This document shows positions 1 to 64,000 of a stretch of DNA of 64,000 bases, one piece after another. Location: contig JAJYMY010000001.1 of NCBI GenBank assembly GCA_021786575.1, positions 1-64,000 on the forward strand, read 5' to 3'. Within the stretch, counting starts at the first letter, position 1; every line of letters begins with the position of its first letter. This DNA is from an archaeon. Its GTDB lineage: Archaea; Thermoproteota; Nitrososphaeria; Nitrososphaerales; Gagatemarchaeaceae. The position numbers were made by a program, and so were the translations under genes. Below the pieces are notes generated by a model. It did no database searches, was not told the origin of the DNA, and saw only the letters and a list, made by a program, of their open reading frames with translations.

Positions 1-343
1 CGTTGGCCCAGGGTGGCCAATCCATCTGACTCGTCCTTGGCCGCACTGATTTGAGCGGCCTCGTCGGAGGTTTCGCCAGGTGGCGCGTCCCCCTGGCCTG
101 GGAGGAGACGGCGCAACGCATATGGCTTCCGCGCCTAATCACCCCGTCGAGCTGCACGTATTCGGGCCGGGATGCCTGGCGTCTCCGCCTTGGGTCCCTG
201 CTGAACGGTCCATGGCAGTGAGCATCATACCCCCCTAGAGCCAGGCTCGTCCAGCGCTTGCTTCGAGGAACAGGCGTGGGACGGCTAGCGCCTGCGTATC
301 GTGGCAAGGAGCGCGTCCTGGCCCATCGAGACGCACGACCCGC
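1..343. other. No recognisable gene at left edge
   Basis: I see no convincing gene in this stretch. A short open minus-strand frame (about 1-116) runs off the left edge with plausible composition, but it matches nothing I recognise. The adjoining sequence is a decayed gene, so this may also be decaying DNA. Confidence 0.4.
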
Positions 344-1203
344 CTAGCCCACCTGATCTCGCCAGCTGTACTCAGGGACGAAACCAAGCACGTTCCGTGT
401 CTTCTCTATCGAGTGGAGGGTCTAGTTGTCATACAGCCTCTTCTTCACAGGGACGCCTGGGAAGGCCGCGCGCAGGACCTCTTCGTCGCTTGAGGACATC
501 ACAGTGTCTGCGTTTGCTATTATGAAAACCTCCGCGCCCTTGATTTTCGCCTCGAGGGCCCTGCGAACTGCCTGCGCGGCGTCCCTGACGTCTATGTACC
601 CCCAGAGGTTTCACTTACGGAGGGTCGGGTCACCCTGGAATTCCCCGAAGGTGGCATAGTCCTTTAGTTCCATTATGTTCGAGAAGCGCAAGCCTACTAT
701 CTTCAGCTCATGGTCCCACCTGCAGTACGCCTCGGCAATCCTTTCACCCACGAGTTTGGTCAGCAAGTAGGCGCTTTCAGGCCGCCCGGCATACTCCTCG
801 TCCACAGGCACGTATGGAGGCGGGACGTCGAACTGGATTCCCAGGACCGTCTCGCTTGAGGCCCACACCAGGTTCTTGATCCCCCGAGCCTGGTCGACGC
901 CTCGAACACGTTGTAAGTGCTCATCACGTTGTTCTCGAAGGTCACAGAATTGGTGAACACCCTGGAGTCAGGGATGGCGACGAGGTGCACTACCCCCTCG
1001 ACCTCGTGGGGGCAACGCTCGACCGCAGAGAGCGTGTCTAGGGCCTGGCCGTAGTCAGCGAGGTCTGCCTGTATGGACGGGCAGAACTCTTCAGCCGGCT
1101 TCACCCTGTCCACGCTGAAGACATCATATCCGTGGGCCTTTAGCTCCCTTACGCATGCCTTCCCAGCCTTCCCGCTGCCCCCGGTGACCACGACCTTTGG
1201 CAT
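344..1203 (-). pseudogene. Broken NAD-dependent sugar epimerase/dehydratase (extended SDR)
   Basis: The N-terminus has the Rossmann start VVVTGGSGKAG, followed by VHLVAIPDSR and a YNVFEAS segment typical of NAD-dependent nucleotide-sugar epimerase-like SDRs. The frame then shifts by one base at a C5 run (881-885). The next frame gives NLVWASSETVLG and SAYLLTKLVGE, where the active-site Tyr-x-x-x-Lys would lie (the visible YLLTK fits). An in-frame TGA follows where TGG (Trp) is expected, before NLWGYIDVRDAAQAV (near 608). A TAG (422-424) interrupts the tail, after which SIEKTRNVLGF and a stop at 344 complete the normal family end. Three independent lesions make this a pseudogene rather than one sequencing error. 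It starts 4 bases after the stop of the upstream hydrolase gene, so it was probably the last gene of that operon. Confidence 0.8.
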
Positions 1204-1207
1204 GCCA

Positions 1208-2617
1208 TCAACTCGGCCACATGGTCTCGACGCGTGGCGGCAAGGGGCCAGACCGCCGATACCTGTACCTCTCGAAGAACATCTCCACCCCGTGCGGGCC
1301 GAAACTGAAGGCGACCTCCATCCTCGCAGCCCCTTCGATGGTGAAGAACCGGGCCTCGCCCCCTTCTTCGCCTTCCGGGACGAGTACTATGTTGTTGCCT
1401 ATGTCTTCGCCCGAAAGCATGAGGAAGCTCCCAACCCTCTTCACCTCGGCGACCAGCGTATCCTTGTAAGTCCTGTACTGACCCTCGAGCTTCCTAAGCA
1501 TGGTTTCCAACTTGACCGCTCTCAGTTCCGCAGGGTCGACCCCCAACATGAGTGACACCGCGGACATCCCTAGCAGACCCATACTATAGCCGGTGCCGTT
1601 CGACAGCAGCACGACTCCTGACCTGGCATCACGGACGTACTCCATGTCGGAGGTGTAGACGTCCAACGAGCCTCCATGGCGGACGACCTTGTGCCCGTGG
1701 AAGTCAGGAATCAGCATAAGACCGTAACCATAGGAGTCCCCCCCATAGTTTTCGACGGGCCACTTCGCGTAGGGCGTTTCCATCTTTGAAAGGATGTCCT
1801 CTGCGACCACCCGCTTCCCCTTGAACTCGCCTCCGTCGATAAGCATGGACACATAGTTCGAAAGATCAGCGGCGCAGCTCATGATCCCGCCAGCCGCGCC
1901 GCTCCCATAGGGGACTGGGGTTGGGGACACCTTCGCCCCTCTTATTGCATAGGGAGTGGCGACGTCGACGTCGGCTGAAACCTCCGATCTGTCGAGGAAC
2001 GTCCTCTTCATTTCCAGCGGCGCCAAGACGTCAGACTTTAGGTATTCGAACCAGTGGTGGCCGCTCACCCTCGAGACTATCTCGCCCAGGAGGACGAACC
2101 CCTCGTTCAGGTAGTGTAGTTTCCCGCCCGGCCTCGACACGGCCCAATCGTCGACGCCGTCGAGGAAAGAAAGCATGTCGTCCAAACTGGCAATGGGGAG
2201 CCAGTGGTGGTACTCCCTGAACGCGCTGAACAGGATGACCTCCAGCGAGCCTAAGCCGGGGATCCCACTCGTGTGAGAGAGGAGGTGGTGCACCTCAACC
2301 CCTTCGAACGCCCTTTGCCTGAACGGGATGAATTTGGTGACCGGGTCGTGGAAATCCATCTTGCCTGACTCCACGAGTTTGCCGACGGCTAGCGCCACGA
2401 AGGACTTCGTGATAGAGCCTATGCCATAGAGGGTCTGTGGGGTCGCGGGACTGGCCCCAGCGGCGTCCTTCCAGCCGAACCCTCTAGAATGCACCACTTC
2501 TCCGTCCTCAATGATTGCGGCGGACACGCTGGGAATCTTTGTCTCGCTCATCTTCGCAAAGACAAGGTCGTCGAACCTTTGGCCGTCGAAGGCTACCACG
2601 GGAAGAGTTGCGGTCAT
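1208..2617 (-). CDS. Serine hydrolase, class C beta-lactamase/penicillin-binding fold
   Basis: This 469-residue protein shows the three signature motifs of the beta-lactamase-related family: SxxK as SITK at residues 68-71, YxN as YLN at 169-171, and HxG as HGG at 314-316. HTSGIPG near residue 115 is also typical. Ser68 would be the nucleophile with Lys71 and Tyr169 as general bases. Family members are esterases, D-amino-acid or dipeptide hydrolases, so no substrate can be assigned. I see no signal peptide, so it is probably cytoplasmic. It lies 29 bases after a membrane-dipeptidase-family gene on the same strand, which suggests a shared role in hydrolysing small peptides or amino-acid derivatives. 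The roughly 100 residues after the catalytic domain are probably the lipocalin-like C-terminal domain seen in this family. Confidence 0.85.
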   Translation of the reverse strand: MTATLPVVAFDGQRFDDLVFAKMSETKIPSVSAAIIEDGEVVHSRGFGWKDAAGASPATPQTLYGIGSITKSFVALAVGKLVESGKMDFHDPVTKFIPFRQRAFEGVEVHHLLSHTSGIPGLGSLEVILFSAFREYHHWLPIASLDDMLSFLDGVDDWAVSRPGGKLHYLNEGFVLLGEIVSRVSGHHWFEYLKSDVLAPLEMKRTFLDRSEVSADVDVATPYAIRGAKVSPTPVPYGSGAAGGIMSCAADLSNYVSMLIDGGEFKGKRVVAEDILSKMETPYAKWPVENYGGDSYGYGLMLIPDFHGHKVVRHGGSLDVYTSDMEYVRDARSGVVLLSNGTGYSMGLLGMSAVSLMLGVDPAELRAVKLETMLRKLEGQYRTYKDTLVAEVKRVGSFLMLSGEDIGNNIVLVPEGEEGGEARFFTIEGAARMEVAFSFGPHGVEMFFERYRYRRSGPLPPRVETMWPS

Positions 2618-2646
2618 CAGGTTAAAAGAGATGCCGAGGTGGCGCT

Positions 2647-3639
2647 TTACCAGTACGTCGAGCGGTCGAGGATGAACCTATGGGCATTCCCGTGCATGAT
2701 CCTGTCCGCTTGGGCAGAAGGCATCCCAGCTTCGACAAGAGACCTCCTGAACTTTCCCACCTTTGAGACGTCGCCCATCCCCTCAGGGGCGCTCGACATC
2801 CCGAGGAAATCGGTCCCCAGAGCAGCCGCGGCTTCGCCGCCGACCCTCGCGAAACGCTTGGCGTGGTCCGTGAGCCTGGCGGCCGTGAAAGGAGGACCGA
2901 TACAGCTCCGGATGAATGTGAGCCCAACTATCCCCCCTCTCCTTCCGGTCTCACGTATCAGGTCGTCCGAGATGTTTCTTTGATTAGGTTGCACGGCTGC
3001 GGAGTTGGAGTGGCTGAAAAATGGGGGGAGGACGGATACGCTCAACGTGTCAGATGATGTCTTCGGCGAAGCGTGGGAAAGGTCGACCATCACGCCGAGC
3101 TTGCCCGCCAGCGCTACCAGTGCCTCTCCTTCACCGGTGAGTCCGTAGTCCTTGGACGAGAGGCACGATGCTGCGAACTTGTTGTCATAGTTCCAGGTGA
3201 GCCCGATGGAACGGACTCCGAGGTTGAAGAAGACCTCGAGGTCCTCAGGTTCTCCGAGGGCTTCGCACCCTTCGATGTGGAGGACAATCCCGACACGGTC
3301 TCCGAGAGACTCCATATCCTCCCTGGTCCTGATTATCCTGAGGTCCTTCTGGTGCATCTTTTCTAGAGCGTAATATATCTTGATCAGTTCGATGGCGACG
3401 TCCCGAGGGGACACGAGGGCGGAAGAGGAGGACCATCGCCCATACATCTCCTCCATTGCGGCTATCTTCCTCAGATTGAGGCTCCCGAGGAGCGGGAAGA
3501 TCGAGCCTATGACGATGGACATCCCTGCCTTCCTGTATTTGGGCAAGTCAGCCTGGCGCCCACGCATGTTTTCCGAAAACGGCTTGGAGCCTCCCGTCAA
3601 GTAATAGTAACCTATGTCCTCGTGAAGGTCCACGACCAC
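2647..3639 (-). CDS. Membrane-dipeptidase family (peptidase M19) metallohydrolase
   Basis: Length is 330 residues, normal for M19 renal-dipeptidase-like enzymes. The zinc-site pattern is visible in order: DLHED at residues 4-8 (His6, Asp8), the bridging Glu in HIEGCEAL near residue 123, His in MVDLSHAS near residue 188, and His in FFSHSNSAA near residue 211. RSIGLTWNYDN is a family hallmark. It would hydrolyse dipeptides, possibly with a D-residue at the second position. No signal peptide is visible. It is the first gene of a minus-strand group with the serine hydrolase and the broken epimerase. Substrate is unknown. Confidence 0.87.
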   Translation of the reverse strand: MVVDLHEDIGYYYLTGGSKPFSENMRGRQADLPKYRKAGMSIVIGSIFPLLGSLNLRKIAAMEEMYGRWSSSSALVSPRDVAIELIKIYYALEKMHQKDLRIIRTREDMESLGDRVGIVLHIEGCEALGEPEDLEVFFNLGVRSIGLTWNYDNKFAASCLSSKDYGLTGEGEALVALAGKLGVMVDLSHASPKTSSDTLSVSVLPPFFSHSNSAAVQPNQRNISDDLIRETGRRGGIVGLTFIRSCIGPPFTAARLTDHAKRFARVGGEAAAALGTDFLGMSSAPEGMGDVSKVGKFRRSLVEAGMPSAQADRIMHGNAHRFILDRSTYW

Positions 3640-3770
3640 CCTTCTGACGGGTTCGAGACGTGATTTAACTGTCTCTGACTCAGGTTCTGGCGTTCACGCT
3701 GCTGTCCCGAACTGAGGGATCTGACGCACCGAGTCGGAGGAACCGCCTTGATGGACCTGATCCCCGGCTG

Positions 3771-5618
3771 CTATCTTACACTGCGGCGGTGGCGAGTTCG
3801 TGCGCTAAGGGCGACCACGTCGAAGAGTATCTTCCTAGAGTTGATCGTCACCCCCCGGGCGTAGAATCTATCTTCGATGGCGAGGTTCCTGAGGTCATAT
3901 CCGCCCTTCTCGTGGAAGTCGTACCTCTCGAAGGAAAGGGAATCTGACAAATAGGTCTCGAGTAGCGCCGGGTCAGGGTCCACGACGACCTTCGGAGGGA
4001 TTGGCTCTTTCTTAGAAGCGAGGAGAAGGTCGTTCAGAGATCCACACGCAGCCCCGTAGTTCTTCCAGGCCTCCTCCACGAACCGCGGGAAGATGCCGTT
4101 GGCGGACATCTTCGCCTTGAAGGAGCCGTCCGCGTCTTCGGAGTACATCTTCAGGAGATGTGCCTTGATGTTGAGCTCGCTGGACCTGTCCATCCTGTAA
4201 AGGAACTGCTGGGCAGAGCGCTCGTAGTCAACTTTGTAGGCATGGTTGAGCGAGTCCCCGAAGGCCCCGGAAGCTAAGAAGAACCCAGCCATTTCGTAGT
4301 CGTTCATGACGAGCGCGTCTGAGATTAGGTGCGCGAAGTCTGGGTCGTAGGGGATTTCGCTCATCAGCGAGCCCTTCCGGGTGATGCCCCGCGGGCTGAG
4401 CCTTATCGCTCCTATGCTCGCCAGCCAGTCCTCCGCGAACCCTACCTCCTTGTGGTTCACCCTCGACATGAACTCTAGACTGGAGAGGTCAAGGCCGTAC
4501 TTGGCCATAAGGAGGACAAGGTCGAAAGGGGTCTCCGTCTCGAGGTCCTTGTGGACAGGGGCCGGATCAATCCTCTTCGGGACCGGCGTGCTGGTGAGTA
4601 TGACCGCCCGGCCCGGCTTGAACCGGCCGACCCTCCCCATCATCTGGAGGAGCGAATTGTTGTCTAGCTTGCCGTATTTGAGTGTCTTCTGGCCCAAGTT
4701 GTCCTTGCTGCTGATGACGTCGTTGAATATCAGTACGTTGTCCAGGTATATGTTCACTGACGAGGCGATGACGTTGGTGGCGAAGACTTTCAGACTCCTT
4801 TCTCGTTCCGCCCTCCGCTGGATCTTGTTCACCTCAGAGCCATCCAGCCCCCCGTGGATGTACACCCCCCCGTAGCTTCCCGCATACTTCTCTACGAGCC
4901 GCCTCGTGGGGAGGAAGACCAGCCAGGATTCGTCTTTGGGTTGCGCGTACAAGTATCTTGAGAGGGTGTCGAACATGGCGTCGAGGTTGCGGACCTGCTC
5001 CACTTCGAGGCTCACCTGGTACCTCTTACCACTGACAGAGTGAAGCTTAGAGATTCCAAGGAAGCGCAGGAATTCCTTTGGATCGATGGTCGCGCTCATC
5101 ACCCTGAACAGGTTCTTCGCCTCATGTTCTCCCTTCTTCGCCAAGGACATGCAGAGCTCCAGTTGTGAGGTCATCTGATGACTTTCGTCGAAGTAAATCG
5201 AGGTATCTGTGACGGAGCGGTCTGCCAACATCCTGATGAGGACGCCATCGGTGACGATCTTGATCATCCCGCCTACGTTGACCTTCGTGTCCTTCGTAAT
5301 GACAGCCAGGTGCTCCTTGACCTCTGGGTGCAAGGCCTCCAGAGAGTAGTAGAGAGCGTTGCACGACGCTCTCGACGGCTCCCTGACGATGACCTGCCGA
5401 GACCTCCCCGACCTCTCGAATTCGTGGATTGGGACCACGGTGCTCTTTCCTGTCCCAACCTCCCCCAGGAGGACGAAGTGGTCAGAGAAGTCGATCGAAT
5501 CGAGAACTGAGAAGATTGGGAGGTCCGGCGCTGCCTTTGGGCGCGGGGGGCTGCCACTCCCGTCAGATTCTTCCAGGACGACGTGCTCGAAGGTGTCGTC
5601 CTCGCCAGACTCGTTCAA
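3771..5618 (-). CDS. DExH-box superfamily 2 ATP-dependent helicase
   Basis: Walker A is GEVGTGKST at residues 52-60, Walker B is DESH at 144-147, and motif III is SAT at 175-177. The arginine-finger motif VI reads QMMGRVGR in the second half. This motif set places it in the DEAH/NS3-like group of superfamily 2 (RNA or DNA unwinding by ATP hydrolysis). At 615 residues it is shorter than HrpA. After the two RecA lobes there is an alpha-helical region of about 200 residues that I cannot name. The first 30 residues are acidic and low-complexity. It stands alone between two unrelated stretches. The NTPase/helicase call is secure but the substrate is not. Confidence 0.82.
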   Translation of the reverse strand: MNESGEDDTFEHVVLEESDGSGSPPRPKAAPDLPIFSVLDSIDFSDHFVLLGEVGTGKSTVVPIHEFERSGRSRQVIVREPSRASCNALYYSLEALHPEVKEHLAVITKDTKVNVGGMIKIVTDGVLIRMLADRSVTDTSIYFDESHQMTSQLELCMSLAKKGEHEAKNLFRVMSATIDPKEFLRFLGISKLHSVSGKRYQVSLEVEQVRNLDAMFDTLSRYLYAQPKDESWLVFLPTRRLVEKYAGSYGGVYIHGGLDGSEVNKIQRRAERERSLKVFATNVIASSVNIYLDNVLIFNDVISSKDNLGQKTLKYGKLDNNSLLQMMGRVGRFKPGRAVILTSTPVPKRIDPAPVHKDLETETPFDLVLLMAKYGLDLSSLEFMSRVNHKEVGFAEDWLASIGAIRLSPRGITRKGSLMSEIPYDPDFAHLISDALVMNDYEMAGFFLASGAFGDSLNHAYKVDYERSAQQFLYRMDRSSELNIKAHLLKMYSEDADGSFKAKMSANGIFPRFVEEAWKNYGAACGSLNDLLLASKKEPIPPKVVVDPDPALLETYLSDSLSFERYDFHEKGGYDLRNLAIEDRFYARGVTINSRKILFDVVALSARTRHRRSVR

Positions 5619-6525
5619 GACGCCTCTGGAGGAGAGCCCGCGTTGGGACCGATTTTAACATAGGGCACGCGTTGCCTGCTGATACATCGCCTCATGCGCG
5701 GAGGGCCTTCGCAGGTCGCACCTTGACCGGGTCTGGCCGCGTCGAGCGTGCTCGCGGTTAGGTAGAGTTGACTCCCTTCAGGCCTTCGTGAAGGCCGACG
5801 TCAGGGTGCGGGGTTCCTCGGATATGGCCGTTCGCAGGGCGCACCGGCGTGGAGGACAATCAGTTTGTCCGTTCCCCCAGTACACATCATGACCAGAGGA
5901 AGAGCCATTTGGGAAGTCAAGGGAGGGAAACTCACGGAGAAACGGCTCATGGAAAGCGGGCGCTCCCACGTGACCCCCTCGCATGCGTGGAGGTAGGGGG
6001 GTAACGACGTAAGCTCGGTCCGGAAGAGCCTTCCACCGCATCGACCATAGACCAAGGCACATCGAGGCCTCATTTGAAAGTAACAGGATAACGCAGAGGG
6101 TAACGTCCCTTACGTCTGCATGAGACGCCGCAAAGGATGATGGGTACAGCAAGGGATAATGGTGTCATCGACCAACCAGAGAAGGACGAGGTCGAAGACA
6201 TCCCCAACCCCGAGACACGAGGGAGTAGCAACTCATCGCGCAACGATGCAGGCGTTCGGGAAGGGTTCGGGCCCGTACTCGCAACCCCGCCCTGCAATGG
6301 CAAAAGACAGGCGTGACGAGCAGTCAGTTACGCCAAACCAGGCAGGCTCACAAGCAGAACTGGCGGGTCTTAGCTCAATGACGGAGCCTTCGCGCTCCTG
6401 TTTCCACGATTGGCATAGAACCCTTCATGTAAGAGGAGCTTGGTGAACGAGCAGAGACGCGAAGAGGCAGTTTCCGCCCACCATGGCGATTTCGATGAAG
6501 CGTAGCCTGATCTGACGGTAGTGAC
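5619..6525. other. Long stretch without recognisable gene
   Basis: About 900 bases. Open frames here are short, biased and overlapping on both strands, and none has a family motif or convincing start. One plus-strand piece near 5890-5970 has gene-like composition, which hints at decayed coding sequence. I see no tRNA, repeat array or clear promoter. Confidence 0.4.
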
Positions 6526-7284
6526 TCACGGCTGGCGTGGGTTGACCACGGAGGGGTACCCAACCATCCCAATCTCCCGATATGACTCAACTCCTTCTCT
6601 CGCTACAAACACGAGTATCACCGCGGTGGCGAGGTAATCAGCCCACCACAACCCGAAGTAGAACTCCGCGATTAGGCCGGCGAGTAGAGCCAACGACATG
6701 AAGAAACAAGTCGCCGAAGCAACGGCGTCGACGGAGAGCGGGAGACATCTTGTCTCCCGCCCAATCGTTCTCTTCTCCAGCCAAAGGTACGGCATGACAA
6801 GGACCGCTCCGACGGCGATGGCCATTCCTAACAATGTGCCTTCTGGCCTGAAGCCTGACATGTACGAGTAGACCGCGCCGACGCTGACCGTCGGCACCAA
6901 GGCGAAGAGCATGACGGTGGCTGCCAGGGCTGTCCTTCTTCCCAACCCGGCTGAACCGGCGACGTCTCCGTTGAGATGGCTGAATACTACGATCGCTGAC
7001 AAAAGTTCGACCACGCTGTCACCCCCAAACGCGAGGAGCGCGAAGCTCCCTGAGACGGCGCCAATGACAATAGAGCCTGATATCTCGGCTGTCATCCAAA
7101 GCGAGCCAAGGTATTCGATGGAGATGGCCCTCCTGAGCCTCCCCTTCCTCCATTCCACATGGCTCTCCGGACAGCAGCATCCGACGCAATTAGAACACTG
7201 CTCTGGCGCGGAGCAGGTCTCGCATGAACTCTCACTGCATCCGCATGAGCTGCATGAGGTAGCAGAAGCCTCCGAAGTGAGCAA
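6526..7284 (-). CDS. Cation-efflux (CDF)-like membrane protein with Cys-rich N-terminus
   Basis: 252 residues. The first 40 residues hold ten cysteines (positions 11, 14, 16, 21, 24, 30, 33, 36, 37, 38) before a basic region. About six hydrophobic segments follow. GSFALLAFGGDSVVELLSA in the second segment resembles the metal-binding helix of cation diffusion facilitators. SVDAVASATCFF in the fifth occupies the place of the second CDF metal-site helix, though the usual HxxxD is reduced to SxxxD-like residues. A metal transport or sensing role is inferred: the cysteines could bind soft metals such as Zn, Cd or Cu. The start is a TTG chosen because the frame closes upstream. The flanking DNA looks decayed. 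Confidence 0.6.
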   Translation of the reverse strand: MLTSEASATSCSSCGCSESSCETCSAPEQCSNCVGCCCPESHVEWRKGRLRRAISIEYLGSLWMTAEISGSIVIGAVSGSFALLAFGGDSVVELLSAIVVFSHLNGDVAGSAGLGRRTALAATVMLFALVPTVSVGAVYSYMSGFRPEGTLLGMAIAVGAVLVMPYLWLEKRTIGRETRCLPLSVDAVASATCFFMSLALLAGLIAEFYFGLWWADYLATAVILVFVAREGVESYREIGMVGYPSVVNPRQP

Positions 7285-7626
7285 CTGCCAGGAGACCGGG
7301 AGCCGTGGCTTATCAATCTGGTTCCGGGTCAGGGCGGCGAGCTCTGAAAGTGATTGGACCTGATTGTCGTGTGAGTCGGATACTGTCGAACGCGGCTCTC
7401 GGAGGGAGAATGGCGAGAAATGTCAGACTGGGCAGGTGAGGGAAGGACGGCACGGAGAAAAGGTCGTTAACAGAAGGATAGCCGATGCGGGCAAGAGAGA
7501 TGCCCCATAGGCGTCTGGTACCATCTCCAGCCTCGGAAGGGGACCGAAGCGCTGATAGACGACGAAGATGGAGTCAAGAAGCGACAGAATGACGCATGCC
7601 TACCAGCATGAAGGAGAGTTTCAGAG

Positions 7627-7787
7627 TGGCAGGACGCGGAGGCAATTAAGGGCGCGGGAGTCACGGAAGGGCTGACGGTCGCCGACCTCGGATGCGGGCA
7701 GGATCCTTCACCATGCCTATGACGTCGATGGTACGAACGAGCGGGAGGGTTCAGGTAGACCACCGTCTGGAAGCGGGGCCGTACCAC
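7627..7787 (+). pseudogene. Remnant of a class I SAM-dependent methyltransferase
   Basis: Frame 1 reads AIKGAGVTEGLTVADLGCG, which is motif I of class I methyltransferases with its usual lead-in. A frameshift close to 7700 moves the expected continuation to another frame: SFTMPMTSMV, then TSGRVQVDHRLEA (normally G-x-V-x-x-VD, motif II). No start or remaining two thirds of the protein is found. This is the N-terminal core of a methyltransferase gene in an advanced state of decay. Confidence 0.55.
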
Positions 7788-7943
7788 TCGGGGTCGTAGC
7801 CAGACGGACGTCCACTTGGTTTCGAGATCCTATCGCTGATAAGGACACCTAGCGTGTTTCTAAGCGTGGTCGAACTTTAGCTTCCTGGGTCAGTGGCCAC
7901 CCCTTTACTAATGGATGCGGAGACGGCATACCTCGGACGAGAC

Positions 7944-7972
7944 TCGGACCTGCAGGTGCGGGCCTAAGCACT
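7944..7972. repeat. 29-bp direct repeat, copy 1 (left of vapBC)
   Basis: This sequence begins TCGGACCTGCAG and ends GGGCCTAAGCACT. It recurs at 8752-8780 with a single mismatch (G versus A at position 13). The two copies are in the same orientation and bracket the VapBC genes. Confidence 0.85.
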
Positions 7973-8006
7973 TTCAGAAATCTATCCAGCCCCACTCTAG
8001 GAGCAG

Positions 8007-8414
8007 CTAGCTACCGACTCGCTCGACTTTCAGATCCTTAACACGGTCGAACTCTACATCGCTTCCTGTGAGGAGCGTTCCCCTGCGCAGGAGAGCTGTT
8101 GAAGCAGCGAAGGCGTCGGCGAGGGAGAGGGCGTTGTCCGCCTTTATCGCCGCAGCTTCCCTCCACAGAGGAGAGTTGTCAGTGACGGGCACGATCTTGA
8201 CCCCGAAACTCCTCAGGTTCCTCTCCTTCTCCTCAGCCGTAGTCTTGCTGATTCTTCGCAGGATGTAGTGGAACTCGGCTAGGTTGACGATGTTCAGGAA
8301 GCCTTTCGCCTCTCCCCTGGATATTTGTTCCAGATAGGATTCAACCCTGTCCGACCCACCCTCCCCCAGGTAGAAAACCAGCAAAGCCTGAGTGTCTAAG
8401 ACGATGGAGCGCAA
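8007..8414 (-). CDS. vapC: VapC-type PIN-domain ribonuclease toxin
   Basis: 135 residues, normal for a VapC toxin. The acidic PIN-site residues appear in order: Asp7 in VLDTQALLVF, a Glu in NLAEFHYIL near residue 47, and the aspartates of LSLADAFAAS near residues 98-100. The last Asp is probably in LLTGSDVEFD. VapC proteins cleave specific RNAs, often tRNA or rRNA, and are silenced by their antitoxin. The start is a TTG that directly follows the antitoxin stop (TAG at 8415-8417). A strong GGAGGTG ribosome site lies inside the antitoxin end, so translation of the pair is coupled. Confidence 0.87.
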   Translation of the reverse strand: MRSIVLDTQALLVFYLGEGGSDRVESYLEQISRGEAKGFLNIVNLAEFHYILRRISKTTAEEKERNLRSFGVKIVPVTDNSPLWREAAAIKADNALSLADAFAASTALLRRGTLLTGSDVEFDRVKDLKVERVGS

Positions 8415-8681
8415 CTATCTGTCCCCACCTCCTTCCAAGAGCCCCTTCTCTCTGGTGGACTCGGCCCTTCTGACATCCCCCATGACTTCCTTCGATGATT
8501 TGCCCTTGAAGGCGGACCTCAGGGATCCCTTCTCCATCGACGGACTGGGCAGTGGTTTCAACAAGACCCCTTCTTCGGTATCCTCGACGAGCGCCTTCCT
8601 GCCGATGCCATGCCTTTCGCGCATTTTCTTGGGTATCGTCGCCTGGCCTTTCCTCGTCACCGTAACGACTGCTTCGGCCAT
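8415..8681 (-). CDS. vapB: AbrB/SpoVT-type antitoxin (VapB)
   Basis: 88 residues with the swapped-hairpin AbrB signature VTVTRKGQATIPKKMRERHGI at the N-terminus, followed by a charged tail that would wrap the PIN toxin. It would neutralise the adjacent VapC and repress the operon. The ATG at 8681 is preceded by a perfect 15-base inverted repeat at 8697-8711, a good candidate operator. The gene abuts vapC with no spacer. Confidence 0.87.
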   Translation of the reverse strand: MAEAVVTVTRKGQATIPKKMRERHGIGRKALVEDTEEGVLLKPLPSPSMEKGSLRSAFKGKSSKEVMGDVRRAESTREKGLLEGGGDR

Positions 8682-8696
8682 GGGTAATGATTCTAG

Positions 8697-8711
8697 TTAA
8701 GTAATACTTAA
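8697..8711. promoter_or_regulatory. Palindromic operator/promoter of vapBC
   Basis: TTAAGTAATACTTAA is a perfect inverted repeat (7-base arms around a single central base) centred 23 bases before the vapB start. Its AT-rich core could double as a TATA element. An autoregulatory AbrB-type site is the natural reading, but this is inferred. Confidence 0.55.
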
Positions 8712-8751
8712 GGACTCGGTAATATTGCCTCCGTCATCTGGCAGCATTGAT

Positions 8752-8780
8752 TCGGACCTGCAGATGCGGGCCTAAGCACT
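8752..8780. repeat. 29-bp direct repeat, copy 2 (right of vapBC)
   Basis: Second copy of the repeat at 7944-7972, with 28 of 29 bases identical and the same orientation. The 779 bases between the copies contain only vapBC and its promoter. Outside the 29 bases similarity fades quickly. Confidence 0.85.
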
Positions 8781-8891
8781 CTCTCGAAGATGTCAGGCTT
8801 CTACCTTTGCCTAACTCAACAATCTTTCGCCATTCAACATTGTGCCGATAGTCACGAACGACCCCTGAAGGCGTCCTCTTCAAAGTGGGGT

Positions 8892-9392
8892 CTACTTCGC
8901 CCTTGACCTCAGTATTGAAGGCAGCCTGGGAGGCACGCCTTTGATGGGAGGTCCGATTCGAGCGAGCAGGTTGATGACCGTGCGCAATTCCTGATCTGTA
9001 AGTGATTCCATTTGGCTGTTGAAAAGCGTACGGCACGATTCCTGCCATCTCTTCACTAGGTCTCGCCCCCTCGGAGTTATCTGGAGATTAACTATACGGC
9101 GATCTTCGGGCGCGTTATGGCTTCTCTTGATGAGCCCGGCCTTCTCCAAGTGGTTGAGGGTCCCAGTGACAGTTCCAGGAGTCACCTCCAGGCTCCGGGC
9201 GACTGCTGTGGGAGTAATGTTTCCTCCTTCTGAGCTAAGGACGACAAGGAGGCTGATCTGTGCTGATGTGACGCCCGCTTCCACTGTGTTGTCAGCGATG
9301 GCGGTGAAGATCGGCCAAGCCGCTCCCAGAAGTGCGGCCCAGGTTTCAAATGTGAGATCACTCCTCGCACGGTTCTGTCTGCTTGAAGCCAA
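8892..9392 (-). CDS. MarR-family transcriptional regulator
   Basis: 166 residues with the MarR winged-helix layout: QISLLVVLSSEGGNITPTAVARSLEV (helices 2-3), VTPGTVTGTLNHLEKAGLIKR (recognition helix), then the wing APEDRRIVNLQITPRG. Helices at both ends would form the dimer interface. MarR proteins usually repress adjacent genes and release DNA on binding a small ligand. It is divergent from a VOC-fold gene 122 bases away, its most likely target. The start is TTG at 9392; no ATG or GTG occurs in frame before an upstream stop. Confidence 0.85.
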   Translation of the reverse strand: MASSRQNRARSDLTFETWAALLGAAWPIFTAIADNTVEAGVTSAQISLLVVLSSEGGNITPTAVARSLEVTPGTVTGTLNHLEKAGLIKRSHNAPEDRRIVNLQITPRGRDLVKRWQESCRTLFNSQMESLTDQELRTVINLLARIGPPIKGVPPRLPSILRSRAK

Positions 9393-9439
9393 TCGCTTGT
9401 TCTCGTTCCCTGAGTGTCATCATGCTTTAAGAAGGCGTG

Positions 9440-9463
9440 ATATTTGGTGACCATAATATTTGG
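9440..9463. promoter_or_regulatory. Candidate MarR operator between divergent genes
   Basis: Two direct copies of ATATTTGG start 16 bases apart (9440 and 9456), in the gap between marR and the VOC gene. A TATA-like AGTTTTAAAATC follows at about 9473-9484, about 30 bases before the VOC start. Placement fits an operator, but the binding protein is inferred. Confidence 0.35.
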
Positions 9464-9514
9464 CATCAGAAAGAGTTTTAAAATCATGCGCGGGAGCAAG
9501 AATTACGTGAAACA

Positions 9515-9943
9515 TTGCTAAAGACCACACCATTCCTCCTGTTCGACGGAAACTGCGCGGAAGCAATGACATTCTACCAAGAGTGCTTTGGAGGTGAACT
9601 GAGACTGACAAAACTTGCCGACACGCCGATGAAAAACACGATTCCCCCTGAGAAGCACTACAGAATCATCAATGCATATCTCAAGAGCGGGCTCGTCGAG
9701 ATATCAGCCACCGACTGGATGGCGGCCCCTCAGTACGAGCCATTGCTAGGAGAGATGTATGCGGTGTTTGTCACCGGCAAGTACGACGAGGTGAAAGAAG
9801 TATTTGATAAGCTCGCAGTGGGAGCGGAAAAAGACAGGTTCCAGGAAATTCACGAGATGCCGTTCGGGATGTACGGACAGATGTACGACAAATTCCACAG
9901 GCTTTGGATATTTGTGGCGGACGAGAAGGGTCCTTCCCCCTGA
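9515..9943 (+). CDS. VOC superfamily protein, PhnB/glyoxalase-like
   Basis: 142 residues resembling PhnB-like vicinal-oxygen-chelate proteins: TPFLLFDGNCAEAMTFYQECFGG at the N-terminus and the C-terminal pattern PFGMYGQMYDKFHRLWIF. In this subfamily the metal ligands are often degenerate, and many members have no known substrate. The MarR regulator next door suggests a detoxification or resistance role, but that is inference. The start is TTG at 9515, placed just after a TATA-like element. Confidence 0.8.
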   Translation: MLKTTPFLLFDGNCAEAMTFYQECFGGELRLTKLADTPMKNTIPPEKHYRIINAYLKSGLVEISATDWMAAPQYEPLLGEMYAVFVTGKYDEVKEVFDKLAVGAEKDRFQEIHEMPFGMYGQMYDKFHRLWIFVADEKGPSP

Positions 9944-10138
9944 CAGACTGAGCCCAGTCAATACGCTTCTAAGGATCCGGAGCAGATCCAGTGTCTGGGA
10001 GCTTCTTCCCTTGTATGCCTTGGGGGTTGGGCAAAGCAGCGTACGGTTCGCACGAATAAGTGCATATCAGGGCAGATGAAGGCAACTAAGGTTGGAACAG
10101 TCTCTTTTTACCAAACGAAGTTCATTACGTGCTTGAAT

Positions 10139-10150
10139 TGCCCCGGCCGG
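10139..10150 (+). other. Putative attachment site (left end of integrated element)
   Basis: TGCCCCGGCCGG here is identical, and in the same orientation, to 23929-23940, which is the 3' end of tRNA-Glu. It lies 15 bases before the integrase start. A partial copy of a tRNA 3' end beside a tyrosine-integrase gene is the classic mark of archaeal site-specific integration. The repeat is short, so erosion or chance is possible. Confidence 0.55.
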
Positions 10151-10165
10151 ATGTAGCCTGGAGCG

Positions 10166-11527
10166 ATGGCCAAGCCCAGGCTCGAAAGGTACCCTTCGTT
10201 AAAAGCCGCCGGCCCCCTCTACTGCATGACCCCGGACGACATCCACGACTATCCTTACCAGCTGAGGAACGCGGAGAGCAGGCTGGAGCGCGACGCCAAA
10301 GTCCGCCCGCGGGACAAGAAGCTGATACAGGCGTTCATGAGGCAGGTGAAGGCCCAGGGGGTCTCAGTCGGGCGCCAGGCCAAGTACGTCAACACCCTGA
10401 CGACCGTCGCCCACCACATGAGGGTCCCCTTCCGCAGGGCGAAGAGGAGGGACATCGAGGACCTGATGACCCGGCTGGCGGACCACGAGTTCACGAAGAG
10501 GAACTGGGACGGGACCGAGAACAGGCGCCACTACTCCGCCGAGACCATGGCAGACTTCAAGATCATGGTCAAGCGGTTCATGAAGTTCGTCAGGTATGGC
10601 GACACCGACAAGGACACCCCCTACCCCGAGGAGGTGAGGTGGCTCAGGAAGACCATCAAGGCGAGCGAGAGGCAGGAGCCGCTCTTCTTCACGGACGGGG
10701 AGGTCCACGCGCTGATCAAGGCTGCTTGCACGACGAGGGACAAGGCGCTGATCTCTGTAGCGGCTGAACTCGGGGTGCGGGTCAGCGAACTGCTCCTCCT
10801 CAAGGTGGGGGACGTCCAGTTCGACGACGCCGGGGCCCTGGTGCATATTCGCAGGGGGAAGACCGGGGCCAGGACGCTGAGGCTCATCGCCTCCGTCGAC
10901 CATCTCGCGCGGTACCTCGAGACGCACCGGTTCCGGGGCGACCCTAACGCCCCTCTCTGGCTGACCCTGAGCCTGAACCACCTCGACGAGTCCCTTGGGT
11001 GGAAGGCGTGCGCCGCGATGCTCAAGGACGTCGCGAGGAAGGCGGCCATCCAGAAGCCGAGGGTCCACATGTACATGTTCAGGCACGGGTCGGCGACGAG
11101 GAACCCGAAGTTCCTGACCGACTCCGAGCTCAGGCTGATGTATGGGTGGTCGATGAGCTCCAGGACCCCGGCGACCTACATCCACCTTTCTGGCGGAGAC
11201 CTGGACAGGAAGTACCAGGCGGTCTACTCCGGGAAGCCGGTGGAGCCGCCGAAGCCGGAGTTCGCCCCGGTCATCTGCCCGAGGTGCAAGGAGAAGGCGT
11301 CGCCGGGGATGGCGTACTGCCCGAAGTGCGCTACGCCGTTGGACCGGTCTGAGAGGGCGAAGATGGCCATTCAGGAGGAGAGCACCAGGAGGGAGGTATC
11401 TGAGCTCAGGGGACTGCTTGAGAAGTACCTTCACGATCCTGCCGCCAGGAACGGTTCGGCGCCGGATGCTCCGGCCCCCGAGAGCCCCGAAGGGAAGAAG
11501 GAACCCGACGAGAGAGGACCACGTTGA
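10166..11527 (+). CDS. Tyrosine recombinase/integrase with C-terminal zinc ribbon
   Basis: 453 residues. A SAM-like N-terminal core-binding region (about 45-150) is followed by the catalytic domain. Catalytic residues: Arg205 in GVRVSELLLLKVGD, Lys232 in RRGKTGARTLR, Arg306 in MYMFRHGSAT, Trp328 in GWSMSS at the His/Trp position, and nucleophile Tyr338 in TPATYIHLSG. The first residue of the HxxR box is Tyr303 instead of His. A zinc ribbon follows (Cys371, Cys374, Cys385, Cys388), then a short helix and a proline-rich tail. Such enzymes integrate and excise elements at tRNA genes. It sits beside the left attachment-like repeat. Its TGA stop overlaps the TTG start of a J-protein gene. Confidence 0.9.
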   Translation: MAKPRLERYPSLKAAGPLYCMTPDDIHDYPYQLRNAESRLERDAKVRPRDKKLIQAFMRQVKAQGVSVGRQAKYVNTLTTVAHHMRVPFRRAKRRDIEDLMTRLADHEFTKRNWDGTENRRHYSAETMADFKIMVKRFMKFVRYGDTDKDTPYPEEVRWLRKTIKASERQEPLFFTDGEVHALIKAACTTRDKALISVAAELGVRVSELLLLKVGDVQFDDAGALVHIRRGKTGARTLRLIASVDHLARYLETHRFRGDPNAPLWLTLSLNHLDESLGWKACAAMLKDVARKAAIQKPRVHMYMFRHGSATRNPKFLTDSELRLMYGWSMSSRTPATYIHLSGGDLDRKYQAVYSGKPVEPPKPEFAPVICPRCKEKASPGMAYCPKCATPLDRSERAKMAIQEESTRREVSELRGLLEKYLHDPAARNGSAPDAPAPESPEGKKEPDERGPR

Positions 11528-11984
11528 CGAGCTTCTACGAGGTCCTTGGGGTGCCCAGGACTGCTTCAAGAGACCAGATCAACGACGCATTCAGGGAGAT
11601 CGCACTCCATACCATCCAGACAGGAACAAAGACGAGGACGCGAGCAGGAGGTTCGCAGGGACGAGCGAGGCATACGCCGTCCTGTCCGACCCGCAGAGAA
11701 GACGCCTGTATGACGTCCTGGGCCCGGACAAGTACGACGACCCGCTGGAGGTCCTCTTCTACAGGCTGAACCAGGAGGCGGGGAGGCGAGAAGAGGAGAG
11801 GGAGTACAGCGCCCGCGCCTCGGCGATGCAGTACGACGCCGCCTATTCTACGGGCATCCTCGTCTTCTTCCTCCTCGTGCTCGACTTTTTCATCCCTTCG
11901 TGGGTCTTGGGCCCATGGTTCTATGTGTTCAACGCCTTCCTCATACTCGCGATAGCGGTCGGCGTTCGCGATTCCTTCAGATGA
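11524..11984 (+). pseudogene. Frameshifted membrane-anchored J-domain protein
   Basis: The first frame begins at TTG 11524 and encodes a J-domain start, SFYEVLGVPRTASRDQINDAF. One base is missing at about 11608. The next frame supplies the HPD tripeptide region YHPDRNKDEDASRRF and then [17 protein letters not shown]. After about 50 further residues two hydrophobic segments follow (TGILVFFLLVLDFFIPSWVL and WFYVFNAFLILAIAVGV), so the intact protein would be about 153 residues with the J-domain in the cytoplasm. J-domains stimulate Hsp70 ATPase. No slippery sequence is evident, so this is a mutation or an assembly error. The gene overlaps the integrase stop and was probably co-transcribed. Confidence 0.72.
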
Positions 11985-12040
11985 GTTGACGACCGCATTC
12001 CGAATAGTTTCGCTCTGGCGTCCCCAGCTATGGGCGGTCC

Positions 12041-12412
12041 TTGGAATCATATTCATCAGATTCTCTTGGGGCGGCCCTCCGGTTGCGTGATTACAGCAGA
12101 TTCAGGATAACCGTCCGGGGCGAGCTGAGATTCGCCTCGTTCTTTCAGAACCTCCGGGACAAGGAGCTCAAGAAGAGGCTCGACGACGTGTTGAACGTGC
12201 TGAAGGAGCATCCAGACGCAGGGGACCTCGTGGAGAGGTCGCTGTGGCCAGAGGAGTACCAGAAGATGGAGCTCAGCAACCTCTTCAGGATAGAGGTGGG
12301 CAGGAGCCAGCGTATCTCCTACACCATCCGGATTGAAGGGGACAGCCTGGACATCGATGTGATCGAGTTCTTCAGGACCCACAAGGACTACGAGAAGAGA
12401 TTCCACTACTAG
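12041..12412 (+). CDS. RelE/ParE-superfamily-like small protein
   Basis: 123 residues from a TTG start; a later TTG at 12086 is also possible. The predicted strand/helix order and the closing IEFFRTHKDYEKRFHY, together with FRIEVGRSQRISYTI, resemble RelE/ParE-fold ribonuclease toxins. No antitoxin gene is adjacent in the usual arrangement. It converges on a small winged-helix gene, with the two stop codons sharing the CTAG at 12409-12412. Assignment is by fold-like pattern only. Confidence 0.5.
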   Translation: MESYSSDSLGAALRLRDYSRFRITVRGELRFASFFQNLRDKELKKRLDDVLNVLKEHPDAGDLVERSLWPEEYQKMELSNLFRIEVGRSQRISYTIRIEGDSLDIDVIEFFRTHKDYEKRFHY

Positions 12413-12669
12413 CGAAGCTTGACGCTCCGGTCGAAGAGCTCCCTGAGCTTGGGGTTGTCTGTCGCCACCCAGACGATCCTGTTGTCCTTGCCGTAGATGA
12501 TCTTGTTGGATGCTTCGAGGTAGTCCAGAATCTGCTTGAACGTCTGGTACTCCATCCCCTTCGGCAGCGAACGCCAGAGTTGCATCCTGGTCGGATACTC
12601 CGCCTTCTTGATTGTGTCTACTATCTGTTTCTCCACCATCAGCATCGTGCCCAGCTTGGGTGAGTGCAT
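12409..12669 (-). CDS. Small winged-helix DNA-binding protein
   Basis: 86 residues. EKQIVDTIKKAEYPTRMQLWRSLPKG followed by YQTFKQILDYLEASNKIIYGKDNRIVWVA reads as a helix-turn-helix with a beta wing. I chose the ATG at 12669 rather than the upstream ATG at 12708 because the latter lies inside a TATA box (12707-12713). A start near 12669 leaves a leader of roughly 16 bases. It probably regulates genes of the integrated element. The target is unknown. Confidence 0.65.
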   Translation of the reverse strand: MHSPKLGTMLMVEKQIVDTIKKAEYPTRMQLWRSLPKGMEYQTFKQILDYLEASNKIIYGKDNRIVWVATDNPKLRELFDRSVKLR

Positions 12670-12706
12670 CGAATCCGCCCTCGTATGCTCTTGCACACCA
12701 AGAGTC

Positions 12707-12713
12707 ATATAAA
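12707..12713 (-). promoter_or_regulatory. TATA box of the small winged-helix gene
   Basis: The minus strand reads CTTTATATG. Transcription would start about 25 bases downstream (near 12685), just before the ATG at 12669. Confidence 0.5.
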
Positions 12714-12756
12714 GTTATGTAATCCTGCCGTGGAGGGCCCGTCCGGGGTGGAGCGG

Positions 12757-12876
12757 TCAGGCGCCTTGCGCGCCGCGGTTCTCCAGTCTGGAGAGAAGCT
12801 CTAAGATCCTATCGAGGTCAGACCTCTTGACAGAGACGAATTCCTCTGCCGGGGCGGACTGCCTGGTCTAGCTCAT
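12757..12876 (-). pseudogene. Short coiled-coil ORF interrupted by an in-frame TAG
   Basis: Reading from ATG 12876: Met-Ser, then TAG (12868-12870), then an open frame with clear protein character, EEFVSVKRSDLDRILELLSR and LENRGAQGA, to a TGA at 12757-12759. A TATA-like GTTAAATAC lies about 25 bases upstream, so the promoter looks intact. No ATG, GTG or TTG follows the TAG. Either the gene is dead at its third codon or translation starts unusually. The function of the 39-codon product is unknown. Confidence 0.4.
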
Positions 12877-13063
12877 GTGCAAGTGGAGCCCGACTGTATT
12901 TAACGAGAAAAGACTCGGGATGGAAGCGCGGGCCTGTCCCTCGTCATCACACTACATGTACATAGTGTCCAACAGCGGGACAAGCTAACCATGTGTGGAG
13001 AAGCATAATCGCTCCTGATGCTAATTCATTCCCCAAATAGCAACCAAGTTCTTCTCAAACTCC

Positions 13064-13315
13064 ATGAGCAATTCGAGCATCCCATCGAACGAAAGGGTCG
13101 CGGTTTTCCTGCATAATGGGACGATAATAGAAGGGTTTGTACTTGAAAGAACCGAGAGACATGTGAGGCCCAGAGACGCCTTCGAGATCCTTGAAGAGAA
13201 GGTCACCGGCCCTCTTGGCGAAGTCTACGGGAGAGGGCTATCGAGGGGAAGGGTCAAGATACCGTTCACCAGTATCTCACATTGGTTGACCCTCACCGAC
13301 GTCGGGTTGAACTAG
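13064..13315 (+). CDS. Small protein with Sm-like beta-barrel pattern
   Basis: 83 residues. RVAVFLHNGTIIEGFVLERTER resembles the Sm1 motif (strand, Asn-Gly-Thr turn, Gly-x-Val strand). KIPFTSISHW near the end could be the closing strand. It is not a canonical archaeal LSm protein and the middle region is unusual. It lies alone in the element with no operon partner. Function unknown. Confidence 0.4.
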   Translation: MSNSSIPSNERVAVFLHNGTIIEGFVLERTERHVRPRDAFEILEEKVTGPLGEVYGRGLSRGRVKIPFTSISHWLTLTDVGLN

Positions 13316-13380
13316 TCATCTGCTGAAAACGTGGGAAGAACCGAAGACTTATCGCCGCCTTCTTTCCATTCTCAGATTTG

Positions 13381-13566
13381 ATGATTTGCCAAGCAATTGA
13401 GGTGGTCGGGGGTTTAGTCACTCTGATGTTGTGCGTGGGCATCGCTTCAATATTTGGAGCAGGGTTACTCTCGTCCATTTTGTCGGTCAACGGGTCGTTA
13501 GGTTTAGGCATGTTGGCTTTCGTGAGCATCTACGCTGTGGCGAGAATCCGCAACCTAGGTCGGTAG
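13381..13566 (+). CDS. Small two-helix membrane protein
   Basis: 61 residues with two hydrophobic segments (IEVVGGLVTLMLCVGIASIFGAG and LGLGMLAFVSIYAVA) and a basic end, RIRNLGR. No family recognised. Composition suits a real membrane peptide, but short hydrophobic frames can arise by chance. Confidence 0.4.
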   Translation: MICQAIEVVGGLVTLMLCVGIASIFGAGLLSSILSVNGSLGLGMLAFVSIYAVARIRNLGR

Positions 13567-13780
13567 CATCGCTCTAGGGTTGTGCCTGAGGATAGCCGGG
13601 GCGCCTAACGCCGCGCTTAGGGTTCACAATGCCTCTGCCGGGATTAACGACGACGGGGTCAAAATCCCTTCAGCAGACGAGTCATCTTGCGGGCGGCTCA
13701 TTGGATTTTCAGCTAGGCCGGGAAGTCTGGTCCGCATGCTGGATTCAAAGCAAAGAAGAAACTCTCGTCATTGCACTCAG

Positions 13781-15631
13781 TCAAGCCACGAAGATGGCGT
13801 CCATGTAAATGTCGCCACTGTATCCTCCATTGTAGGATACCGTTACCTTGACGTATTGGATATTGCTCACTGACGCTATGGTTATCCAGGTAGGGGTATT
13901 TCCTGATGAAGGGTTCCATGTGTTGGTATACACCGTTGTCCAGGAGCTGCCCGTACTCGATACCTGGACAGTGACGTAGCTGTAGTACGCGCCGCCACCA
14001 TTGTTGTAGGAGTATCCGTCAATCACCAATTCCCCGCTATACAGAGTGCCGAAGTTTCCTTCTACCCAGGCGGAGTCACCTGAGTTGGGCGCGTGCAGGT
14101 TTGTGTAAGCGGAGTCAGGTATTCCCACGATGTCGGTAGGATTGGTCACAGTTCCCCCTCCTGTGGTCCCATAGCCACCGGTAGGCTGGCTCTGAACATA
14201 TGAGCCGACAAAGATACTTATCGCGTCGACGTAGATCTTAGCTGACAACCCGCTATTGTCAGAAACGGTAATCTTGACGTATTCTATTCCTGTAACGCTC
14301 GCAATGGGGATATAAGTGGGCGTATTACCTGAGGACGGGTCCCAGGTAGCTGAATAAACGGTGGTCCAAGAACTGCCGGTGGCAGATACGGCAACTTGGA
14401 CGTAACTGTAGTACGCTCCTCCTCCGTTGTTGTACGAGTACCCGTAAATCGCTATGGTGCCATTGTATTTTGCTCCGAAAGATCCTTCATCATATGCGCT
14501 GTCTCCTGAATTGGGAGCTGCCAGTACCGCATAATTGCCATCAGGCTCGCCCACTATGTAGCTTGGATTTGTAACGGAGCCCCCGGAAGCGCCTGAAGTG
14601 ACGTAAGAGGTAACAAATGACCCCGCTAGGTAGGTCTGGTCATAGCTTGTACCGCTCCCTGAGAGATTCGTGTACTGTGCGTTCGAGTATTCAGCTGTGA
14701 CCACGATAATGCAACTACTTGACCCGCAGTTGAACATATGTACGCCCGTGTAGTCCATGTCTCCTGCTCCAGAGTACATGTTGCCGTAGGTGTAAGCTAA
14801 GGGACCAGATTCGGCTCCGGCCCAGACGCTCTGGGCGTAGACATCGGTCATGCTTATGCACGGTGCGGTGCATCCGAAGACGTTCGAGGAGGTCCATGTC
14901 ATCTTGAGTACGCCGTTCAGTTCAAACTCGATTGTGTTAAAGTCGCTACTCGTCGTGGTAACTAACCACTCGAAACTATCCCCGGGCGCGGTAAGGCTGC
15001 TACATGAAAAGGAATACTTGCTCGTTGATGGGCTTCCTGTGGAACTTTGAGCGTGCGCGTAGCAAGAATTGCTGACCGTGTCAAATTCGATTACCGCTTG
15101 AATCATAAAATTGGAATCTTTGGGAAATACGATATTCCACTGATACGAGAATTGACCATCGTTGGGTGTGCAAGCAGGGTTTGCGCACGAACTGCCTGCG
15201 AGGTCATTGTATGCAGTATTCGTCAAGTCAACATAGACAGTCGTTGTCGATCCCGTGAAGTTGACTAGGACGTTGGGATCATTGGGATCGGCTTTTGACC
15301 AGTGCTTCCATGTCGCTCCAGCGGGGACTGGCACTGGAGGGCTGGGTTGAACGGCATAAGCAGGAGATGTGCCGTTGTTCTTGCTGGTTCCTCCAGTCGC
15401 AGTTGTGGAGTTGGAGCCACTAGGTGCGCCCCCATGGCTAGTCCCATTATCGGAGTGCGAAACGACGGTGGAAGACTGTAGCGAATACATCGAGCTTGGT
15501 TGTGTCACGTTCGGAGTGGGCTGCGCCGAAACGAAGGGAACGCTAGCCAAGGGCGCGAACAGGAGCAGTGATATCGCCAAAATATTGAAACCCAGACCAA
15601 ATGTGACCTTGGTCTGCGGATATCTTTCCAT
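13781..15631 (-). CDS. Secreted protein with two tandem discoidin-like domains
   Basis: 616 residues. I chose the ATG at 15631 because it has a strong GGAGGAG site 5 bases upstream, and the sequence then opens with a signal peptide (FNILAISLLLFAPLASVPFVSA). A Ser/Thr/Asn-rich linker, a central beta-rich domain (about 110-340), then two 123-residue repeats (about 352-474 and 494-616) follow. Each repeat contains GYSYNNGGGAYYSYV, SSWTTVY, PSSGNTPT and a final strand ending in DAI, a jelly-roll pattern like discoidin/F5-8C carbohydrate-binding domains. It is probably exported and binds glycans or surfaces. Base composition is more AT-rich than core genes, as expected in the integrated element. 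No C-terminal anchor is present. Confidence 0.75.
   Translation of the reverse strand: MERYPQTKVTFGLGFNILAISLLLFAPLASVPFVSAQPTPNVTQPSSMYSLQSSTVVSHSDNGTSHGGAPSGSNSTTATGGTSKNNGTSPAYAVQPSPPVPVPAGATWKHWSKADPNDPNVLVNFTGSTTTVYVDLTNTAYNDLAGSSCANPACTPNDGQFSYQWNIVFPKDSNFMIQAVIEFDTVSNSCYAHAQSSTGSPSTSKYSFSCSSLTAPGDSFEWLVTTTSSDFNTIEFELNGVLKMTWTSSNVFGCTAPCISMTDVYAQSVWAGAESGPLAYTYGNMYSGAGDMDYTGVHMFNCGSSSCIIVVTAEYSNAQYTNLSGSGTSYDQTYLAGSFVTSYVTSGASGGSVTNPSYIVGEPDGNYAVLAAPNSGDSAYDEGSFGAKYNGTIAIYGYSYNNGGGAYYSYVQVAVSATGSSWTTVYSATWDPSSGNTPTYIPIASVTGIEYVKITVSDNSGLSAKIYVDAISIFVGSYVQSQPTGGYGTTGGGTVTNPTDIVGIPDSAYTNLHAPNSGDSAWVEGNFGTLYSGELVIDGYSYNNGGGAYYSYVTVQVSSTGSSWTTVYTNTWNPSSGNTPTWITIASVSNIQYVKVTVSYNGGYSGDIYMDAIFVA
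13784..14152 (-). repeat. Discoidin-like coding repeat 2
   Basis: Encodes the second of two 123-residue repeats of the secreted protein. It shares GYSYNNGGGAYYSYV and the PSSGNTPT motif with the first repeat, 426 bases away. Confidence 0.8.
14210..14578 (-). repeat. Discoidin-like coding repeat 1
   Basis: Encodes the first 123-residue repeat of the secreted protein. The DNA has diverged more than the protein, so the duplication is not recent. Confidence 0.8.
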
Positions 15632-15847
15632 CGTACTCCTCCTGTGGAACATAATCAATGCATATTTTTTGCACTGGACTGAATATAAAATTGGAGCTTA
15701 CACTGTATTACTTTGTACGACCGTGGCTGAGCTGTGAAGGTCAAACGCTGCAAGCTGGAGATTGCCGTGAAGCCATGGTGCCAACGCCCGCACCTGAATC
15801 ATTAGCGTCGTCTCGGGCAGGAAGATCCTGATGTTCATTTCAACACC

Positions 15848-16576
15848 TTACTGCGTGGAGTTGGTTGCCCCCGTAATCTCTGTGAAGATGTATCCTGAAG
15901 GGTATGATGCAGAGCCGCCGCTCCCCCCTGAAATCATCGAGCAGAGTGCACTGTAAGTGTAGTCGGGCAAGCCATTCCCAACAAGGAGGACGAACTCCTC
16001 ATTACATTGAGTTTTCCCTGGCAGCAGCCAGCCCAAGTTGAGCCCGAACTTTCCACTTGTCCCTTGGTTGGGAGTGATGCTGAAGATGACGGCGGCTCCC
16101 TCGTTCTGGTTTTCTTGTCCGCCTATGGTTATGGTTGCCGCGGATGAAGTCATGGTGAAGTTGGACCTGGCGTTGAACACCGCGCTCGTCCCGTTAGGAT
16201 ATGTCTTCATACCAAGGATGCTGACCTCATTCAGCGGGTTCAACGTCAACGTCGACGTTTGGTTGTAGTAGTAGATTTGGACGCACAGGAGTGCTGGAGA
16301 CTGCGAATCAGCTTGAAGTTTGAAGGCAAACGGAGTGGATTCAACAGCTGTGGCACACAATCCCGTTCCCGAACTGGTTGACAGAGTCGAGGAGGGAAGA
16401 GACGAAGTTGTCGAAGAACTCGACTTGGAGGAGGCAAGTGAACTGGAGCTTGCAGGCGCGGTTCCAGACCGAGTAGAATAGGCTGCAATCGCGGTCGCCA
16501 GGACGATTACCGCTGCCACCGCCAAGACGTCAGCCACATGTTTCCGCGATATTCCTTGCCTGCTACTGGCGTTCAT
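15848..16576 (-). CDS. Membrane-anchored extracellular protein, unknown function
   Basis: 242 residues. A short basic N-terminus and one hydrophobic helix (VADVLAVAAVIVLATAIAAYS) are followed by a long Ser/Thr linker (about 40-70) and a beta-rich domain with several Asn-x-Ser/Thr sites. The pattern is a surface protein held by an uncleaved signal anchor. Its ATG overlaps the stop of the upstream gene (ATGA), so the two are translated together. No family recognised. Two cysteine pairs may form disulfides outside the cell. Confidence 0.6.
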   Translation of the reverse strand: MNASSRQGISRKHVADVLAVAAVIVLATAIAAYSTRSGTAPASSSSLASSKSSSSTTSSLPSSTLSTSSGTGLCATAVESTPFAFKLQADSQSPALLCVQIYYYNQTSTLTLNPLNEVSILGMKTYPNGTSAVFNARSNFTMTSSAATITIGGQENQNEGAAVIFSITPNQGTSGKFGLNLGWLLPGKTQCNEEFVLLVGNGLPDYTYSALCSMISGGSGGSASYPSGYIFTEITGATNSTQ

Positions 16577-17319
16577 GATGTCTCCACCTCAGATGCGAAT
16601 TGACTCAACGGAGTTCCTGACGCTTTCACTGGGAGCCACGCGTCAGCTTGTGTGTAGACATTGTCCAGTGAGAAGACGTTCCCTCCCCGCACCACGAATG
16701 TACCTTGTGGTCCACCCACCGAAATCAGCGGAGTGCCAAAGGCGCTGTAGTATTGCGCGAGGAACGACCCTGGATCGCCCAAGAAGAACACGTACTCGCT
16801 GCCAACGGTGAGAGACGGATAGCCCTCTAGGTTCATGGTGGTTCCGTTGTAAGTTCCGCCTATTTGGGACATGGATAGGATTGTCCCTGCGGATATGTTT
16901 GAGTTGGACTTTATCGAAGTCAGAATTGTGAGATTGTAGTATGTAACTGGTACGCCACGGACTCCGACTATTTTCGCGCCCGTTACGTTTGCCTCAACTA
17001 TGAGCTGCGACGCTGCGGTCAAATCTGCGAGAGTCTGATAGATCTGCCAGGGAGGGTTTATGGTGCAGTTCCCGTTACAAAGTGAAGGATCGATGGAGAA
17101 GGTAATTTGTGTATTTAGAGAAGTCTCTGTGGAAGCAGACTCCCCAGGCCCGGTCACAGTAGTTGTCGGAGTGCCCACATAGCTTGTTCCTGAGAGAGGA
17201 GCGAGATAGCCTGCAAAAGCGGCTAAGGCGAGCGCCCCAATTATCGCCACGGTCACGCCGGCAGTCACTTCCTTACGATATTCCGACAATTTTTTGTCGC
17301 TCGCCCCTAGGCTGGTCAA
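16573..17319 (-). CDS. Membrane-anchored extracellular protein, unknown function
   Basis: 248 residues with an N-terminal anchor helix (VTAGVTVAIIGALALAAFAGYLA) followed by a Thr/Ser-rich linker and a beta-rich exterior. It contains LTVGSEYVFFLGDP and a Cys pair (CNGNC near residue 80). The start is TTG. It shares an operon, by a 4-base overlap, with the similar anchored protein downstream. It is divergent from a gene encoding a winged-helix protein with membrane helices, which may sense or control this pair. Confidence 0.6.
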   Translation of the reverse strand: MTSLGASDKKLSEYRKEVTAGVTVAIIGALALAAFAGYLAPLSGTSYVGTPTTTVTGPGESASTETSLNTQITFSIDPSLCNGNCTINPPWQIYQTLADLTAASQLIVEANVTGAKIVGVRGVPVTYYNLTILTSIKSNSNISAGTILSMSQIGGTYNGTTMNLEGYPSLTVGSEYVFFLGDPGSFLAQYYSAFGTPLISVGGPQGTFVVRGGNVFSLDNVYTQADAWLPVKASGTPLSQFASEVETS

Positions 17320-17415
17320 TCCCCCGGTTAGTGCTACGCTTTAGGACGTGTCCGCGCGCAGGCATCCTAAACATTAGGACTATAGGGACTATTCACCTGG
17401 GTAGGAGGGGGACCT

Positions 17416-17847
17416 TTGGCGGACTCGGCTTTCAAAGAAGTATCAGACGCAGATTCGCTCAAGGGAACCACGTTGAGAGTCTACCGCCTGATGCTCCGTT
17501 CAAAGGCGCCTCTCGGGATTCATGACGTTCAGCGTAGTCTTGGGCTTAGTTCGCCGTCAGTAGCCCAATACCACGTTAGGAAACTGGTGAATCTCAAGCT
17601 AGCCCGGGAGGAAGGTGACGGCTACGTCGTCGACAGGGTCGTTGTGGACAACGTGATTCGATTACGGAGAACAAACATACCCACTCAAACTGCCTTCGTT
17701 GCATTCTTCGTGATGTCTTTGTTCGTGATGCTAACCTTTTTTCGGCCACCAGTCTTGTCGGCGGGCTACCTTTTTGCATTGTTTGTAGTCGTCGTCGGGA
17801 TTGTAATCACCTCGTATGAAACGGTCAGGACTTTCGGACGAGTATAA
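17416..17847 (+). CDS. Winged-helix regulator with two membrane helices
   Basis: 143 residues. The N-terminal winged helix reads LRVYRLMLRSKAPLGIHDVQRSLGLSSPSVAQYHVRKLVNLKLA. Two hydrophobic segments follow (TAFVAFFVMSLFVMLTFF and GYLFALFVVVVGIVITSY). Such membrane-tethered regulators are common in archaea. The TTG start at 17416 follows a strong GGAGGGGG site. Divergence from the anchored-protein operon suggests that operon as its target. Confidence 0.7.
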   Translation: MADSAFKEVSDADSLKGTTLRVYRLMLRSKAPLGIHDVQRSLGLSSPSVAQYHVRKLVNLKLAREEGDGYVVDRVVVDNVIRLRRTNIPTQTAFVAFFVMSLFVMLTFFRPPVLSAGYLFALFVVVVGIVITSYETVRTFGRV

Positions 17848-18217
17848 CGCCTAGTGCGGACTACGCCAGCACGTGGAGTTTCAAAGGACCTGCGGTCTCT
17901 TCTGCTGTGCAAACCACATTCGGAGCCCTAGTAGAATTTGGCGACCAGGGCCTGATTCATCTGAATAGACCCGTTTTGGGGATGCCATAGTTCAGGAGTC
18001 TTGCAAGGATTGCGTCGGAATTGGCGCAAAGAGTGCGTGGCCCGTTCGCCAGTAGAGATGGGTTCGCTTTCCGAGTTCTTTTGCAATTCCAGAAACGAAA
18101 CCCTAGAGTAATCGGAAAGCCTAACGAACCAGACTGGACCTTGGTTGACCACGACTCGGTGAACAAGAACGAGGGTCTTAAATGCGACGTTTTACACAGT
18201 GGCAAGAAGTATTATTC
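17848..18217. other. Intergenic, no gene seen
   Basis: No convincing coding frame. A TATA-like TCTTAAATG near 18175-18183 probably drives the next plus-strand gene, whose likely start is 18218. Confidence 0.45.
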
Positions 18218-18745
18218 ATGCAAAGTCGTAAGGAAGTAAGGGCGTTTAGGTTGGACGGGAACTTGCTTCGCATGTTGGCGCTGTCCGCTCAGAGACGTGG
18301 AATAAGCGAAAATGCAGTGGTCGAAGACGTACTCCTCAGAAACCTAAAAGCTGAAACACTGGCTGAGGCCTTTGATCGAATCAGCTTCGGGAAAGAGACT
18401 TTTCGATCGATTATAGGAATGACAGATGCGAATGGACTGGAGATTATGGGAAGCGAACGGGGGGGCAAGGCATATTCCCTCGCTCGCGAATTGTCCGAGA
18501 GTCAGGGCCAACCGCTCACCTTCTCACAATACTTGACTGAAATCTTGGGAAGCCAGGGGCGCTGGTTCAAAGTAGAGGGGGCGCTTGTCAAGCCAGAGAA
18601 GGTGACACTGTACCATGGCATGGGTCCAAAATGGTCATCGTTCTTAAAGAGCTACCTGGCCAGCGCCTACGCGACTACTTCAAGAACCGGGTTGCAGCTT
18701 AAAGGGGATGGTGATTTCGTAAGCGTCGAATATAGCCTGAGTTGA
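18218..18745 (+). CDS. Protein with ribbon-helix-helix-like N-terminus
   Basis: 175 residues. The start reads SRKEVRAFRLDGNLLRMLALSAQRRGISENAVVEDVL, a beta strand plus two helices as in ribbon-helix-helix DNA-binding proteins. The remaining 120 residues (including FSQYLTEILGSQGRWFKVEG and SSFLKSYLASAYA) are not recognised. The ATG at 18218 is preferred because a TATA-like element sits about 40 bases upstream, which would place the alternative ATG (18182) before the transcript start. It is probably a regulator of the element. Confidence 0.55.
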   Translation: MQSRKEVRAFRLDGNLLRMLALSAQRRGISENAVVEDVLLRNLKAETLAEAFDRISFGKETFRSIIGMTDANGLEIMGSERGGKAYSLARELSESQGQPLTFSQYLTEILGSQGRWFKVEGALVKPEKVTLYHGMGPKWSSFLKSYLASAYATTSRTGLQLKGDGDFVSVEYSLS

Positions 18746-19228
18746 GAAAGGCCACTCGAAGTGGGACACCAGGAGGTTCCAGAGGATCCTATCGAAGAGG
18801 CCAGGAGCGGATTATACCGCGCGCGAGGGCATTTGAAGATGTCTTAGAGCGCCCCAGCCGGGAATCTCTGCTTATTGACATCAGGCCTCGAAGCTGGACA
18901 GGTTGGCATTTGATGGGTTCCTAGGCATCGAAAATGGACAGCAGATGAAAGCCCATCCAGGCACCGCTTGCCGGACAGAGCCACTGCTGGTATCGTACGT
19001 TTTCAAGGCTCTACCCGGAATTCGACTGTCCGTCCGATTCGAGGCTTGCCAAAACCTCAGTACAAGGAACTGTCCGGTTCGAGGCCCGTAATGCAGCGGA
19101 GTACCCTGTTTGACTTGGACACCGTTCGACACATGCTTATACTGTCAAGTGGTTTGCCACTGGTTCCCTTCCACACCACCGCAGCAGCACGGCGACGTCC
19201 GCGCTCATTTCGCAGTCCTTAGTCAGAA
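18746..19228. other. Intergenic, no gene; minor repeats
   Basis: About 480 bases without a convincing gene. CTGTCCG followed by TTCGAGGC appears twice (near 19025-19045 and 19070-19084). The stretch leads into the repeat cluster at 19229. Confidence 0.4.
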
Positions 19229-19355
19229 TTTGGCAACCTCACATGTCAGTTAGCAACCTTGGCCTGCAGGGTTGCCATTTCAGCCCCTAAGGGTTGCCAA
19301 AATCGGGTAGAAAGCGACGTTTCGGTTGACAACCCTGCGATAGATTTGGCAACCC
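19229..19355. repeat. Cluster of six GGCAACCC/GGGTTGCC sites
   Basis: Six related short sites in 127 bases: TTTGGCAACC (19229), GTTAGCAACC (19249), GGGTTGCCATTT (19269), GGGTTGCCAAAA (19291), the near-palindrome GGTTGACAACCC (19324) and TTTGGCAACCC (19345). Sites occur in both orientations with spacings of about 20-33 bases. A TTAAATA element follows at 19369. A seventh site lies at 19537. The layout resembles iterons of a replication origin or multiple operator sites for an element-encoded DNA-binding protein. Confidence 0.75.
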
Positions 19356-19723
19356 TTCGTAGGCGCGTTAAATACCGGGGGCGCATAATGAAGCGTCTAA
19401 CTCAGTTTCTCTCTCTGGGCTGAAATACGACGACGAAAGGAATGTTGGCGCCTAGGGACGGCCTTGAAAGAGCATCCTAGGACGCCATAGGGCCAATAGG
19501 TACCAACGATTGGTTGTTCGCAGCCCTCAGCTGGCAGGGTTGCCAGGGATTTCGTTGCGGATATTTCCCGCCAATCTCCCAATATATTTTTTGAACGATC
19601 TTTTCCACCAAGGACCCCACTTGGTCCAACCTGCCTCCCAAGCGACTGGGACTGTCGCCTGGAGCGAATCAGAATAGGCGACACTTACTGCAGCCATCCT
19701 CCACCCCGAGGGCCACCGATACT
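19356..19723. other. Non-coding stretch between repeat cluster and Spo11-like gene
   Basis: No plus- or minus-strand gene is convincing. Two TATA-like elements face each other (TTAAATA at 19369 on plus; AAAATATATT near 19582-19592 on minus), so a non-coding transcript is possible. The only other structure is the inverted repeat at 19531-19546. Confidence 0.35.
19531..19546. repeat. Inverted repeat containing the GGGTTGCCA site
   Basis: CTGGCA-GGGT-TGCCAG is a perfect 6-base inverted repeat holding a seventh copy of the GGGTTGCCA motif. A minus-strand TATA-like run (about 19582-19592) lies 40 bases away, so it may sit in the leader of a transcript. Confidence 0.6.
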
Positions 19724-21313
19724 CTAATGATCCAATATGGCTCGGAGCTTCCCTGCCCATTCATTCCTGAACCCTTCGAGCCTCTCCCGGTTCGCCTCCC
19801 ACTTTCCCTTGTCCATCATCCCCGAGATGGCCTTCTCGACGAGATCCAGCAGGAGCGCGGGCTCCAGCGCGTCCAGCTCCCACACCTCCTCGCCGTACAG
19901 CTTTTTGTAGGCCCGCGACTTCTGCCCGAGCTTCTTCATCTTTGACGGAGGGAGGTGCAGCTGCTGGGCCTGCTCGAAGGTCAGGGCGATCCGCTGGACT
20001 TCGATGTCTAGGTCCTTCCCCTTGGCATGAGCGTACTCGTCCAGCCTGGTCGTCAGCTTCTCCTGTATGTGCAGCCCGGAAGGGTCGTGGTCCCCGAGGT
20101 AGAGGATGCGGACCTTCTTCCCCCTTGGGAACCTGTCGAGGGCTTTCGCCACCTGGGTGTAGGAAGAGTAGCCGCGTCCCACGATCAGGTTGACGTTGTA
20201 TCGCTGGCATATGGGATAGACCACCCTCGAGAGGGCCTCCTTCTCTATCCAGACTTCGGGGTAGCCCGGCTGCTCGTGCCAGGCGTTGACGTTGAGGCCC
20301 GTGATGAGGTCTTCCACCTGGCGCCTCAGCTCCCTCATGGGGTCGTCCTCCTCGGGGTCGTTGAAGTACTCTGGGCGGGACATGTCGATTATCCTCTCGT
20401 AGTCTATCTCCCCCTCCAGCCTCCCTTCGACCAGGGCCTTGCTGAAGTGGCCGTAGGACGACCTCGAGTTCGGGTACCCCTTCTTCGCCACCATCTGGTA
20501 GAAGAGCTGGCGGATGGTGAACAGCATCTCTGGGTGCTGGTCCATGTACTCCTTGACGGCGGAGACGATGTCTGCCCTGGGGAGCCCGGCCGTGGTCAGG
20601 ACCCTCGACACCGAGCGCATCACCCTCCCTATGTCGTCATAGAACGGCCCGATGTCCAGCTGCCCCTTGGCGGGGTTCTGCCAGCGGATCGAAGGGGAGA
20701 CGAGGTGGATCATGGCACCGAGCCTCTTCTCCTGGAGCAGGTTCGTCAGCCTCATCACCCTGTCCTCGCTCCGCTGTTTCGAGTAGACGTAGCCTGAGAA
20801 GGGGGAGCCCAGAGCGGCGGTGAAGTTGATGCACTCGGAGAGGCTAGGGGACTTCGCCTCCATGGCAGCCGCTTCGACTACATAAGGCACCCTCACTTCA
20901 CCGTCCGTGAAGACCCCCGCCTTCTGGGCGTACCTGGTGAAGCCGTAGCGCTCGAACGCCTCCCTCCCTACGCGGGGGAGGGCGACCGGGCCCATGCTCC
21001 TCGCGCGGGCCCTCATGGCGTCGAAGAGGCTTCTGGCCTGCGAGTCCGAGAGCTGGGAGACGTCGGCCCTGTCTTCTATCCCCGCGTCCTCCCTCACGCC
21101 GCGGGCTACGACCGTCCCCCTGAGCCCCTTGAACTCCCTGATCATGCTCGAAGCCGACACCCCTTTGGCCTCGGTCAGGAGCTGTCTGAACTCCTGGAAG
21201 GCGTAGGTCCTGATGTCGGGGGAGATGGCGCGGGGAGGCTCGGCCCTGCCCTCGTTCGGCCCCCAGAACTCGGCTTTCCCGCAGAGGTCGCAGACACCCA
21301 ATTGCTGCACCAT
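19724..21313 (-). CDS. Fusion of a Top6B-transducer-like region with a Spo11/Top6A-like (Mini-A type) cleavage module
   Basis: 529 residues. C-terminal half: the winged-helix segment TIRQLFYQMVAKKGYPNS supplies a candidate catalytic Tyr272, as in the 5Y-CAP domain of Spo11/Top6A. It is followed by a Toprim fold with Glu357 in VWIEKEAL and Asp408/Asp410 in LYLGDHDPSG. This arrangement matches Mini-A, the stand-alone Top6A relatives of mobile elements. N-terminal half: VPYVVEAAA (about 142-150), INFTAALGSPFSGYVY and IHLVSPSIR with Lys216 then a long helix parallel the Top6B transducer (PFLVEVGVA, LFRFANRIPLLY, THIASTRIPYKTVGK with its helix) in the same order. No GHKL ATPase motifs are present. 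A CxxC (Cys8, Cys11) lies at the start. The ATG at 21313 follows a GGAAGGT site. It probably makes DNA double-strand breaks in transactions of the integrated element. The transducer match is my reading and needs profile confirmation. Confidence 0.72.
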   Translation of the reverse strand: MVQQLGVCDLCGKAEFWGPNEGRAEPPRAISPDIRTYAFQEFRQLLTEAKGVSASSMIREFKGLRGTVVARGVREDAGIEDRADVSQLSDSQARSLFDAMRARARSMGPVALPRVGREAFERYGFTRYAQKAGVFTDGEVRVPYVVEAAAMEAKSPSLSECINFTAALGSPFSGYVYSKQRSEDRVMRLTNLLQEKRLGAMIHLVSPSIRWQNPAKGQLDIGPFYDDIGRVMRSVSRVLTTAGLPRADIVSAVKEYMDQHPEMLFTIRQLFYQMVAKKGYPNSRSSYGHFSKALVEGRLEGEIDYERIIDMSRPEYFNDPEEDDPMRELRRQVEDLITGLNVNAWHEQPGYPEVWIEKEALSRVVYPICQRYNVNLIVGRGYSSYTQVAKALDRFPRGKKVRILYLGDHDPSGLHIQEKLTTRLDEYAHAKGKDLDIEVQRIALTFEQAQQLHLPPSKMKKLGQKSRAYKKLYGEEVWELDALEPALLLDLVEKAISGMMDKGKWEANRERLEGFRNEWAGKLRAILDH

Positions 21314-21458
21314 CGCCGGCAGACCTTCCGATTTACGCGTTCGTGGTCGCTTCAAGCGGAAGTGCGTTGGGCGAGTAGTCTCTTCGAACCCCAGTCGATG
21401 CCCTCTTAAGGACGCCTTTCCCTGTTCGCACTCGACAACAACCTTGCCTGCAGAGAAG

Positions 21459-21701
21459 ATGAAAGGCGGAAGAGCAATAGAGAAGGTGAAGAAGCTCCTT
21501 CCCAACAGCGCGGAGCTGGACCTTTCACTACCCCTGTTCGCGAAACTTCGTCTGAAATGGGAAAGGGAAGCGGGCCGCCCGCTGACGGACCAAGAAGCGC
21601 GGGACCATATCGTCGTCTACCTGCGAACCAGACCCGTGGTCACTCAACGGAGGTCCCCAAGACGGTCGATCACTGTGGGTAATACCGAGTACGTCGTGTG
21701 A
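21459..21701 (+). CDS. Small basic protein divergent from the Spo11-like gene
   Basis: 80 residues: a basic start KGGRAIEKVKKLLPNSAEL, a likely helical core FAKLRLKWEREAGRPLTDQEARDHIVVYL, and an Arg-rich end. Basic and helical, it may bind nucleic acid. ATG 21459 is preceded by an AGAGAAG site. The divergent promoter region (21314-21458) is shared with the Spo11-like fusion, so the two may be co-regulated. No family recognised. Confidence 0.5.
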   Translation: MKGGRAIEKVKKLLPNSAELDLSLPLFAKLRLKWEREAGRPLTDQEARDHIVVYLRTRPVVTQRRSPRRSITVGNTEYVV

Positions 21702-21777
21702 TGGGTCTCTATAGTACGGTCGTGACTCCTCCATCCTTAACCAACGTTTTTATCAGAAAGGGGCTCTCTTCGTTTTC

Positions 21778-22110
21778 ATGGCGAAGGCAAGACGGATGGC
21801 GTGGGGCAGACGCAAGTCGGATAACCAGCCTTATCCCAAGAGCGGAGGAGGAAAGCAAGGGAGCGTCGCCCACCGCGACAGGAACTCGATGTCCGGGACG
21901 AGAAGGCGCAAGTTCCAGGACAGCGCCTTATTCGACCTAAGCAAAGAGAACCATGTCAGACTCGAAGCAGCCAAGGACTTGGGGCTAATCGCTGCCGAAA
22001 GGAATCTTGCGGCCCGAAAAGTGAAGGATGCGTACGACATGGCGGACGCTCTCGAAAGACTCAGAACTGGAGAAAGGAAGCCCCTCATCGATAAGATAAG
22101 GGATAGATAG
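21778..22110 (+). CDS. Small basic hypothetical protein
   Basis: 110 residues. The first 45 are very basic and glycine/serine rich (KARRMAWGRRKSDNQPYPKSGGGK). The rest is helical (RLEAAKDLGLIAAERNLAARKVKDAYDMADALERL). A TATA-like TTTTTATC at about 21748-21755 sits 25-30 bases before the ATG, so the mRNA is probably leaderless. The architecture suits a nucleic-acid-binding protein of the element. No family recognised. Confidence 0.55.
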   Translation: MAKARRMAWGRRKSDNQPYPKSGGGKQGSVAHRDRNSMSGTRRRKFQDSALFDLSKENHVRLEAAKDLGLIAAERNLAARKVKDAYDMADALERLRTGERKPLIDKIRDR

Positions 22111-22135
22111 TCGTGTTCCTTCTGAGGCAGGCATA

Positions 22136-22513
22136 TTGCCGAGGTTTACAGACTGGCAGTTACTCAAGACCAGGCATGAACATTGGGCCTATAAGGAGGA
22201 CATCGAGGATAATGGTCCAGCGTGTTACGAACTTGGAATACGCAAGCTCGCGGGGCAAATTCACACTGTCTACGTAGGACACGCTACAAATCTGAGGAGC
22301 AGGATGCACAGCCACGCGATAGGCGACAACACCACCAAGAGGTTCATGGCGAAGAGTGTCACCAACGGCTTCCAGGTGTGGTTTCGGTTTCACCGGATGA
22401 CGTTCCCATTTCAAGCCGAGGTCCTTGAGACTAGCCTCATTCACAAATTCTGGTGGAAGTACCCCTGGAACAAGGTGGGGTCCCCATGGCATCCCATACA
22501 CCCCCCAAGATGA
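22136..22513 (+). CDS. GIY-YIG-like nuclease domain protein
   Basis: 125 residues. GPACYEL then HTVYVGHATNLRSRMHSHAIG matches the GIY-YIG core (a variant of GIY, then YVG, then the Arg of the first helix). The pattern continues with ETSLIHKFWWKYPWNKVG, where a catalytic Glu (E of VLETSLI) and the closing N are expected. Such domains cut DNA in mobile elements and repair. The start is TTG at 22136. The TGA stop (22511-22513) is followed in the same frame, without another stop, by the small membrane protein. Confidence 0.68.
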   Translation: MPRFTDWQLLKTRHEHWAYKEDIEDNGPACYELGIRKLAGQIHTVYVGHATNLRSRMHSHAIGDNTTKRFMAKSVTNGFQVWFRFHRMTFPFQAEVLETSLIHKFWWKYPWNKVGSPWHPIHPPR

Positions 22514-22519
22514 GCTGAA

Positions 22520-22819
22520 CTGAGCCAGTTATCACTCCTAGTTGGGGCGGCCGGCATACTCCTGAGCTTCTCAGGCTCGGTCGTGATAGCCCTCCCCCTC
22601 TTCAGGAAGAAAGAAGTGGAGATTCTTAAGGACCATGTGAAGCGTGACTCCGCAAGACCAGCGTACTATGACGGCGGCGACGCAGACGACTGGCCTAACC
22701 ATCCGGTCTGGAAGTCCTTCCAGGCACAGAGGAAGTATGCTCAGATTGGGCTTAGCATACTTGGGCTGGGCATAGCCCTGCAGATGGCCTCCATATACCT
22801 CCAGGCAACCCTGGGCTGA
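22520..22819 (+). CDS. Small membrane protein, possible CTG start
   Basis: Between the GIY-YIG stop and GTG 22583 the frame is open and encodes the first half of a membrane helix (LLVGAAGILLSFSGSVVIALPLF), so a start at GTG 22583 would truncate it. The only near-start codon upstream is CTG at 22520, giving about 99 residues. A second hydrophobic segment (IGLSILGLGIALQMASIYL) is near the end, with a charged loop between. Either the gene starts at CTG or it is made by TGA readthrough of the preceding gene. Function unknown. Confidence 0.5.
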   Translation: MSQLSLLVGAAGILLSFSGSVVIALPLFRKKEVEILKDHVKRDSARPAYYDGGDADDWPNHPVWKSFQAQRKYAQIGLSILGLGIALQMASIYLQATLG

Positions 22820-22920
22820 CAGGCAGGCGCAGTAGCAAACCCTATAGCGCTAGCGGGCATCGTCCCGTCAGGAAGGGAGTCGGGGCTCAGAAGGTAGACC
22901 GCCGAGAGGCCTCCGGCCGT

Positions 22921-23163
22921 TCATTCCTTGGGAGGGTGCAGATTCGAAATCATCGAGAGACCGAGTGAAAACAGTGCCCCGAACAGGAAGACAGCCACAG
23001 TGTCGAAGGGGATTCCAGAGTTGATGTAAATTTGATTCTGAGCGGGACCAACGGTGAGGACGTAAGAGGTGTTTGTGACATCTAGATACCCGAACCATGC
23101 GCCGAGAACACCTCCAACGAATGTGAATATTCCTGCGAGAACACGATAACGGCGACGACTCAA
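22921..23163 (-). CDS. Two-helix membrane protein
   Basis: 80 residues: a basic start SRRRYR, a helix AGIFTFVGGVLGAWFGYL, an exposed loop of about 30 residues, a second helix FDTVAVFLFGALFSLGLSMI and a short end. It lies 6 bases after the upstream anchored protein gene, forming a small operon. No family recognised. Confidence 0.55.
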   Translation of the reverse strand: MSRRRYRVLAGIFTFVGGVLGAWFGYLDVTNTSYVLTVGPAQNQIYINSGIPFDTVAVFLFGALFSLGLSMISNLHPPKE

Positions 23164-23169
23164 CCTGTG

Positions 23170-23676
23170 CTAACCCGTCTCAAAGTTGAAGAGCCCATTT
23201 AATCCGCTCGAAGACGCCGGAAACGTGAAGGATTCACCGTTCTTCAGATAGACTATCGCCAAAAGCGTCCCTGCTGAAGATGTGTCCTTGATTTTGAAGC
23301 TGAAGTCGAACGGGAGCGAGAGAAGACGAATACAAGAAGTCGAGTTAATCGCGTAACCACTGCATGTAGTGCCTTGGGGAGCCTGATAACCTATTCCGAT
23401 GCCGAACTTTATCCCAACGGATGAACCAGACCCGTAGTAACCAGTATTCAGCGGAACCCCTGCCAAAGTCATGTTTGCCACCCATTTGTCTTTGGCAATT
23501 GGAACACAATGGAAGCAGCTTATGGTGAGGTTGTCGAGTATCTGACTGTCGTTCGTGACTTGGACATTAATCGAAGGACCGGCAGGGAGAGTCTCATAGA
23601 TGGTCGACGCGACAGCAGCGACCGCCACCACCACCAAAAGGAAATCGGCCTTCGCGCTCTTCCTGACCTTTACCAC
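23170..23676 (-). CDS. Membrane-anchored extracellular protein, unknown function
   Basis: About 168 residues from GTG 23676 (RVVKVRKSAKADFLLVVVAVAAVASTIY), where a basic start leads straight into a signal anchor. The exterior is beta-rich with Asn-x-Ser/Thr sites and two cysteine pairs (SCFHC and the pair in TTCSGYAINSTSC). The overall plan resembles the anchored proteins at 15.8-17.3 kb in the same element. A longer frame extends upstream but its first 44 residues look non-coding. The start is uncertain. Confidence 0.5.
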   Translation of the reverse strand: MVKVRKSAKADFLLVVVAVAAVASTIYETLPAGPSINVQVTNDSQILDNLTISCFHCVPIAKDKWVANMTLAGVPLNTGYYGSGSSVGIKFGIGIGYQAPQGTTCSGYAINSTSCIRLLSLPFDFSFKIKDTSSAGTLLAIVYLKNGESFTFPASSSGLNGLFNFETG

Positions 23677-23764
23677 GCGAATTGGACGGGAGGATGATAC
23701 AAAACTTTGACGGTCAAGTCGTGATTTACCCCAGACTCTGCCGCAATAAACAGCGGACGCCTTA

Positions 23765-23784
23765 GGCGGGGAGTCATCCCCGCC
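23765..23784. repeat. GC-rich hairpin near the element's right end
   Basis: GGCGGGGA-GTCA-TCCCCGCC is a perfect 8-base stem with a 4-base loop. A further palindrome (CCCCATGGGG) follows some 25 bases on. They lie between the last element gene and tRNA-Glu and could be a terminator-like or recombination-related structure. Confidence 0.45.
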
Positions 23785-23928
23785 CACCCCAGGCGCACCA
23801 TGCCCCATGGGGTATCATCCCCGAAGCGTTAAGTGCGGCCTCCGGGATCCAGCATTTGCGTTCGAATCCCTAACCGCACAGACCCTAGGGATTAGCACCC
23901 AGCGGGGATTAGGAGGCGTGGGTTAATA

Positions 23929-23940
23929 TGCCCCGGCCGG
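23929..23940 (+). other. Putative attachment site (right end, in tRNA-Glu)
   Basis: TGCCCCGGCCGG, the complement of the tRNA-Glu 3' end, matches 10139-10150 exactly and in the same orientation. The tRNA stays intact at this end, as expected after integration at a tRNA 3' end. Confidence 0.55.
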
Positions 23941-24038
23941 GATTCGAACCCGGGTCGCCGACTCGAAAGGCCGGCATACTCTCGACACTTTGGGTTTGAC
24001 CGGGCTTTACGCCCTTGCGGACTCTATACTACCGGGGC
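23930..24038 (-). tRNA. tRNA-Glu(UUC) with two introns in the D-loop region
   Basis: Acceptor GCCCCGG (24038-24032) pairs with CCGGGGC ending at 23930. The T-arm is CCGGG-TTCGAAT-CCCGG. The anticodon arm is CCGGC-CUUUCGA-GUCGG with anticodon UUC. The D-arm GUAU...GUAU is interrupted twice. Intron 1 (about 24023-24005, 19 nt) folds as GUCC-GCAA-GGGC with an AGA bulge before and an AAG bulge after a 3-bp helix, a relaxed bulge-helix-bulge. Intron 2 (about 23996-23981, 16 nt) is less clearly structured. Removing both gives a normal Glu tRNA. CCA is not encoded. The 3' end coincides with the right attachment-like repeat of the integrated element. Confidence 0.82.
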
Positions 24039-24074
24039 CGTGCGAGGCTAACAGGGACCGCAATTAGACCTTTC

Positions 24075-24785
24075 TCATACGGACGGCTTGAAGAAACACC
24101 ACTCTGCGGCTACATTCCCGACAACTTCAACGAAGCGCGAAGCCATGGACTGGGCGTATCTCGTGAAGACACCGTCCCTAGGGAGGTAGCAATTCCTAGG
24201 CCTCCTCTCTCCCACCTCCCTCAGCGACGATTCGACCTCGCGCCCGGAAAGAACCGACTGGAAATACATCTTCCTACCATAGACGAGGAGGAGCGACCCG
24301 TCCGTCGGGAAGTCAGTCACAAAAGGACCAGCAGCGTCATTTGAGCTCACCAGAGTGGTCACGGCTAAGTGCTCGTCCGGTGTCAGCCCACAGTCGCCTG
24401 ATGCTCTGAGCCGCGTCCAGTTCGAGGACGTTTCCAGTCTCGGGTGAAACCTGACAGACTGGACTCCCCCAGCGAGGAATTCAGAGAAGTAGAGCTGAGC
24501 TAACGACTTTGCCGGGACCATCTGCCGGGGGAACTCGAGGAGGTAAGGGATGAGAGGCACCAGCAAATCCGAGGGATCCTTCGTAGACCAGCAGTAGCCC
24601 GCTCGATTGACGTGCACGATAAGACGGCGCGAACTGGCTGTCAGCGACCCCACCCCCTCTCTCACGACAAACCCTCTCTTCTCAAGTTCTCTGGCCATGA
24701 ACCTGAGTTGCAAGGCATTGAGCTTTGGGAGAAGCAGAACGTGCCTGTTCCCGACTAAAAGTCGGTGCACCTTGTAGGCCGGCAA
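24075..24785 (-). CDS. Conserved-looking protein of unknown function
   Basis: 236 residues from a TTG at 24785. The first 60 residues (VHRLLVGNRHVLLLPKLNALQLRFMARELEKRGFVVREG) look like an alpha/beta unit. The rest has no motif I know. No signal peptide or membrane helix. It is transcribed divergently from the prenyl synthase, sharing a palindromic TATA box 29.5 bases from each start. It is outside the integrated element, so it is probably chromosomal. Confidence 0.6.
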   Translation of the reverse strand: MPAYKVHRLLVGNRHVLLLPKLNALQLRFMARELEKRGFVVREGVGSLTASSRRLIVHVNRAGYCWSTKDPSDLLVPLIPYLLEFPRQMVPAKSLAQLYFSEFLAGGVQSVRFHPRLETSSNWTRLRASGDCGLTPDEHLAVTTLVSSNDAAGPFVTDFPTDGSLLLVYGRKMYFQSVLSGREVESSLREVGERRPRNCYLPRDGVFTRYAQSMASRFVEVVGNVAAEWCFFKPSV

Positions 24786-24810
24786 CTCCCTGAGCGGTTA
24801 GGAGAACTCA

Positions 24811-24818
24811 TTATATAA
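24811..24818. promoter_or_regulatory. Palindromic TATA box shared by two divergent genes
   Basis: TTATATAA is its own complement. Its centre is 29.5 bases from both the ATG at 24844 (plus) and the TTG at 24785 (minus), so one site could serve two nearly leaderless transcripts. Confidence 0.6.
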
Positions 24819-24843
24819 CGAGCCTAATCTGTTCATCTAAATC

Positions 24844-25710
24844 ATGGGGAGAGGGATCGAAGATAGGCCTTTGACGCTCGAGTCGCTTGAAGAGCGTATG
24901 AAGTCGTATGTTATGAGAGTTGACTCTGCGCTGGCCCTAGAGCTCAAACTCTATGCTCATTCGAGATTCCACGACCCGCTGGCGTATGCCACTGAAGGAG
25001 GGAAGAGGGTAAGGCCGGTGATTCTGATGTTGTCGGCAGAAGCCTTTGGGTGCAAAGACGACAGGGTACTAGGGGCTGCGGTCGCAGTTGAATTACTCCA
25101 TACCGAGTCGATAATCCATGACGACGTAATAGATGAAGAGAAGGCGAGGAGGGCGAAAGTCCCATTCCACCTGAAGTACGGTTACAGCGCATCACTCCTG
25201 AGCGCAGATTTCGTCTTTGCTATGATACTCGCCATCGCGGCGAGATATGATGACAGACGGATTGTCGAGGAAATAAGTAGTGCCGCCCTGCAGATGTCAG
25301 AGGGGGAGTATTCAGAGTTGACCATCGACCCCCAAATCTACAAGCTCACATGGGACGAATACATCAGAATAGTCACTGAAAAGACGGCGTCGTTGTTCGA
25401 GACCTCTGCTAAGCTTGGCGCAGTTATCGCCGGGATGGAAGAAAAAGAAGTCGAGGCGCTGGCCGACTACGGCAGGTGCATAGGGATTGCGTATCAGCTC
25501 AAGGACGACCTGCTCGACTGGAGGTCAAAGGACAAGGTGTCGTTGGGTCTGTTGAAGACTCATAGCGAGAGCGAAGTAGTTGGGAAGATGACCGCCCAGG
25601 CGCAGTCTTACGCAGAGGAGGCCAAACGCATGCTGATGCACATCCCCAGGAATGAGGCAACGATTCTATTGGAAGACCTGGCGGACTTCTCCATCCGGCG
25701 CCTGCGATGA
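24844..25710 (+). CDS. Polyprenyl (geranylgeranyl/farnesyl) diphosphate synthase
   Basis: 288 residues. GGKRVRPVI near residue 52 binds substrate diphosphate. The first Asp-rich motif is DDVID (93-97) and the second is DDLLD (221-225), both binding Mg-diphosphate. It condenses isopentenyl diphosphate with allylic diphosphates, providing C20 (or longer) chains for archaeal ether lipids. The residues just before the first Asp-rich motif (HTESIIH) set chain length, but I cannot predict the product. The short DDxxD motif is of the archaeal GGPP-synthase type. It stands alone with its own TATA box (24811-24818). Confidence 0.9.
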   Translation: MGRGIEDRPLTLESLEERMKSYVMRVDSALALELKLYAHSRFHDPLAYATEGGKRVRPVILMLSAEAFGCKDDRVLGAAVAVELLHTESIIHDDVIDEEKARRAKVPFHLKYGYSASLLSADFVFAMILAIAARYDDRRIVEEISSAALQMSEGEYSELTIDPQIYKLTWDEYIRIVTEKTASLFETSAKLGAVIAGMEEKEVEALADYGRCIGIAYQLKDDLLDWRSKDKVSLGLLKTHSESEVVGKMTAQAQSYAEEAKRMLMHIPRNEATILLEDLADFSIRRLR

Positions 25711-25776
25711 GGCACGGCAGCCTGTGCCAAATGCGCCGGCAGACAGCCGACGGACACCGACGCCACGCTCCTTGAC

Positions 25777-27828
25777 TCAGGCAGTTACTGTCACAGGTTC
25801 CGCTGGGACCACTCGGCCCTTTGTGGAAATTTCCATCCTGCTCATGGTGTAGGTTCGCCGCCCTCTGAACGGTGTGAACATCCTACCCTGCCCGTGATAG
25901 AACTTCGAGAAGAACTCGACGTAGATGAGCCTGGCCCCCTGGATGCCAGGTTCGAACAGGGCTAGAATCAGGTTGAACAGTTGCCCCATCACAAGTATGA
26001 CAACACCCATCACCGCATAGGCAGGCCCGCTGGAAATGTCTCCGAGGAAGAGTGTGTCCACCACGAGCGCGAGGGCGACGGAAGCGAGGAGTATTCCCAC
26101 CAGCCTGGTGTAAGAGAGGATGTGGCTGACAATGGACGGGAGTTCGATGAGCGCTTGCCCCCCCTCACCGTAGGCTATGAGCACCATGCCCGCCCCGACG
26201 AGCCCGATGTACCCCCCCGCCAGCGTGTTGGAGAGGGGATTGACGTCCCCATGGTGGAGGACCGTCAGGCCGACTAGGGCAATCCCCCAAGCTTCGAAGA
26301 GCCAGCCGAGCTTGCCAAAAATATGACGCGTCTCCCCCTCCCAGTACTTGTTGACCATCCCCATCACCAGCCCCATGGAGACCTCGAAGAGTCCGATGTA
26401 ACCGCTCAGGAGCAGGAGGGTCTTTAGGCCACTTGAGGATATGGGGTCTAGGATGGCGCCGTTTGTGACTAGGCTCTTCGGGAGGTTCAGACTGAAGGTT
26501 GAATTGAGGTAAGAGTAGAGATACTGATTGAAATGGAACCCGAAGTAAGCATTGAATATGAACCCGAAGACAATCCCTATTATCGAGCCGGGGACCATAG
26601 CCATGGCGAGTTTCCTAAACTGGGCAGGCTTGAAGATGTTCCGGGCGAACCTCCTCAGAGCGGCCGGGACAAGGGTCTTCCCGCCGGGGTGTTCCACCCG
26701 CCTGATTATCCATAGAGAGACGCCCAGAATCACCAGGCCGTAACCGACGTCACCGAACATCAGCCCGAAGAAGACAGGGAAGGTGAACGCGAAGATCACC
26801 GTTGGGTCGAACTCGTTGGACTGGGGGAGCGAATAGAACCTCACGAAGGACTCGAAGAACCTGAGCCTTTTCGGAGTCTCCATGAGCGTGGGGGGCCTGC
26901 TCGCGCTAGGGATGTCGAAGACGACGGTCGACCTGCTGTGGAGGGCGAGGGCATCCTTAAGGGCAGCTTCGCTCTTCCGGGGAACCCATCCCTCCATCAC
27001 GAAGCTGGTCTCAGTGAACCCGAAATGGTTGATCACCTCGTAAATCCTTGCCTCGATGTGGAGCTGCTCCTCGACTGAAGAAAGGACTCCGTAGTACTTG
27101 TCGGAAAGCGCCTTGAGCCCGTCGGCTACTTTGGCGAGCTCGGACTCCGCCATCTTCCTGTTCGCCTCAAGGGAGGCCAGGACCTTGGGCGCCGCCCCGG
27201 TCATCGGCGGGACTCTCTCCAGCCTTACGTTGGCGGCCTGGACTATCGAGCCAAACTTCTCCAATGCTACCTTGGGGACGATGACGACGACGCGCACGGG
27301 GTCGCCGCCGGCGGACTGGACCATGACCCCCGGTATTGACGCAAGGCTACTTGACAGCTGACCGAAAGCATCGGCTGGGAGGCTAGCGAAAAAGGAGTCG
27401 GCGCTCTCGAGGTTGAGGACGCCAAGGTCTGCGTCGATGAATTCGAGGCTCCTGACTAGCGCTTCCCTTGCTTTGAGTTCGTCTATCCTCGACTTCAGAC
27501 GCTCTTCGCTCTGCTTAAGGGACGCCACCTCGGAGTCTATCTTGATTGACTTTGAAGCTTCCATGACCTCCTTAGTGGAGGAGAAACCCTTCCTCTCCGT
27601 CGCCTTTGTCGCCGGGAGTGCGGACATAAGCGACCTGACGCGGAGCAGCTCCTCGGAGACTTCCTTCGAGGCCGCAGCCTCGGCGTCAGCTCGCAGCAAC
27701 GCTGCCGTCTCCTCCGAGAGAGGCTCTATCTGGACGACGCCCAAATCGTGAAGGATTGAGACGACGTGTTGTCGCTCTTCGCGCGACCCGACCACCCCCA
27801 CCCTTTGCATCGCGGCCGGTTTCAGCAA
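25777..27828 (-). CDS. atpI: A-type ATP synthase subunit I (a)
   Basis: 683 residues. The N-terminal half is a cytoplasmic coiled-coil arm (conserved start RVGVVGSREERQHVVSILHDLGVVQI). The C-terminal half has about eight membrane helices, including FPVFFGLMFGDVGYG and SIVSHILSYTRLVGILLASVALA, the latter carrying the essential Arg that faces the K-ring. It forms the proton or sodium half-channels and the stator. It is the last gene of the K-E-C-F-A-B-D-x-H-I operon. Confidence 0.93.
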   Translation of the reverse strand: MLKPAAMQRVGVVGSREERQHVVSILHDLGVVQIEPLSEETAALLRADAEAAASKEVSEELLRVRSLMSALPATKATERKGFSSTKEVMEASKSIKIDSEVASLKQSEERLKSRIDELKAREALVRSLEFIDADLGVLNLESADSFFASLPADAFGQLSSSLASIPGVMVQSAGGDPVRVVVIVPKVALEKFGSIVQAANVRLERVPPMTGAAPKVLASLEANRKMAESELAKVADGLKALSDKYYGVLSSVEEQLHIEARIYEVINHFGFTETSFVMEGWVPRKSEAALKDALALHSRSTVVFDIPSASRPPTLMETPKRLRFFESFVRFYSLPQSNEFDPTVIFAFTFPVFFGLMFGDVGYGLVILGVSLWIIRRVEHPGGKTLVPAALRRFARNIFKPAQFRKLAMAMVPGSIIGIVFGFIFNAYFGFHFNQYLYSYLNSTFSLNLPKSLVTNGAILDPISSSGLKTLLLLSGYIGLFEVSMGLVMGMVNKYWEGETRHIFGKLGWLFEAWGIALVGLTVLHHGDVNPLSNTLAGGYIGLVGAGMVLIAYGEGGQALIELPSIVSHILSYTRLVGILLASVALALVVDTLFLGDISSGPAYAVMGVVILVMGQLFNLILALFEPGIQGARLIYVEFFSKFYHGQGRMFTPFRGRRTYTMSRMEISTKGRVVPAEPVTVTA

Positions 27829-27829
27829 G

Positions 27830-28162
27830 CTAATCGCCCTTGAACTCTGAGAACAGTACCTCGTCTATTATCTCGCGAAGCTGCTTCTTGCTTAGCGTCT
27901 TAGACGAAAGGGCCTCAGCGCGCTTCTTGGTCGCGGCTAGGAGCGCGTCGGCGTCCTTCTGGGCCGCGCTCCTGGCTCTTTCAGCCTCACTCTCGACGTA
28001 CGAGTCGGACGCGGCCTTGGCATCGGCGATTGATTTGTCAGCCTCTTTCTCCAGCGAGAAGAGCTCTGCCTCCAGGCCCTTCTTTTTCTCAGAAATCAAG
28101 CGGTTGCCTGTCTCCTCGGCCTCCTTGATTTTCTTCAAGATGTTCGTGTAGTCTGTGGACAC
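27830..28162 (-). CDS. atpH: A-type ATP synthase subunit H (peripheral stalk)
   Basis: 110 residues, almost wholly a charged coiled coil (EAEETGNRLISEKKKGLEAE through KKRAEALSSK). It ends in the globular KKQLREIIDEVLFSEFKG. In A-ATPases subunit H pairs with subunit E to form the peripheral stalk linking the A3B3 head to subunit I. It lies 1 base from atpI, as expected. Confidence 0.85.
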   Translation of the reverse strand: MSTDYTNILKKIKEAEETGNRLISEKKKGLEAELFSLEKEADKSIADAKAASDSYVESEAERARSAAQKDADALLAATKKRAEALSSKTLSKKQLREIIDEVLFSEFKGD

Positions 28163-28163
28163 G

Positions 28164-28358
28164 CTAGATCACTCCAATTATCAGGAGAGCGAATACGGCG
28201 ATGGCGGCGACCTTCGCCACCTTGAGCATCGTCATAGCGTAGTGGAAGCGCCTTTGCTGTCCATTGACGAAACCTCTCTGCCTTGGCTTGGGCTGGGCCA
28301 CCCAATAGAAGGGCGGGAGCCCTAACAGCTTCCTCGCCTTCTTAGGTTCATCACTCAT
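28164..28358 (-). CDS. Small single-helix membrane protein inside the A-ATPase operon
   Basis: 64 residues: a basic cytoplasmic part (SDEPKKARKLLGLPPFYWVAQ, then QRGFVNGQQRRFHYAM) followed by one C-terminal membrane helix (VAKVAAIAVFALLIIGVI). The ATG (28358-28356) begins one base after the atpD stop. The stop lies 1 base before atpH. The tight fit argues that it is a real component, possibly an accessory or assembly subunit. I recognise no family. Confidence 0.7.
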   Translation of the reverse strand: MSDEPKKARKLLGLPPFYWVAQPKPRQRGFVNGQQRRFHYAMTMLKVAKVAAIAVFALLIIGVI

Positions 28359-28359
28359 G

Positions 28360-29010
28360 CTAAGCTTCCTCCTCTCTCTCCGCCAGCTTCTTCTTGACCG
28401 TTTTGAGTTTGGTGAAGCTCTCCCTCTCCATCTCGTCGAACCTGAATTTGATGTAGCGAGCATTTGCCTGGAGGCGGGGGATTAGGACGTTCTCAATGGC
28501 GTTGGACCTCCTTTTCACTTTCTCTATCTCAAGGAGGAGCTTCCTGAGCGCTGTCTCTTTTTCTGCCACGTCCAGCACCATCCGATGGAGGTCCTCGAAG
28601 GACCTTATCGCCTGGCTCACCGCCGCCGGGATTTCGAGGAGGTACTCCTGGCCAGCGCTCCCCGAGCCCACCGATGTGATTTCAGGTATCCTGACGCCCA
28701 TCACGTTCTTGCTCCTCAGGGTGAGCTCGTGAATCCGCGGGATGCGCATGGACTCGTACTCCAGCCTGAGGGGCCCGACGAACATCTCCGTCGCATGGAT
28801 TCCCTCGTACCCCTTCACAAGTTTGGACCGAAGACCGCTCCTCATTTCAGCTAGGGTCTTGCTCAGGTTGAAGAACTCAAGTATGAGGGCGGACCTCTTC
28901 AGCTTGAGGAGCTTGAGCCCCTTGCGGGAGACTGCAATCCGCCGCATCGTCCGGAGGTACTCCATCCTAGTCGGCTTGATGTTGATCGCGGCTGGCAAGG
29001 CCCCCACCAC
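28360..29010 (-). CDS. atpD: A-type ATP synthase subunit D (central stalk)
   Basis: 216 residues, long helices at both ends typical of subunit D: the start ATRMEYLRT-like (INIKPTRMEYLRTMRRIAVSRKGLKLLKLKRSALI) and an end rich in RRSNAIENVLIPRLQANARYIKFRFDEMERE. It forms the rotor shaft inside the A3B3 head. Confidence 0.92.
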   Translation of the reverse strand: MVGALPAAINIKPTRMEYLRTMRRIAVSRKGLKLLKLKRSALILEFFNLSKTLAEMRSGLRSKLVKGYEGIHATEMFVGPLRLEYESMRIPRIHELTLRSKNVMGVRIPEITSVGSGSAGQEYLLEIPAAVSQAIRSFEDLHRMVLDVAEKETALRKLLLEIEKVKRRSNAIENVLIPRLQANARYIKFRFDEMERESFTKLKTVKKKLAEREEEA

Positions 29011-29015
29011 TCGCC

Positions 29016-30404
29016 CTATTGGGCCGTTGTTCTCTTCCGGTATTTTTCGACGAGCTCTGGCTTTATCCTCTTGATTTCAGCGTCGGAGAGTGGGTCTATG
29101 ACCTGCCACCCGATATCGAGGGTCTGCTCTATGCTCCTGTCTTCGTAGACTCCCTGCTTGACGAACATCTGCTCGAACCGTTCCGCGACCTTCAGGAACT
29201 TCCTGTCTGACTCGCTGAGAGCCTCCTCTCCGACGATGGCCGAAAGGGCACGGACGTCCTTCCCCTGGGCGTAGGACGCATAGAGCTGGTCAGCCATCCC
29301 CCTGTGGTCCTCCCTGGTCCTCTGAGGACCTATTCCCTGGTTCATCAGCCTAGAGAGCGACTCGAGGACGTCGATGGGCGGGTAGATGCCAGACCTGTCG
29401 AGGTCCCTGCTTACGTAGATCTGTCCCTCGGTGATGTATCCGGTGAGGTCGGGGATCGGATGTGTCTTGTCGTCCGCCGGCATCGTGAGGATTGGAATCT
29501 GCGTTATCGAACCCTTCCTTCCCTTGATTTTCCCCGCCCGTTCATAGAGCGTCGCGAGGTCGGTGTAAGTGTATCCAGGGTAGCCTCTTCTGCCAGGGAC
29601 TTCGCTCCGTGCCGCCGCAATCTCCCTGAGCGACTCACAGTAGTTGGTCATGTCGGTGAGGATGACAAGCACGTGGCTCTCTCTCTCATAGGCGAGGTAC
29701 TCCGCGGTCGTGAGCGCGAGCCTGGGCGTGAGAATACGCTCCATTGAAGGGTCGGAGGACAGGTTGAGGAACAGGACGGTCCTCTCCAGGGCGCCTGTCT
29801 CCTCGAACTGCCTGATGAAGAAATTCGCCTCCTCGCTAGTAATCCCCATCGCTGCGAATACCACAGAGAAATTCTCCGAGGAATTGAGAACCTTGGCCTG
29901 CCTTGCAATCTGGGCGGCGAGAAGATTGTGTGGGAGGCCAGCGGCCGAGAAAAGCGGAAGCTTCTGCCCCCTGACGAGGGTGTTCATGCCGTCTATCGTG
30001 GAGATGCCAGTCTGGATGAACTCCGAGGGCTCTTCCCTGCTATAGGGGTTCATGGCTGAGCCGACTATCTCAACCTTCGTCTTCGAGACGATGGCAGGGC
30101 CAGAATCGCGCGGGTTCCCGAGACCAGAGAAGACCCTTCCAAGCATCTCGTCGGAGACCTGGATTCGTGCGGTCTCGCCAAGGAATCTTACTGAGGTGCC
30201 CGTGGTGCTCAGCCCAAGCGTCGAGCCGAATACCTGGACGACAGCCAGTCCAGAACCTGCGTCGAGGACTTGGCCCCGGACCCTTTCTCCAAGCGCGTTT
30301 GTGACCTCGACCATCTCGCCGTAAGCCGCGTGCTCGACCTTTTCAACGAAGAGGAGGGGGCCCGCGACCTGGGAGACCGTCTTGTAGGAGACCGGCTCTG
30401 GCAT
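29016..30404 (-). CDS. atpB: A-type ATP synthase subunit B (regulatory/non-catalytic)
   Basis: 462 residues. It lacks a Walker A at the nucleotide site ([15 protein letters not shown] in place of GxxxxGKT), as expected for subunit [16 protein letters not shown]-like segments and the [13 protein letters not shown] region are typical. It alternates with subunit A in the hexameric head. It starts just after atpA stops (1-base gap). Confidence 0.94.
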
Positions 30405-30405
30405 A

Positions 30406-32172
30406 TCAGACCTTGACCTCCTGAATCAGGGCGTGGAACTGCTGGTCCATCTCATCCATCACTCCCTTCACGAAGCCGTCGACCTCGCCCTCAGGGGTCC
30501 ACTTTATCCTTCCTATCTTTATCTTCACAGGGAGAGAAGAGACCTGCGACGCCTGGGCGCCCGCCTTGATTGCGTCAGCCTCTTTCCGCCCGAACGTGAG
30601 GATGGTGTTCAGCATGAGGTACTGCTTCTTCACTGAAGTGTAGGTGTCGACGGCGTCATAAGCGCTCTGCTGGAGGTAATCCTCTCGGATGCTCTTCGCC
30701 ACGTCCATGGCCCCCTTCTCAGACTCCGGGAGGGCGTCGTAGCCCACCAGTTGGACGATGTCGTTGAGTTCTGCCTCTTTTTGGAGGATTCCCAGAGCCT
30801 CGGCGCGCATGTCAGGCCATTCCTTGGCAACTTTCTCCTGGTACCACCCCCTCAGATCCTCGGTGTAGAGCGAATAGCTCGTGAGCCAGTTTATGGATGG
30901 GAAGTGCCTTCTTGAAGCCAGGCTAGCGTCAAGGGCCCAGAAGACCCTGGTCACCCTGAGCGTGTTCTGCGAGACTGGCTCCGAGAAGTCCCCGCCAGGA
31001 GGCGAGACTGCTCCTACTACTGTGACGGAGCCGACCCTGTTATCGGGCCCTAGCGCGATGACCTTGCCAGACCGCTCGTAGAACTCGGCGAGCCTACTCC
31101 CTAGATACGCAGGGTAGCCTTCCTCGCCCGGCATCTCCTCGAGCCTGCCGGAAATCTCCCTGAGGGCCTCGGCCCACCTAGATGTGCTGTCGGCCATTAA
31201 GGCGACATCGTACCCCATGTCCCTGTAATACTCCGCGATGGTGATTCCAGTGTATATGCTCGCCTCCCTGGCGGCGACAGGCATGTTGGAGGTGTTCGCG
31301 ACAAGTATAGTCCTCTCCATCAATGGCCTTTTGGACCGCGGATCCTCCAGCTCAGGGAATGTCGCCAGGACTTCGGTCATCTCGTTCCCCCGTTCACCGC
31401 AACCCACGTAGACGATTATCCGGCTGTCGCTCCATTTCGCGAGCTGCTGCTGGGAGACCGTCTTGCCGCTCCCGAACGGACCGGGGATCGCCGCGGTCCC
31501 ACCCTTGGCTACGGGGAAGAAAGTGTCGAAGACCCTCTGTCCCGTAAGGAGCGGAGTGTCAGGCGGAAGCTTCCTGGCTATCGGCCTTGGGGTCCTGACC
31601 TTCCACTTGGTCGCAAGGAAGATGTCGGATTCCTCGTCATGGGTCTTGACCTCGCCTATCGCCTCTCGTATCGTGAACTTGCCCTCCTTGAGCTCCCTGA
31701 GCTCTCCGGAGACCCCCGGCGGTATCATGATCTTGTGCGAGATTAACTGCGTCTCTTGTACCGTTCCGATCACCTCGCCCGGAGAGACCTTGCTTCCCTC
31801 TTTCTTGGATGGGACGAACTCCCACTTCTTCTTCTCGTCAAGGGCGGGAATGACGAGCCCCCTGCTGATGAAGTCCCCGCTCTGCTCTCTGAGGACGCTG
31901 AGAGGCCGTTGTATGCCGTCGTAAATGGACGTGAGGAGCCCAGGACCCAGATCCACGGAGAGCGCCTGGCCGGTGTTGACGACCTTGTCACCCGGCCTCA
32001 CGCCTGTGGTGTCCTCGTAGATTTGGAGGACGGCGGTAGCCCCTTGGAGCTTGATCACCTCGCCTACAAGGCCGAGTTCCCCGACCCTGACAACGTCGAA
32101 CATCTTTGCCCTCTCTAGTCCCTCCGCTGTGACAACGGGTCCCGTCACCCTGATGATTGTCCCGTCCGTCAC
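30406..32172 (-). CDS. atpA: A-type ATP synthase subunit A (catalytic)
   Basis: 588 residues with Walker [12 protein letters not shown] in its usual place, the long non-homologous insert near residues 115-190, and [29 protein letters not shown], the classic family signature. It catalyses ATP synthesis or hydrolysis coupled to ion flow. Its ATG overlaps the stop of atpF by 4 bases. No intein is present, though this gene is an intein host in other archaea. Confidence 0.95.
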
Positions 32173-32516
32173 TGCGCGCTACCCCTGATGTCGACGCCCA
32201 GCACCCGCCTGGCGAGCTTGGAGAGTGACTCTCCCTGAGACTCAGCCGAGTCTGTGGGGGGCATGAAAACCACGAGCGGGATTATGGACGACTCGAATCT
32301 CTCCCGCGCAGCCGCGGAGAGCGAACTTCTGACCTCGTCTCCCGCCACAATGAGACCATAACCTTCGGAGTTGAAAAGGTCCATGAGCGTCTTTTGGGCG
32401 TCTTCCTTGGTGGTGATGAAGGCGTCCTCGACCCCGAGGAGGCGGTAGCCCAGGACGAGTTCTCGCCCTCCCACTACGGCTATCTTGCCACTCTGGGCCG
32501 CCTGTTTTCCACTCAA
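32169..32516 (-). CDS. atpF: A-type ATP synthase subunit F
   Basis: 115 residues of alpha/beta Rossmann-like pattern: KIAVVGGRELVLGYRLLGVEDAF, EGYGLIVAGDEV and SIIPLVVFMPP. It is the small central-stalk subunit that binds subunit D. Placement between atpC and atpA is standard. Confidence 0.9.
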   Translation of the reverse strand: MSGKQAAQSGKIAVVGGRELVLGYRLLGVEDAFITTKEDAQKTLMDLFNSEGYGLIVAGDEVRSSLSAAARERFESSIIPLVVFMPPTDSAESQGESLSKLARRVLGVDIRGSAQ

Positions 32517-32521
32517 TTTGT

Positions 32522-33586
32522 TTAACCGGACAGAATTGTTGACTTTATGTATTCTTCGGTCATGCCGTACTGCTTTGCGTAGGTGATCCTCCTGACGTTA
32601 GACCTTTCGAATTCAGCCTGGATCACGAAAGCGAAGACCGAAGTCAAGGATATCGCCAGGCTCTTGAACTTAGGCACGTACTTCCTGACTATCAGGTGGT
32701 CCATCGCAACTTCGAAGGCGGTCAGGTCGCGGTCCTGCCTATATCTTTCGAGAGGTTCGGTGATATCCATCCATGGTTCGAGCCGCTTGGCTACCTCGGT
32801 CGGTTCAGGAGAGGAGTAAGCGTCCAGTAGCCCGGCGGCGGAAATGAGCCCCCCTTCGACTATATGCCTTGAAAACACGTCTCTGCTAACCTCGGCTTCC
32901 TTGGCTCTAAGGAAGGTGAGGATATTCCTCTTTGTAACTTCGGTCCGCATGTACTCCCTGAGTACCCCCTCGTCACCTTGGAGAAACCTCAACTCCTGAA
33001 ACAGCCTGGAGTAGTATAGGTTCTGGAGGGCGACAGTGAAAACACCGAGGTCCCCTGACTTGCGGTACTCGCCGAGCCTCTGCAGGAGGACGGCCCCGTA
33101 GCCGTACTTCAAGAGGGAGTTGATCACCGCCTCTACGTCGGGCTGCTGCAGGAGGGCATGGAGTTCGCTCAAGGGTATGGCGCTGGTCGAGATCCCCACC
33201 GGGACGTTTCTAGAGGAGACCAGGAAGGCTTCCGTCTGCTCGAGCGTCCTCCCCAGGCTTTTGGCCGCTATTATCAGTTCGATGTTCTCTATGTCCCACT
33301 TTGAGAGGTAGGCCATCAGGGCGTTCTTCCCGAAGATCGGCGCGGCCTGGAGGGCCATTCTGTTCACGTACACGAGGTGCTTGTTAACTGCTATCTCAAT
33401 CGACTCCGGAGCCTTATAGGCCGCCTGGGCTGCCTCGATGTCTGAGCCATACCATGTCTGCTCCAACCGCTGCGCAATCTCGTTCACGTCCTTGCTCTTT
33501 GCGAGGTCATCGAGCTGCGCCTTGGTCAAGAAGCCTAGGGAGAGGACCTTAACCGTGCCGAAACTCGCGCCATATGAGGACTGCAT
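32522..33586 (-). CDS. atpC: A-type ATP synthase subunit C
   Basis: 354 residues, mostly helical with the repeated funnel pattern of V/A-ATPase subunit d/C (for example LRFLQGDEGVLREYMRTEVTKRNILTFLRAKEA). It links the rotor shaft to the membrane K-ring. Confidence 0.9.
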   Translation of the reverse strand: MQSSYGASFGTVKVLSLGFLTKAQLDDLAKSKDVNEIAQRLEQTWYGSDIEAAQAAYKAPESIEIAVNKHLVYVNRMALQAAPIFGKNALMAYLSKWDIENIELIIAAKSLGRTLEQTEAFLVSSRNVPVGISTSAIPLSELHALLQQPDVEAVINSLLKYGYGAVLLQRLGEYRKSGDLGVFTVALQNLYYSRLFQELRFLQGDEGVLREYMRTEVTKRNILTFLRAKEAEVSRDVFSRHIVEGGLISAAGLLDAYSSPEPTEVAKRLEPWMDITEPLERYRQDRDLTAFEVAMDHLIVRKYVPKFKSLAISLTSVFAFVIQAEFERSNVRRITYAKQYGMTEEYIKSTILSG

Positions 33587-33592
33587 GCAGCG

Positions 33593-34150
33593 CTACTCCT
33601 TCGCCAAAATTGCTGCGCGCACGTCCTCGTCATGCGTCCTGAGTAGCTCCTCGAAGGTCAGGTCTAGGGCCAGGGTGCCGTCACTGCTGGTCGCCCTGAA
33701 TCCTCCGATCGATGGGAGGTCTGACGAGGCCACCTTGACGCCCAGCTTCCTCAGGACGGCAGCGTCAGAGCGGCGACAGTCAACGCTCATCGAGCCACCG
33801 AGTCTGTTTTCTGCGTATGATGCCATCTTCGTGAGCATCCCCTGGTAGTCCTTCGACTCGGCGTAGGCGGCCAAGACCTCTCTGAGAGCGGAGAGGTTGG
33901 ATTCGAGCCGCTTTTCAGTCGCATCGAACATCATCTTCTTGGCTTGGAGCTTCGCCGCCCCTTCGATCCTGACCCTCTCTCTCTGGGCTGCCACCTCGGC
34001 CCCTTTCTTCGCTAGCTCTTGGATGTAAGCCCTCTGCTCAGCGGCCTTCTTGGTGACCTCGCCCTTCTTGGCCGAGAACTCCGCCTCAAGCGCCCTTATT
34101 GTCTCGTCGCGCTTCTCCTCGACCTCTCGGAGCAGAGCTTCGGCGGCCAA
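33593..34150 (-). CDS. atpE: A-type ATP synthase subunit E (peripheral stalk)
   Basis: 185 residues. A long N-terminal coiled coil (LLREVEEKRDETIRALEAEF onward) ends in a globular alpha/beta domain (GGFRATSSDGTLALDLTFEELL) that holds the A3B3 head. The start is TTG at 34150, nine bases after the atpK stop. Confidence 0.9.
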   Translation of the reverse strand: MAAEALLREVEEKRDETIRALEAEFSAKKGEVTKKAAEQRAYIQELAKKGAEVAAQRERVRIEGAAKLQAKKMMFDATEKRLESNLSALREVLAAYAESKDYQGMLTKMASYAENRLGGSMSVDCRRSDAAVLRKLGVKVASSDLPSIGGFRATSSDGTLALDLTFEELLRTHDEDVRAAILAKE

Positions 34151-34159
34151 TCAAGTCGC

Positions 34160-34384
34160 CTAGAGTATGTTCAGTAGGAGAATTATCCCAAGCACGAATC
34201 CGATGATCCACAACGTCTCGGGGATCACGAAGAAGAAGAGCACCTGTCCGAACTTCTCAGGCTTTTCGGCGATGATCCCCATGCCAGCTGCGCCTATTCC
34301 TTGCTGGGCGAGCCCCGTTCCGATCAACCCTCCGGCCATCACTATGGCAGCTGCGATTGCTAGTTCTGGGCTTACGACCGCCAT
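34160..34384 (-). CDS. atpK: A-type ATP synthase proteolipid subunit K (c-ring)
   Basis: 74 residues, two membrane helices. The second carries the ion-binding Glu (FFFVIPETLWIIGFVLG). AGGLIGTGLAQQGIGAAGMG is the usual glycine-rich first helix. The single-hairpin size gives a ring of many copies. It is the first gene of the operon, with a TATA box at 34420-34428. Confidence 0.93.
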   Translation of the reverse strand: MAVVSPELAIAAAIVMAGGLIGTGLAQQGIGAAGMGIIAEKPEKFGQVLFFFVIPETLWIIGFVLGIILLLNIL

Positions 34385-34419
34385 GTCTTGGTCCTGGTTT
34401 TCGGTTCCCTTCGCGAACC

Positions 34420-34428
34420 GTATTTATG
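34420..34428 (-). promoter_or_regulatory. TATA box of the A-ATPase operon
   Basis: The minus strand reads CATAAATAC, about 40 bases before the atpK start, giving a leader of roughly 10-15 bases. It lies in the gap after nuoN, so the ATPase operon has its own promoter even though Nuo genes end 66 bases upstream. Confidence 0.55.
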
Positions 34429-34492
34429 CGTATCTGATACCTGACTTCCGGCGGCTTGTTGAGAGACGGCGGACGTCCGAGGAGGGCCACCT

Positions 34493-35965
34493 CTAGGTGA
34501 AGATACCGGACGCAGCTGCGTGGGCGAAGGCGATGACCGGCTGGGGAAAGAGCCCGATGCCTATAATCAACCCGACCAGCACGGCGAAGACAACGACGAA
34601 GCCGAACGGCTCCTTCACCTTCTCTGCGCTCTCGCCCTGGTCAAGGTACATCCGCTTTATCACCCAGAAGTAATAGCCGAGGCTGAAGGCGCTGTTCAGT
34701 ATCGCGGCAACGGCTAGCCACGCCAGCGGGGTGTTGATGACCGAGACGAAGATGAGGAGCTTGCTCCAAAAGCCGCTGAGCGGGGGGATCCCTCCGAGAG
34801 CCAGGAAGGAGATTGCGATGGTGAAAGCGGTCACAGGCATCCTCTTAGCAAGGCCATTGTATGCGCCGAGGTCCCCCCTCTTCAGCTGCACAATTACTAG
34901 CATGGCGGCCAAGAAGGCGGCCCCCTTCGTTATCGCGTGGTTGATTATGTGGAAAAGGGAACCGGTCATCCCGAGCATCGCGTTGTAGGAGTACAATCCG
35001 GTCTGCTGGCTGTAGGCGAAGATCGCAAATCCCATCAAGATGTAGCCCGCCTGCGCGATGCTAGAGTAGGCCAGCAGCCGAGTCATGGTCTTTTGGGTCA
35101 GCGCTGCAACGTTCCCCAAGGTCATCGTGATTACAGCGAGGACGGCCAAGACGTTCGCCAAAGTGAAGATTGAGTTCGGGGCGAGCGCGTAGACGGTGGC
35201 GACCGCCAGGACCACCCGGATTGCTGCCACGAAACCAGCCTTCTTGGTCGCAGTCGCGAATAGGGTGGCGACGGCCGGAGGGGACCCTTCGTAGGCGTCC
35301 GGGACCCACATATGGAACGGAACTATTGACATCTTGAACCCGAAGCCTACTACGAAGAGAAGGATCGCGACACTGACGAGCGGATTGAACGGCTCCGAGG
35401 CCAGCTTGGCCACCACCCCAGATATCTGGGTAGTCCCCGCAACGCCGTAGGTCAGACTCATAGCGTATAGGATGATGGCCGACGACAAAGCGCCGAGTAT
35501 GGCATACTTCGTAGCCGCCTCATTGGATTGAACCCTCTTCTTGTCGAAACCTGCCAGGGCGTAGGTCGGGAGGCTCATCAGCTCCCAGGCGACGAACAGC
35601 ATCAGGAGGTCGGCGGAGTAGGAGAGGAGTAGCATCCCCAAAGCGGAGAAGACAAGGAGCGAGTAGTACGACGGCAAGTTCGGCCCGTTGGGGGAGGAGT
35701 AGATGGAGACGACGGCCACCGCAAGCGACATTGAAAGCACTACCAGGGCGAAGAGATCTCCGAGTGCGTCCGAAACCAGGAGGCCGCCAAAAGACGAAAC
35801 GCTCCCCCCGTAGGCCGCATTCGCTGCGACCATGACGATGGCTATCCCCAACGCGGCGATGGAGGCGTAGGCACCCGCCCTGAACCTGCGTCCCACGGCC
35901 TGGAGGAGCGGGGTCCCCAGGGCGGCCGCGCCCAGCGCTACAACTGCTACTACGATGTACTCCAA
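34493..35965 (-). CDS. nuoN: Complex I-like subunit N (antiporter-like)
   Basis: 490 residues, about 14 membrane helices. Family hallmarks include WELMSLPTYALAGFDKKR with a key Glu, SIVPFHMWVPDAYEGSPP with the lysine helix, and PLSGFWSKLLIF. It pumps protons as one of the antiporter-like modules. It is the last gene of the Nuo cluster. Confidence 0.92.
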   Translation of the reverse strand: MEYIVVAVVALGAAALGTPLLQAVGRRFRAGAYASIAALGIAIVMVAANAAYGGSVSSFGGLLVSDALGDLFALVVLSMSLAVAVVSIYSSPNGPNLPSYYSLLVFSALGMLLLSYSADLLMLFVAWELMSLPTYALAGFDKKRVQSNEAATKYAILGALSSAIILYAMSLTYGVAGTTQISGVVAKLASEPFNPLVSVAILLFVVGFGFKMSIVPFHMWVPDAYEGSPPAVATLFATATKKAGFVAAIRVVLAVATVYALAPNSIFTLANVLAVLAVITMTLGNVAALTQKTMTRLLAYSSIAQAGYILMGFAIFAYSQQTGLYSYNAMLGMTGSLFHIINHAITKGAAFLAAMLVIVQLKRGDLGAYNGLAKRMPVTAFTIAISFLALGGIPPLSGFWSKLLIFVSVINTPLAWLAVAAILNSAFSLGYYFWVIKRMYLDQGESAEKVKEPFGFVVVFAVLVGLIIGIGLFPQPVIAFAHAAASGIFT

Positions 35966-35966
35966 A

Positions 35967-37463
35967 CTAGTGGCTCACCAGTTGGAGCAAATGTTGCACA
36001 ACAGGGGCCGCCGGCCCGAGCACGAGAATCGAGAAGAACATCATGATGATGAGCGGCACAAGGTAGAGAGCAAAGACTGCGGCGTCCACGACGTGCAAAT
36101 CGGTCCCCGAAGCCCTGGCAGAAGCCGGAGATAGGACCGCTCTCTTGATCATCCACAGCATATACCCACCTATCATGACCGGGACCAGCACAGCGACCGC
36201 TGCGTAGGGCGTCGCATGAATCCCCCCAACAATCACCAGAACCTCGGCGACGAAGCTCCCGAAGGGAGGGAGGGCCATCGCACCTATGCAGGCGAAGACC
36301 AGCAGCGTCCCCATCCTTGGGACAACACTCCGTAGCCCGTTCATCAGAGAGATGTCGGTGGTCCCGAGCCCACTCTGGATGTAACCAGCGAGCATGAAGA
36401 GTGACCCAGCGGTGAAGGCATGCACGAACATCTCGAGGATTGCCCCCTGCATCCCTATGATGCTCCCAGACGCCACCGTCGCGAATGAACCGAACACAAC
36501 GAACCCCATCCCCGCGAGGCTCGTGTAGGCGAACATCGACCTCAGGTTCTTTGAGAGGATGGCGACGCCTGCGCCGTAGAACATGGTCACTATCCCGACG
36601 GCCATGAACGCCCATGCCCACTGGTGAGACGCTTGGGGGAAGAGCCCGATGCTTATCCTGATCAGCCCGTAGCCACCCATGGCCGATTGCACCCCCGCCA
36701 GTAGAACCGCCACCGGGGCGGGAGCTTGGGTATAGGCGTCAGGGAGCCAACTGTGCAGCGGAAACACTGGGAGCTTGATCCCGAAGCCGATAAACGAAGC
36801 CAACAGTGGGAGATATTGGATTGAGGCGGGAATCTTCCCCGCCAAGCTCGGGATGTCGAAAGTCGTAGGGGTCACCCCCATGTAGGCAGCCATCAGGGCC
36901 AGCAGTAAAATCATGCTCCCGGTGAAGATGAATATCATGAACTTCATAGCTGCGTACTTCCTTCTGTCCCCTCCCCAGATCCCGATAAGGAAGAACATGG
37001 GGATCATCACGAGGTCCCAGAAGAAATAGAACAGGACGAGGTTGAGCGAGAGAAACACCCCCATTATTGCCCCCTCGAAGAGGAGGATGAGAGCGTAGTA
37101 AGCCGGTTCTGACTTGTGAATCAGCCTTCTTGACCCGACCATCGCGAAGACCGTCAGCAGGGCGGTAGCGAGGACGAGCGGAGAGCTGAGCCCGTCCACC
37201 CCGACCAGATAGCTGACACCAAAGGCTCCCACGCTAACCCAACTGTACTGCTCAGTCAGTGCATATTGACCCAGCCCCGACTGTCCCAGGCCATTGAAGC
37301 CGGTGTAGACGAAGTAGAAGACATACACGGCAAGTAAGAGCTCTGCCATGACCACGGACAAGGTGAACCAAATCCCCGCTGTCCTGCTCCTGCTGAGCAG
37401 GATGTACGAAGGGAAGGACGCTACAATAGGCAGGAACAACAGGATAGAAAGCGTCGGGTTCAT
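35967..37463 (-). CDS. nuoM: Complex I-like subunit M (antiporter-like)
   Basis: 498 residues with about 14 membrane helices. FFWDLVMIPMFFLIGIWGG (key Glu equivalent region) and KLPVFPLHSWLPDAYTQAP (conserved Lys) are NuoM signatures. It starts within the stop of the NuoL gene (4-base overlap). Confidence 0.92.
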   Translation of the reverse strand: MNPTLSILLFLPIVASFPSYILLSRSRTAGIWFTLSVVMAELLLAVYVFYFVYTGFNGLGQSGLGQYALTEQYSWVSVGAFGVSYLVGVDGLSSPLVLATALLTVFAMVGSRRLIHKSEPAYYALILLFEGAIMGVFLSLNLVLFYFFWDLVMIPMFFLIGIWGGDRRKYAAMKFMIFIFTGSMILLLALMAAYMGVTPTTFDIPSLAGKIPASIQYLPLLASFIGFGIKLPVFPLHSWLPDAYTQAPAPVAVLLAGVQSAMGGYGLIRISIGLFPQASHQWAWAFMAVGIVTMFYGAGVAILSKNLRSMFAYTSLAGMGFVVFGSFATVASGSIIGMQGAILEMFVHAFTAGSLFMLAGYIQSGLGTTDISLMNGLRSVVPRMGTLLVFACIGAMALPPFGSFVAEVLVIVGGIHATPYAAVAVLVPVMIGGYMLWMIKRAVLSPASARASGTDLHVVDAAVFALYLVPLIIMMFFSILVLGPAAPVVQHLLQLVSH

Positions 37464-39601
37464 ATTGGTAGGTGCACCCCCGATAGGAGAAGGAACAACA
37501 TCAGGAGGAAGATAAGACCCAGCGCCAAAACTAGGGCGTAGTCTTCGAGCAGCCCCGTCTGGAGCTTGCGGAAGACGCGGGAGAGTAGCTGTCCAGTCCT
37601 CGCGGCGCCGTCGGCAACCTGGTCAATAACATTCACGTCGAACCAGTTCCCTCCAGCCGAGAACCAAATGGCCAGTGTCCTGGCCCCGTCGTTTACTCTT
37701 TCCAGCACCCCTATCTCGAAGTTGTCAAAGGCCCAGTAGGATGCCCTCAGAGGGGCATTGACAAAGACCTTGTAATAGACGGCGTTGATGTACCAACGGT
37801 TCACGAGGAACTTGTGGATTCCGTGGGCGACCCCCGACTCCTTGACGATGCTCGATGGCGAGACCACTCTCCGCACGTACAGCTGGACAGAGACGACCAG
37901 CCCTACGGCGACGAAACCGAGGGTGATCAGAGAGGAGGCGAAGTTGAACGAGGAGGCCGGACTAAGGCCCGAGAAGGAAGCGCCGGAGAACAGAGTATAG
38001 ATGTATGTGATTGACGAGGCCTGCAGAAACCCCCCGAGGTTGAAGAAGCCCAAGATCCCCAGGAGCACAGTCCCAGCCGCCAGGACAGAATAAGGTACCC
38101 AGCTCAGCGGCGACGGCTCCTTCACCTCATGTCCCACCCCCTCATGGCCGGGCTTGGCTCTGATGCCATAGAAGACCAACCCAAACATCCTGAAAGCATA
38201 GAACGCCGTGAGCCCGGCCGTGGCTGAGCCAACAATGAAGAGGCCATACTGCCCCGCCCCCCAGGCTGTGGCCAGGATAGCATCTTTGGACCAGAACCCG
38301 CTGAGGGGCGGGATCCCTGAAAGCGCGGCCGCCGCGATGAGGAAGACGGAGAAGGTGACCCGCAGCTTGTCCTTAAGCCCGCCCATCTCGTTGATGTACT
38401 TCGTTCCGGTGAGATGGATCAGGAAACCGGCGACCAAGAATAGGGCTGCCTTGAAGATGGCGTGGCTCATCAGTTGGAATAGACCCGCCGAAAGCCCCTC
38501 GGCGAAGTTCGTCGAGAGGCCGGCGAGCCCGAGCGCCAGCATCATGTATCCTATCTGAGACACAGTAGAGTAGGCGAGCAGCTTCTTGAGCTCGAAGCCC
38601 ACCATTGCCTGGGTGGCAGCCAAGAAGGCGGTGAATGCCCCTATCCATGCCACCACCATGAAGAACGGCTGAATCAGCGCGGGGTTTGAGGCGAGGGCGA
38701 AGTAGAAGATCGGGCCGATGCGGGCCACCAATACTACCCCTGCATTCACCATAGTAGCAGCGTGAATCAGGGCCGACACAGGCGCCGGCCCCGCCATCGC
38801 GTCAGGGAGCCACTCCTGTAGGGGGAACTGGGCAGATTTGCCGACCGCCCCGCCAAAAATGAGGAGCGCGACAGGGACTAGGAGGCCAGAGGCGGCGAGG
38901 GCGGTCGCCCACCCGGTGGTGGTGGCTAGGTCGTGGTAGTTGAACGTCCCCGAGAAGACAAAGAGGATGAGTATCCCTGCAAGCATGGCAAGATCCCCTA
39001 TCCTTGTCATGAAGAACGCCTTCATCCCAGCGTGCGACGGCGGGTAGGCCTGCTCCTCTCCGAGGGCTTTGGACCCGGGAGTCCCAACCCAGTTTTCCGC
39101 CTCGTCGTGATAGTAGTATCCTATGAGGGCGTAGCTGCAAAGACCCACCCCTTCCCACCCGATGAAGAGTCCGAGGAGGTTGTTCGATAGGACGATGAGC
39201 TGCATGCTCCCGATGAAGAAGTTCATGAAGAACCAGTACCGCGTGAGACCGCCCTCCCCCTTCATGTAGTCCACGCTGTACAGCATCACTAGGAAGCTGA
39301 TCCACGCGACGAGGTTTGCTATGATGATTGTATACGGGTCAGACAGGACTCCGAAGCTGACCCCGAGCTCTGGTATCCATGGTACGGAGACAGGGATAAT
39401 CGAGTTGACCAGGGATACAGTGTTGCCCTGTACCACCGGGATCAGAAGGTCGAGCGCGAAGAGGGCCGAAAGCAGCGGGAAGAGCACTGCCAACGCGTCC
39501 CTGGCCTTCCCCTTGCCGGTCAGAGGCGTCACCACTGTTCCTACGTAGGGGAGGATGAAGATCATCCAGACAAAGTAGGATGGGACGGGGACGGCGGTCA
39601 T
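37460..39601 (-). CDS. nuoL: Complex I-like subunit L (antiporter-like, long helix HL)
   Basis: 713 residues. The usual antiporter core has GWEGVGLCSYALIGYYYHDE, KSAQFPLQEWLPDAMAGPAPVSALIHAATMVNAG and SGFWSKDAIL. It is followed by the extended C-terminus that supplies the lateral helix of complex I. The HAATMVNAGV motif separates NuoL from NuoM/N. Confidence 0.93.
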   Translation of the reverse strand: MTAVPVPSYFVWMIFILPYVGTVVTPLTGKGKARDALAVLFPLLSALFALDLLIPVVQGNTVSLVNSIIPVSVPWIPELGVSFGVLSDPYTIIIANLVAWISFLVMLYSVDYMKGEGGLTRYWFFMNFFIGSMQLIVLSNNLLGLFIGWEGVGLCSYALIGYYYHDEAENWVGTPGSKALGEEQAYPPSHAGMKAFFMTRIGDLAMLAGILILFVFSGTFNYHDLATTTGWATALAASGLLVPVALLIFGGAVGKSAQFPLQEWLPDAMAGPAPVSALIHAATMVNAGVVLVARIGPIFYFALASNPALIQPFFMVVAWIGAFTAFLAATQAMVGFELKKLLAYSTVSQIGYMMLALGLAGLSTNFAEGLSAGLFQLMSHAIFKAALFLVAGFLIHLTGTKYINEMGGLKDKLRVTFSVFLIAAAALSGIPPLSGFWSKDAILATAWGAGQYGLFIVGSATAGLTAFYAFRMFGLVFYGIRAKPGHEGVGHEVKEPSPLSWVPYSVLAAGTVLLGILGFFNLGGFLQASSITYIYTLFSGASFSGLSPASSFNFASSLITLGFVAVGLVVSVQLYVRRVVSPSSIVKESGVAHGIHKFLVNRWYINAVYYKVFVNAPLRASYWAFDNFEIGVLERVNDGARTLAIWFSAGGNWFDVNVIDQVADGAARTGQLLSRVFRKLQTGLLEDYALVLALGLIFLLMLFLLLSGVHLPI

Positions 39602-39603
39602 GC

Positions 39604-41112
39604 TCAGCGGGCTCCCAGCCCGATGCCGCTGGCGAAGTGGTACAGGGACCTGAAGAAGAGGTCAGGGTAGATGCCTATGACGATAGAGAGTATCGCGAGG
39701 AAGAGTATCGGGAGGGTCATGATCAGCGGTGCGTCCCTGACGTCCTGCAGCTCGGCGCGGAGCGGCCCGAAGAATATCTTCCGCACCGGCCAGAAGGTGT
39801 ATGCTACAGTGAATATCGTCGCTGCTAGCCCGCCTATGGCGACGACGAAGTTCCACGCAAGGCCGCCGGTGGTTCCACGGGCGAAGACCCCCTCGAAGAG
39901 GATCCACTCGGCTTGGAACCCCCCCGTTGGGGGGACGGCCGAGATCACCATGGTGCCTATGAGAGCAAGAGCGGCGGTCAAAGGCATCTTAGACGCTAGG
40001 CCGCCCATCTTGCGGATGTCCCTGGTCCCAACCTGGGAGACGAGTATCCCGGCAACGCAGAAGAGGATGGTCTTGCCGATTATATGGTTCAGGAAGTAGA
40101 ACACCCCCCCTGACACCCCTAGGAGGGTGAGGCTTCCGATGCCAAGGAGTGAATAGGCGTTCTGGCTGATTGTGGACCAGGCGTAGACGTACTTCACGTC
40201 GTTCTGGACCATGGTCATCGCCCCGCCGAAGACCATCGTGACCAGGGCTATCACCATCAATGGGAAGGAGAAGGGGAGGAAGGCGGCTGGCATCCCCTGG
40301 ACAAGGAGCCTCACCACCACATAATTCCCGACGGCCACGATGGTAGCCATTATCGGGGCGAAAGAGGTCGGGTGCTCCGCGTGGGCGTAAGGGAGCCACA
40401 TGTGAACGCCGAACACAGCCATTTTGATCAGCCACCCGACGAGGATGAGACCCACGGCCCAGTATGCTACCGTCCCAAGCGGGATGCTGGAGAGGGCCGA
40501 GATTTGGAAGCTACCTGTGGCTGTGTAGACGACGACTATCCCTGCGAGGAAGATGAATGCACCGAGATGGTTCCAGAGGAAGTACATGATGGCGACTCGC
40601 TCTCTGTTGACGTACCCGAACAGTGCCATCATGAAAGCCGATGGTATCAGCATGAGCTCAAGGAACATGTACAGCTCCAGGAGATTGGTGGACAGCGAGA
40701 TGCCTATCAGCCCGGCGTCTAGGAGCATAAAATTGAGGAAGTAGAGGGAATACTGCCCCTTCCTCTCCTCTCCATACATGGCCTCCAACCTGTGCTTCAT
40801 GTACCCCATCGAGTAGACCGAGGTAGCTGTGACGACGATGTTCATGGTCAGAGCCACAGGAATACTCAGGTTGTCCCCAAGGAACCCGAAGACCAGCCCC
40901 GAGACCGGCACCCAAGTGTAGGTCTCCGTCACGCTGGCGCCCCCGTTGAACAGTGAAGAAGCCAGATAGGCCAGGAGCAGCGTTGTGTATAGTAGCGAGG
41001 CGAAGGCGATCCAGCCTACGTGACGGCCAAGCCTCCTGCCTAGGAAGAGGACGATGGGGGCGACGACCAATGGTACCGCTACCGTCTGGAGGAGAATGTA
41101 TTCCATTGGCAA
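39604..41112 (-). CDS. nuoM2: Second NuoM-like antiporter subunit
   Basis: 502 residues with ND4-type features: LELMLIPSAFMMALFGYVNRER, KMAVFGVHMWLPYAHAEHPTSFAPIMA and PTGGFQAEWILFEG. It is a second ND4-like protein beside NuoM, so the complex would have one extra antiporter module. Such duplication is reported in archaeal complex I relatives; the arrangement M2-L-M-N is seen here directly. Confidence 0.87.
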   Translation of the reverse strand: MPMEYILLQTVAVPLVVAPIVLFLGRRLGRHVGWIAFASLLYTTLLLAYLASSLFNGGASVTETYTWVPVSGLVFGFLGDNLSIPVALTMNIVVTATSVYSMGYMKHRLEAMYGEERKGQYSLYFLNFMLLDAGLIGISLSTNLLELYMFLELMLIPSAFMMALFGYVNRERVAIMYFLWNHLGAFIFLAGIVVVYTATGSFQISALSSIPLGTVAYWAVGLILVGWLIKMAVFGVHMWLPYAHAEHPTSFAPIMATIVAVGNYVVVRLLVQGMPAAFLPFSFPLMVIALVTMVFGGAMTMVQNDVKYVYAWSTISQNAYSLLGIGSLTLLGVSGGVFYFLNHIIGKTILFCVAGILVSQVGTRDIRKMGGLASKMPLTAALALIGTMVISAVPPTGGFQAEWILFEGVFARGTTGGLAWNFVVAIGGLAATIFTVAYTFWPVRKIFFGPLRAELQDVRDAPLIMTLPILFLAILSIVIGIYPDLFFRSLYHFASGIGLGAR

Positions 41113-41177
41113 CCTCTCCTAGCGCAGCTCGGTCGTTGGCACCGTACGACTATGCCCAAAGGAATGTATTCGCACCG

Positions 41178-41495
41178 CTATCCCTCCAGCGTCTTCATCT
41201 CGCTCACGTCGATATCGTTGCGCAGCCTATAGGCGACTATGACAATGGCCAGTATCACCGCCGCCTCGGCGGCGGCCAGTGCGATAGAGAACAGCACGAC
41301 CGTCTGGCCGAGGGCGTTGCTCGCCTCTTGATAGGGGAGGTATTGGTTGAATGCGACGAAGTTCAGGTTCGCGGCGTTAATCATCAGCTCGACTGCGAAG
41401 AGGAGCCTCATGGCATTCCTCTTGGTCACCAGTCCATAGACCCCAATGCCGAAGAGGAGCGCAGAAACGACCACGAAGTCTGAAAGTGAGTTCAA
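41178..41495 (-). CDS. nuoK: Complex I-like subunit K
   Basis: 105 residues, three membrane helices. The family signature is NAMRLLFAVELMINAANLNFVAF, with conserved glutamates, and AAAEAAVILAIVI. It overlaps the nuoJ stop by 4 bases. Confidence 0.92.
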   Translation of the reverse strand: MNSLSDFVVVSALLFGIGVYGLVTKRNAMRLLFAVELMINAANLNFVAFNQYLPYQEASNALGQTVVLFSIALAAAEAAVILAIVIVAYRLRNDIDVSEMKTLEG

Positions 41496-41974
41496 CCTGC
41501 GCTCCCCTCCCTGTCTACCCTGGATAGGGCGAGAGCGCCTACGATGGACGCAGCTAGGACCAGCGCTAGCACCTCTAAGACTGGTGCGTAACCTGTCGAG
41601 ATGAGCTTGCCTATGTCAACATAGGTCGCCGTGTTAGCTATGACCGAGTACTTCGAGAGGTCGCTCGCCAGGATTGCGAAAGTAAGAGCCAGTATTACAG
41701 CCACCGCGGCGATAACCCCCGCTACCGTAGTAGTCGACTTTGGCCTCACCTCCTTGGCCCACCCCTCCTGCCTCACCAACATCACAGTGAACAGGATGAG
41801 GACCGCTACGGCCCCTATGTACACCGCAATCTGGAAGACAGCCACATAGGGGGCGTTAAGGAGGAAGTAGAGGGTGGCCACCCCGAACAACGAGCCCGCG
41901 AGTCCGATGGCGCCGTAGACGAGTTCCCTTGCTTCGAGAGAGACAATGGCGCCGCCGACCGTGACGATAGCCAT
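41492..41974 (-). CDS. nuoJ: Complex I-like subunit J
   Basis: 160 residues with five membrane helices. AVFQIAVYIGAVAVLILFTVML is the conserved NuoJ core with the pi-bulge helix. It follows nuoI by 16 bases. Confidence 0.9.
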   Translation of the reverse strand: MAIVTVGGAIVSLEARELVYGAIGLAGSLFGVATLYFLLNAPYVAVFQIAVYIGAVAVLILFTVMLVRQEGWAKEVRPKSTTTVAGVIAAVAVILALTFAILASDLSKYSVIANTATYVDIGKLISTGYAPVLEVLALVLAASIVGALALSRVDREGSAG

Positions 41975-41990
41975 GGCCAGGAAGACGGCG

Positions 41991-43607
41991 TCAGTCGTAT
42001 GTGACCACGCCTTTTTCGGTGTCGAACTTCACCTTGTACTTCTTGCCTTCTAACTTTGGCGGAACGGCGAGCATGTCTGGGGTGTACTTCAGGCCCATCT
42101 TGTCATAGGCCGCTAGCTCATAGTCGTTGGTCATGTCGAGCGCGTCGAAGGGGCAAGCGTCTACGCAGAGGCCGCAGAATACGCAGTTGTGCACAGAGAT
42201 ATTCGAAGCGACATAGCTATTGTCATCCTGGACCTCCAGATTATACACACGCTCCTCGACAACGTCCCGCACTGAAATCTCCACCACAGGTGACACGACC
42301 ATGTCGTCGGTCATCTTTATGGAACTGCATGGTTGGAGCGGAGAGTTCACTGCCGCGACCTCGATGAGTTCCCCCATCTTCTCGAGGTATGGACTATGAA
42401 CCGCCACCGAGAAACACGGCTCTCGGGCCCTCTGCCTCGTGATGTTGATTGACGAAAGAATCCCAAGCCTACTCAACAAGTAAGTGTACTGTGTCGCAAG
42501 GTCCTTGGAGGCCGTCCTGATCGCAAAGAAACTCGAATGTGTTGGGTGCCTGTACGAGCGACGTTTACTGCAGTACCCGTCTCCCCAGTAAGCAGCCCGG
42601 ATTATCTCAGACTGGAGCCCGGTGGGGAGGGTCAAGCCCCAAGGGGGCAAGGCTTTGCCTTGCATGGCCTCGAATTGTTTGAAGAAGCCAGCGGCTCGCG
42701 CCGATTCGACGACCACTTTGAGACCGTTCTGTCTCGCGTCAGGTCTAAGGTCGACTCCCTCGTTGAAGACCGCCATGACGCACCTGGCGATGTCATCGCG
42801 GAGGGCTTCTTCGTCCGCATCGATGCTGAAACTCACCTGATAGCGATCGCAACTGCCTTCCGACAGGTAGTAACCAACCAAACGGCCGAGTTCGTGGGTG
42901 AACTGCAGAGACACCACCTCTACTGTGAAGTAACCACCGCGGCCTGTAGGATGGTAGAGCTCGTAGTCGTAAGAAAGGGCGGGGACTTCCTTTACTTCGG
43001 TGATGATGGGCCTGGTCAGGTATGTCTTGTATCGGATCACAGACGGGTCAACCCATCGAGCCGTCCCCCCTGAATAAGCGAGGACTGGGTGCCCTTCGGT
43101 CACCGAAAGCTTATCGCTGTTCCCTAAAGTCTTGAAAGTGAACATCTTGCCGGTAAACTGCCGTTGAAAGGTCTTGGTAACAGATTTCAGGTTCCCCTTG
43201 TGGGTCAGCACTTTATCCCCCACCTTAATCTGCTCGATGGGTACGATGCCGTTCGAAGTCATCACCGGCGTGCCCGAAGGGACACACCTCCCGTAGTCGA
43301 CGGCGGGCCAAATCTCCTTCTTGTTTTGGGGCTTCCCTTTCTCGACCTTCTGCATGTCGATGGCCACGGCGACCCCATCGCAGGCAATAGCGCAAAGCTG
43401 GCACCCGGTGCATTTCTCAAACCTCAGTATGTGCCTCCCCTTGAACCCGGGGAGCCCGACCCCCTGGCGTGCGTCGTACCTGTATCCTTGCCCCTCCAGG
43501 TCCTGCTTCTGGTCCGGGTAGCGAAGGGTAATCCTATGGCGGAAGAAATGCCTCGTCCCTGACCAGGTCGCTACGAGCACCCCTTTGATGTAGCTCCAGG
43601 TTCCCAC
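41991..43607 (-). CDS. nuoI: Complex I-like iron-sulfur subunit I, interrupted by an intein
   Basis: 538 codons from GTG 43607, which overlaps the nuoH stop by one base. The host protein is 171 residues after removal of a 367-residue intein (42186-43286). First 4Fe-4S motif: Cys66, Cys69, Cys72, Cys76 (KCTGCQLCAIAC). The second, CVFCGLCVDAC, begins exactly at the intein's C-side, so the +1 residue of splicing is the first cysteine of the second cluster. NuoI passes electrons through clusters N6a/N6b to the quinone site. Without splicing the second cluster cannot form. No NuoE-F-G genes are near, so the electron donor is probably ferredoxin-like, as in other archaeal complexes (inference). Confidence 0.93.
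   Translation of the reverse strand: MGTWSYIKGVLVATWSGTRHFFRHRITLRYPDQKQDLEGQGYRYDARQGVGLPGFKGRHILRFEKCTGCQLCAIACDGVAVAIDMQKVEKGKPQNKKEIWPAVDYGRCVPSGTPVMTSNGIVPIEQIKVGDKVLTHKGNLKSVTKTFQRQFTGKMFTFKTLGNSDKLSVTEGHPVLAYSGGTARWVDPSVIRYKTYLTRPIITEVKEVPALSYDYELYHPTGRGGYFTVEVVSLQFTHELGRLVGYYLSEGSCDRYQVSFSIDADEEALRDDIARCVMAVFNEGVDLRPDARQNGLKVVVESARAAGFFKQFEAMQGKALPPWGLTLPTGLQSEIIRAAYWGDGYCSKRRSYRHPTHSSFFAIRTASKDLATQYTYLLSRLGILSSINITRQRAREPCFSVAVHSPYLEKMGELIEVAAVNSPLQPCSSIKMTDDMVVSPVVEISVRDVVEERVYNLEVQDDNSYVASNISVHNCVFCGLCVDACPFDALDMTNDYELAAYDKMGLKYTPDMLAVPPKLEGKKYKVKFDTEKGVVTYD
42186..43286 (-). mobile_element. Intein in NuoI with LAGLIDADG homing endonuclease
   Basis: 367 residues. It begins with Cys1 (CVPSGTPVMTSNGIVPIEQI), block B near SVTEGHPVLAY (TxxH-like), two LAGLIDADG-type motifs (ELGRLVGYYLSEGS and SEIIRAAYWGDGYC), and ends with block F/G ERVYNLEVQDDNSYVASN then SVHN followed by Cys+1. 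All standard splicing residues are present (Cys1, His-Asn at the end, Cys+1), so it should splice, and the endonuclease may be active. Confidence 0.92.
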
Positions 43608-44776
43608 TAGTGGACCACCCCAAGGGATACCAGCACCATGGTTAGGAAGATATTGGCAAAAGAGATTGCTAGAAGCTTCACCCACCCTGCTCTGAGGAGC
43701 ATGTCGATCCTTAGCCTGGGCATGATGCTTCGCGGGAGCATGAGGAAGACGTCCACGATGGTGACCTTCACCAAGAACCAAACCACTGGAGGAACGGGGG
43801 CGGGACCCAGCCAGCCACCCAGAAAGAAGGTAGTGAAGAGCCCGGCCATAACATACATCCTCGTGAAGTTCGCCAGTTGGAAGCTCCCGAAGAGCATGCT
43901 CGAATACTCCGTCTGCCACCCGGCCACTAGCTCGCTGTCCGCCTCGGGAAGGTCGAATGGGATTCTCTCGAGCTCCGCCAGGGCCCCTATGTAGAACACC
44001 ACAGCGGCCAGGAACTCCGGGACAATGTACCATATCCCCGTCTGGGCGTTGACGATATCCATGAGATTGAGGGATCCCGCCAGGACGACCACGCCGACTA
44101 GCGACAATACCATCGGTATCTCGTAGGCGACCAGCTGATGGAGGGCTCTCAGTCCCCCTAAGAAGGGGAACTTGCTGTTGCTGGCCCATCCAGCTACGAG
44201 GACCACCAGCGGGGTGAAGCCCAGTATGGCGAAGACAAGAACCGCACCGACCGGAGGATCTGCGATGAAGACCGTGGGGGAGAGCGGGAGCAGTGCCACC
44301 AGAGCCCCGGCCACAGCCATAAGGGCTAGCGGGACCGCCAAGAATGTGGCTCTGTCCACCCCGTTGGGGATTACCATTTCCTTGAACGCGAGCTTGAGGA
44401 AGTCAGCCACGTTTTGGAGTATCCCTTCGAACCTCCCCGCGTACATAGGACCGGTCCTGAGCTGGATTTTTGCTGTCATCTTCCTCTCGACCCACCCCAT
44501 CAAGATGGTACCGTAGATGGCGACGAAAGAGAAGCCGGGAAAGATCGCGAGAGCGAAGATGGTTTTGAGAGGCTCGGTGGAGAGGAGGCGAAAGACGAAG
44601 GCGACGACGAGCCCCGGGTTGCTAGCTATCCTGACGAAGTCGACGGGGAGGTGGAGATAGGTACCAACCACATAGTAGAGCGGAAGACCCACCAATGCGA
44701 GGATAAGCAGGACGAAGAGCACTACGACGACTATCCGCTTGATGAAGCCTGTGAAGTTCACGATAGGCTTCGACAT
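43607..44776 (-). CDS. nuoH: Complex I-like subunit H
   Basis: 389 residues, about eight membrane helices. It has MGWVERKMTAKIQLRTGPMYAG, LYLGALAELERIPFDLPEADSELVAG (residues of the quinone chamber) and PRSIMPRLRIDMLLRAGWVKLL-like endings. It joins the hydrophilic arm to the membrane arm. It is the first gene of the operon seen here. NuoA-D are not adjacent upstream. Confidence 0.93.
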   Translation of the reverse strand: MSKPIVNFTGFIKRIVVVVLFVLLILALVGLPLYYVVGTYLHLPVDFVRIASNPGLVVAFVFRLLSTEPLKTIFALAIFPGFSFVAIYGTILMGWVERKMTAKIQLRTGPMYAGRFEGILQNVADFLKLAFKEMVIPNGVDRATFLAVPLALMAVAGALVALLPLSPTVFIADPPVGAVLVFAILGFTPLVVLVAGWASNSKFPFLGGLRALHQLVAYEIPMVLSLVGVVVLAGSLNLMDIVNAQTGIWYIVPEFLAAVVFYIGALAELERIPFDLPEADSELVAGWQTEYSSMLFGSFQLANFTRMYVMAGLFTTFFLGGWLGPAPVPPVVWFLVKVTIVDVFLMLPRSIMPRLRIDMLLRAGWVKLLAISFANIFLTMVLVSLGVVH

Positions 44777-44808
44777 GGCTCTTTTCCATGTTCGCGGCCC
44801 GATTTACC

Positions 44809-44817
44809 CTTTAAAAG
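44809..44817 (-). promoter_or_regulatory. TATA box of the nuoH operon
   Basis: The minus strand reads CTTTTAAAG, about 33 bases before the nuoH ATG (44776). Its position predicts a short leader. It sits between aIF1 (stop at 44843) and nuoH. Confidence 0.55.
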
Positions 44818-44842
44818 GTTGAACGGCGGGACGGGATAAGAT

Positions 44843-45139
44843 TCAGATTATTTCGATGGCGCTTTCGGAGAACCCGTTCTCCTTGAGCATCTTCGCCGCG
44901 CTCTCCCTGTGGTCTCCCTGAAGTATCATTATGCCATCTTTGACCGTGCCGCCGGTCGCCAACGCCCTCTTCATTTTGGAGTTCAGTTCGTGTAAGTCCT
45001 TGTCGCTCATCTTAATCCCCTCAATCACGGTCGTCGGCTTGCCGAATCGCCTCATCTCCATCCTTATCTTCACCCTCGCCTCTTCCCGGTCAAGTTCGGC
45101 GAGAATGTCGTCGAATCCCTCGTTTTGGTCCTTGCTCAC
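44843..45139 (-). CDS. Translation initiation factor aIF1 (SUI1)
   Basis: 98 residues with the SUI1 pattern: KPTTVIEGIKMSDKDLHELNSKMKRALATGGTVKDGIMILQGDHRE. It ends in a conserved helix-strand KENGFSESAIEII. aIF1 guards start-codon choice on the small ribosomal subunit. That is of interest here because several genes in the window seem to use near-cognate start codons. It is probably a single-gene unit upstream of nuo. Confidence 0.92.
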   Translation of the reverse strand: MSKDQNEGFDDILAELDREEARVKIRMEMRRFGKPTTVIEGIKMSDKDLHELNSKMKRALATGGTVKDGIMILQGDHRESAAKMLKENGFSESAIEII

Positions 45140-45222
45140 TGCTACTGGATTTCAGACCCTCTCAGGGGCTATTTAGGTTTGGCCGCGGCGCTTAAAGGGG
45201 GCAGCCAAGGAGCCGCGAAAGT

Positions 45223-45328
45223 GGGCCCGTAGCTCAGAGCACGCGCGAGAAGTTCGGTTAGAGCGACCGGCTCATAGGAGCCGCTCGGGGTGACCGGTCG
45301 GTCGGGTGTTCAAATCGCCCCGGGCCCA
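45223..45328 (+). tRNA. tRNA with CAU anticodon (Ile2 or elongator Met), two introns
   Basis: Acceptor GGGCCCG pairs with CGGGCCC (45321-45327), discriminator A. D-stem GCUC/GAGC, T-arm GGGUG-UUCAAAU-CGCCC. Intron 1 (45238-45252, 15 nt) lies in the D-loop after A14-G15. Intron 2 (45277-45292, 16 nt) is at the canonical 37/38 site. Splicing both gives an anticodon loop CUCAUAA. The Ile-type acceptor GGGCCCG and the absence of initiator features suggest tRNA-Ile2 (modified C34), but elongator Met cannot be excluded. Confidence 0.83.
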
Positions 45329-45667
45329 TAACCTTCTTGCCCTTAGAGGAAACTCTTGATTTGGAGGTCGAAGGTCAGGACTATGACCCAGGAAACCAGA
45401 CGGAGCGGGAGTCGAAAAGGCACTGGTGAGCCATGGAGAAGCCAATGTGGGTCGCGGGAAGGGGTTCACGCCTACTTGGGCGACGTTGAACCTCTGCTGC
45501 GGGCGCTCCCAAAGGGGCTCCAAGAGCTTTCCGCCCTGCCGAGGTCGAAACGCGGCGCGCCGTTGGCGAACAGGGACACGGCATGGAGCGCCGTGCGTCG
45601 TACAGACTGGGAGACAAATGATATACAGCCACGAAGGTCGCCAGCCGACCGTCGGCAAGGCGCTACT
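45329..45667. other. Intergenic, no gene seen
   Basis: About 340 bases between a tRNA and the SnoaL-like gene. Open frames on both strands are GC-skewed and without motifs. Nothing is supported. Confidence 0.45.
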
Positions 45668-46111
45668 TTACTGGGTCTGGAGCGACCAGTCTGGATACCG
45701 GCTGAGGTGCTCGTGGGCGATCCTCCATCCTCTGGACGTCTTTACAAGCACCATTGTCACCCTGACCCTGCCGCTGACTGGGGACCCCTCGAAGGAGTAG
45801 TCGTTGACGAATATTCCCCTATAAGTGAGGTAGAAGGTCGCCACAGCAGCATCCCGGAAGTTGTCAATCCGGAGGTCATCAATAGCGTAGGTGTAGTCTG
45901 TGATGTTGGCGAAGGCGGCTTGTTCGTAGACGAAGGCCTCGTCCGAGTTCTGGCGTGTGTAGGGTGGGTTTTCGTCAAACTTTGTGAAGGAGTCGCTTGA
46001 TGAGTGGAAGTCTGCGAGGGCTGTTAGGTCCTTGTTCTTCCCAGCTTCATAGAAAGCGCGAATGATCCGCTCGACCTCTTCCCTCTCCTGATCCGGAGCA
46101 TGCTGTCCCAT
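45668..46111 (-). CDS. SnoaL/NTF2-like fold protein
   Basis: 147 residues. REEVERIIRAFYEAGKNKDLTALADFHSSSDSFTKFDENPP at the start and a closing VRVTMVLVKTSRGWRIAHEHLSRYP are typical of the SnoaL-like/DUF4440 NTF2-like fold. These fold into a cone used for small-molecule binding, often as hydrolase or isomerase domains. Function cannot be inferred. It is monocistronic, facing the tRNA pair. Confidence 0.78.
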   Translation of the reverse strand: MGQHAPDQEREEVERIIRAFYEAGKNKDLTALADFHSSSDSFTKFDENPPYTRQNSDEAFVYEQAAFANITDYTYAIDDLRIDNFRDAAVATFYLTYRGIFVNDYSFEGSPVSGRVRVTMVLVKTSRGWRIAHEHLSRYPDWSLQTQ

Positions 46112-46180
46112 CTGTATAATGGCCCCGTATGCGGGGGGTAAACAATGTTTTTCAGCCCATGTTCTTGCCCGTTGAAATGC

Positions 46181-46276
46181 GGCGACGTAGCTCAGAGGTC
46201 TCGATGAGACCGGGGAGCGTGGTAGAGCAATTGGCTGTTAACCAATTGGCCGTCGGTTCGAGTCCGACCGTCGCCG
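46181..46276 (+). tRNA. tRNA-Asn(GUU) with a D-loop intron
   Basis: Acceptor GGCGACG pairs with CGUCGCC (46269-46275), discriminator G. D-stem GCUC/GAGC, anticodon loop CUGUUAA (anticodon GUU), T-arm GUCGG-UUCGAGU-CCGAC. A 22-nt intron (46196-46217) follows A14-G15. It folds as a perfect hairpin GGUCUC-GAU-GAGACC flanked by an AGA bulge and a GAG bulge. No intron is in the anticodon loop. Confidence 0.87.
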
Positions 46277-46278
46277 CT
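46265..46278 (+). repeat. 14-bp repeat, tRNA-Asn copy
   Basis: CGACCGTCGCCGCT, the 3' end of tRNA-Asn, recurs at 47451-47464 in the same orientation, 1.2 kb downstream. Confidence 0.7.
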
Positions 46279-46399
46279 GAATTATCTTATAATGGGCGCC
46301 GATTGTTAATCTGATGCCTGAATCAAGCTCGTTTTCCAATCCTCGTCTTGAAAGATTAGCGTCAGCTAGCGATCCCAGAGAGGAAGCCTATAGGCTCAA

Positions 46400-46411
46400 T
46401 GCCCCGGCCGG
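46400..46411 (+). repeat. Third copy of the tRNA-Glu 3'-end 12-mer
   Basis: TGCCCCGGCCGG, identical to 10139-10150 and 23929-23940. Here it lies between tRNA-Asn and the metallo-hydrolase-like gene. It could be an old attachment remnant or chance. Confidence 0.4.
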
Positions 46412-46528
46412 TACTCGGTCACCCATATGGGTGCTCGGGTACACGTCGGCGTCGAGCTTTCCTACCGGCCGTGCTTGCCATACGGCAACATCACATCGGT
46501 TTAAGCGCCTGATGACCTCACAAACCTT

Positions 46529-47206
46529 ATGCCCCTCGTGCCGCCTGGAGGCGAGGTGATAGGAACCATGTTCACACCCATAAGAGAGGGGGCATTCAGG
46601 TGGTCCACGCCTGATCCCGCAGACGACTGGATGATGGTGGGCCATCTCTTCGTCAGGGACACGGGCGTCGTGTTTGTCGACCCGCCAATGGTTCCCGGAC
46701 TCCTCGAAGCAGCACGCAGACTGGGCGAGTTCGAGGCAGTGCTGCTGACGGAGCAGAACCATACGAGAGCGGCGCGATTCATCGCGAAGAGGGCGGGCAT
46801 CCCGGTCTATCTTCCCGAGTCAGTTCCGGAGGCTGTGGAGCCATGGGAGGCTGCCAGAGTGAAGGAGATAGGTGATCCCAAAGTCTACGAGGCAGGCAAC
46901 GTCTTGGGATTCCAGGCGTACAAGTTCGGAGAAGACTACGCCCTTCTGTCAGATAGGAAGGAGCTCTTGGTAGGAGATAACGCGCGGGGGGACGACAAGG
47001 GAAAGGTGTTGATGTTTCCGGAATGGTTCAATCTGTATTCTCCCGGTCCCCCGTACCCGGCCCCCGAAGACATCTCTCAAGGCTTCAGGAACAAACTAAG
47101 GAACCAGTTCAAGGAGATAGCCAGGACCACGGGAGCGACATCTCTTCTGGCATCTCATGACTACGACATAATCGGGACCCTACAAGAGCGAGTTAGCGAG
47201 CTTTAG
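46529..47206 (+). CDS. Degenerate metallo-beta-lactamase-fold protein
   Basis: 225 residues. The strand order GHLFVRDTGVVFVDPPM, EAVLLTEQNHTRAARFIAKRAGIPVYLP and ELLVGDNARG follows the metallo-beta-lactamase fold, but the HxHxDH zinc motif is reduced to TEQNHTRAA. Catalysis by the usual mechanism therefore looks unlikely. A TATA-like TTTAAG near 46499 suggests a leaderless message from ATG 46529; ATG 46568 is an alternative. It lies between two tRNA-Asn 3'-end copies. Confidence 0.62.
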   Translation: MPLVPPGGEVIGTMFTPIREGAFRWSTPDPADDWMMVGHLFVRDTGVVFVDPPMVPGLLEAARRLGEFEAVLLTEQNHTRAARFIAKRAGIPVYLPESVPEAVEPWEAARVKEIGDPKVYEAGNVLGFQAYKFGEDYALLSDRKELLVGDNARGDDKGKVLMFPEWFNLYSPGPPYPAPEDISQGFRNKLRNQFKEIARTTGATSLLASHDYDIIGTLQERVSEL

Positions 47207-47260
47207 GATTCCTCTAACGAGACCCTATCTCTGCATCGTTGCGTGTATGCCAAAATCTGA

Positions 47261-47281
47261 CCCGGCCGGGATTCGAACCCG
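47261..47281 (-). repeat. tRNA-like 3'-end fragment (T-arm and acceptor)
   Basis: On the minus strand a T-arm (UCGGG-UUCGAAU-CCCGG) and a 3' acceptor strand CCGGGUC lie at about 47257-47284. 21 of these bases equal the same part of tRNA-Glu (23932-23952). I could not find a matching 5' acceptor or a D-arm with GG within 150 bases, so I treat this as a fragment, not a gene. Confidence 0.6.
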
Positions 47282-47450
47282 ATACGCAGATCCTCAATCC
47301 AAGGCCATGCGAACGTGATCCGTTCCCTCAAGTCAGTGGTTCTCAAATCCGAAGGCGCTGATGGCAGGACTATGAACTCGAAGGTGCATTCACAATCCAA
47401 GACTCAAATCGAATTCGGGTCCACTTCTGGCACGGTACACCGGACGGCGA

Positions 47451-47464
47451 CGACCGTCGCCGCT
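47451..47464 (+). repeat. 14-bp repeat, second copy of tRNA-Asn 3' end
   Basis: Identical to 46265-46278. The 5' acceptor strand GGCGACG lies immediately before it (47446-47452, overlapping by two bases), as if the body of a tRNA-Asn had been deleted. Confidence 0.6.
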
Positions 47465-47761
47465 CCAAATACCTAAGAATGGACTCCGTTAGACGATGGG
47501 AGTCGTATCATCATTGTTTTGAAGGATCTCCCAAGAGACGTAAGAGAACTGGCGCGCTGTTTGACTGCGATGGTTCGCCTACATAGGGCAAGGCCCAGCC
47601 TGATACGCTATTCGTGCTAGACTCGGCTACGGGCGGGCGAAAGCCGTAAAATCGAACCACACGAGCCTAGCCGTACGCACGAGCCCACACCCTACAGGCG
47701 CTCCGGCTCCAGGAGGGTCAGGAGACACACCAGGACGTTCGGATTCCTGCTTTACCAATCT

Positions 47762-48763
47762 ATGTATGTGCCCATCTACCTCTTCAAGGCGCTCTACAGG
47801 CAGCTGTTCATACTTGTTGGGATGTTCGGCCTGGGAGCCGTGATATTCTCATACTACAACGGCCTGCCGCCTCTGGGCGCCCTCCTCGCCTCAGTGTCGA
47901 CGATTACCACCATTGGAATATACGTGCCGAACAACGGCAACTTCTTCACCATCAATCAGACCGAGGAGGTGCTCCTAATCCTGATGATCGTAGTCTCGGT
48001 CGGGGCGGCTGCTTCGCTTCTACAGGGGACGGTGAACGCGGTGGTCAATGGTGATCTCGCGAGAGGGGAGGCGGAAAAGAGCCTCATCAAGAAGATGAAG
48101 AAGCAAGTGATAATATTCGGATACGCCCAACTAGGAAGATACGTCGCAGAGAAGCTCGGTGAGCTCGGAATCGATTACGTGGTGATAACGCACGACCCCG
48201 CCGTCCATGATGCGCTTGTCAAGAAGAAGGCACAGGTGGTCCTGCAGCTTGAAAACAGGCCGATCGTCGCTTTAAAGGAAGCAGGCATAGGTGAGGCGTC
48301 GGCCCTAATCGCAGCACACGATAAGGACCCAGAGAACATCCTCATGATGCTCAGCGCACGGAGGCTACGACCAGACATCAGGATAATCTCGGTCATCCAC
48401 GACGAGCAGCTGACTGAGACCGCCAAGAACGCGGGCGCAGATGTAGTGGTCCCGTCATCCATTTCGGTGGGACACCTGCTGGCGCTCTCGGCTGTCACTC
48501 GAGACTTGGTCGGGATTGTCTTCTCTGAGAGGGTCGGGACGAAGGAGATCGCCCAGTTCTCAGTCTTCAAGACATCCAAGTTGATTGGGAAGAAGCTGCC
48601 GGAGCTTACCAACCTCGCCCACGTGATAGGGGTGGTAAGAGGCGGTAATCTGATACAGAACGTGTTCGATCCAAGTCTGACCATCAAAGAGGACGATACG
48701 CTCCTCCTTTTTGGGGACCCCGCCGGGCTCCACGAGCTGGAAGCGGAGGCGGAGGCCCTTTAG
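47762..48763 (+). CDS. Potassium channel/TrkA-like protein with RCK domains
   Basis: 333 residues. The first 105 hold two membrane helices and a pore loop, ASVSTITTIGIYVPNNG. The usual TVGYGD filter is replaced by TIGIYVP. An RCK-N domain follows (KKQVIIFGYAQLGRYVAEKLGELGIDYVVIT, Rossmann-like with a variant glycine motif) and then an RCK-C domain (AQFSVFKTSKLIGKKLPEL to the end). The layout is that of MthK-type channels gated by cytoplasmic ligands. The unusual filter makes ion selectivity uncertain. Confidence 0.82.
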   Translation: MYVPIYLFKALYRQLFILVGMFGLGAVIFSYYNGLPPLGALLASVSTITTIGIYVPNNGNFFTINQTEEVLLILMIVVSVGAAASLLQGTVNAVVNGDLARGEAEKSLIKKMKKQVIIFGYAQLGRYVAEKLGELGIDYVVITHDPAVHDALVKKKAQVVLQLENRPIVALKEAGIGEASALIAAHDKDPENILMMLSARRLRPDIRIISVIHDEQLTETAKNAGADVVVPSSISVGHLLALSAVTRDLVGIVFSERVGTKEIAQFSVFKTSKLIGKKLPELTNLAHVIGVVRGGNLIQNVFDPSLTIKEDDTLLLFGDPAGLHELEAEAEAL

Positions 48764-48784
48764 CGGGCCGGCACAGGGAATGAA

Positions 48785-49825
48785 TCAGCGGACGTAGAGT
48801 GCGGAGAACTTCGTGAACGCATCTTCGAAGCGCATTGGTTTCGGCGGGGACTTAAACCCATAGGCGCAGATTTCCCCGACAGTCCCGAGCTTCCCGACTT
48901 TCATGCACTTGTACGTCGCCCTCACCACGTCAAAGAGGACGTTCCCTGCGTTCGCGCCGTCAGAGGAGCGGAGATACACGTCTACGGTCACCCCGCTCTC
49001 CATGAAGGTACTCCCCTGGAACCAGAAGTAGCTCGTCCTGTCGTTTCCCATATAGTCGACGTAGTCGGTCGTCCCGGCTATCGTCTCGAACTTGTATGGA
49101 ACCTCCTCGGCCACGGAAGACGTCTTCATCTCCCTCTTGGCCATCTTAATCCCTTCATCGATGGTGTTCAGCGTCTCCGAGCCACCTCCAACGTCGAGCT
49201 GGTAGCTTTTTGCGACCTTGATGCCACGCTTCACCATCAGCCCAAGGAGACCTTTGTGGAATATCGTACCTCCGAACTGGCTCATCAGGTCGTCACCCAC
49301 AAGGGGGAGCTTAGCTCTCTGGAAGTCAGCGACCAGTTTGTTGCTCTTCAGGGACAAGCTGGGGGTGCAGTTGATGAAGCCGCAGCCTGCGCGTAGCGCC
49401 GCCCTGGCGTATTCTTCTGTGGAGGAGCCGCTGCCTGAGGAGATGGCATTGACCAAGATGTCCGCCCCCGATTCTTCAAGCGATTTGGACACGTCGTCCA
49501 AGCTCGTCTTCTCCAGCCTTACCCCCCTTAGGTGCGGCGCCAAGTCCCCCCTCGATAAGCCGCTCTTCACGGTCACCTTGCTTTTAGGCATCGAGACGTA
49601 CTTCTTGGCGACGTTGGGGGGAGCGAACACGGCCTTGGAGAGATCAAAGCCCACCTTCCTAGCGTCGATGTCGAAAGCTGCAACCACCTGCATATCCCTG
49701 GGCTTGAACCCGGCCACGTTCGGGTGCCATAGTCCCTTTCTCTCGTCGCCTGAGTAGAACTTCAGGCCCTGGACGAGGACTGAAGCACAGTTCCCCACCC
49801 CGGCCAGCGCCAGCTTGATGGTCAA
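48785..49825 (-). CDS. ino1: Myo-inositol-1-phosphate synthase
   Basis: 346 residues. The Rossmann start IKLALAGVGNCASVLVQGLKFY, the GDDLMSQFGGTIFHKGLLGLMVKRG catalytic region and SEVLNTIDEG-like GGGSETLNTIDEGIKMAKREM are hallmarks of archaeal INO1. It turns glucose 6-phosphate into L-myo-inositol 1-phosphate for archaeal lipid head groups or compatible solutes, using NAD as internal cofactor. It follows a small membrane protein gene by 6 bases. Confidence 0.92.
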   Translation of the reverse strand: MTIKLALAGVGNCASVLVQGLKFYSGDERKGLWHPNVAGFKPRDMQVVAAFDIDARKVGFDLSKAVFAPPNVAKKYVSMPKSKVTVKSGLSRGDLAPHLRGVRLEKTSLDDVSKSLEESGADILVNAISSGSGSSTEEYARAALRAGCGFINCTPSLSLKSNKLVADFQRAKLPLVGDDLMSQFGGTIFHKGLLGLMVKRGIKVAKSYQLDVGGGSETLNTIDEGIKMAKREMKTSSVAEEVPYKFETIAGTTDYVDYMGNDRTSYFWFQGSTFMESGVTVDVYLRSSDGANAGNVLFDVVRATYKCMKVGKLGTVGEICAYGFKSPPKPMRFEDAFTKFSALYVR

Positions 49826-49831
49826 TCTATC

Positions 49832-50041
49832 TCACTTGAACTTTGAGAACGCCGCAAGGATTCCTACGACAGAGAGGACCATGCCGAGAGAATAGTTGAT
49901 GACGACTATCTCTACCGCCTGTCCGGGAACCCCAGCGTTGACGTAAGTGTAGTAGGTCAGCAATATACCGAACGCGAGTACGATGAGGCCCATCAGCCTG
50001 ACCAGGGCGTCCACCCTGGACTGCTGCGCTTCGAAGGTCAA
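49832..50041 (-). CDS. Small two-helix membrane protein beside ino1
   Basis: 69 residues: a polar start, a helix VRLMGLIVLAFGILLTYYTYV and a second EIVVINYSLGMVLSVVGILAAFSKF. The layout resembles conserved small proteins next to inositol-phosphate synthase genes in archaea, but I do not know a function. It is probably translated with ino1. Confidence 0.65.
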   Translation of the reverse strand: MTFEAQQSRVDALVRLMGLIVLAFGILLTYYTYVNAGVPGQAVEIVVINYSLGMVLSVVGILAAFSKFK

Positions 50042-50099
50042 CGGTCTGTGCCGGCAGCGGGGGGAGGGTATTTTAGCGATTCTTCCTTCCTGAAGTAGG

Positions 50100-52793
50100 T
50101 CAGGAGCTCTTCATCATCTCTAACTTCTCAGGGAGGTATGTGTCCACTATGTAGCTGAGGCCATACCTCGCGAATGCCTCCTGCTCGCTTTTCCTCTTGT
50201 ACTTCAGGAACGTCTCGAGCTCATCGTGCCACATCTTCTCCGTGTATCTCGGGTCGGACTTCAGCTCGTAGAGCCGCTTTATGTCAACCTCGGTGAGCTT
50301 GTCCGAGGGGAGCTTGTACTTCTGGATGTCGCTCGCGTAGACGCCGAGCCACTTCGAATTGGGTGTCGTCAACTCTCTCAGATGGGCGGCGTTGGCCGAG
50401 TTGTGAAGCAATATTCCAGAGTTGCCCCCGATGAACCTCTCGACGCCAGGAACTGAGACGTCGTACACATATTCGTCTCTCTTGGATGTCTGCTCGATGG
50501 CGACTAATGGGTCAAACGCGACATCGCTCTCAGCAAGGCTCAACAATGAGGTCGCCAGTTCTCTAGATCTCCGCTCAATGGGGGCTTGGTCGCATTCCAG
50601 TATGTGGGCAAGCGCCCCAGTGACGTGCTCACGGTTCGCACCACCCTCGCGGTCTCGCTGGATTACCTCACAGATTCGCCGGTACAGAATCTTTGATTGA
50701 GAATGGTGGTCAGCATGACGGTGTATCTCCTTCCTCATACGAACTAAGCCGGTGTTTACTACTGGAAACGCCTTGGGCATCGGATAAGAGCTCCTCACAG
50801 TCGACTGGACGTGCGCTAGAATCAGAGCCCTGTCCTCGTCATGCAATACTGCAGACGCCACCTTCTCGACTTCCGAGGCACCTGAGACAACCAGGGAGAC
50901 ACCCCCTTTCCCAATCGACGGGAGTATCCCATTCATCGTCATGAGATAAGCGAGCTCAGACATCATAGATGGACTCTTCATTTTCCACACTACCCCTCCG
51001 GAGTCTGTTATGTAGCCGTCCCCGAAGCAACCCTTGAGGAACTCCAGGACCTGCGACTTATTTGCGGAGAAGATGGCTGAAGGCAAGCGCTTGTGCGCGA
51101 ACCCTGTTCCGCAGAGCCGCAGGAAGAGGAGCGCCGTCGGTGTTCCGCCGAAACGCAGGCATACCCCGTTCCCTTCTACATCTGTTATCCTCCTGATTGC
51201 GGATTCCGGGAAAGTTTCTCTTATGCAGTTTTCGGCGTCGTCCGCGACCTCGGGTTCGTGTAGACCGAAGCAGAGCTCCACCGCGCGAGGGATTCCTTTC
51301 GATTTCACTACCCTCCCTTCTGAGATGTAGTACCCCAAGAGTCTTGAGAAGCTCTTAGTTAGCCAGATGAGGGCAGGGAGCCTGTCAGGATGCTTGCCTT
51401 CGCGGCAACTGATGTAAGCGGAACGCAGCTTGGAAAGATTGGGCCCCTTCAGACCAGATTGGGAGGACTTCAGCTTCCGTCCAGAGTGATATTTCGAGCC
51501 TTGCCCCTGAATGTGTACATACAGGCTTGGTACCTTCGCTTCTTGGGATAATTTCTGGAGTTCGGAAGCTGCATTCACCAGAACTGGGGGACAGCTCTTC
51601 CGCGAAGTGCTTCTGCCGATCACCAGCATTTCGCCGGGCTTCAAATCCGTGGTCGGAACTGATTGTATCTGTCCGTCCCTGAGCACAAAGACACTATGGT
51701 TCGGGGTGACCTCTACCGTTCTCCCGCTGGACGAGACGAGACGATAGAGGGGCCCGGTGTTTCTGTGGCGAATCGCAGCTGAAAGAGGTTTGAATCTGAC
51801 TTTGTTATCGGTGTCTACAGTGAGGGTTTCATAAGGTATGGCGCCACAAATCTCGTTCCCTGATGAGTCGTAGTAGCAGCCGTACTTCTCTATGCAGTCG
51901 TCCACGAACTGCCCGATAGGGACGGGCTGTACCCTCCCGGTAGAATCGCGGACGATGATTGGTTCGTCCCTCTGTACAGAGCCGCTCTTGATGACCATGG
52001 CTATGTGGGCCCCCCAGGGGTCAGCGTCACAGAGAATCCCCACCGGAAGGCCGAGTTCCTGGTTCAGCCGCCTGATGAGGAACCGCGTGGACCTTGGGGG
52101 CTGGCCTGCGGTGTTGATCAATATCGCCTTGTACTTGTGGTGGACCCTTTCTTCGATGAACCTCGTGAAGAGACCGCCCTTTTCTATCGCCAGGACGATC
52201 TCTGCGTCTGTGTCCCTGAACTCTGCTGTGGTGAGTGCGGGTCCAATCATAACTCCGTCGGGGTTCGCCGAGAGATCAGCAGCCTTCCCCTCATAGCCTG
52301 GGACAGTGTATTCTATCGTCATATTCCCGAAGATGGCACTCCTTTCCTCTGGATAGATGTTCATCCCCTCCCTGGCCATCTGCATCAGGACCTCTAGGTC
52401 AGTGATCAGCTCATCAGACTCTGCTTGGTCCTGGAACTCAACATTGAACGCCTGGGCTGAATAGAACACGTCTCTGAGCGTGGACGTACGCTTTTCGTCA
52501 ACGAGCTTCTTCGCGAAGTAGGCAAGCCAGATGAGCTGCGTGAAAGGGCGTATGTGCTTGATGTTCCCTGAAGACTTCTTCACGGTGGTGGCGCCGAGTA
52601 TGAACTGCTGCAGCTTCTTGTCGTACACTATGTTGCGGACGGACCTGCTGGCCAGGGTCAGGCTGGGGAAGCGACCTTCGTCCAAGTCCGTGTAGACGCT
52701 CCCGCCGAGGTCCCGGAGGAGACCCTGGACGACGTTCTGCCTAGACTCTGCCGAACCTGTCGATTGTCTCTTGCTCGCCTTCTTGCTCGACAT
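50100..52793 (-). CDS. top6A: DNA topoisomerase VI subunit A, interrupted by an intein
   Basis: 897 codons from ATG 52793, chosen for its AGGAGGGAG site. An upstream ATG at 52844 lies deeper inside top6B. Removing the 527-residue intein (50400-51980) leaves about 370 residues, normal for Top6A. The catalytic Tyr is Tyr111 in STLRDVFYSAQ. The Toprim residues are Glu204 (LAIEKGG) and Asp256/Asp258 (LCDADPWG). With Top6B it makes transient double-strand breaks to relax and decatenate DNA. The intein sits at VIKSG^SANAAHL, beside the Toprim domain, so splicing is needed for activity. It overlaps the 3' end of top6B by 53 bases. Confidence 0.93.
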   Translation of the reverse strand: MSSKKASKRQSTGSAESRQNVVQGLLRDLGGSVYTDLDEGRFPSLTLASRSVRNIVYDKKLQQFILGATTVKKSSGNIKHIRPFTQLIWLAYFAKKLVDEKRTSTLRDVFYSAQAFNVEFQDQAESDELITDLEVLMQMAREGMNIYPEERSAIFGNMTIEYTVPGYEGKAADLSANPDGVMIGPALTTAEFRDTDAEIVLAIEKGGLFTRFIEERVHHKYKAILINTAGQPPRSTRFLIRRLNQELGLPVGILCDADPWGAHIAMVIKSGSVQRDEPIIVRDSTGRVQPVPIGQFVDDCIEKYGCYYDSSGNEICGAIPYETLTVDTDNKVRFKPLSAAIRHRNTGPLYRLVSSSGRTVEVTPNHSVFVLRDGQIQSVPTTDLKPGEMLVIGRSTSRKSCPPVLVNAASELQKLSQEAKVPSLYVHIQGQGSKYHSGRKLKSSQSGLKGPNLSKLRSAYISCREGKHPDRLPALIWLTKSFSRLLGYYISEGRVVKSKGIPRAVELCFGLHEPEVADDAENCIRETFPESAIRRITDVEGNGVCLRFGGTPTALLFLRLCGTGFAHKRLPSAIFSANKSQVLEFLKGCFGDGYITDSGGVVWKMKSPSMMSELAYLMTMNGILPSIGKGGVSLVVSGASEVEKVASAVLHDEDRALILAHVQSTVRSSYPMPKAFPVVNTGLVRMRKEIHRHADHHSQSKILYRRICEVIQRDREGGANREHVTGALAHILECDQAPIERRSRELATSLLSLAESDVAFDPLVAIEQTSKRDEYVYDVSVPGVERFIGGNSGILLHNSANAAHLRELTTPNSKWLGVYASDIQKYKLPSDKLTEVDIKRLYELKSDPRYTEKMWHDELETFLKYKRKSEQEAFARYGLSYIVDTYLPEKLEMMKSS
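50400..51980 (-). mobile_element. Intein in Top6A with LAGLIDADG homing endonuclease
   Basis: 527 residues. It begins with Ser1 (SVQRDEPIIVRDS) rather than Cys, with block B at VEVTPNHSVFVL. Two LAGLIDADG-type motifs appear: SRLLGYYISEGR and LEFLKGCFGDGYI. The end reads DVSVPGVERFIGGNSGILLHN followed by Ser+1. All splicing residues (Ser1, His-Asn end, Ser+1) are present. It is long because of extra sequence between the endonuclease and the C-terminal blocks. Confidence 0.92.
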
Positions 52794-54369
52794 TTTCTCC
52801 CTCCTGTTTGTTCGCCGGTTCCCCCTCGGGTTGACCCGCTTCATCGATTTCGTCGGTCTCCGCCCCCTCTCCGATGAGCTTCCTGTACTTCGGGAGTGCC
52901 TTCTTCCCAGCCAGCTCGGTGGAGAACTGGGCGATCAGTGGAAGGTACTTCCCGTAGATGTTCATCTTCTTTTGGACAGCCTCCATGCTTCCCTTGCGCG
53001 ACAGGAATATTCCGAGCCTCCGCAGCGCCTCCCTGACGGCGTTCCTGATTTCCCTCTGTATCTCAGGCCTGTCGGCGATATACTCCTTCCCGACGGTCTT
53101 GTATGGGATCCTCGTGCTTGCGATGTGCGTTATAACACCGACCGGGGCGTCGGCGGGGACGTGATACCTTCGCCAGTCCACCTCCTCGTTTAGCACCTCG
53201 AAGCTAACGTCAGAGCTCTCGTCATAGAGCAGAGGGATCCGGTTGGCGAACCTGAACAGTTTGACCCCTGGCTGCAATACCTTTCCCCCGTAGGCAACCC
53301 CCACCTCGACAAGGAACGGGAAGCCGGAGTACGACGACGGGGGCCTCGTCACCACAGTCGAGAACTCCGGCTGGAGCTCCTTGGCGATGCCGGCCATGAG
53401 AATCTCCTCGCTGATAGGGGATAGGACGGCCGCGTCGGGTTGAAGGAAGTCAGGGAACCTTTGGAGTGCGTCTACCACAGCGACTATCTGGTTGGTGCTG
53501 AGTCGCTTCGGCGGGAGCTTCGGGCTCACCCCCGCGAATTCTAGGAACTTTGTCGCTATCTTGTCCCCGACTCTGTGGAAGTGGGTGACCATGAATGATT
53601 TCATGTCGTGCTCCTCTGACACCTTGACTATGCGCTTGAACGCCTCCACGTCTACCCCGTAGGGATGCGGTAGGGTCTCCTTAGGCGGAACAGGCATCGA
53701 GGTGGTCGCCCTTTCGTAGTAGGTTATCTGACCTGTAGGGTCGACGAAGGTCAGGTTGGCGTAGCTCGCAACCATGGCTGTCTGCTTGAAGTAGTCTGCT
53801 ATCTTCTGGGATGCCCGGAGGTAGTCGCCCTCAAGGACGATGTCCACCCTGGTCCCCGTGGAGCCGTTGGCGTCGCTGTTGAAGCGCTTGAGCACCGTGG
53901 GCCTGTTCTCCCCTATGTCTATCATCATCTGGAAGCCATACCTGCGCTTCCCGTCAGGAGAAGTGGTGATGGTGACTGGTTTGTTGGTGGTGATCTGACC
54001 ATAGAGGATGGCCATAGTCCCTCCGAGCCCGAACATCCCCCGGGACTGCCTCAGGACATACTTCGACCCGTAGAAGACCTTCCCAAAGGCGCTGGGCACG
54101 TGCTGCGGCGCCACTCCTGTGCCGTTGTCGATGACCGTGAGTCTATAAGGCTTGGGATCTGGGAGCTCCAGGTTCGGGTTCTCCGGGGTGATTCTGACGT
54201 AGATGTCCGGCGGGGACCTTACCATCTCCGTCGAGTCCAATGAGTTCTCGACGAGCTCCCTGATGGCCATGTATAGTGCGCGCGCGGGGTTAGTGAACCC
54301 TGCCAGGTCGCGATTGCGGTAAAAGAATTCTGAAGGCGATATTTCCGTGAAAGTGGCCTTGCTGCTCAG
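52741..54369 (-). CDS. top6B: DNA topoisomerase VI subunit B, apparent CTG start
   Basis: 542 residues if translation starts at CTG 54369. The first in-frame ATG (54270) would omit the conserved EFFYRNRDLAGF segment at the N-terminus, which is essential to the Top6B ATPase fold. Between an upstream TGA and that ATG only CTG (or ATA) could start. GHKL motifs: ELVENSLDS, DNGTGV (about residue 81) and GMFGLGG (about 111-117). A helix-two-turns-helix and a transducer (GFPFLVEVGVAYGG, THIASTRIPYKTVGK) follow. It hydrolyses ATP to drive the Top6A cleavage cycle. It overlaps top6A. Confidence 0.9.
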   Translation of the reverse strand: MSSKATFTEISPSEFFYRNRDLAGFTNPARALYMAIRELVENSLDSTEMVRSPPDIYVRITPENPNLELPDPKPYRLTVIDNGTGVAPQHVPSAFGKVFYGSKYVLRQSRGMFGLGGTMAILYGQITTNKPVTITTSPDGKRRYGFQMMIDIGENRPTVLKRFNSDANGSTGTRVDIVLEGDYLRASQKIADYFKQTAMVASYANLTFVDPTGQITYYERATTSMPVPPKETLPHPYGVDVEAFKRIVKVSEEHDMKSFMVTHFHRVGDKIATKFLEFAGVSPKLPPKRLSTNQIVAVVDALQRFPDFLQPDAAVLSPISEEILMAGIAKELQPEFSTVVTRPPSSYSGFPFLVEVGVAYGGKVLQPGVKLFRFANRIPLLYDESSDVSFEVLNEEVDWRRYHVPADAPVGVITHIASTRIPYKTVGKEYIADRPEIQREIRNAVREALRRLGIFLSRKGSMEAVQKKMNIYGKYLPLIAQFSTELAGKKALPKYRKLIGEGAETDEIDEAGQPEGEPANKQEGENVEQEGEQETIDRFGRV

Positions 54370-54480
54370 TTCACATCACGTCTCTCCGAGTTGTTCACCA
54401 CAGAATCTATCACTTATCTAGCTATTCCTGCTCTCGCCCTAAAAGCCCGCCCGCAGGTATCGACCTGGACCCGATATATG

Positions 54481-55080
54481 CTAGCGCTCAAGCTTCTGAA
54501 TCTTTTCCTCCAGTGTCTCCGGAGAGGTCCCTTCCCAGAGGAACATCCGCTCCATCTTCTTCTTGGTCCTTGACTTCTGGAGGGTGTTGTACACGGTTCT
54601 GTGCTTACTCCCCGACGCGAGTGACCTCACAGCGTCTGAAGCCAGTTGGACCTGACTTGCCTCTCCTATTATGGCCACTGTCCTGCCGTAGACCGACAGG
54701 TTGCAGGAGGTAAGCTCCTCGATAACGCGCCTGGACTTCCCCTTGAGGCCAATCACGCGTCCTCTTATCCTCTCAAGAGAGTTCGCGCTCTTGCCTGCAT
54801 AGCCGCGGAGGTCAATCACATCCAGGGCTGTCCCCTCGTCCAAGAGCCTGCACGCCTTCTGAGGGGAGAACCCGCGCCCTATCGCCTCGATGACCCTGGT
54901 CGCCGAGAAAGGGTCTGTCCCCAGGGCGGACTCGGACCTGAGTGTCACGACCCCCTCCTTCCCGTCAACCTGGAGAGCCACCCCCATTTCACCCTCGAGG
55001 TACCTCTTGGTCGACCCTTCCTTGCCTATCACCGCGCCCACCCTGTCGACGGGTATACGCACGACCTGCTCGAAGCTCAT
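54481..55080 (-). CDS. KH-domain RNA-binding protein, Dim2/Pno1-like
   Basis: 199 residues with two KH-like units: IPVDRVGAVIGKEGSTKRYLE at the N-terminus and LERIRGRVIGLKGKSRRVIEELTSCNLSVYG in the second, with the GxxG loop GLKGK. This matches the archaeal Dim2/Pno1 family, which helps mature the small ribosomal subunit. The ATG (55080) overlaps the RIO kinase stop (ATGA), so the two ribosome-biogenesis proteins are co-translated. A Met 7 codons earlier is an alternative start. Confidence 0.88.
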   Translation of the reverse strand: MSFEQVVRIPVDRVGAVIGKEGSTKRYLEGEMGVALQVDGKEGVVTLRSESALGTDPFSATRVIEAIGRGFSPQKACRLLDEGTALDVIDLRGYAGKSANSLERIRGRVIGLKGKSRRVIEELTSCNLSVYGRTVAIIGEASQVQLASDAVRSLASGSKHRTVYNTLQKSRTKKKMERMFLWEGTSPETLEEKIQKLER

Positions 55081-55850
55081 CTCAAGATCACCCTCATCCA
55101 CTCGTCCGCGTCGTTCCCACCTACCCCCCGCTTCCTAAAGAACCTGACCATGTTGGAGATGTCCCTCCGCAAGAACTCCTGTGCTTGTGGGTGCGACGAG
55201 AGGACGGCCGACCCCATGTCGAACAAGACCGGGCCGCTCTCAGTTCTGAAGATGTTGAACTCTGAGAAGTCGGCGTGGACCAGTCCGGCACGGGTCCAGA
55301 GGGCGTCCAGCGTCTTGAAGGTCCACGCGTACTCTTCATCCCCGACTTCTGACTCTGAGAAGGTGGGGGCAGGGGCAGGGGGAGTCCCGACGTACTCCAT
55401 CACAAGGATGTTCTTCAGGAAGGCGAGAGGGGCAGGGACGCGGATTCCTGCGCCTTGGGCGAGTTGGAGGTTCTTGAACTCCTTCCTGGTCCAGAGATAG
55501 ACAGTCTCCCTCGACCCGGCGGGTAGCTTCCCAAAGCGCCTGTCCCCCGCAATGTAACCCATGCGCTTTCTGAAGTCTGAAGCTGAAGTGAGGTAGATTT
55601 TGACCGCCACCGGCCCCGCCGCCCTGTCTTCCCCGAGGTACACTCTTGCCTCCTTCCCTGCCCTTACCACCCCTCGGAGCTCGCTCAGGTCCTTTCTTGC
55701 GATCAGCTCTTCGACTGCCAGCATCGTCGACCGGTCGAAGACCTCTTCGAGCACCTTTCTCTCGTCAGAGTCTCTCCTGAGGTACCTGCTCTCCCGTTCG
55801 AAGCGCAGGAGCCTCTCCCTAATCTTGACGCTCTCGTCAGGCTCGGCCAC
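55077..55850 (-). CDS. RIO-family serine kinase (Rio1-like)
   Basis: 257 residues. AVKIYLTSASDFRKRMGYIAGDRRF holds the ATP-site Lys and RIO flexible loop. VHADFSEFNIF is the catalytic loop and LFDMGSAV the metal-binding DxG variant. RIO1 acts as an ATPase in late 40S/30S maturation. The start is GTG 55850 with an AAGGAGGGG site 4 bases upstream. It is in an operon with the Dim2-like gene. Its promoter overlaps that of grpE in the divergent gap. Confidence 0.92.
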   Translation of the reverse strand: MAEPDESVKIRERLLRFERESRYLRRDSDERKVLEEVFDRSTMLAVEELIARKDLSELRGVVRAGKEARVYLGEDRAAGPVAVKIYLTSASDFRKRMGYIAGDRRFGKLPAGSRETVYLWTRKEFKNLQLAQGAGIRVPAPLAFLKNILVMEYVGTPPAPAPTFSESEVGDEEYAWTFKTLDALWTRAGLVHADFSEFNIFRTESGPVLFDMGSAVLSSHPQAQEFLRRDISNMVRFFRKRGVGGNDADEWMRVILR

Positions 55851-55873
55851 GCCCCTCCTTGAAGACTTGAAAA

Positions 55874-55879
55874 TTTATA
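55874..55879. promoter_or_regulatory. TATA element shared by grpE and the RIO kinase gene
   Basis: AAATTTATAC lies in the 80-base gap between the GTG of the RIO kinase gene (55850) and the likely grpE start (55931), and reads GTATAAATTT on the other strand. A plus-strand transcript would begin near 55902, which rules out the ATG at 55883 as the grpE start. Confidence 0.5.
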
Positions 55880-55930
55880 CGTATGAAGAGAAGCGCGCTA
55901 GGTTCTCATCGGAAGGTTGGGCTGGAATTG

Positions 55931-56467
55931 ATGGAATCGAAAAAGGCAGAGGATGGGGAAACCGACAAGTTGGAGGTGCTGGAGAGGTTGCTCTCTGATG
56001 AGAGGAAGCGAAGCGAGGAGCTTCTCACGCGGCTGAAGTACTCGCAGGCCGACCTTGAGAACTACAGGAAGAGGGCGGACAGGGAGCTGCGAGAGGCGGC
56101 AGAGTCGCTCGCCAACGGGCTGGTCTCGAAGCTCGTGGTGGTGGCGGACGAGCTTGAACTGGCGCTGAAACACGCTGAAGGGGGCGCCAACGGAGAGCTG
56201 ACGGAAGGGATCAGGATGGTCAGCGGGAATCTCCGGGCAGCCCTCCAGTCGGTGGGGGTCGAGCCAATCGAGGCATTAGGCAAGCCTTTCGACCCTGCCT
56301 TACATGAAGCGGTCGAGAAGTCTCAGGGTGCTGCCGACGGGTCGGATAGGGTGGTCGAAGTATTGAGGACCGGCTACATGTTCAGGGGAAAGCTTCTCAG
56401 GCCTAGTTTGGTAAAAGTTGAATTGGCGCGCAAATCCGCCCAGGAGGAGGCGAAATCCGACGAGTAA
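55931..56467 (+). CDS. grpE: Nucleotide exchange factor GrpE
   Basis: 178 residues from ATG 55931. The coiled coil ([45 protein letters not shown]) precedes the beta wing, with [24 protein letters not shown] and [23 protein letters not shown]. It releases ADP from DnaK. It is followed by dnaK, overlapping its end, and then dnaJ. Confidence 0.9.
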
Positions 56468-58310
56468 CGCAAGGGAAAAGATCATCGGGATAGACCTAGG
56501 GACCACCAACTCCGCGGCCGCGGTGGTCGAAGCGGGGAGGCCAGTGGTGATTCCGAGCGCTGAGGGGGCGACCCCCGCGGGCAAGATGTTCCCCTCTGTA
56601 GTAGCGTACACCAAAGACGGACAGTTGCTGGTGGGAGAACCGGCGAGGCGCCAGGTTGTGACCAACCCAGACGGGACGGTCTTCGAGATCAAGAGAAAGA
56701 TGGGGACAGACCAACGGGTGACCCTCTCAGGGAAAGAATACTCGCCTGAGCAGCTCAGCTCATACATCCTCCAGAAGATCAAGCACGACGCGGATGCTTT
56801 CTTAGGCTACCCGGTGAAGAAAGCTGTGATCACCGTCCCGGCGCACTTCAACGACAACCAGCGCCAGGCAACCAAAGACGCGGGCGAGATAGCTGGCTTG
56901 GAGGTCGTGAGGATAATCAACGAGCCGACCGCCGCTTCGCTCGCCTATGGGCTCGACAAATCAGAGAAGGAGATGAAGATACTGGTGTTCAGCTTCGGGG
57001 GCGGGACTCACGACGCCACGATCATGGAGTTCGGAAAAGGGGTGTTCCAGGTCCTCGCCACTTCAGGGGACACGCAGACGGGGGGGACTGACGTGGACAA
57101 GGCCATCATCCAGGTGCTCCTTGATGACTTCCGCTCCAAGACGGGGATAGACTTGACGTCTGACAAGACGGCGATGGCCAGGTTGAAGGAAGGGGCCGAG
57201 CAGGCCAAGATACAACTGTCCAACTTGATGTCGACAGACGTGGACCTTCCGTTCATAGCCAGCGACGCCTCGGGACCGAAGAACCTGCACTTCACGCTCA
57301 CCCGGACCAAGCTGGAAGAAGTCGCCAAGCCCATAGTCGCGAAGACAGAGCAGACGATACGCAGGGTAATCAACGACGCCAAGCTCAGCCCGGAGCAGGT
57401 GGACAAGGTCATACTGATAGGCGGCATGACCAGGATGCCTCTGGTCCGGAAGTTCGTCGAAGATGTCGCGGGGAAGCAGGCCGAGAGAGGGGTTGACCCC
57501 ATGGAGGCTGTAGCAATAGGGGCGGCGATACAGGGCGCCGTCCTGGCGGGGGAGATCAAGGACATACTCCTACTAGACGTGACGCCTCTTTCGTTGGGCG
57601 TAGAGACACTGGGAGGGATTACCGAGCACCTGATAGAGAAGAACGCGACGATACCCACCAAGCGGAGCAAGACGTTCACGACGGCCGCAGACTTCCAGAC
57701 CGCGGTGACCATCCATGTGGTCCAAGGCGAGAGGAGCATGGCGGCCGACAATGTCTCTTTAGGGATGTTCAACCTGACAGGGATTCCGCCCGCCCCCAGG
57801 GGAGTCCCCCAGATTGAAGTGACGTTCGACATCGACGCCAACGGCATCCTCACCGTCGGAGCGAAGGACCTCGGGACGGGGAAGGAGAACAAGATCACGA
57901 TAACAGCTTCAACCAAGTTGTCGAAGGACGAGAAGGAAAAGCTCATCAAGGAGGCGGAGTCATTCGCAGAGCAGGACAGAAAGAAGAGGGAAGAAGCGGA
58001 GATCAGGAACGAAGCAGACTCAGTCCTTTACACCGCTGAAAGAACAAAGAGAGACCTCGAAGGCAAGGTAGACAAAGGGAGCATCGACAGGATTGACGGC
58101 GCGTCTCAGGAGCTGAAGAAGGCGATTGCGGGGCAGGACGCAGGGGCGATCAGAGAGAAGAGCGAAGGCCTGAAGAGAGTCCTTCAGGAGGTCGGCGCCT
58201 CGGTCTACAAACAGCAGGAACAGAGACAGCAGGGCCCGTCGCCCGAAGGCGGAGGAGGCGACCAGAAGATGGGTGACGCCGACTACAAGGTAGTGGACGA
58301 AGGAAAGTAG
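56460..58310 (+). CDS. dnaK: Hsp70 chaperone DnaK, apparent ACG start
   Basis: 616 residues if translation starts at ACG 56460, which has a GGAGGAGG site 9 bases upstream and gives the expected start [17 protein letters not shown]. The only other in-frame start, TTG 56418, has no such site and adds an unusual 14-residue leader. NTPase motifs: [23 protein letters not shown] and, at the phosphate-2 loop, [17 protein letters not shown], where the first Asp of DLGGGT is Ser178. Substrate-binding and lid domains are complete, ending in a Gln/Gly-rich tail. It refolds proteins with DnaJ and GrpE, encoded on either side. Confidence 0.93.
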
Positions 58311-58324
58311 GAAGGAATCCTCCC

Positions 58325-59413
58325 ATGGCCGCGAAGGATTACTACGAGGTGCTCGGCGTGCAGCGGGGCGCGACGAAGGACCAGATTAAGGACGCCTATA
58401 GGAAACTCGCCCTCCAGTTCCATCCAGACAGGAACAAAGCGCCTGAGGCCGAAGCGCGATTCAAGGAGGTATCAGAGGCATACGCCGTGCTCTCCGACGA
58501 CGAGAAGCGAAGGCAGTACGACTCGTTTGGGCGGGAGGGGGTGTATCAGAGATACAGCCAGGAAGACATCTTCAGGGGGGCAGACTTCGGGGAGTTCTTC
58601 CGAGGGGGAGGGTTCGGTGGGTTCGACGACCTGTTCACGCAGTTTTTCGGAGGAGGGGGGGTCCGACAGCAAAGCCGTGGCGAGGACCTGACCTACCACC
58701 TTCAGCTCAACTTGGAGGACATAGTGGCTGACGCAGAAAGGGAGATCGAGGTCCCCAGACATGAGGTGTGCGCGACCTGCAACGGGAGCGGCGCGAAGCC
58801 TGGGACGTCCCCACGTCAGTGCTCAACCTGTGGCGGGACAGGCCAGGTCCAGAAGGTGCAGTCGGCAGGCTTCGCGCGCCTCGTCAGGATAGCAGCGTGC
58901 GGAAAGTGTGGGGGGAAAGGATACCTCGTCGAAAGCCCCTGTAAGGACTGCAAAGGGCGCGGGACGGTGGCGAGGACTAGGAAGATCCGCGTGATGATTC
59001 CAGGTGGGATTGATGATGGGTACACTCTCCGGCTCAGAGGGGAAGGAAACGCAGGCGAAAGAGGGGTCCCGCCGGGCGACCTGTATGTCGTGGTAAACAT
59101 CGCCCCTCACCGGATCTTCAGGAGGTCGGAAGAAGACCCCAGTAACGTCTTCTTGGAGACCAAGATAGGAGTCGTGGAGGCGATGCTCGGGACAGAGCTC
59201 ACGATCCCGACGCTGCATGGCGACGTCAAACTGGCGATACCTCACGGCACTCAACCCGGAGAGAGGTTCATGGTGAAGGAGAAAGGCCTGCCGAAGTTTG
59301 GCGGATGGAGGGGCGGTTATGGGAACCAATACGTGATAGTTCGCGTTGAGGTCCCGAAGAAGCTTACCGACCAGCAGAAGGAGATGTTGAAGCGGCTCGG
59401 AAGCCTGAACTAG
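58325..59413 (+). CDS. dnaJ: Chaperone DnaJ (type I, zinc finger)
   Basis: 362 residues. J-domain with the HPD motif in [38 protein letters not shown] Gly/Phe-rich stretch ([22 protein letters not shown]) is followed by four CxxCxGxG motifs ([32 protein letters not shown]) and two substrate-binding beta domains. It stimulates DnaK ATPase and delivers substrates. It lies 14 bases after dnaK. Its stop overlaps the end of the convergent DUF424 gene by 4 bases. Confidence 0.95.
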
Positions 59414-59721
59414 CGCGAGAACTTGTAGATCATCAGGAACGGGACCTCCTGAATCTCTCGGACGGCCTCAGGTGCGCCTACTCTGTTGTCGACTGCTAGC
59501 GAGACCGACCGCGAACCGGCGAGGTTGACTATTGAACAGGTCCGGATGAGCCTGAGGGCTTCCCCACTGTTGACTACCTCGCCGGAGTAGAAGTCCTTGG
59601 ACAGGTGTACCTTCAGCGCCCCCTCGGTGACGGTCCTCCCGACGAGCTCCTCGTCGCAGATGTTGACAAGTATCGTCCCCTTGTACTCCGCGGTCCTCAC
59701 AGAGAACCCCTTTTCGGCCAA
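59410..59721 (-). CDS. DUF424 family protein
   Basis: 103 residues with the DUF424 signature [32 protein letters not shown]. Archaeal DUF424 proteins commonly occur next to aIF2-beta, as here (3 bases apart). A role in translation is suspected from context only. It converges on dnaJ. Confidence 0.85.
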
Positions 59722-59724
59722 GCC

Positions 59725-60141
59725 CTAAGCTACCTTGGCGACGGACCGGGCGCCACAGGCCTCACACACCATGAACCACATGCGTTTCTCCTTGTCCAGG
59801 TGGGTGTCAGGGCTCCCGCAGACCGGGCAGATTACACCGTCCTTGAGATAGCGCTGGAGGAGCTGAGAGAACGAATCCCTGTCCTTTCGTCCGATGAAGA
59901 TGGCGCGATCCCCGTCGAGAGAGGCCGCGGTAGCCAGTTCTTTGGCAAGATACATGAGGACGCGCCCGGATTCGCGCCTCAAGAGCTTTGGAAATTCGGC
60001 GTAGTTCCGGAAGATGGTCTTGTTGCCGACCCAGATTACGTCTGGCTCTGGGAGCTCGAGCCTGAGCGCGCCGGACTTCGTCGCGTCCTTATCCAGTCCG
60101 GATCTTGCCCTAGACAGTAGCTCTTCGTACGACCTCGGCAT
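59725..60141 (-). CDS. Translation initiation factor aIF2 subunit beta
   Basis: 138 residues from ATG 60141. The N-terminal helix SYEELLSRARSGL contacts the gamma subunit. The core is RLELPEPDVIWVGNKTIFRNYAEFPKLLRR. The C-terminal zinc ribbon has Cys105, Cys108, Cys126 and Cys129. As part of aIF2 it supports initiator tRNA delivery. It is the upstream gene of the pair with DUF424. Confidence 0.92.
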   Translation of the reverse strand: MPRSYEELLSRARSGLDKDATKSGALRLELPEPDVIWVGNKTIFRNYAEFPKLLRRESGRVLMYLAKELATAASLDGDRAIFIGRKDRDSFSQLLQRYLKDGVICPVCGSPDTHLDKEKRMWFMVCEACGARSVAKVA

Positions 60142-60237
60142 TGAGCGAATAACGAGCGCATGGTATTTCAAGTCTTCTGACCGACACGAGGCATAGCGCG
60201 AGCCAAAGATTAAATCGGAAACCGGGAGGGGCGTTCC

Positions 60238-61044
60238 GTGAAGCCGAGGGCGGAGTTCGGCGTCTTTGGCGGGTCCGGATTCTACAAGCTCGCAGAAGGG
60301 ACCGGGACCGTTGTCGTCACCACCCGCTACGGTAAGCCTAGTGGGAAGGTGACGCTGGCGAACATCGAGGGGCGGAAGGTCGCGTTCATTCCCAGACATG
60401 GAGTCCACCATGAATTCCCCCCGCACGAAGTCCCCTACCGGGCGAACGTCCTCTCTTTCAAGAAGCTGGGGGTGATTAGGGTCATCGGACCGAACGCCGT
60501 CGGCAGCTTGAAGGGAGAGGTGGCGCCGGGTGACCTCGTCCTCTGCGACCAGTTCGTCAACTTCACGTCGGGGAGGAAAGACACGTTCTACGACGGTCCG
60601 GAGACGACCCACGTCAGCACGGCGTCGCCCTACTGTCCCCAGATGAGGAGGGCGGCGGCGGAAGCCGCCGACGCCCTGGGGCTGAAGTACCACCGCTCCG
60701 GGACCGTGGTCGTCATACAGGGTCCCAGGTTCTCGACCAAGGCGGAGAGCAAGTTCTTCTCTCGTCAGGGGTGGGACGTCATCAACATGACCCAGTACCC
60801 CGAGGCTGTGCTTGCGCGGGAGCTGGAGATGTGCTATCTGAACATCTCCCTGGTGACAGACTATGACGCCGGTCTCGAGGGAGACCCAAGCGTGAAACCT
60901 GTCTCCCACGAAGAGGTGATCAGTGTATTCAACAGGAACTTGGAGAACTTAACTAGACTCATAGGCGAAACTGTGAAACGAGTCCCGGAGGAGCGCACAT
61001 GCGACTGTGGTTCAGCGCTCCAGCATGCGAGATTGATCGCCTGA
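60238..61044 (+). CDS. mtnP: S-methyl-5'-thioadenosine phosphorylase (adenine type)
   Basis: 268 residues from GTG 60238 with a GGGAGGGG site. Features: phosphate-site GGSGFYKL, RHGVHHEFPPHEVPYRAN, NAVGSLKGEVAPGD, and TDYDAG at 207-212. Asp in TDYD marks 6-aminopurine specificity, so the substrate is methylthioadenosine (to adenine plus methylthioribose 1-phosphate). It is the first gene of a salvage operon; its TGA overlaps the ATG of the APRT gene. Confidence 0.9.
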   Translation: MKPRAEFGVFGGSGFYKLAEGTGTVVVTTRYGKPSGKVTLANIEGRKVAFIPRHGVHHEFPPHEVPYRANVLSFKKLGVIRVIGPNAVGSLKGEVAPGDLVLCDQFVNFTSGRKDTFYDGPETTHVSTASPYCPQMRRAAAEAADALGLKYHRSGTVVVIQGPRFSTKAESKFFSRQGWDVINMTQYPEAVLARELEMCYLNISLVTDYDAGLEGDPSVKPVSHEEVISVFNRNLENLTRLIGETVKRVPEERTCDCGSALQHARLIA

Positions 61045-61574
61045 TGGGTAAGCTCGAGAAAGACATCAAGAGGGCGATCAGAAACATCCCAGACTATCCG
61101 AAAAAAGGAGTGGCGTTCAAGGACCTCACCACGCTTTGGGAGGATGGGAGTCTGACCAAGAGGGTCACAGACGCCATGGAGAGCAAGTGGGCGGGTGCCA
61201 AGCTAGACAAGATAGTCGGAATCGAAGCCAGGGGATTCATTGTCGGCGCCCCGCTCGCAGACCGCCTCGGCATAGGATTCGTCCCTGCCAGAAAGGTAGG
61301 GAAGCTACCAGCGAAGAAGGTGAGCGTGAACTATGAACTCGAATACGGCCGCCAGGGACTGGAGATGCACGCAGATTCAATCGCCAAAGGGGAGAGGGTG
61401 CTCATCGTCGACGACCTCCTTGCGACGGGCGGGACTTCGAAGGCGGCGGCTGCCCTGGTCAAGAAGCTTGGAGGGAAGGTCGTCGGGTTGGCATTTGTGA
61501 CCGAACTTGCCTCGCTGAAGGGAAGGGAGAAGCTATCAGGGTACGAGGTATTCACGCTATCCAAGTATGACTAG
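61044..61574 (+). CDS. apt: Adenine phosphoribosyltransferase
   Basis: 176 residues from ATG 61044 (TGATG overlap with the preceding gene). The PRPP loop is VLIVDDLLATGGT at about 119-131 and EARGFIVGAPLADRLGIGFVPARKVGKLP is typical of APRT. It converts adenine released by the phosphorylase to AMP, closing the salvage step encoded by its neighbour. Confidence 0.92.
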   Translation: MGKLEKDIKRAIRNIPDYPKKGVAFKDLTTLWEDGSLTKRVTDAMESKWAGAKLDKIVGIEARGFIVGAPLADRLGIGFVPARKVGKLPAKKVSVNYELEYGRQGLEMHADSIAKGERVLIVDDLLATGGTSKAAAALVKKLGGKVVGLAFVTELASLKGREKLSGYEVFTLSKYD

Positions 61575-62301
61575 GTCGACGCCGGTGGGGGTGATCATAG
61601 GAACTGGGGTGACAGGGCACTTCGACCTCAGCAGACCCAAAAACGTGAAGTCAGCGTTCGGAAGCGTGACGGTGTACGAACAAGCGGCTGAGAGGTATGT
61701 GGTCATCCCTAGGCACGGAGCCGAACACAAGGTTCCTCCGCACGCGATCAACTACCGGGCCAACATAGCGGCCCTGGAGCGCCTTGGGACGAAGGAGGTG
61801 ATTGCGACCAGCGCCGTGGGCTCCATGAACAGGGGCTTCGTAGTGGGGGGGCTGGGCTTGGCCGAACAGTTCATTGATTTCACTAGGCGAAGGGAGGTGA
61901 CCTTCTTCGGGGACGAGGTGCGCCACACGGACATGACCAACCCGTATAGCAGGCGGGTGAACGAGGCCCTTGCGTCTGCCGCGATGAAGCTTGGGGTGAA
62001 GCTGCGCGCCGGTCTAGTTTACGTCTGCACGGACGGGCCGAGGTTCGAGACCGCGGCGGAGATCAAGATGTACAGGAAGCTTGGAGGCGACGTGGTGGGG
62101 ATGACCGGGGTCCCAGAGGTCGTCCTGGCGAAGGAGAAGGGGATTGATTATTCATCCGTGCTGGTGGCCACCAACTGGGCGGCGGGGATGCAGCCCGCCG
62201 TGAGCCACGAGGAGGTCTCAAAGGTGATGGAAGGTGCGGGGAAGCTGGTGAAACGGTTGATAGAGGGGGCAGTCAGGGGCCTGACGGGAGACGAACGATG
62301 A
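61567..62301 (+). CDS. MTAP-family phosphorylase, 6-oxopurine type (MTI phosphorylase-like)
   Basis: 244 residues, clearly related to the adenine-type enzyme just upstream (GTGVTGHFD, RHGAEHKVPPHAINYRAN, SAVGSMNRG, DGPRFETAAEIKMYRKLGGDVVGMTGVPE). The base-recognition Asp is replaced: ATNWAAG has Asn203 where the partner has Asp208. In this family Asn marks 6-oxopurine substrates, so methylthioinosine or inosine/guanosine is more likely. It overlaps apt by 8 bases. Confidence 0.85.
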   Translation: MTRSTPVGVIIGTGVTGHFDLSRPKNVKSAFGSVTVYEQAAERYVVIPRHGAEHKVPPHAINYRANIAALERLGTKEVIATSAVGSMNRGFVVGGLGLAEQFIDFTRRREVTFFGDEVRHTDMTNPYSRRVNEALASAAMKLGVKLRAGLVYVCTDGPRFETAAEIKMYRKLGGDVVGMTGVPEVVLAKEKGIDYSSVLVATNWAAGMQPAVSHEEVSKVMEGAGKLVKRLIEGAVRGLTGDER

Positions 62302-63527
62302 GAATCGCAGATGCGAAGCTGAGCAGCGAAGGGGAGAGGAATTTCCTATGGGCGAAGGCGCACATGGGGGCGCTCACCAATCTGGAAGAGAAGTATGCGA
62401 AGTCAAGGCCGTTGGAAGGAGTGAGGATAGGTGTCTGCCTCCATATAACCAAGGAGACCTCCGTTCTCATAGACGCCCTGCTCGCGGCAGGAGCGGAAGT
62501 GAAGCTGGCGGCGGCCAACCCCCTCTCGACGCAAGACGACATTGCGGCGTACCTTTCCACCAGGACAGAAGTGTGGGCATGGAGGGGCCAGTCGGCGAAG
62601 GAGTACGCGTGGTGCATCGAGCAGGTGCTGGGCAGCAGGCCCCAGCAGCTCATCGACGACGGTGCAGACCTCCATGTAGCAGCTCACCGCGCTGAGGTCA
62701 CGGGGATTGTCGGTGGATCTGAGGAGACCACTACCGGAGTGGTCAGGTTGAAGGCGCTGGAAGCGCAGGGAGGGCTGGCGTATCCGGTCATCGCAGTAAA
62801 CGACGCCAAGACCAAGTTCATGTTCGACAACAGGTACGGGACGGGGCAAAGCACCCTGGACGGAATCATGAGGGCCACTGCGCTGCTCCTCGCCGGCATC
62901 AAGACCGTGGTAGTAGGCTACGGCTGGGTCGGCAAGGGCGTGGCAATGAGAGCCAGGGGGATGGGTTCGAGGGTAACGGTCGTAGAAGTTGACCCTATCA
63001 GGGCGCTTGAGGCGCATCTGGACGGCTTCGATGTGTCAGACATCGACAAGGCGGCTCCAGCGGGCGATTTGTTCATCACCACTACTGGGATGAAAGGCGT
63101 CATACCCTACGCGTCGATCGAGAAGATGAAAGAAGGAGCGATACTGTCCAACGCAGGCCACTTCGACGTCGAAATCGACGTGAAGACGTTGCTGTCAAGG
63201 GCGAAGAAGGTCAAAGAGGTGAGGACGAACGTGGACGAGGTGACGCTCCCATCTGGCAAGAGGGTATACCTGGTCGCGAAGGGGAGGATAGCGAACCTGG
63301 TCGCCGCGGAAGGGCATCCTCCCGAGGTAATGCAGATGTCTTTCGCTAATCAGATGATGGCCGCCATCCGCATCCATGCCGACCATCCTAAGATGCAGAA
63401 GAAGGTCTATGGAGTCCCGCCTGAGCTCGAAGACGAGGTAGCGAAGGCTGCGCTGAAGTCCATGGGCATATCCATAGGCGCCATGACGAAGGAACAGAAA
63501 GAATACGCCAACAGCTGGGAGATCTGA
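62298..63527 (+). CDS. ahcY: Adenosylhomocysteinase
   Basis: 409 residues, the archaeal length. NAD motif VVVGYGWVGKGVAMRARGMG at about 204-223, substrate residues in GSEETTTGVVRLKALE and VNDAKTKFMFDNRYGTGQS, and the C-terminal PPELEDEVAKAALKSMGI. It cleaves S-adenosylhomocysteine to homocysteine and adenosine, relieving inhibition of methyltransferases. It overlaps the previous gene by 4 bases. Confidence 0.95.
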   Translation: MRIADAKLSSEGERNFLWAKAHMGALTNLEEKYAKSRPLEGVRIGVCLHITKETSVLIDALLAAGAEVKLAAANPLSTQDDIAAYLSTRTEVWAWRGQSAKEYAWCIEQVLGSRPQQLIDDGADLHVAAHRAEVTGIVGGSEETTTGVVRLKALEAQGGLAYPVIAVNDAKTKFMFDNRYGTGQSTLDGIMRATALLLAGIKTVVVGYGWVGKGVAMRARGMGSRVTVVEVDPIRALEAHLDGFDVSDIDKAAPAGDLFITTTGMKGVIPYASIEKMKEGAILSNAGHFDVEIDVKTLLSRAKKVKEVRTNVDEVTLPSGKRVYLVAKGRIANLVAAEGHPPEVMQMSFANQMMAAIRIHADHPKMQKKVYGVPPELEDEVAKAALKSMGISIGAMTKEQKEYANSWEI

Positions 63528-63567
63528 GCTAAGGTTTAAACTGAAAGCGAAACCAACTCGCCCAGCC

Positions 63568-64000
63568 GTGACTGGAGACATGAATTCAGGGCGGGTGCTT
63601 GTCCTATGCGCCCTTCCTTACACCAACCAGGTCCCCCATATCGGGAACATAGTAGGTTCCCACCTCCCAGCCGACATTTTCGCGCGTTACTGCAGGCTTA
63701 GAGGCGTTGAAACACTCTTCGTGGGGGCCACTGACGAGAACGGGACGCCCACCGAGGTAGCTGCGCTCGAGCTTGGAGTGAGCCCGAAGGAGCTCACAGA
63801 CGCCCTTTACCGCGTCCACAGGGACATCTATTCGTGGTTCGAGATATCGTACGACATCTTCTCCAGGACTTCGAGCCCCACTCATCACAGGACGACGCAG
63901 GAGTTCTTCGCGAAGATCTATGATGAGGGGTATGTGACGGAGGGCGTCCTCCGGCTCCCTTACTGCGAGAACGACATGCTCTTCCTCCCGGACAGGTACG
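63568..64000 (+). CDS. metG: Methionyl-tRNA synthetase, N-terminal part (runs off the window)
   Basis: The catalytic start is VLVLCALPYTNQVPHIGNIVG, with the HIGH motif as HIGN, then DIFARYCRLRGVETLFVGATDENGTP, the CP-domain entry and YCENDMLFLPDRY at the right edge. It charges methionine to initiator and elongator tRNA. A TATA box at 63535-63540 suggests transcription from about 63564, so GTG 63568 is preferred; ATG 63580 is also possible. Only about 144 codons are in the window. Confidence 0.88.
   Translation, partial: MTGDMNSGRVLVLCALPYTNQVPHIGNIVGSHLPADIFARYCRLRGVETLFVGATDENGTPTEVAALELGVSPKELTDALYRVHRDIYSWFEISYDIFSRTSSPTHHRTTQEFFAKIYDEGYVTEGVLRLPYCENDMLFLPDRY

Follow-up and report, generated by a model that had tools for sequence, protein, structure and literature searches.

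Within the 64,000-nucleotide window analyzed here (contig JAJYMY010000001.1, positions 1 to 64,000, from an archaeon of the Gagatemarchaeaceae), one open reading frame was initially annotated as a transducer-only Top6B region fused to a Spo11/Top6A-like cleavage module. This raises the question of which parts of a type IIB topoisomerase the encoded protein contains, and what such a protein might do without an ATPase.

The gene is genuine. It consists of one intact open frame of 529 codons. Codon usage is coding-like in the N-terminal as well as the C-terminal part (+0.44 to +0.53 bits/codon, GC3 0.88-0.90), while the two other frames on the same strand score negative. A Shine-Dalgarno-like motif precedes the start codon (Table 1).

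Table 1. Features of the fusion gene, of the element that carries it and of the host comparator (window coordinates).
Feature	Position	Strand	Basis
Fusion gene, [H2TH + probable diverged transducer] - [Mini-A: winged helix + Toprim]	19724..21313	-	
SD-like GGAAGG	21324..21329	-	10 nt 5' of ATG at 21313; read from sequence
Top6B-type H2TH domain, residues 25-107	20993..21241	-	BLASTP, Top6B profile, hhalign, AF2, Foldseek
Transducer position, residues 108-243	20585..20992	-	colinear with Top6B transducer; alone not significant
Mini-A catalytic region, residues 245-529 (winged helix + Toprim)	19727..20581	-	phrog_6247, tblastn, alignments, tree
Tyr272 codon, proposed catalytic tyrosine	20498..20500	-	conserved Y of [TS]xRQxxY in two alignments
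Glu357, Toprim acidic residue	20243..20245	-	invariant in viral Mini-A alignment
Asp408/Asp410 of GDHDPSG, Toprim metal-binding residues	20084..20092	-	at least 90% conserved, viral Mini-A alignment
Integrated element, 13.8 kb	10139..23940	.	direct repeats at both ends; synteny
Left att repeat TGCCCCGGCCGG	10139..10150	+	12-bp direct repeat
Tyrosine recombinase (integrase) with zinc ribbon, adjoining left att	10166..11527	+	PF00589 4.5e-12
Right att repeat, 3' end of tRNA gene	23929..23940	+	12-bp repeat; G006 contig breaks
Intron-containing tRNA gene, integration site	23929..24038	-	kept in 4 relatives
Host's own Top6B (comparator, outside element)	52741..54270	-	PF09239 3e-54

The C-terminal half (residues ~245-529) matched phrog_6247, 'DNA topoisomerase', at 2e-59. 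A tblastn search with the fusion protein retrieved 76 phage and 35 plasmid records, in each case through the C-terminal half only. These included LC711082, 'Topo Mini-A' (6e-25), and Pseudomonas phage NP1 (5e-24), which is the Mini-A example drawn in PMC7614492. The residues pointed out initially, Tyr272 in TIRQLFYQM, Glu357, and Asp408 and Asp410 in GDHDPSG, are located as claimed. Across 34 viral Mini-A relatives, Y272, E357, D408 and D410 are conserved, so that the proposed catalytic tyrosine is retained in homologues; the alignments also show R268 and K358 to be conserved. Because of the phrog_6247 match, the named Mini-A matches and the conservation in the alignments, the cleavage module represents a described family and no new nuclease. 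Judged by its sequence, the C-terminal half is almost certainly a Mini-A and belongs to a Top6A/Spo11-like family already known from phages and mobile elements. The Mini-A family was defined by Takahashi et al. 2020 (according to the reviews PMC7614492 and PMC8185306), and no function is known for it (PMC8185306, PMC8084294). In an 88-row tree, the Mini-A part of the fusion protein formed a long, deep branch (length 1.72), with the viral contigs L055, L054 and L057 as the nearest rows by path, and the relationship of the catalytic part to Top6A is remote (BLASTP 0.91). A likeness to JetD/Wadjet, which extends over no more than a part of the catalytic region (E 0.0005), was set aside. We know of no catalytic activity of a Mini-A protein.

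The N-terminal half turned out differently from what the initial annotation had proposed. Significant Top6B homology lies in an H2TH domain (residues ~25-107) that had been overlooked, and the description as 'transducer-only' is unsupported. BLASTP gave 8.5e-6 against the Top6B L024 (residues 26-121), and 0.023 against the window's own Top6B, where exactly the H2TH domain was matched. A profile built from 24 Top6B sequences detected the fusion protein with 5.6e-6, and hhalign gave P 3.5e-5. The Top6B H2TH profile scored 15.5 bits, a value that was reached by none of the 916 shuffles scored by HMMER (of 2000 generated), and the fusion gene was the top non-Top6B match of this profile when 1660 ORFs were ranked. 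The homology begins at the PP linker, which in Top6B comes after the GHKL domain, and runs past the H2TH domain as far as Top6B 309-325, the first transducer helix. When AF2 was supplied with one Top6B row, residues 31-106 were folded (pLDDT 54-91 as 10-residue block means) and Foldseek of the model returned Top6B first (probability 1.00), then the Fpg H2TH, though, with that Top6B row in its alignment, the model is not an independent test of the hypothesis. A tblastn search with the N-terminal half over 300 genomes yielded three weak matches besides two identical copies. One of the three (L013) is a genuine Top6B; the other two (L012 and L014, the latter among unrelated-looking ORFs) were left unused. 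We are confident that residues ~25-107 form a Top6B-type H2TH domain.

Residues 108-243 occupy the position of the transducer. The order of segments is colinear with Top6B, from the PP linker and the H2TH domain through the first transducer helix, the strand-C/switch segment and the stalk to the winged helix, with LGAMIHLVSPSIRWQNPAKGQLDI aligned against the Top6B strand-C/switch-lysine segment VGVITHIASTRIPYKTVGKEYIA. The alignment keeps a lysine at the switch-loop position. The transducer resemblances that had been listed initially (PYVVE versus PFLVE, a Phe-rich segment, HxxSxxI and a Lys) were not significant alone: of the roughly 1000-1400 shuffles scored with a profile of the transducer alone, 16-35 reached the query score, the glocal comparison gave Z 1.1, and hhalign of the transducer region alone gave P 0.16. 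The pairing of PYVVE with PFLVE is only one among several registers, and MAFFT sets PFLVE against INFTA instead. MAFFT also misplaced the Top6B rows, both beside full-length Mini-A rows and as short pieces. Structure prediction, which had been suggested as a check of the transducer region, left residues 108-243 unfolded in both AF2 models (single sequence and one Top6B row), with pLDDT mostly around 30-40 in the latter. For the N-terminal part as a whole, the values were 49.4 with the single sequence and 47.5 overall with one Top6B row, which is uninformative for the transducer. A Foldseek search with the single-sequence model was discarded as meaningless.

These results leave two main ways to read the region. 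In the first, only the H2TH domain (with its linker) derives from Top6B, residues 108-243 would be a lineage-specific domain or a long linker, and the H2TH domain would merely boost the DNA affinity of a Mini-A nuclease. The lack of significance of the transducer profile and the low pLDDT fit this reading, as does the WKxY-bearing segment of Top6B, for which the fusion-protein alignments contain no counterpart. Against it speak the homology that reaches the first transducer helix, the retained segment order and the lysine at the switch-loop position, and we consider this reading rather unlikely. In the second, which we favor, residues 108-243 are probably a diverged transducer and a short stalk that leads directly into the Mini-A winged helix.

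Concerning the ATPase, the initial annotation was correct. No GHKL match was found in the fusion protein, which contains none of the ATPase motifs, and a six-frame scan of positions 10100-24000 with the Top6B profile, which covers the element, detected none either. The genuine Top6B that had been noted in the same window belongs to the host and lies, together with an intein-bearing Top6A, 30 kb from the fusion gene. In this Top6A (window 50100-52844, minus strand), the LAGLIDADG intein (Pfam Intein_splicing 1.6e-18) follows CDADPWG, inside the Toprim region. Elsewhere in the window (41991-44189, minus strand), a 4Fe-4S NADH dehydrogenase-type subunit of the nuo operon is split by an intein-like Hint/LAGLIDADG insert.

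The fusion gene is part of an integrated element, bounded by direct repeats (Table 1). Four relatives are syntenic with the window up to ~7.2 kb and then again from 23925-23927, and in a fifth relative (L165) synteny is back at 23928. The initial proposal of a mobile-element gene that joins an ATPase-less, Top6B-derived piece to a Top6A/Spo11-like module is supported. The tRNA gene at the integration site was missed by a default tRNA scan. ARAGORN, run with introns, identified it as Gly-GCC; by eye, its 3' half is possibly Glu-TTC. A MAG from the same population, G006, is 99.97% identical over window 1-23942. Its contigs break at 23929-23942, and because it holds a different, integrase-bearing sequence there, the tRNA site is used repeatedly. 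The second G006 element at the tRNA att site, which encodes a related integrase (L159 1-2169, L166 1878-4188) and lies beside the 13.8-kb element, is a case of repeated or tandem integration. The 12-bp att core occurs a third time, without mismatch, at window 46400-46411, outside the element. The element also encodes a large, secreted-looking protein with F5/8 type C domains (13781-15658, minus strand).

The survey for other proteins of this kind covered 80 loci on viral contigs, the phage and plasmid collections and several hundred genomes from the phylum. The N-terminal arm was absent from all other Mini-A proteins examined (121 compared loci), so that the fusion is not conserved in any of them. 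The only other copy of the fusion gene is 100% identical and comes from the same-population MAG (L015 in G006), which means that the fusion represents one lineage in two near-identical MAGs. Searches with the N-terminal half identified only the identical copy in genome contigs, and nothing credible in viral contigs or, at E up to 10, in plasmids and phages; no Top6B was found in viral contigs. Beyond these two identical copies, no other case was found of this architecture, a Mini-A with a Top6B piece that keeps the H2TH domain but has no ATPase. The idea of a separate H2TH/transducer gene in Mini-A phages was rejected, as none of the genes 5' of Mini-A in Pam3, a Rhizobium phage and L006 matches Top6B. 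Those of Pam3 and the Rhizobium phage seem to belong to a single family (DUF2786-type per record), and that of L006 is primase-like by eye. Two further loci showed faint Top6B signals. A protein with GHKL-like motifs is encoded ~0.6 kb downstream of a phage Mini-A gene (L117 4364-5881), the sole such case among the Mini-A loci (Top6B profile, 0.008), and a 101-residue ORF upstream of a viral Mini-A gene (L111, from ~1957, plus strand) matched the Top6B H2TH profile weakly (0.019).

Occurrence in a single lineage, an N-terminal half without close homologue, and the long Mini-A branch (1.72) could be taken to indicate that the gene began as a Topo VI/VIII-like B-A fusion, was recently stripped of its GHKL domain and is now decaying or inactive. 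Yet the frame is intact and coding-like throughout, the Shine-Dalgarno-like motif and all catalytic residues are present, the six-frame scan shows no GHKL remnant upstream, and the catalytic half groups with Mini-A rather than Top6A, so that we regard decay as improbable. It is more improbable still that the H2TH domain, common to NFACT/RqcH, Fpg and Top6B, stems from NFACT/RqcH or Fpg and resembles Top6B by convergence: Pfam does name NFACT_N for the N-terminal half (0.0047), but the model segment concerned (162-238 for the fusion protein, 161-244 for Top6B) is what Top6B H2TH domains match phylum-wide, Top6B scores far above NFACT (15.5 versus 3.6 bits with profiles on the H2TH region, in BLASTP 8.5e-6 versus 0.007 for the best NFACT, which aligned over 37 residues), Pfam did not report its H2TH (Fpg) model for the fusion protein, and the flanking PP linker and next helix are those of Top6B.

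Taken together, the protein is probably best read as a Mini-A fused to a GHKL-less Top6B fragment (an H2TH domain and a probable diverged transducer/stalk), acting as a single-chain, type IIB topoisomerase-like enzyme of the element. In topoisomerase VI, the H2TH domain touches the G-segment, and mutating this domain abolishes nucleotide-dependent cleavage (PMC5922973). The status and position of the transducer are coupled to the cleavage competence of Top6A (PMC13040014). Mouse SPO11 cleaves DNA without partners (PMC11922746), and ATP is dispensable for DNA relaxation or cutting by two Topo VIII enzymes (PMC7614492). For the fusion protein, we see about an even chance of a dimeric, ATP-independent mechanism of breaking and rejoining, with H2TH arms gripping the flanking DNA. 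Two chains would most likely dimerize via the Mini-A part, and both strands would be cut by Tyr272 of one chain and the acidic Toprim residues of its partner, with 5'-phosphotyrosyl ends as the product. The H2TH arms would hold the DNA on either side of the cut, and the short stalk would position the winged helices. Cutting and resealing might be controlled by DNA binding or bending, instead of ATP. The enzyme may serve the DNA processing of the element itself, in replication, resolution or recombination after excision. More tentatively, it could be a single-chain prokaryotic analogue of Spo11-Top6BL, in which a GHKL-less Top6B (H2TH and transducer) joined to Mini-A makes ATP-independent, bend-controlled breaks for the element.

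Mini-A proteins occur widely in phages, and to our knowledge neither a function nor a partner has been described for them. The natural joining of a Mini-A to a Top6B fragment suggests that Mini-A can work with DNA-holding parts of the Top6B type, and without ATP. With other Mini-A proteins, the fusion protein shares a winged helix with RQxxY, the Toprim E and DxD, about 30-40% identity across the C-terminal half and the mobile-element setting (here an integrase and att repeats). The examined members, however, have about 285-340 residues and lack the ~245-residue N-terminal Top6B-like arm. Topoisomerase VIII is likewise a single chain found on mobile elements, with the B-derived part N-terminal and the A part C-terminal, but it has a GHKL ATPase (PMC7614492), whereas the fusion protein has none, keeps the H2TH domain, and has a Mini-A as its A part. 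The H2TH domain followed by a transducer-position segment, and the Spo11-type tyrosine with Toprim, are shared with topoisomerase VI, from which the fusion protein differs by being single-chain, by lacking GHKL and, in the alignments, a WKxY counterpart, and by a catalytic part remote from Top6A.

The Spo11 core complex (Spo11-Rec102 and its relatives) also combines a Top6A-like nuclease with a GHKL-less Top6B relative, in two eukaryotic chains rather than one. The parallel with Rec102 that had been drawn initially holds for the loss of GHKL only, because the B homologues that partner Spo11 in eukaryotes appear to be without H2TH (PMC11746154), which is the best-supported and provable part of the fusion protein. 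Eukaryotic Spo11 complexes arrived at such an ATP-free arrangement by GHKL loss, so the fusion offers a simple one-gene system for probing ATP-free breakage by a type IIB enzyme.
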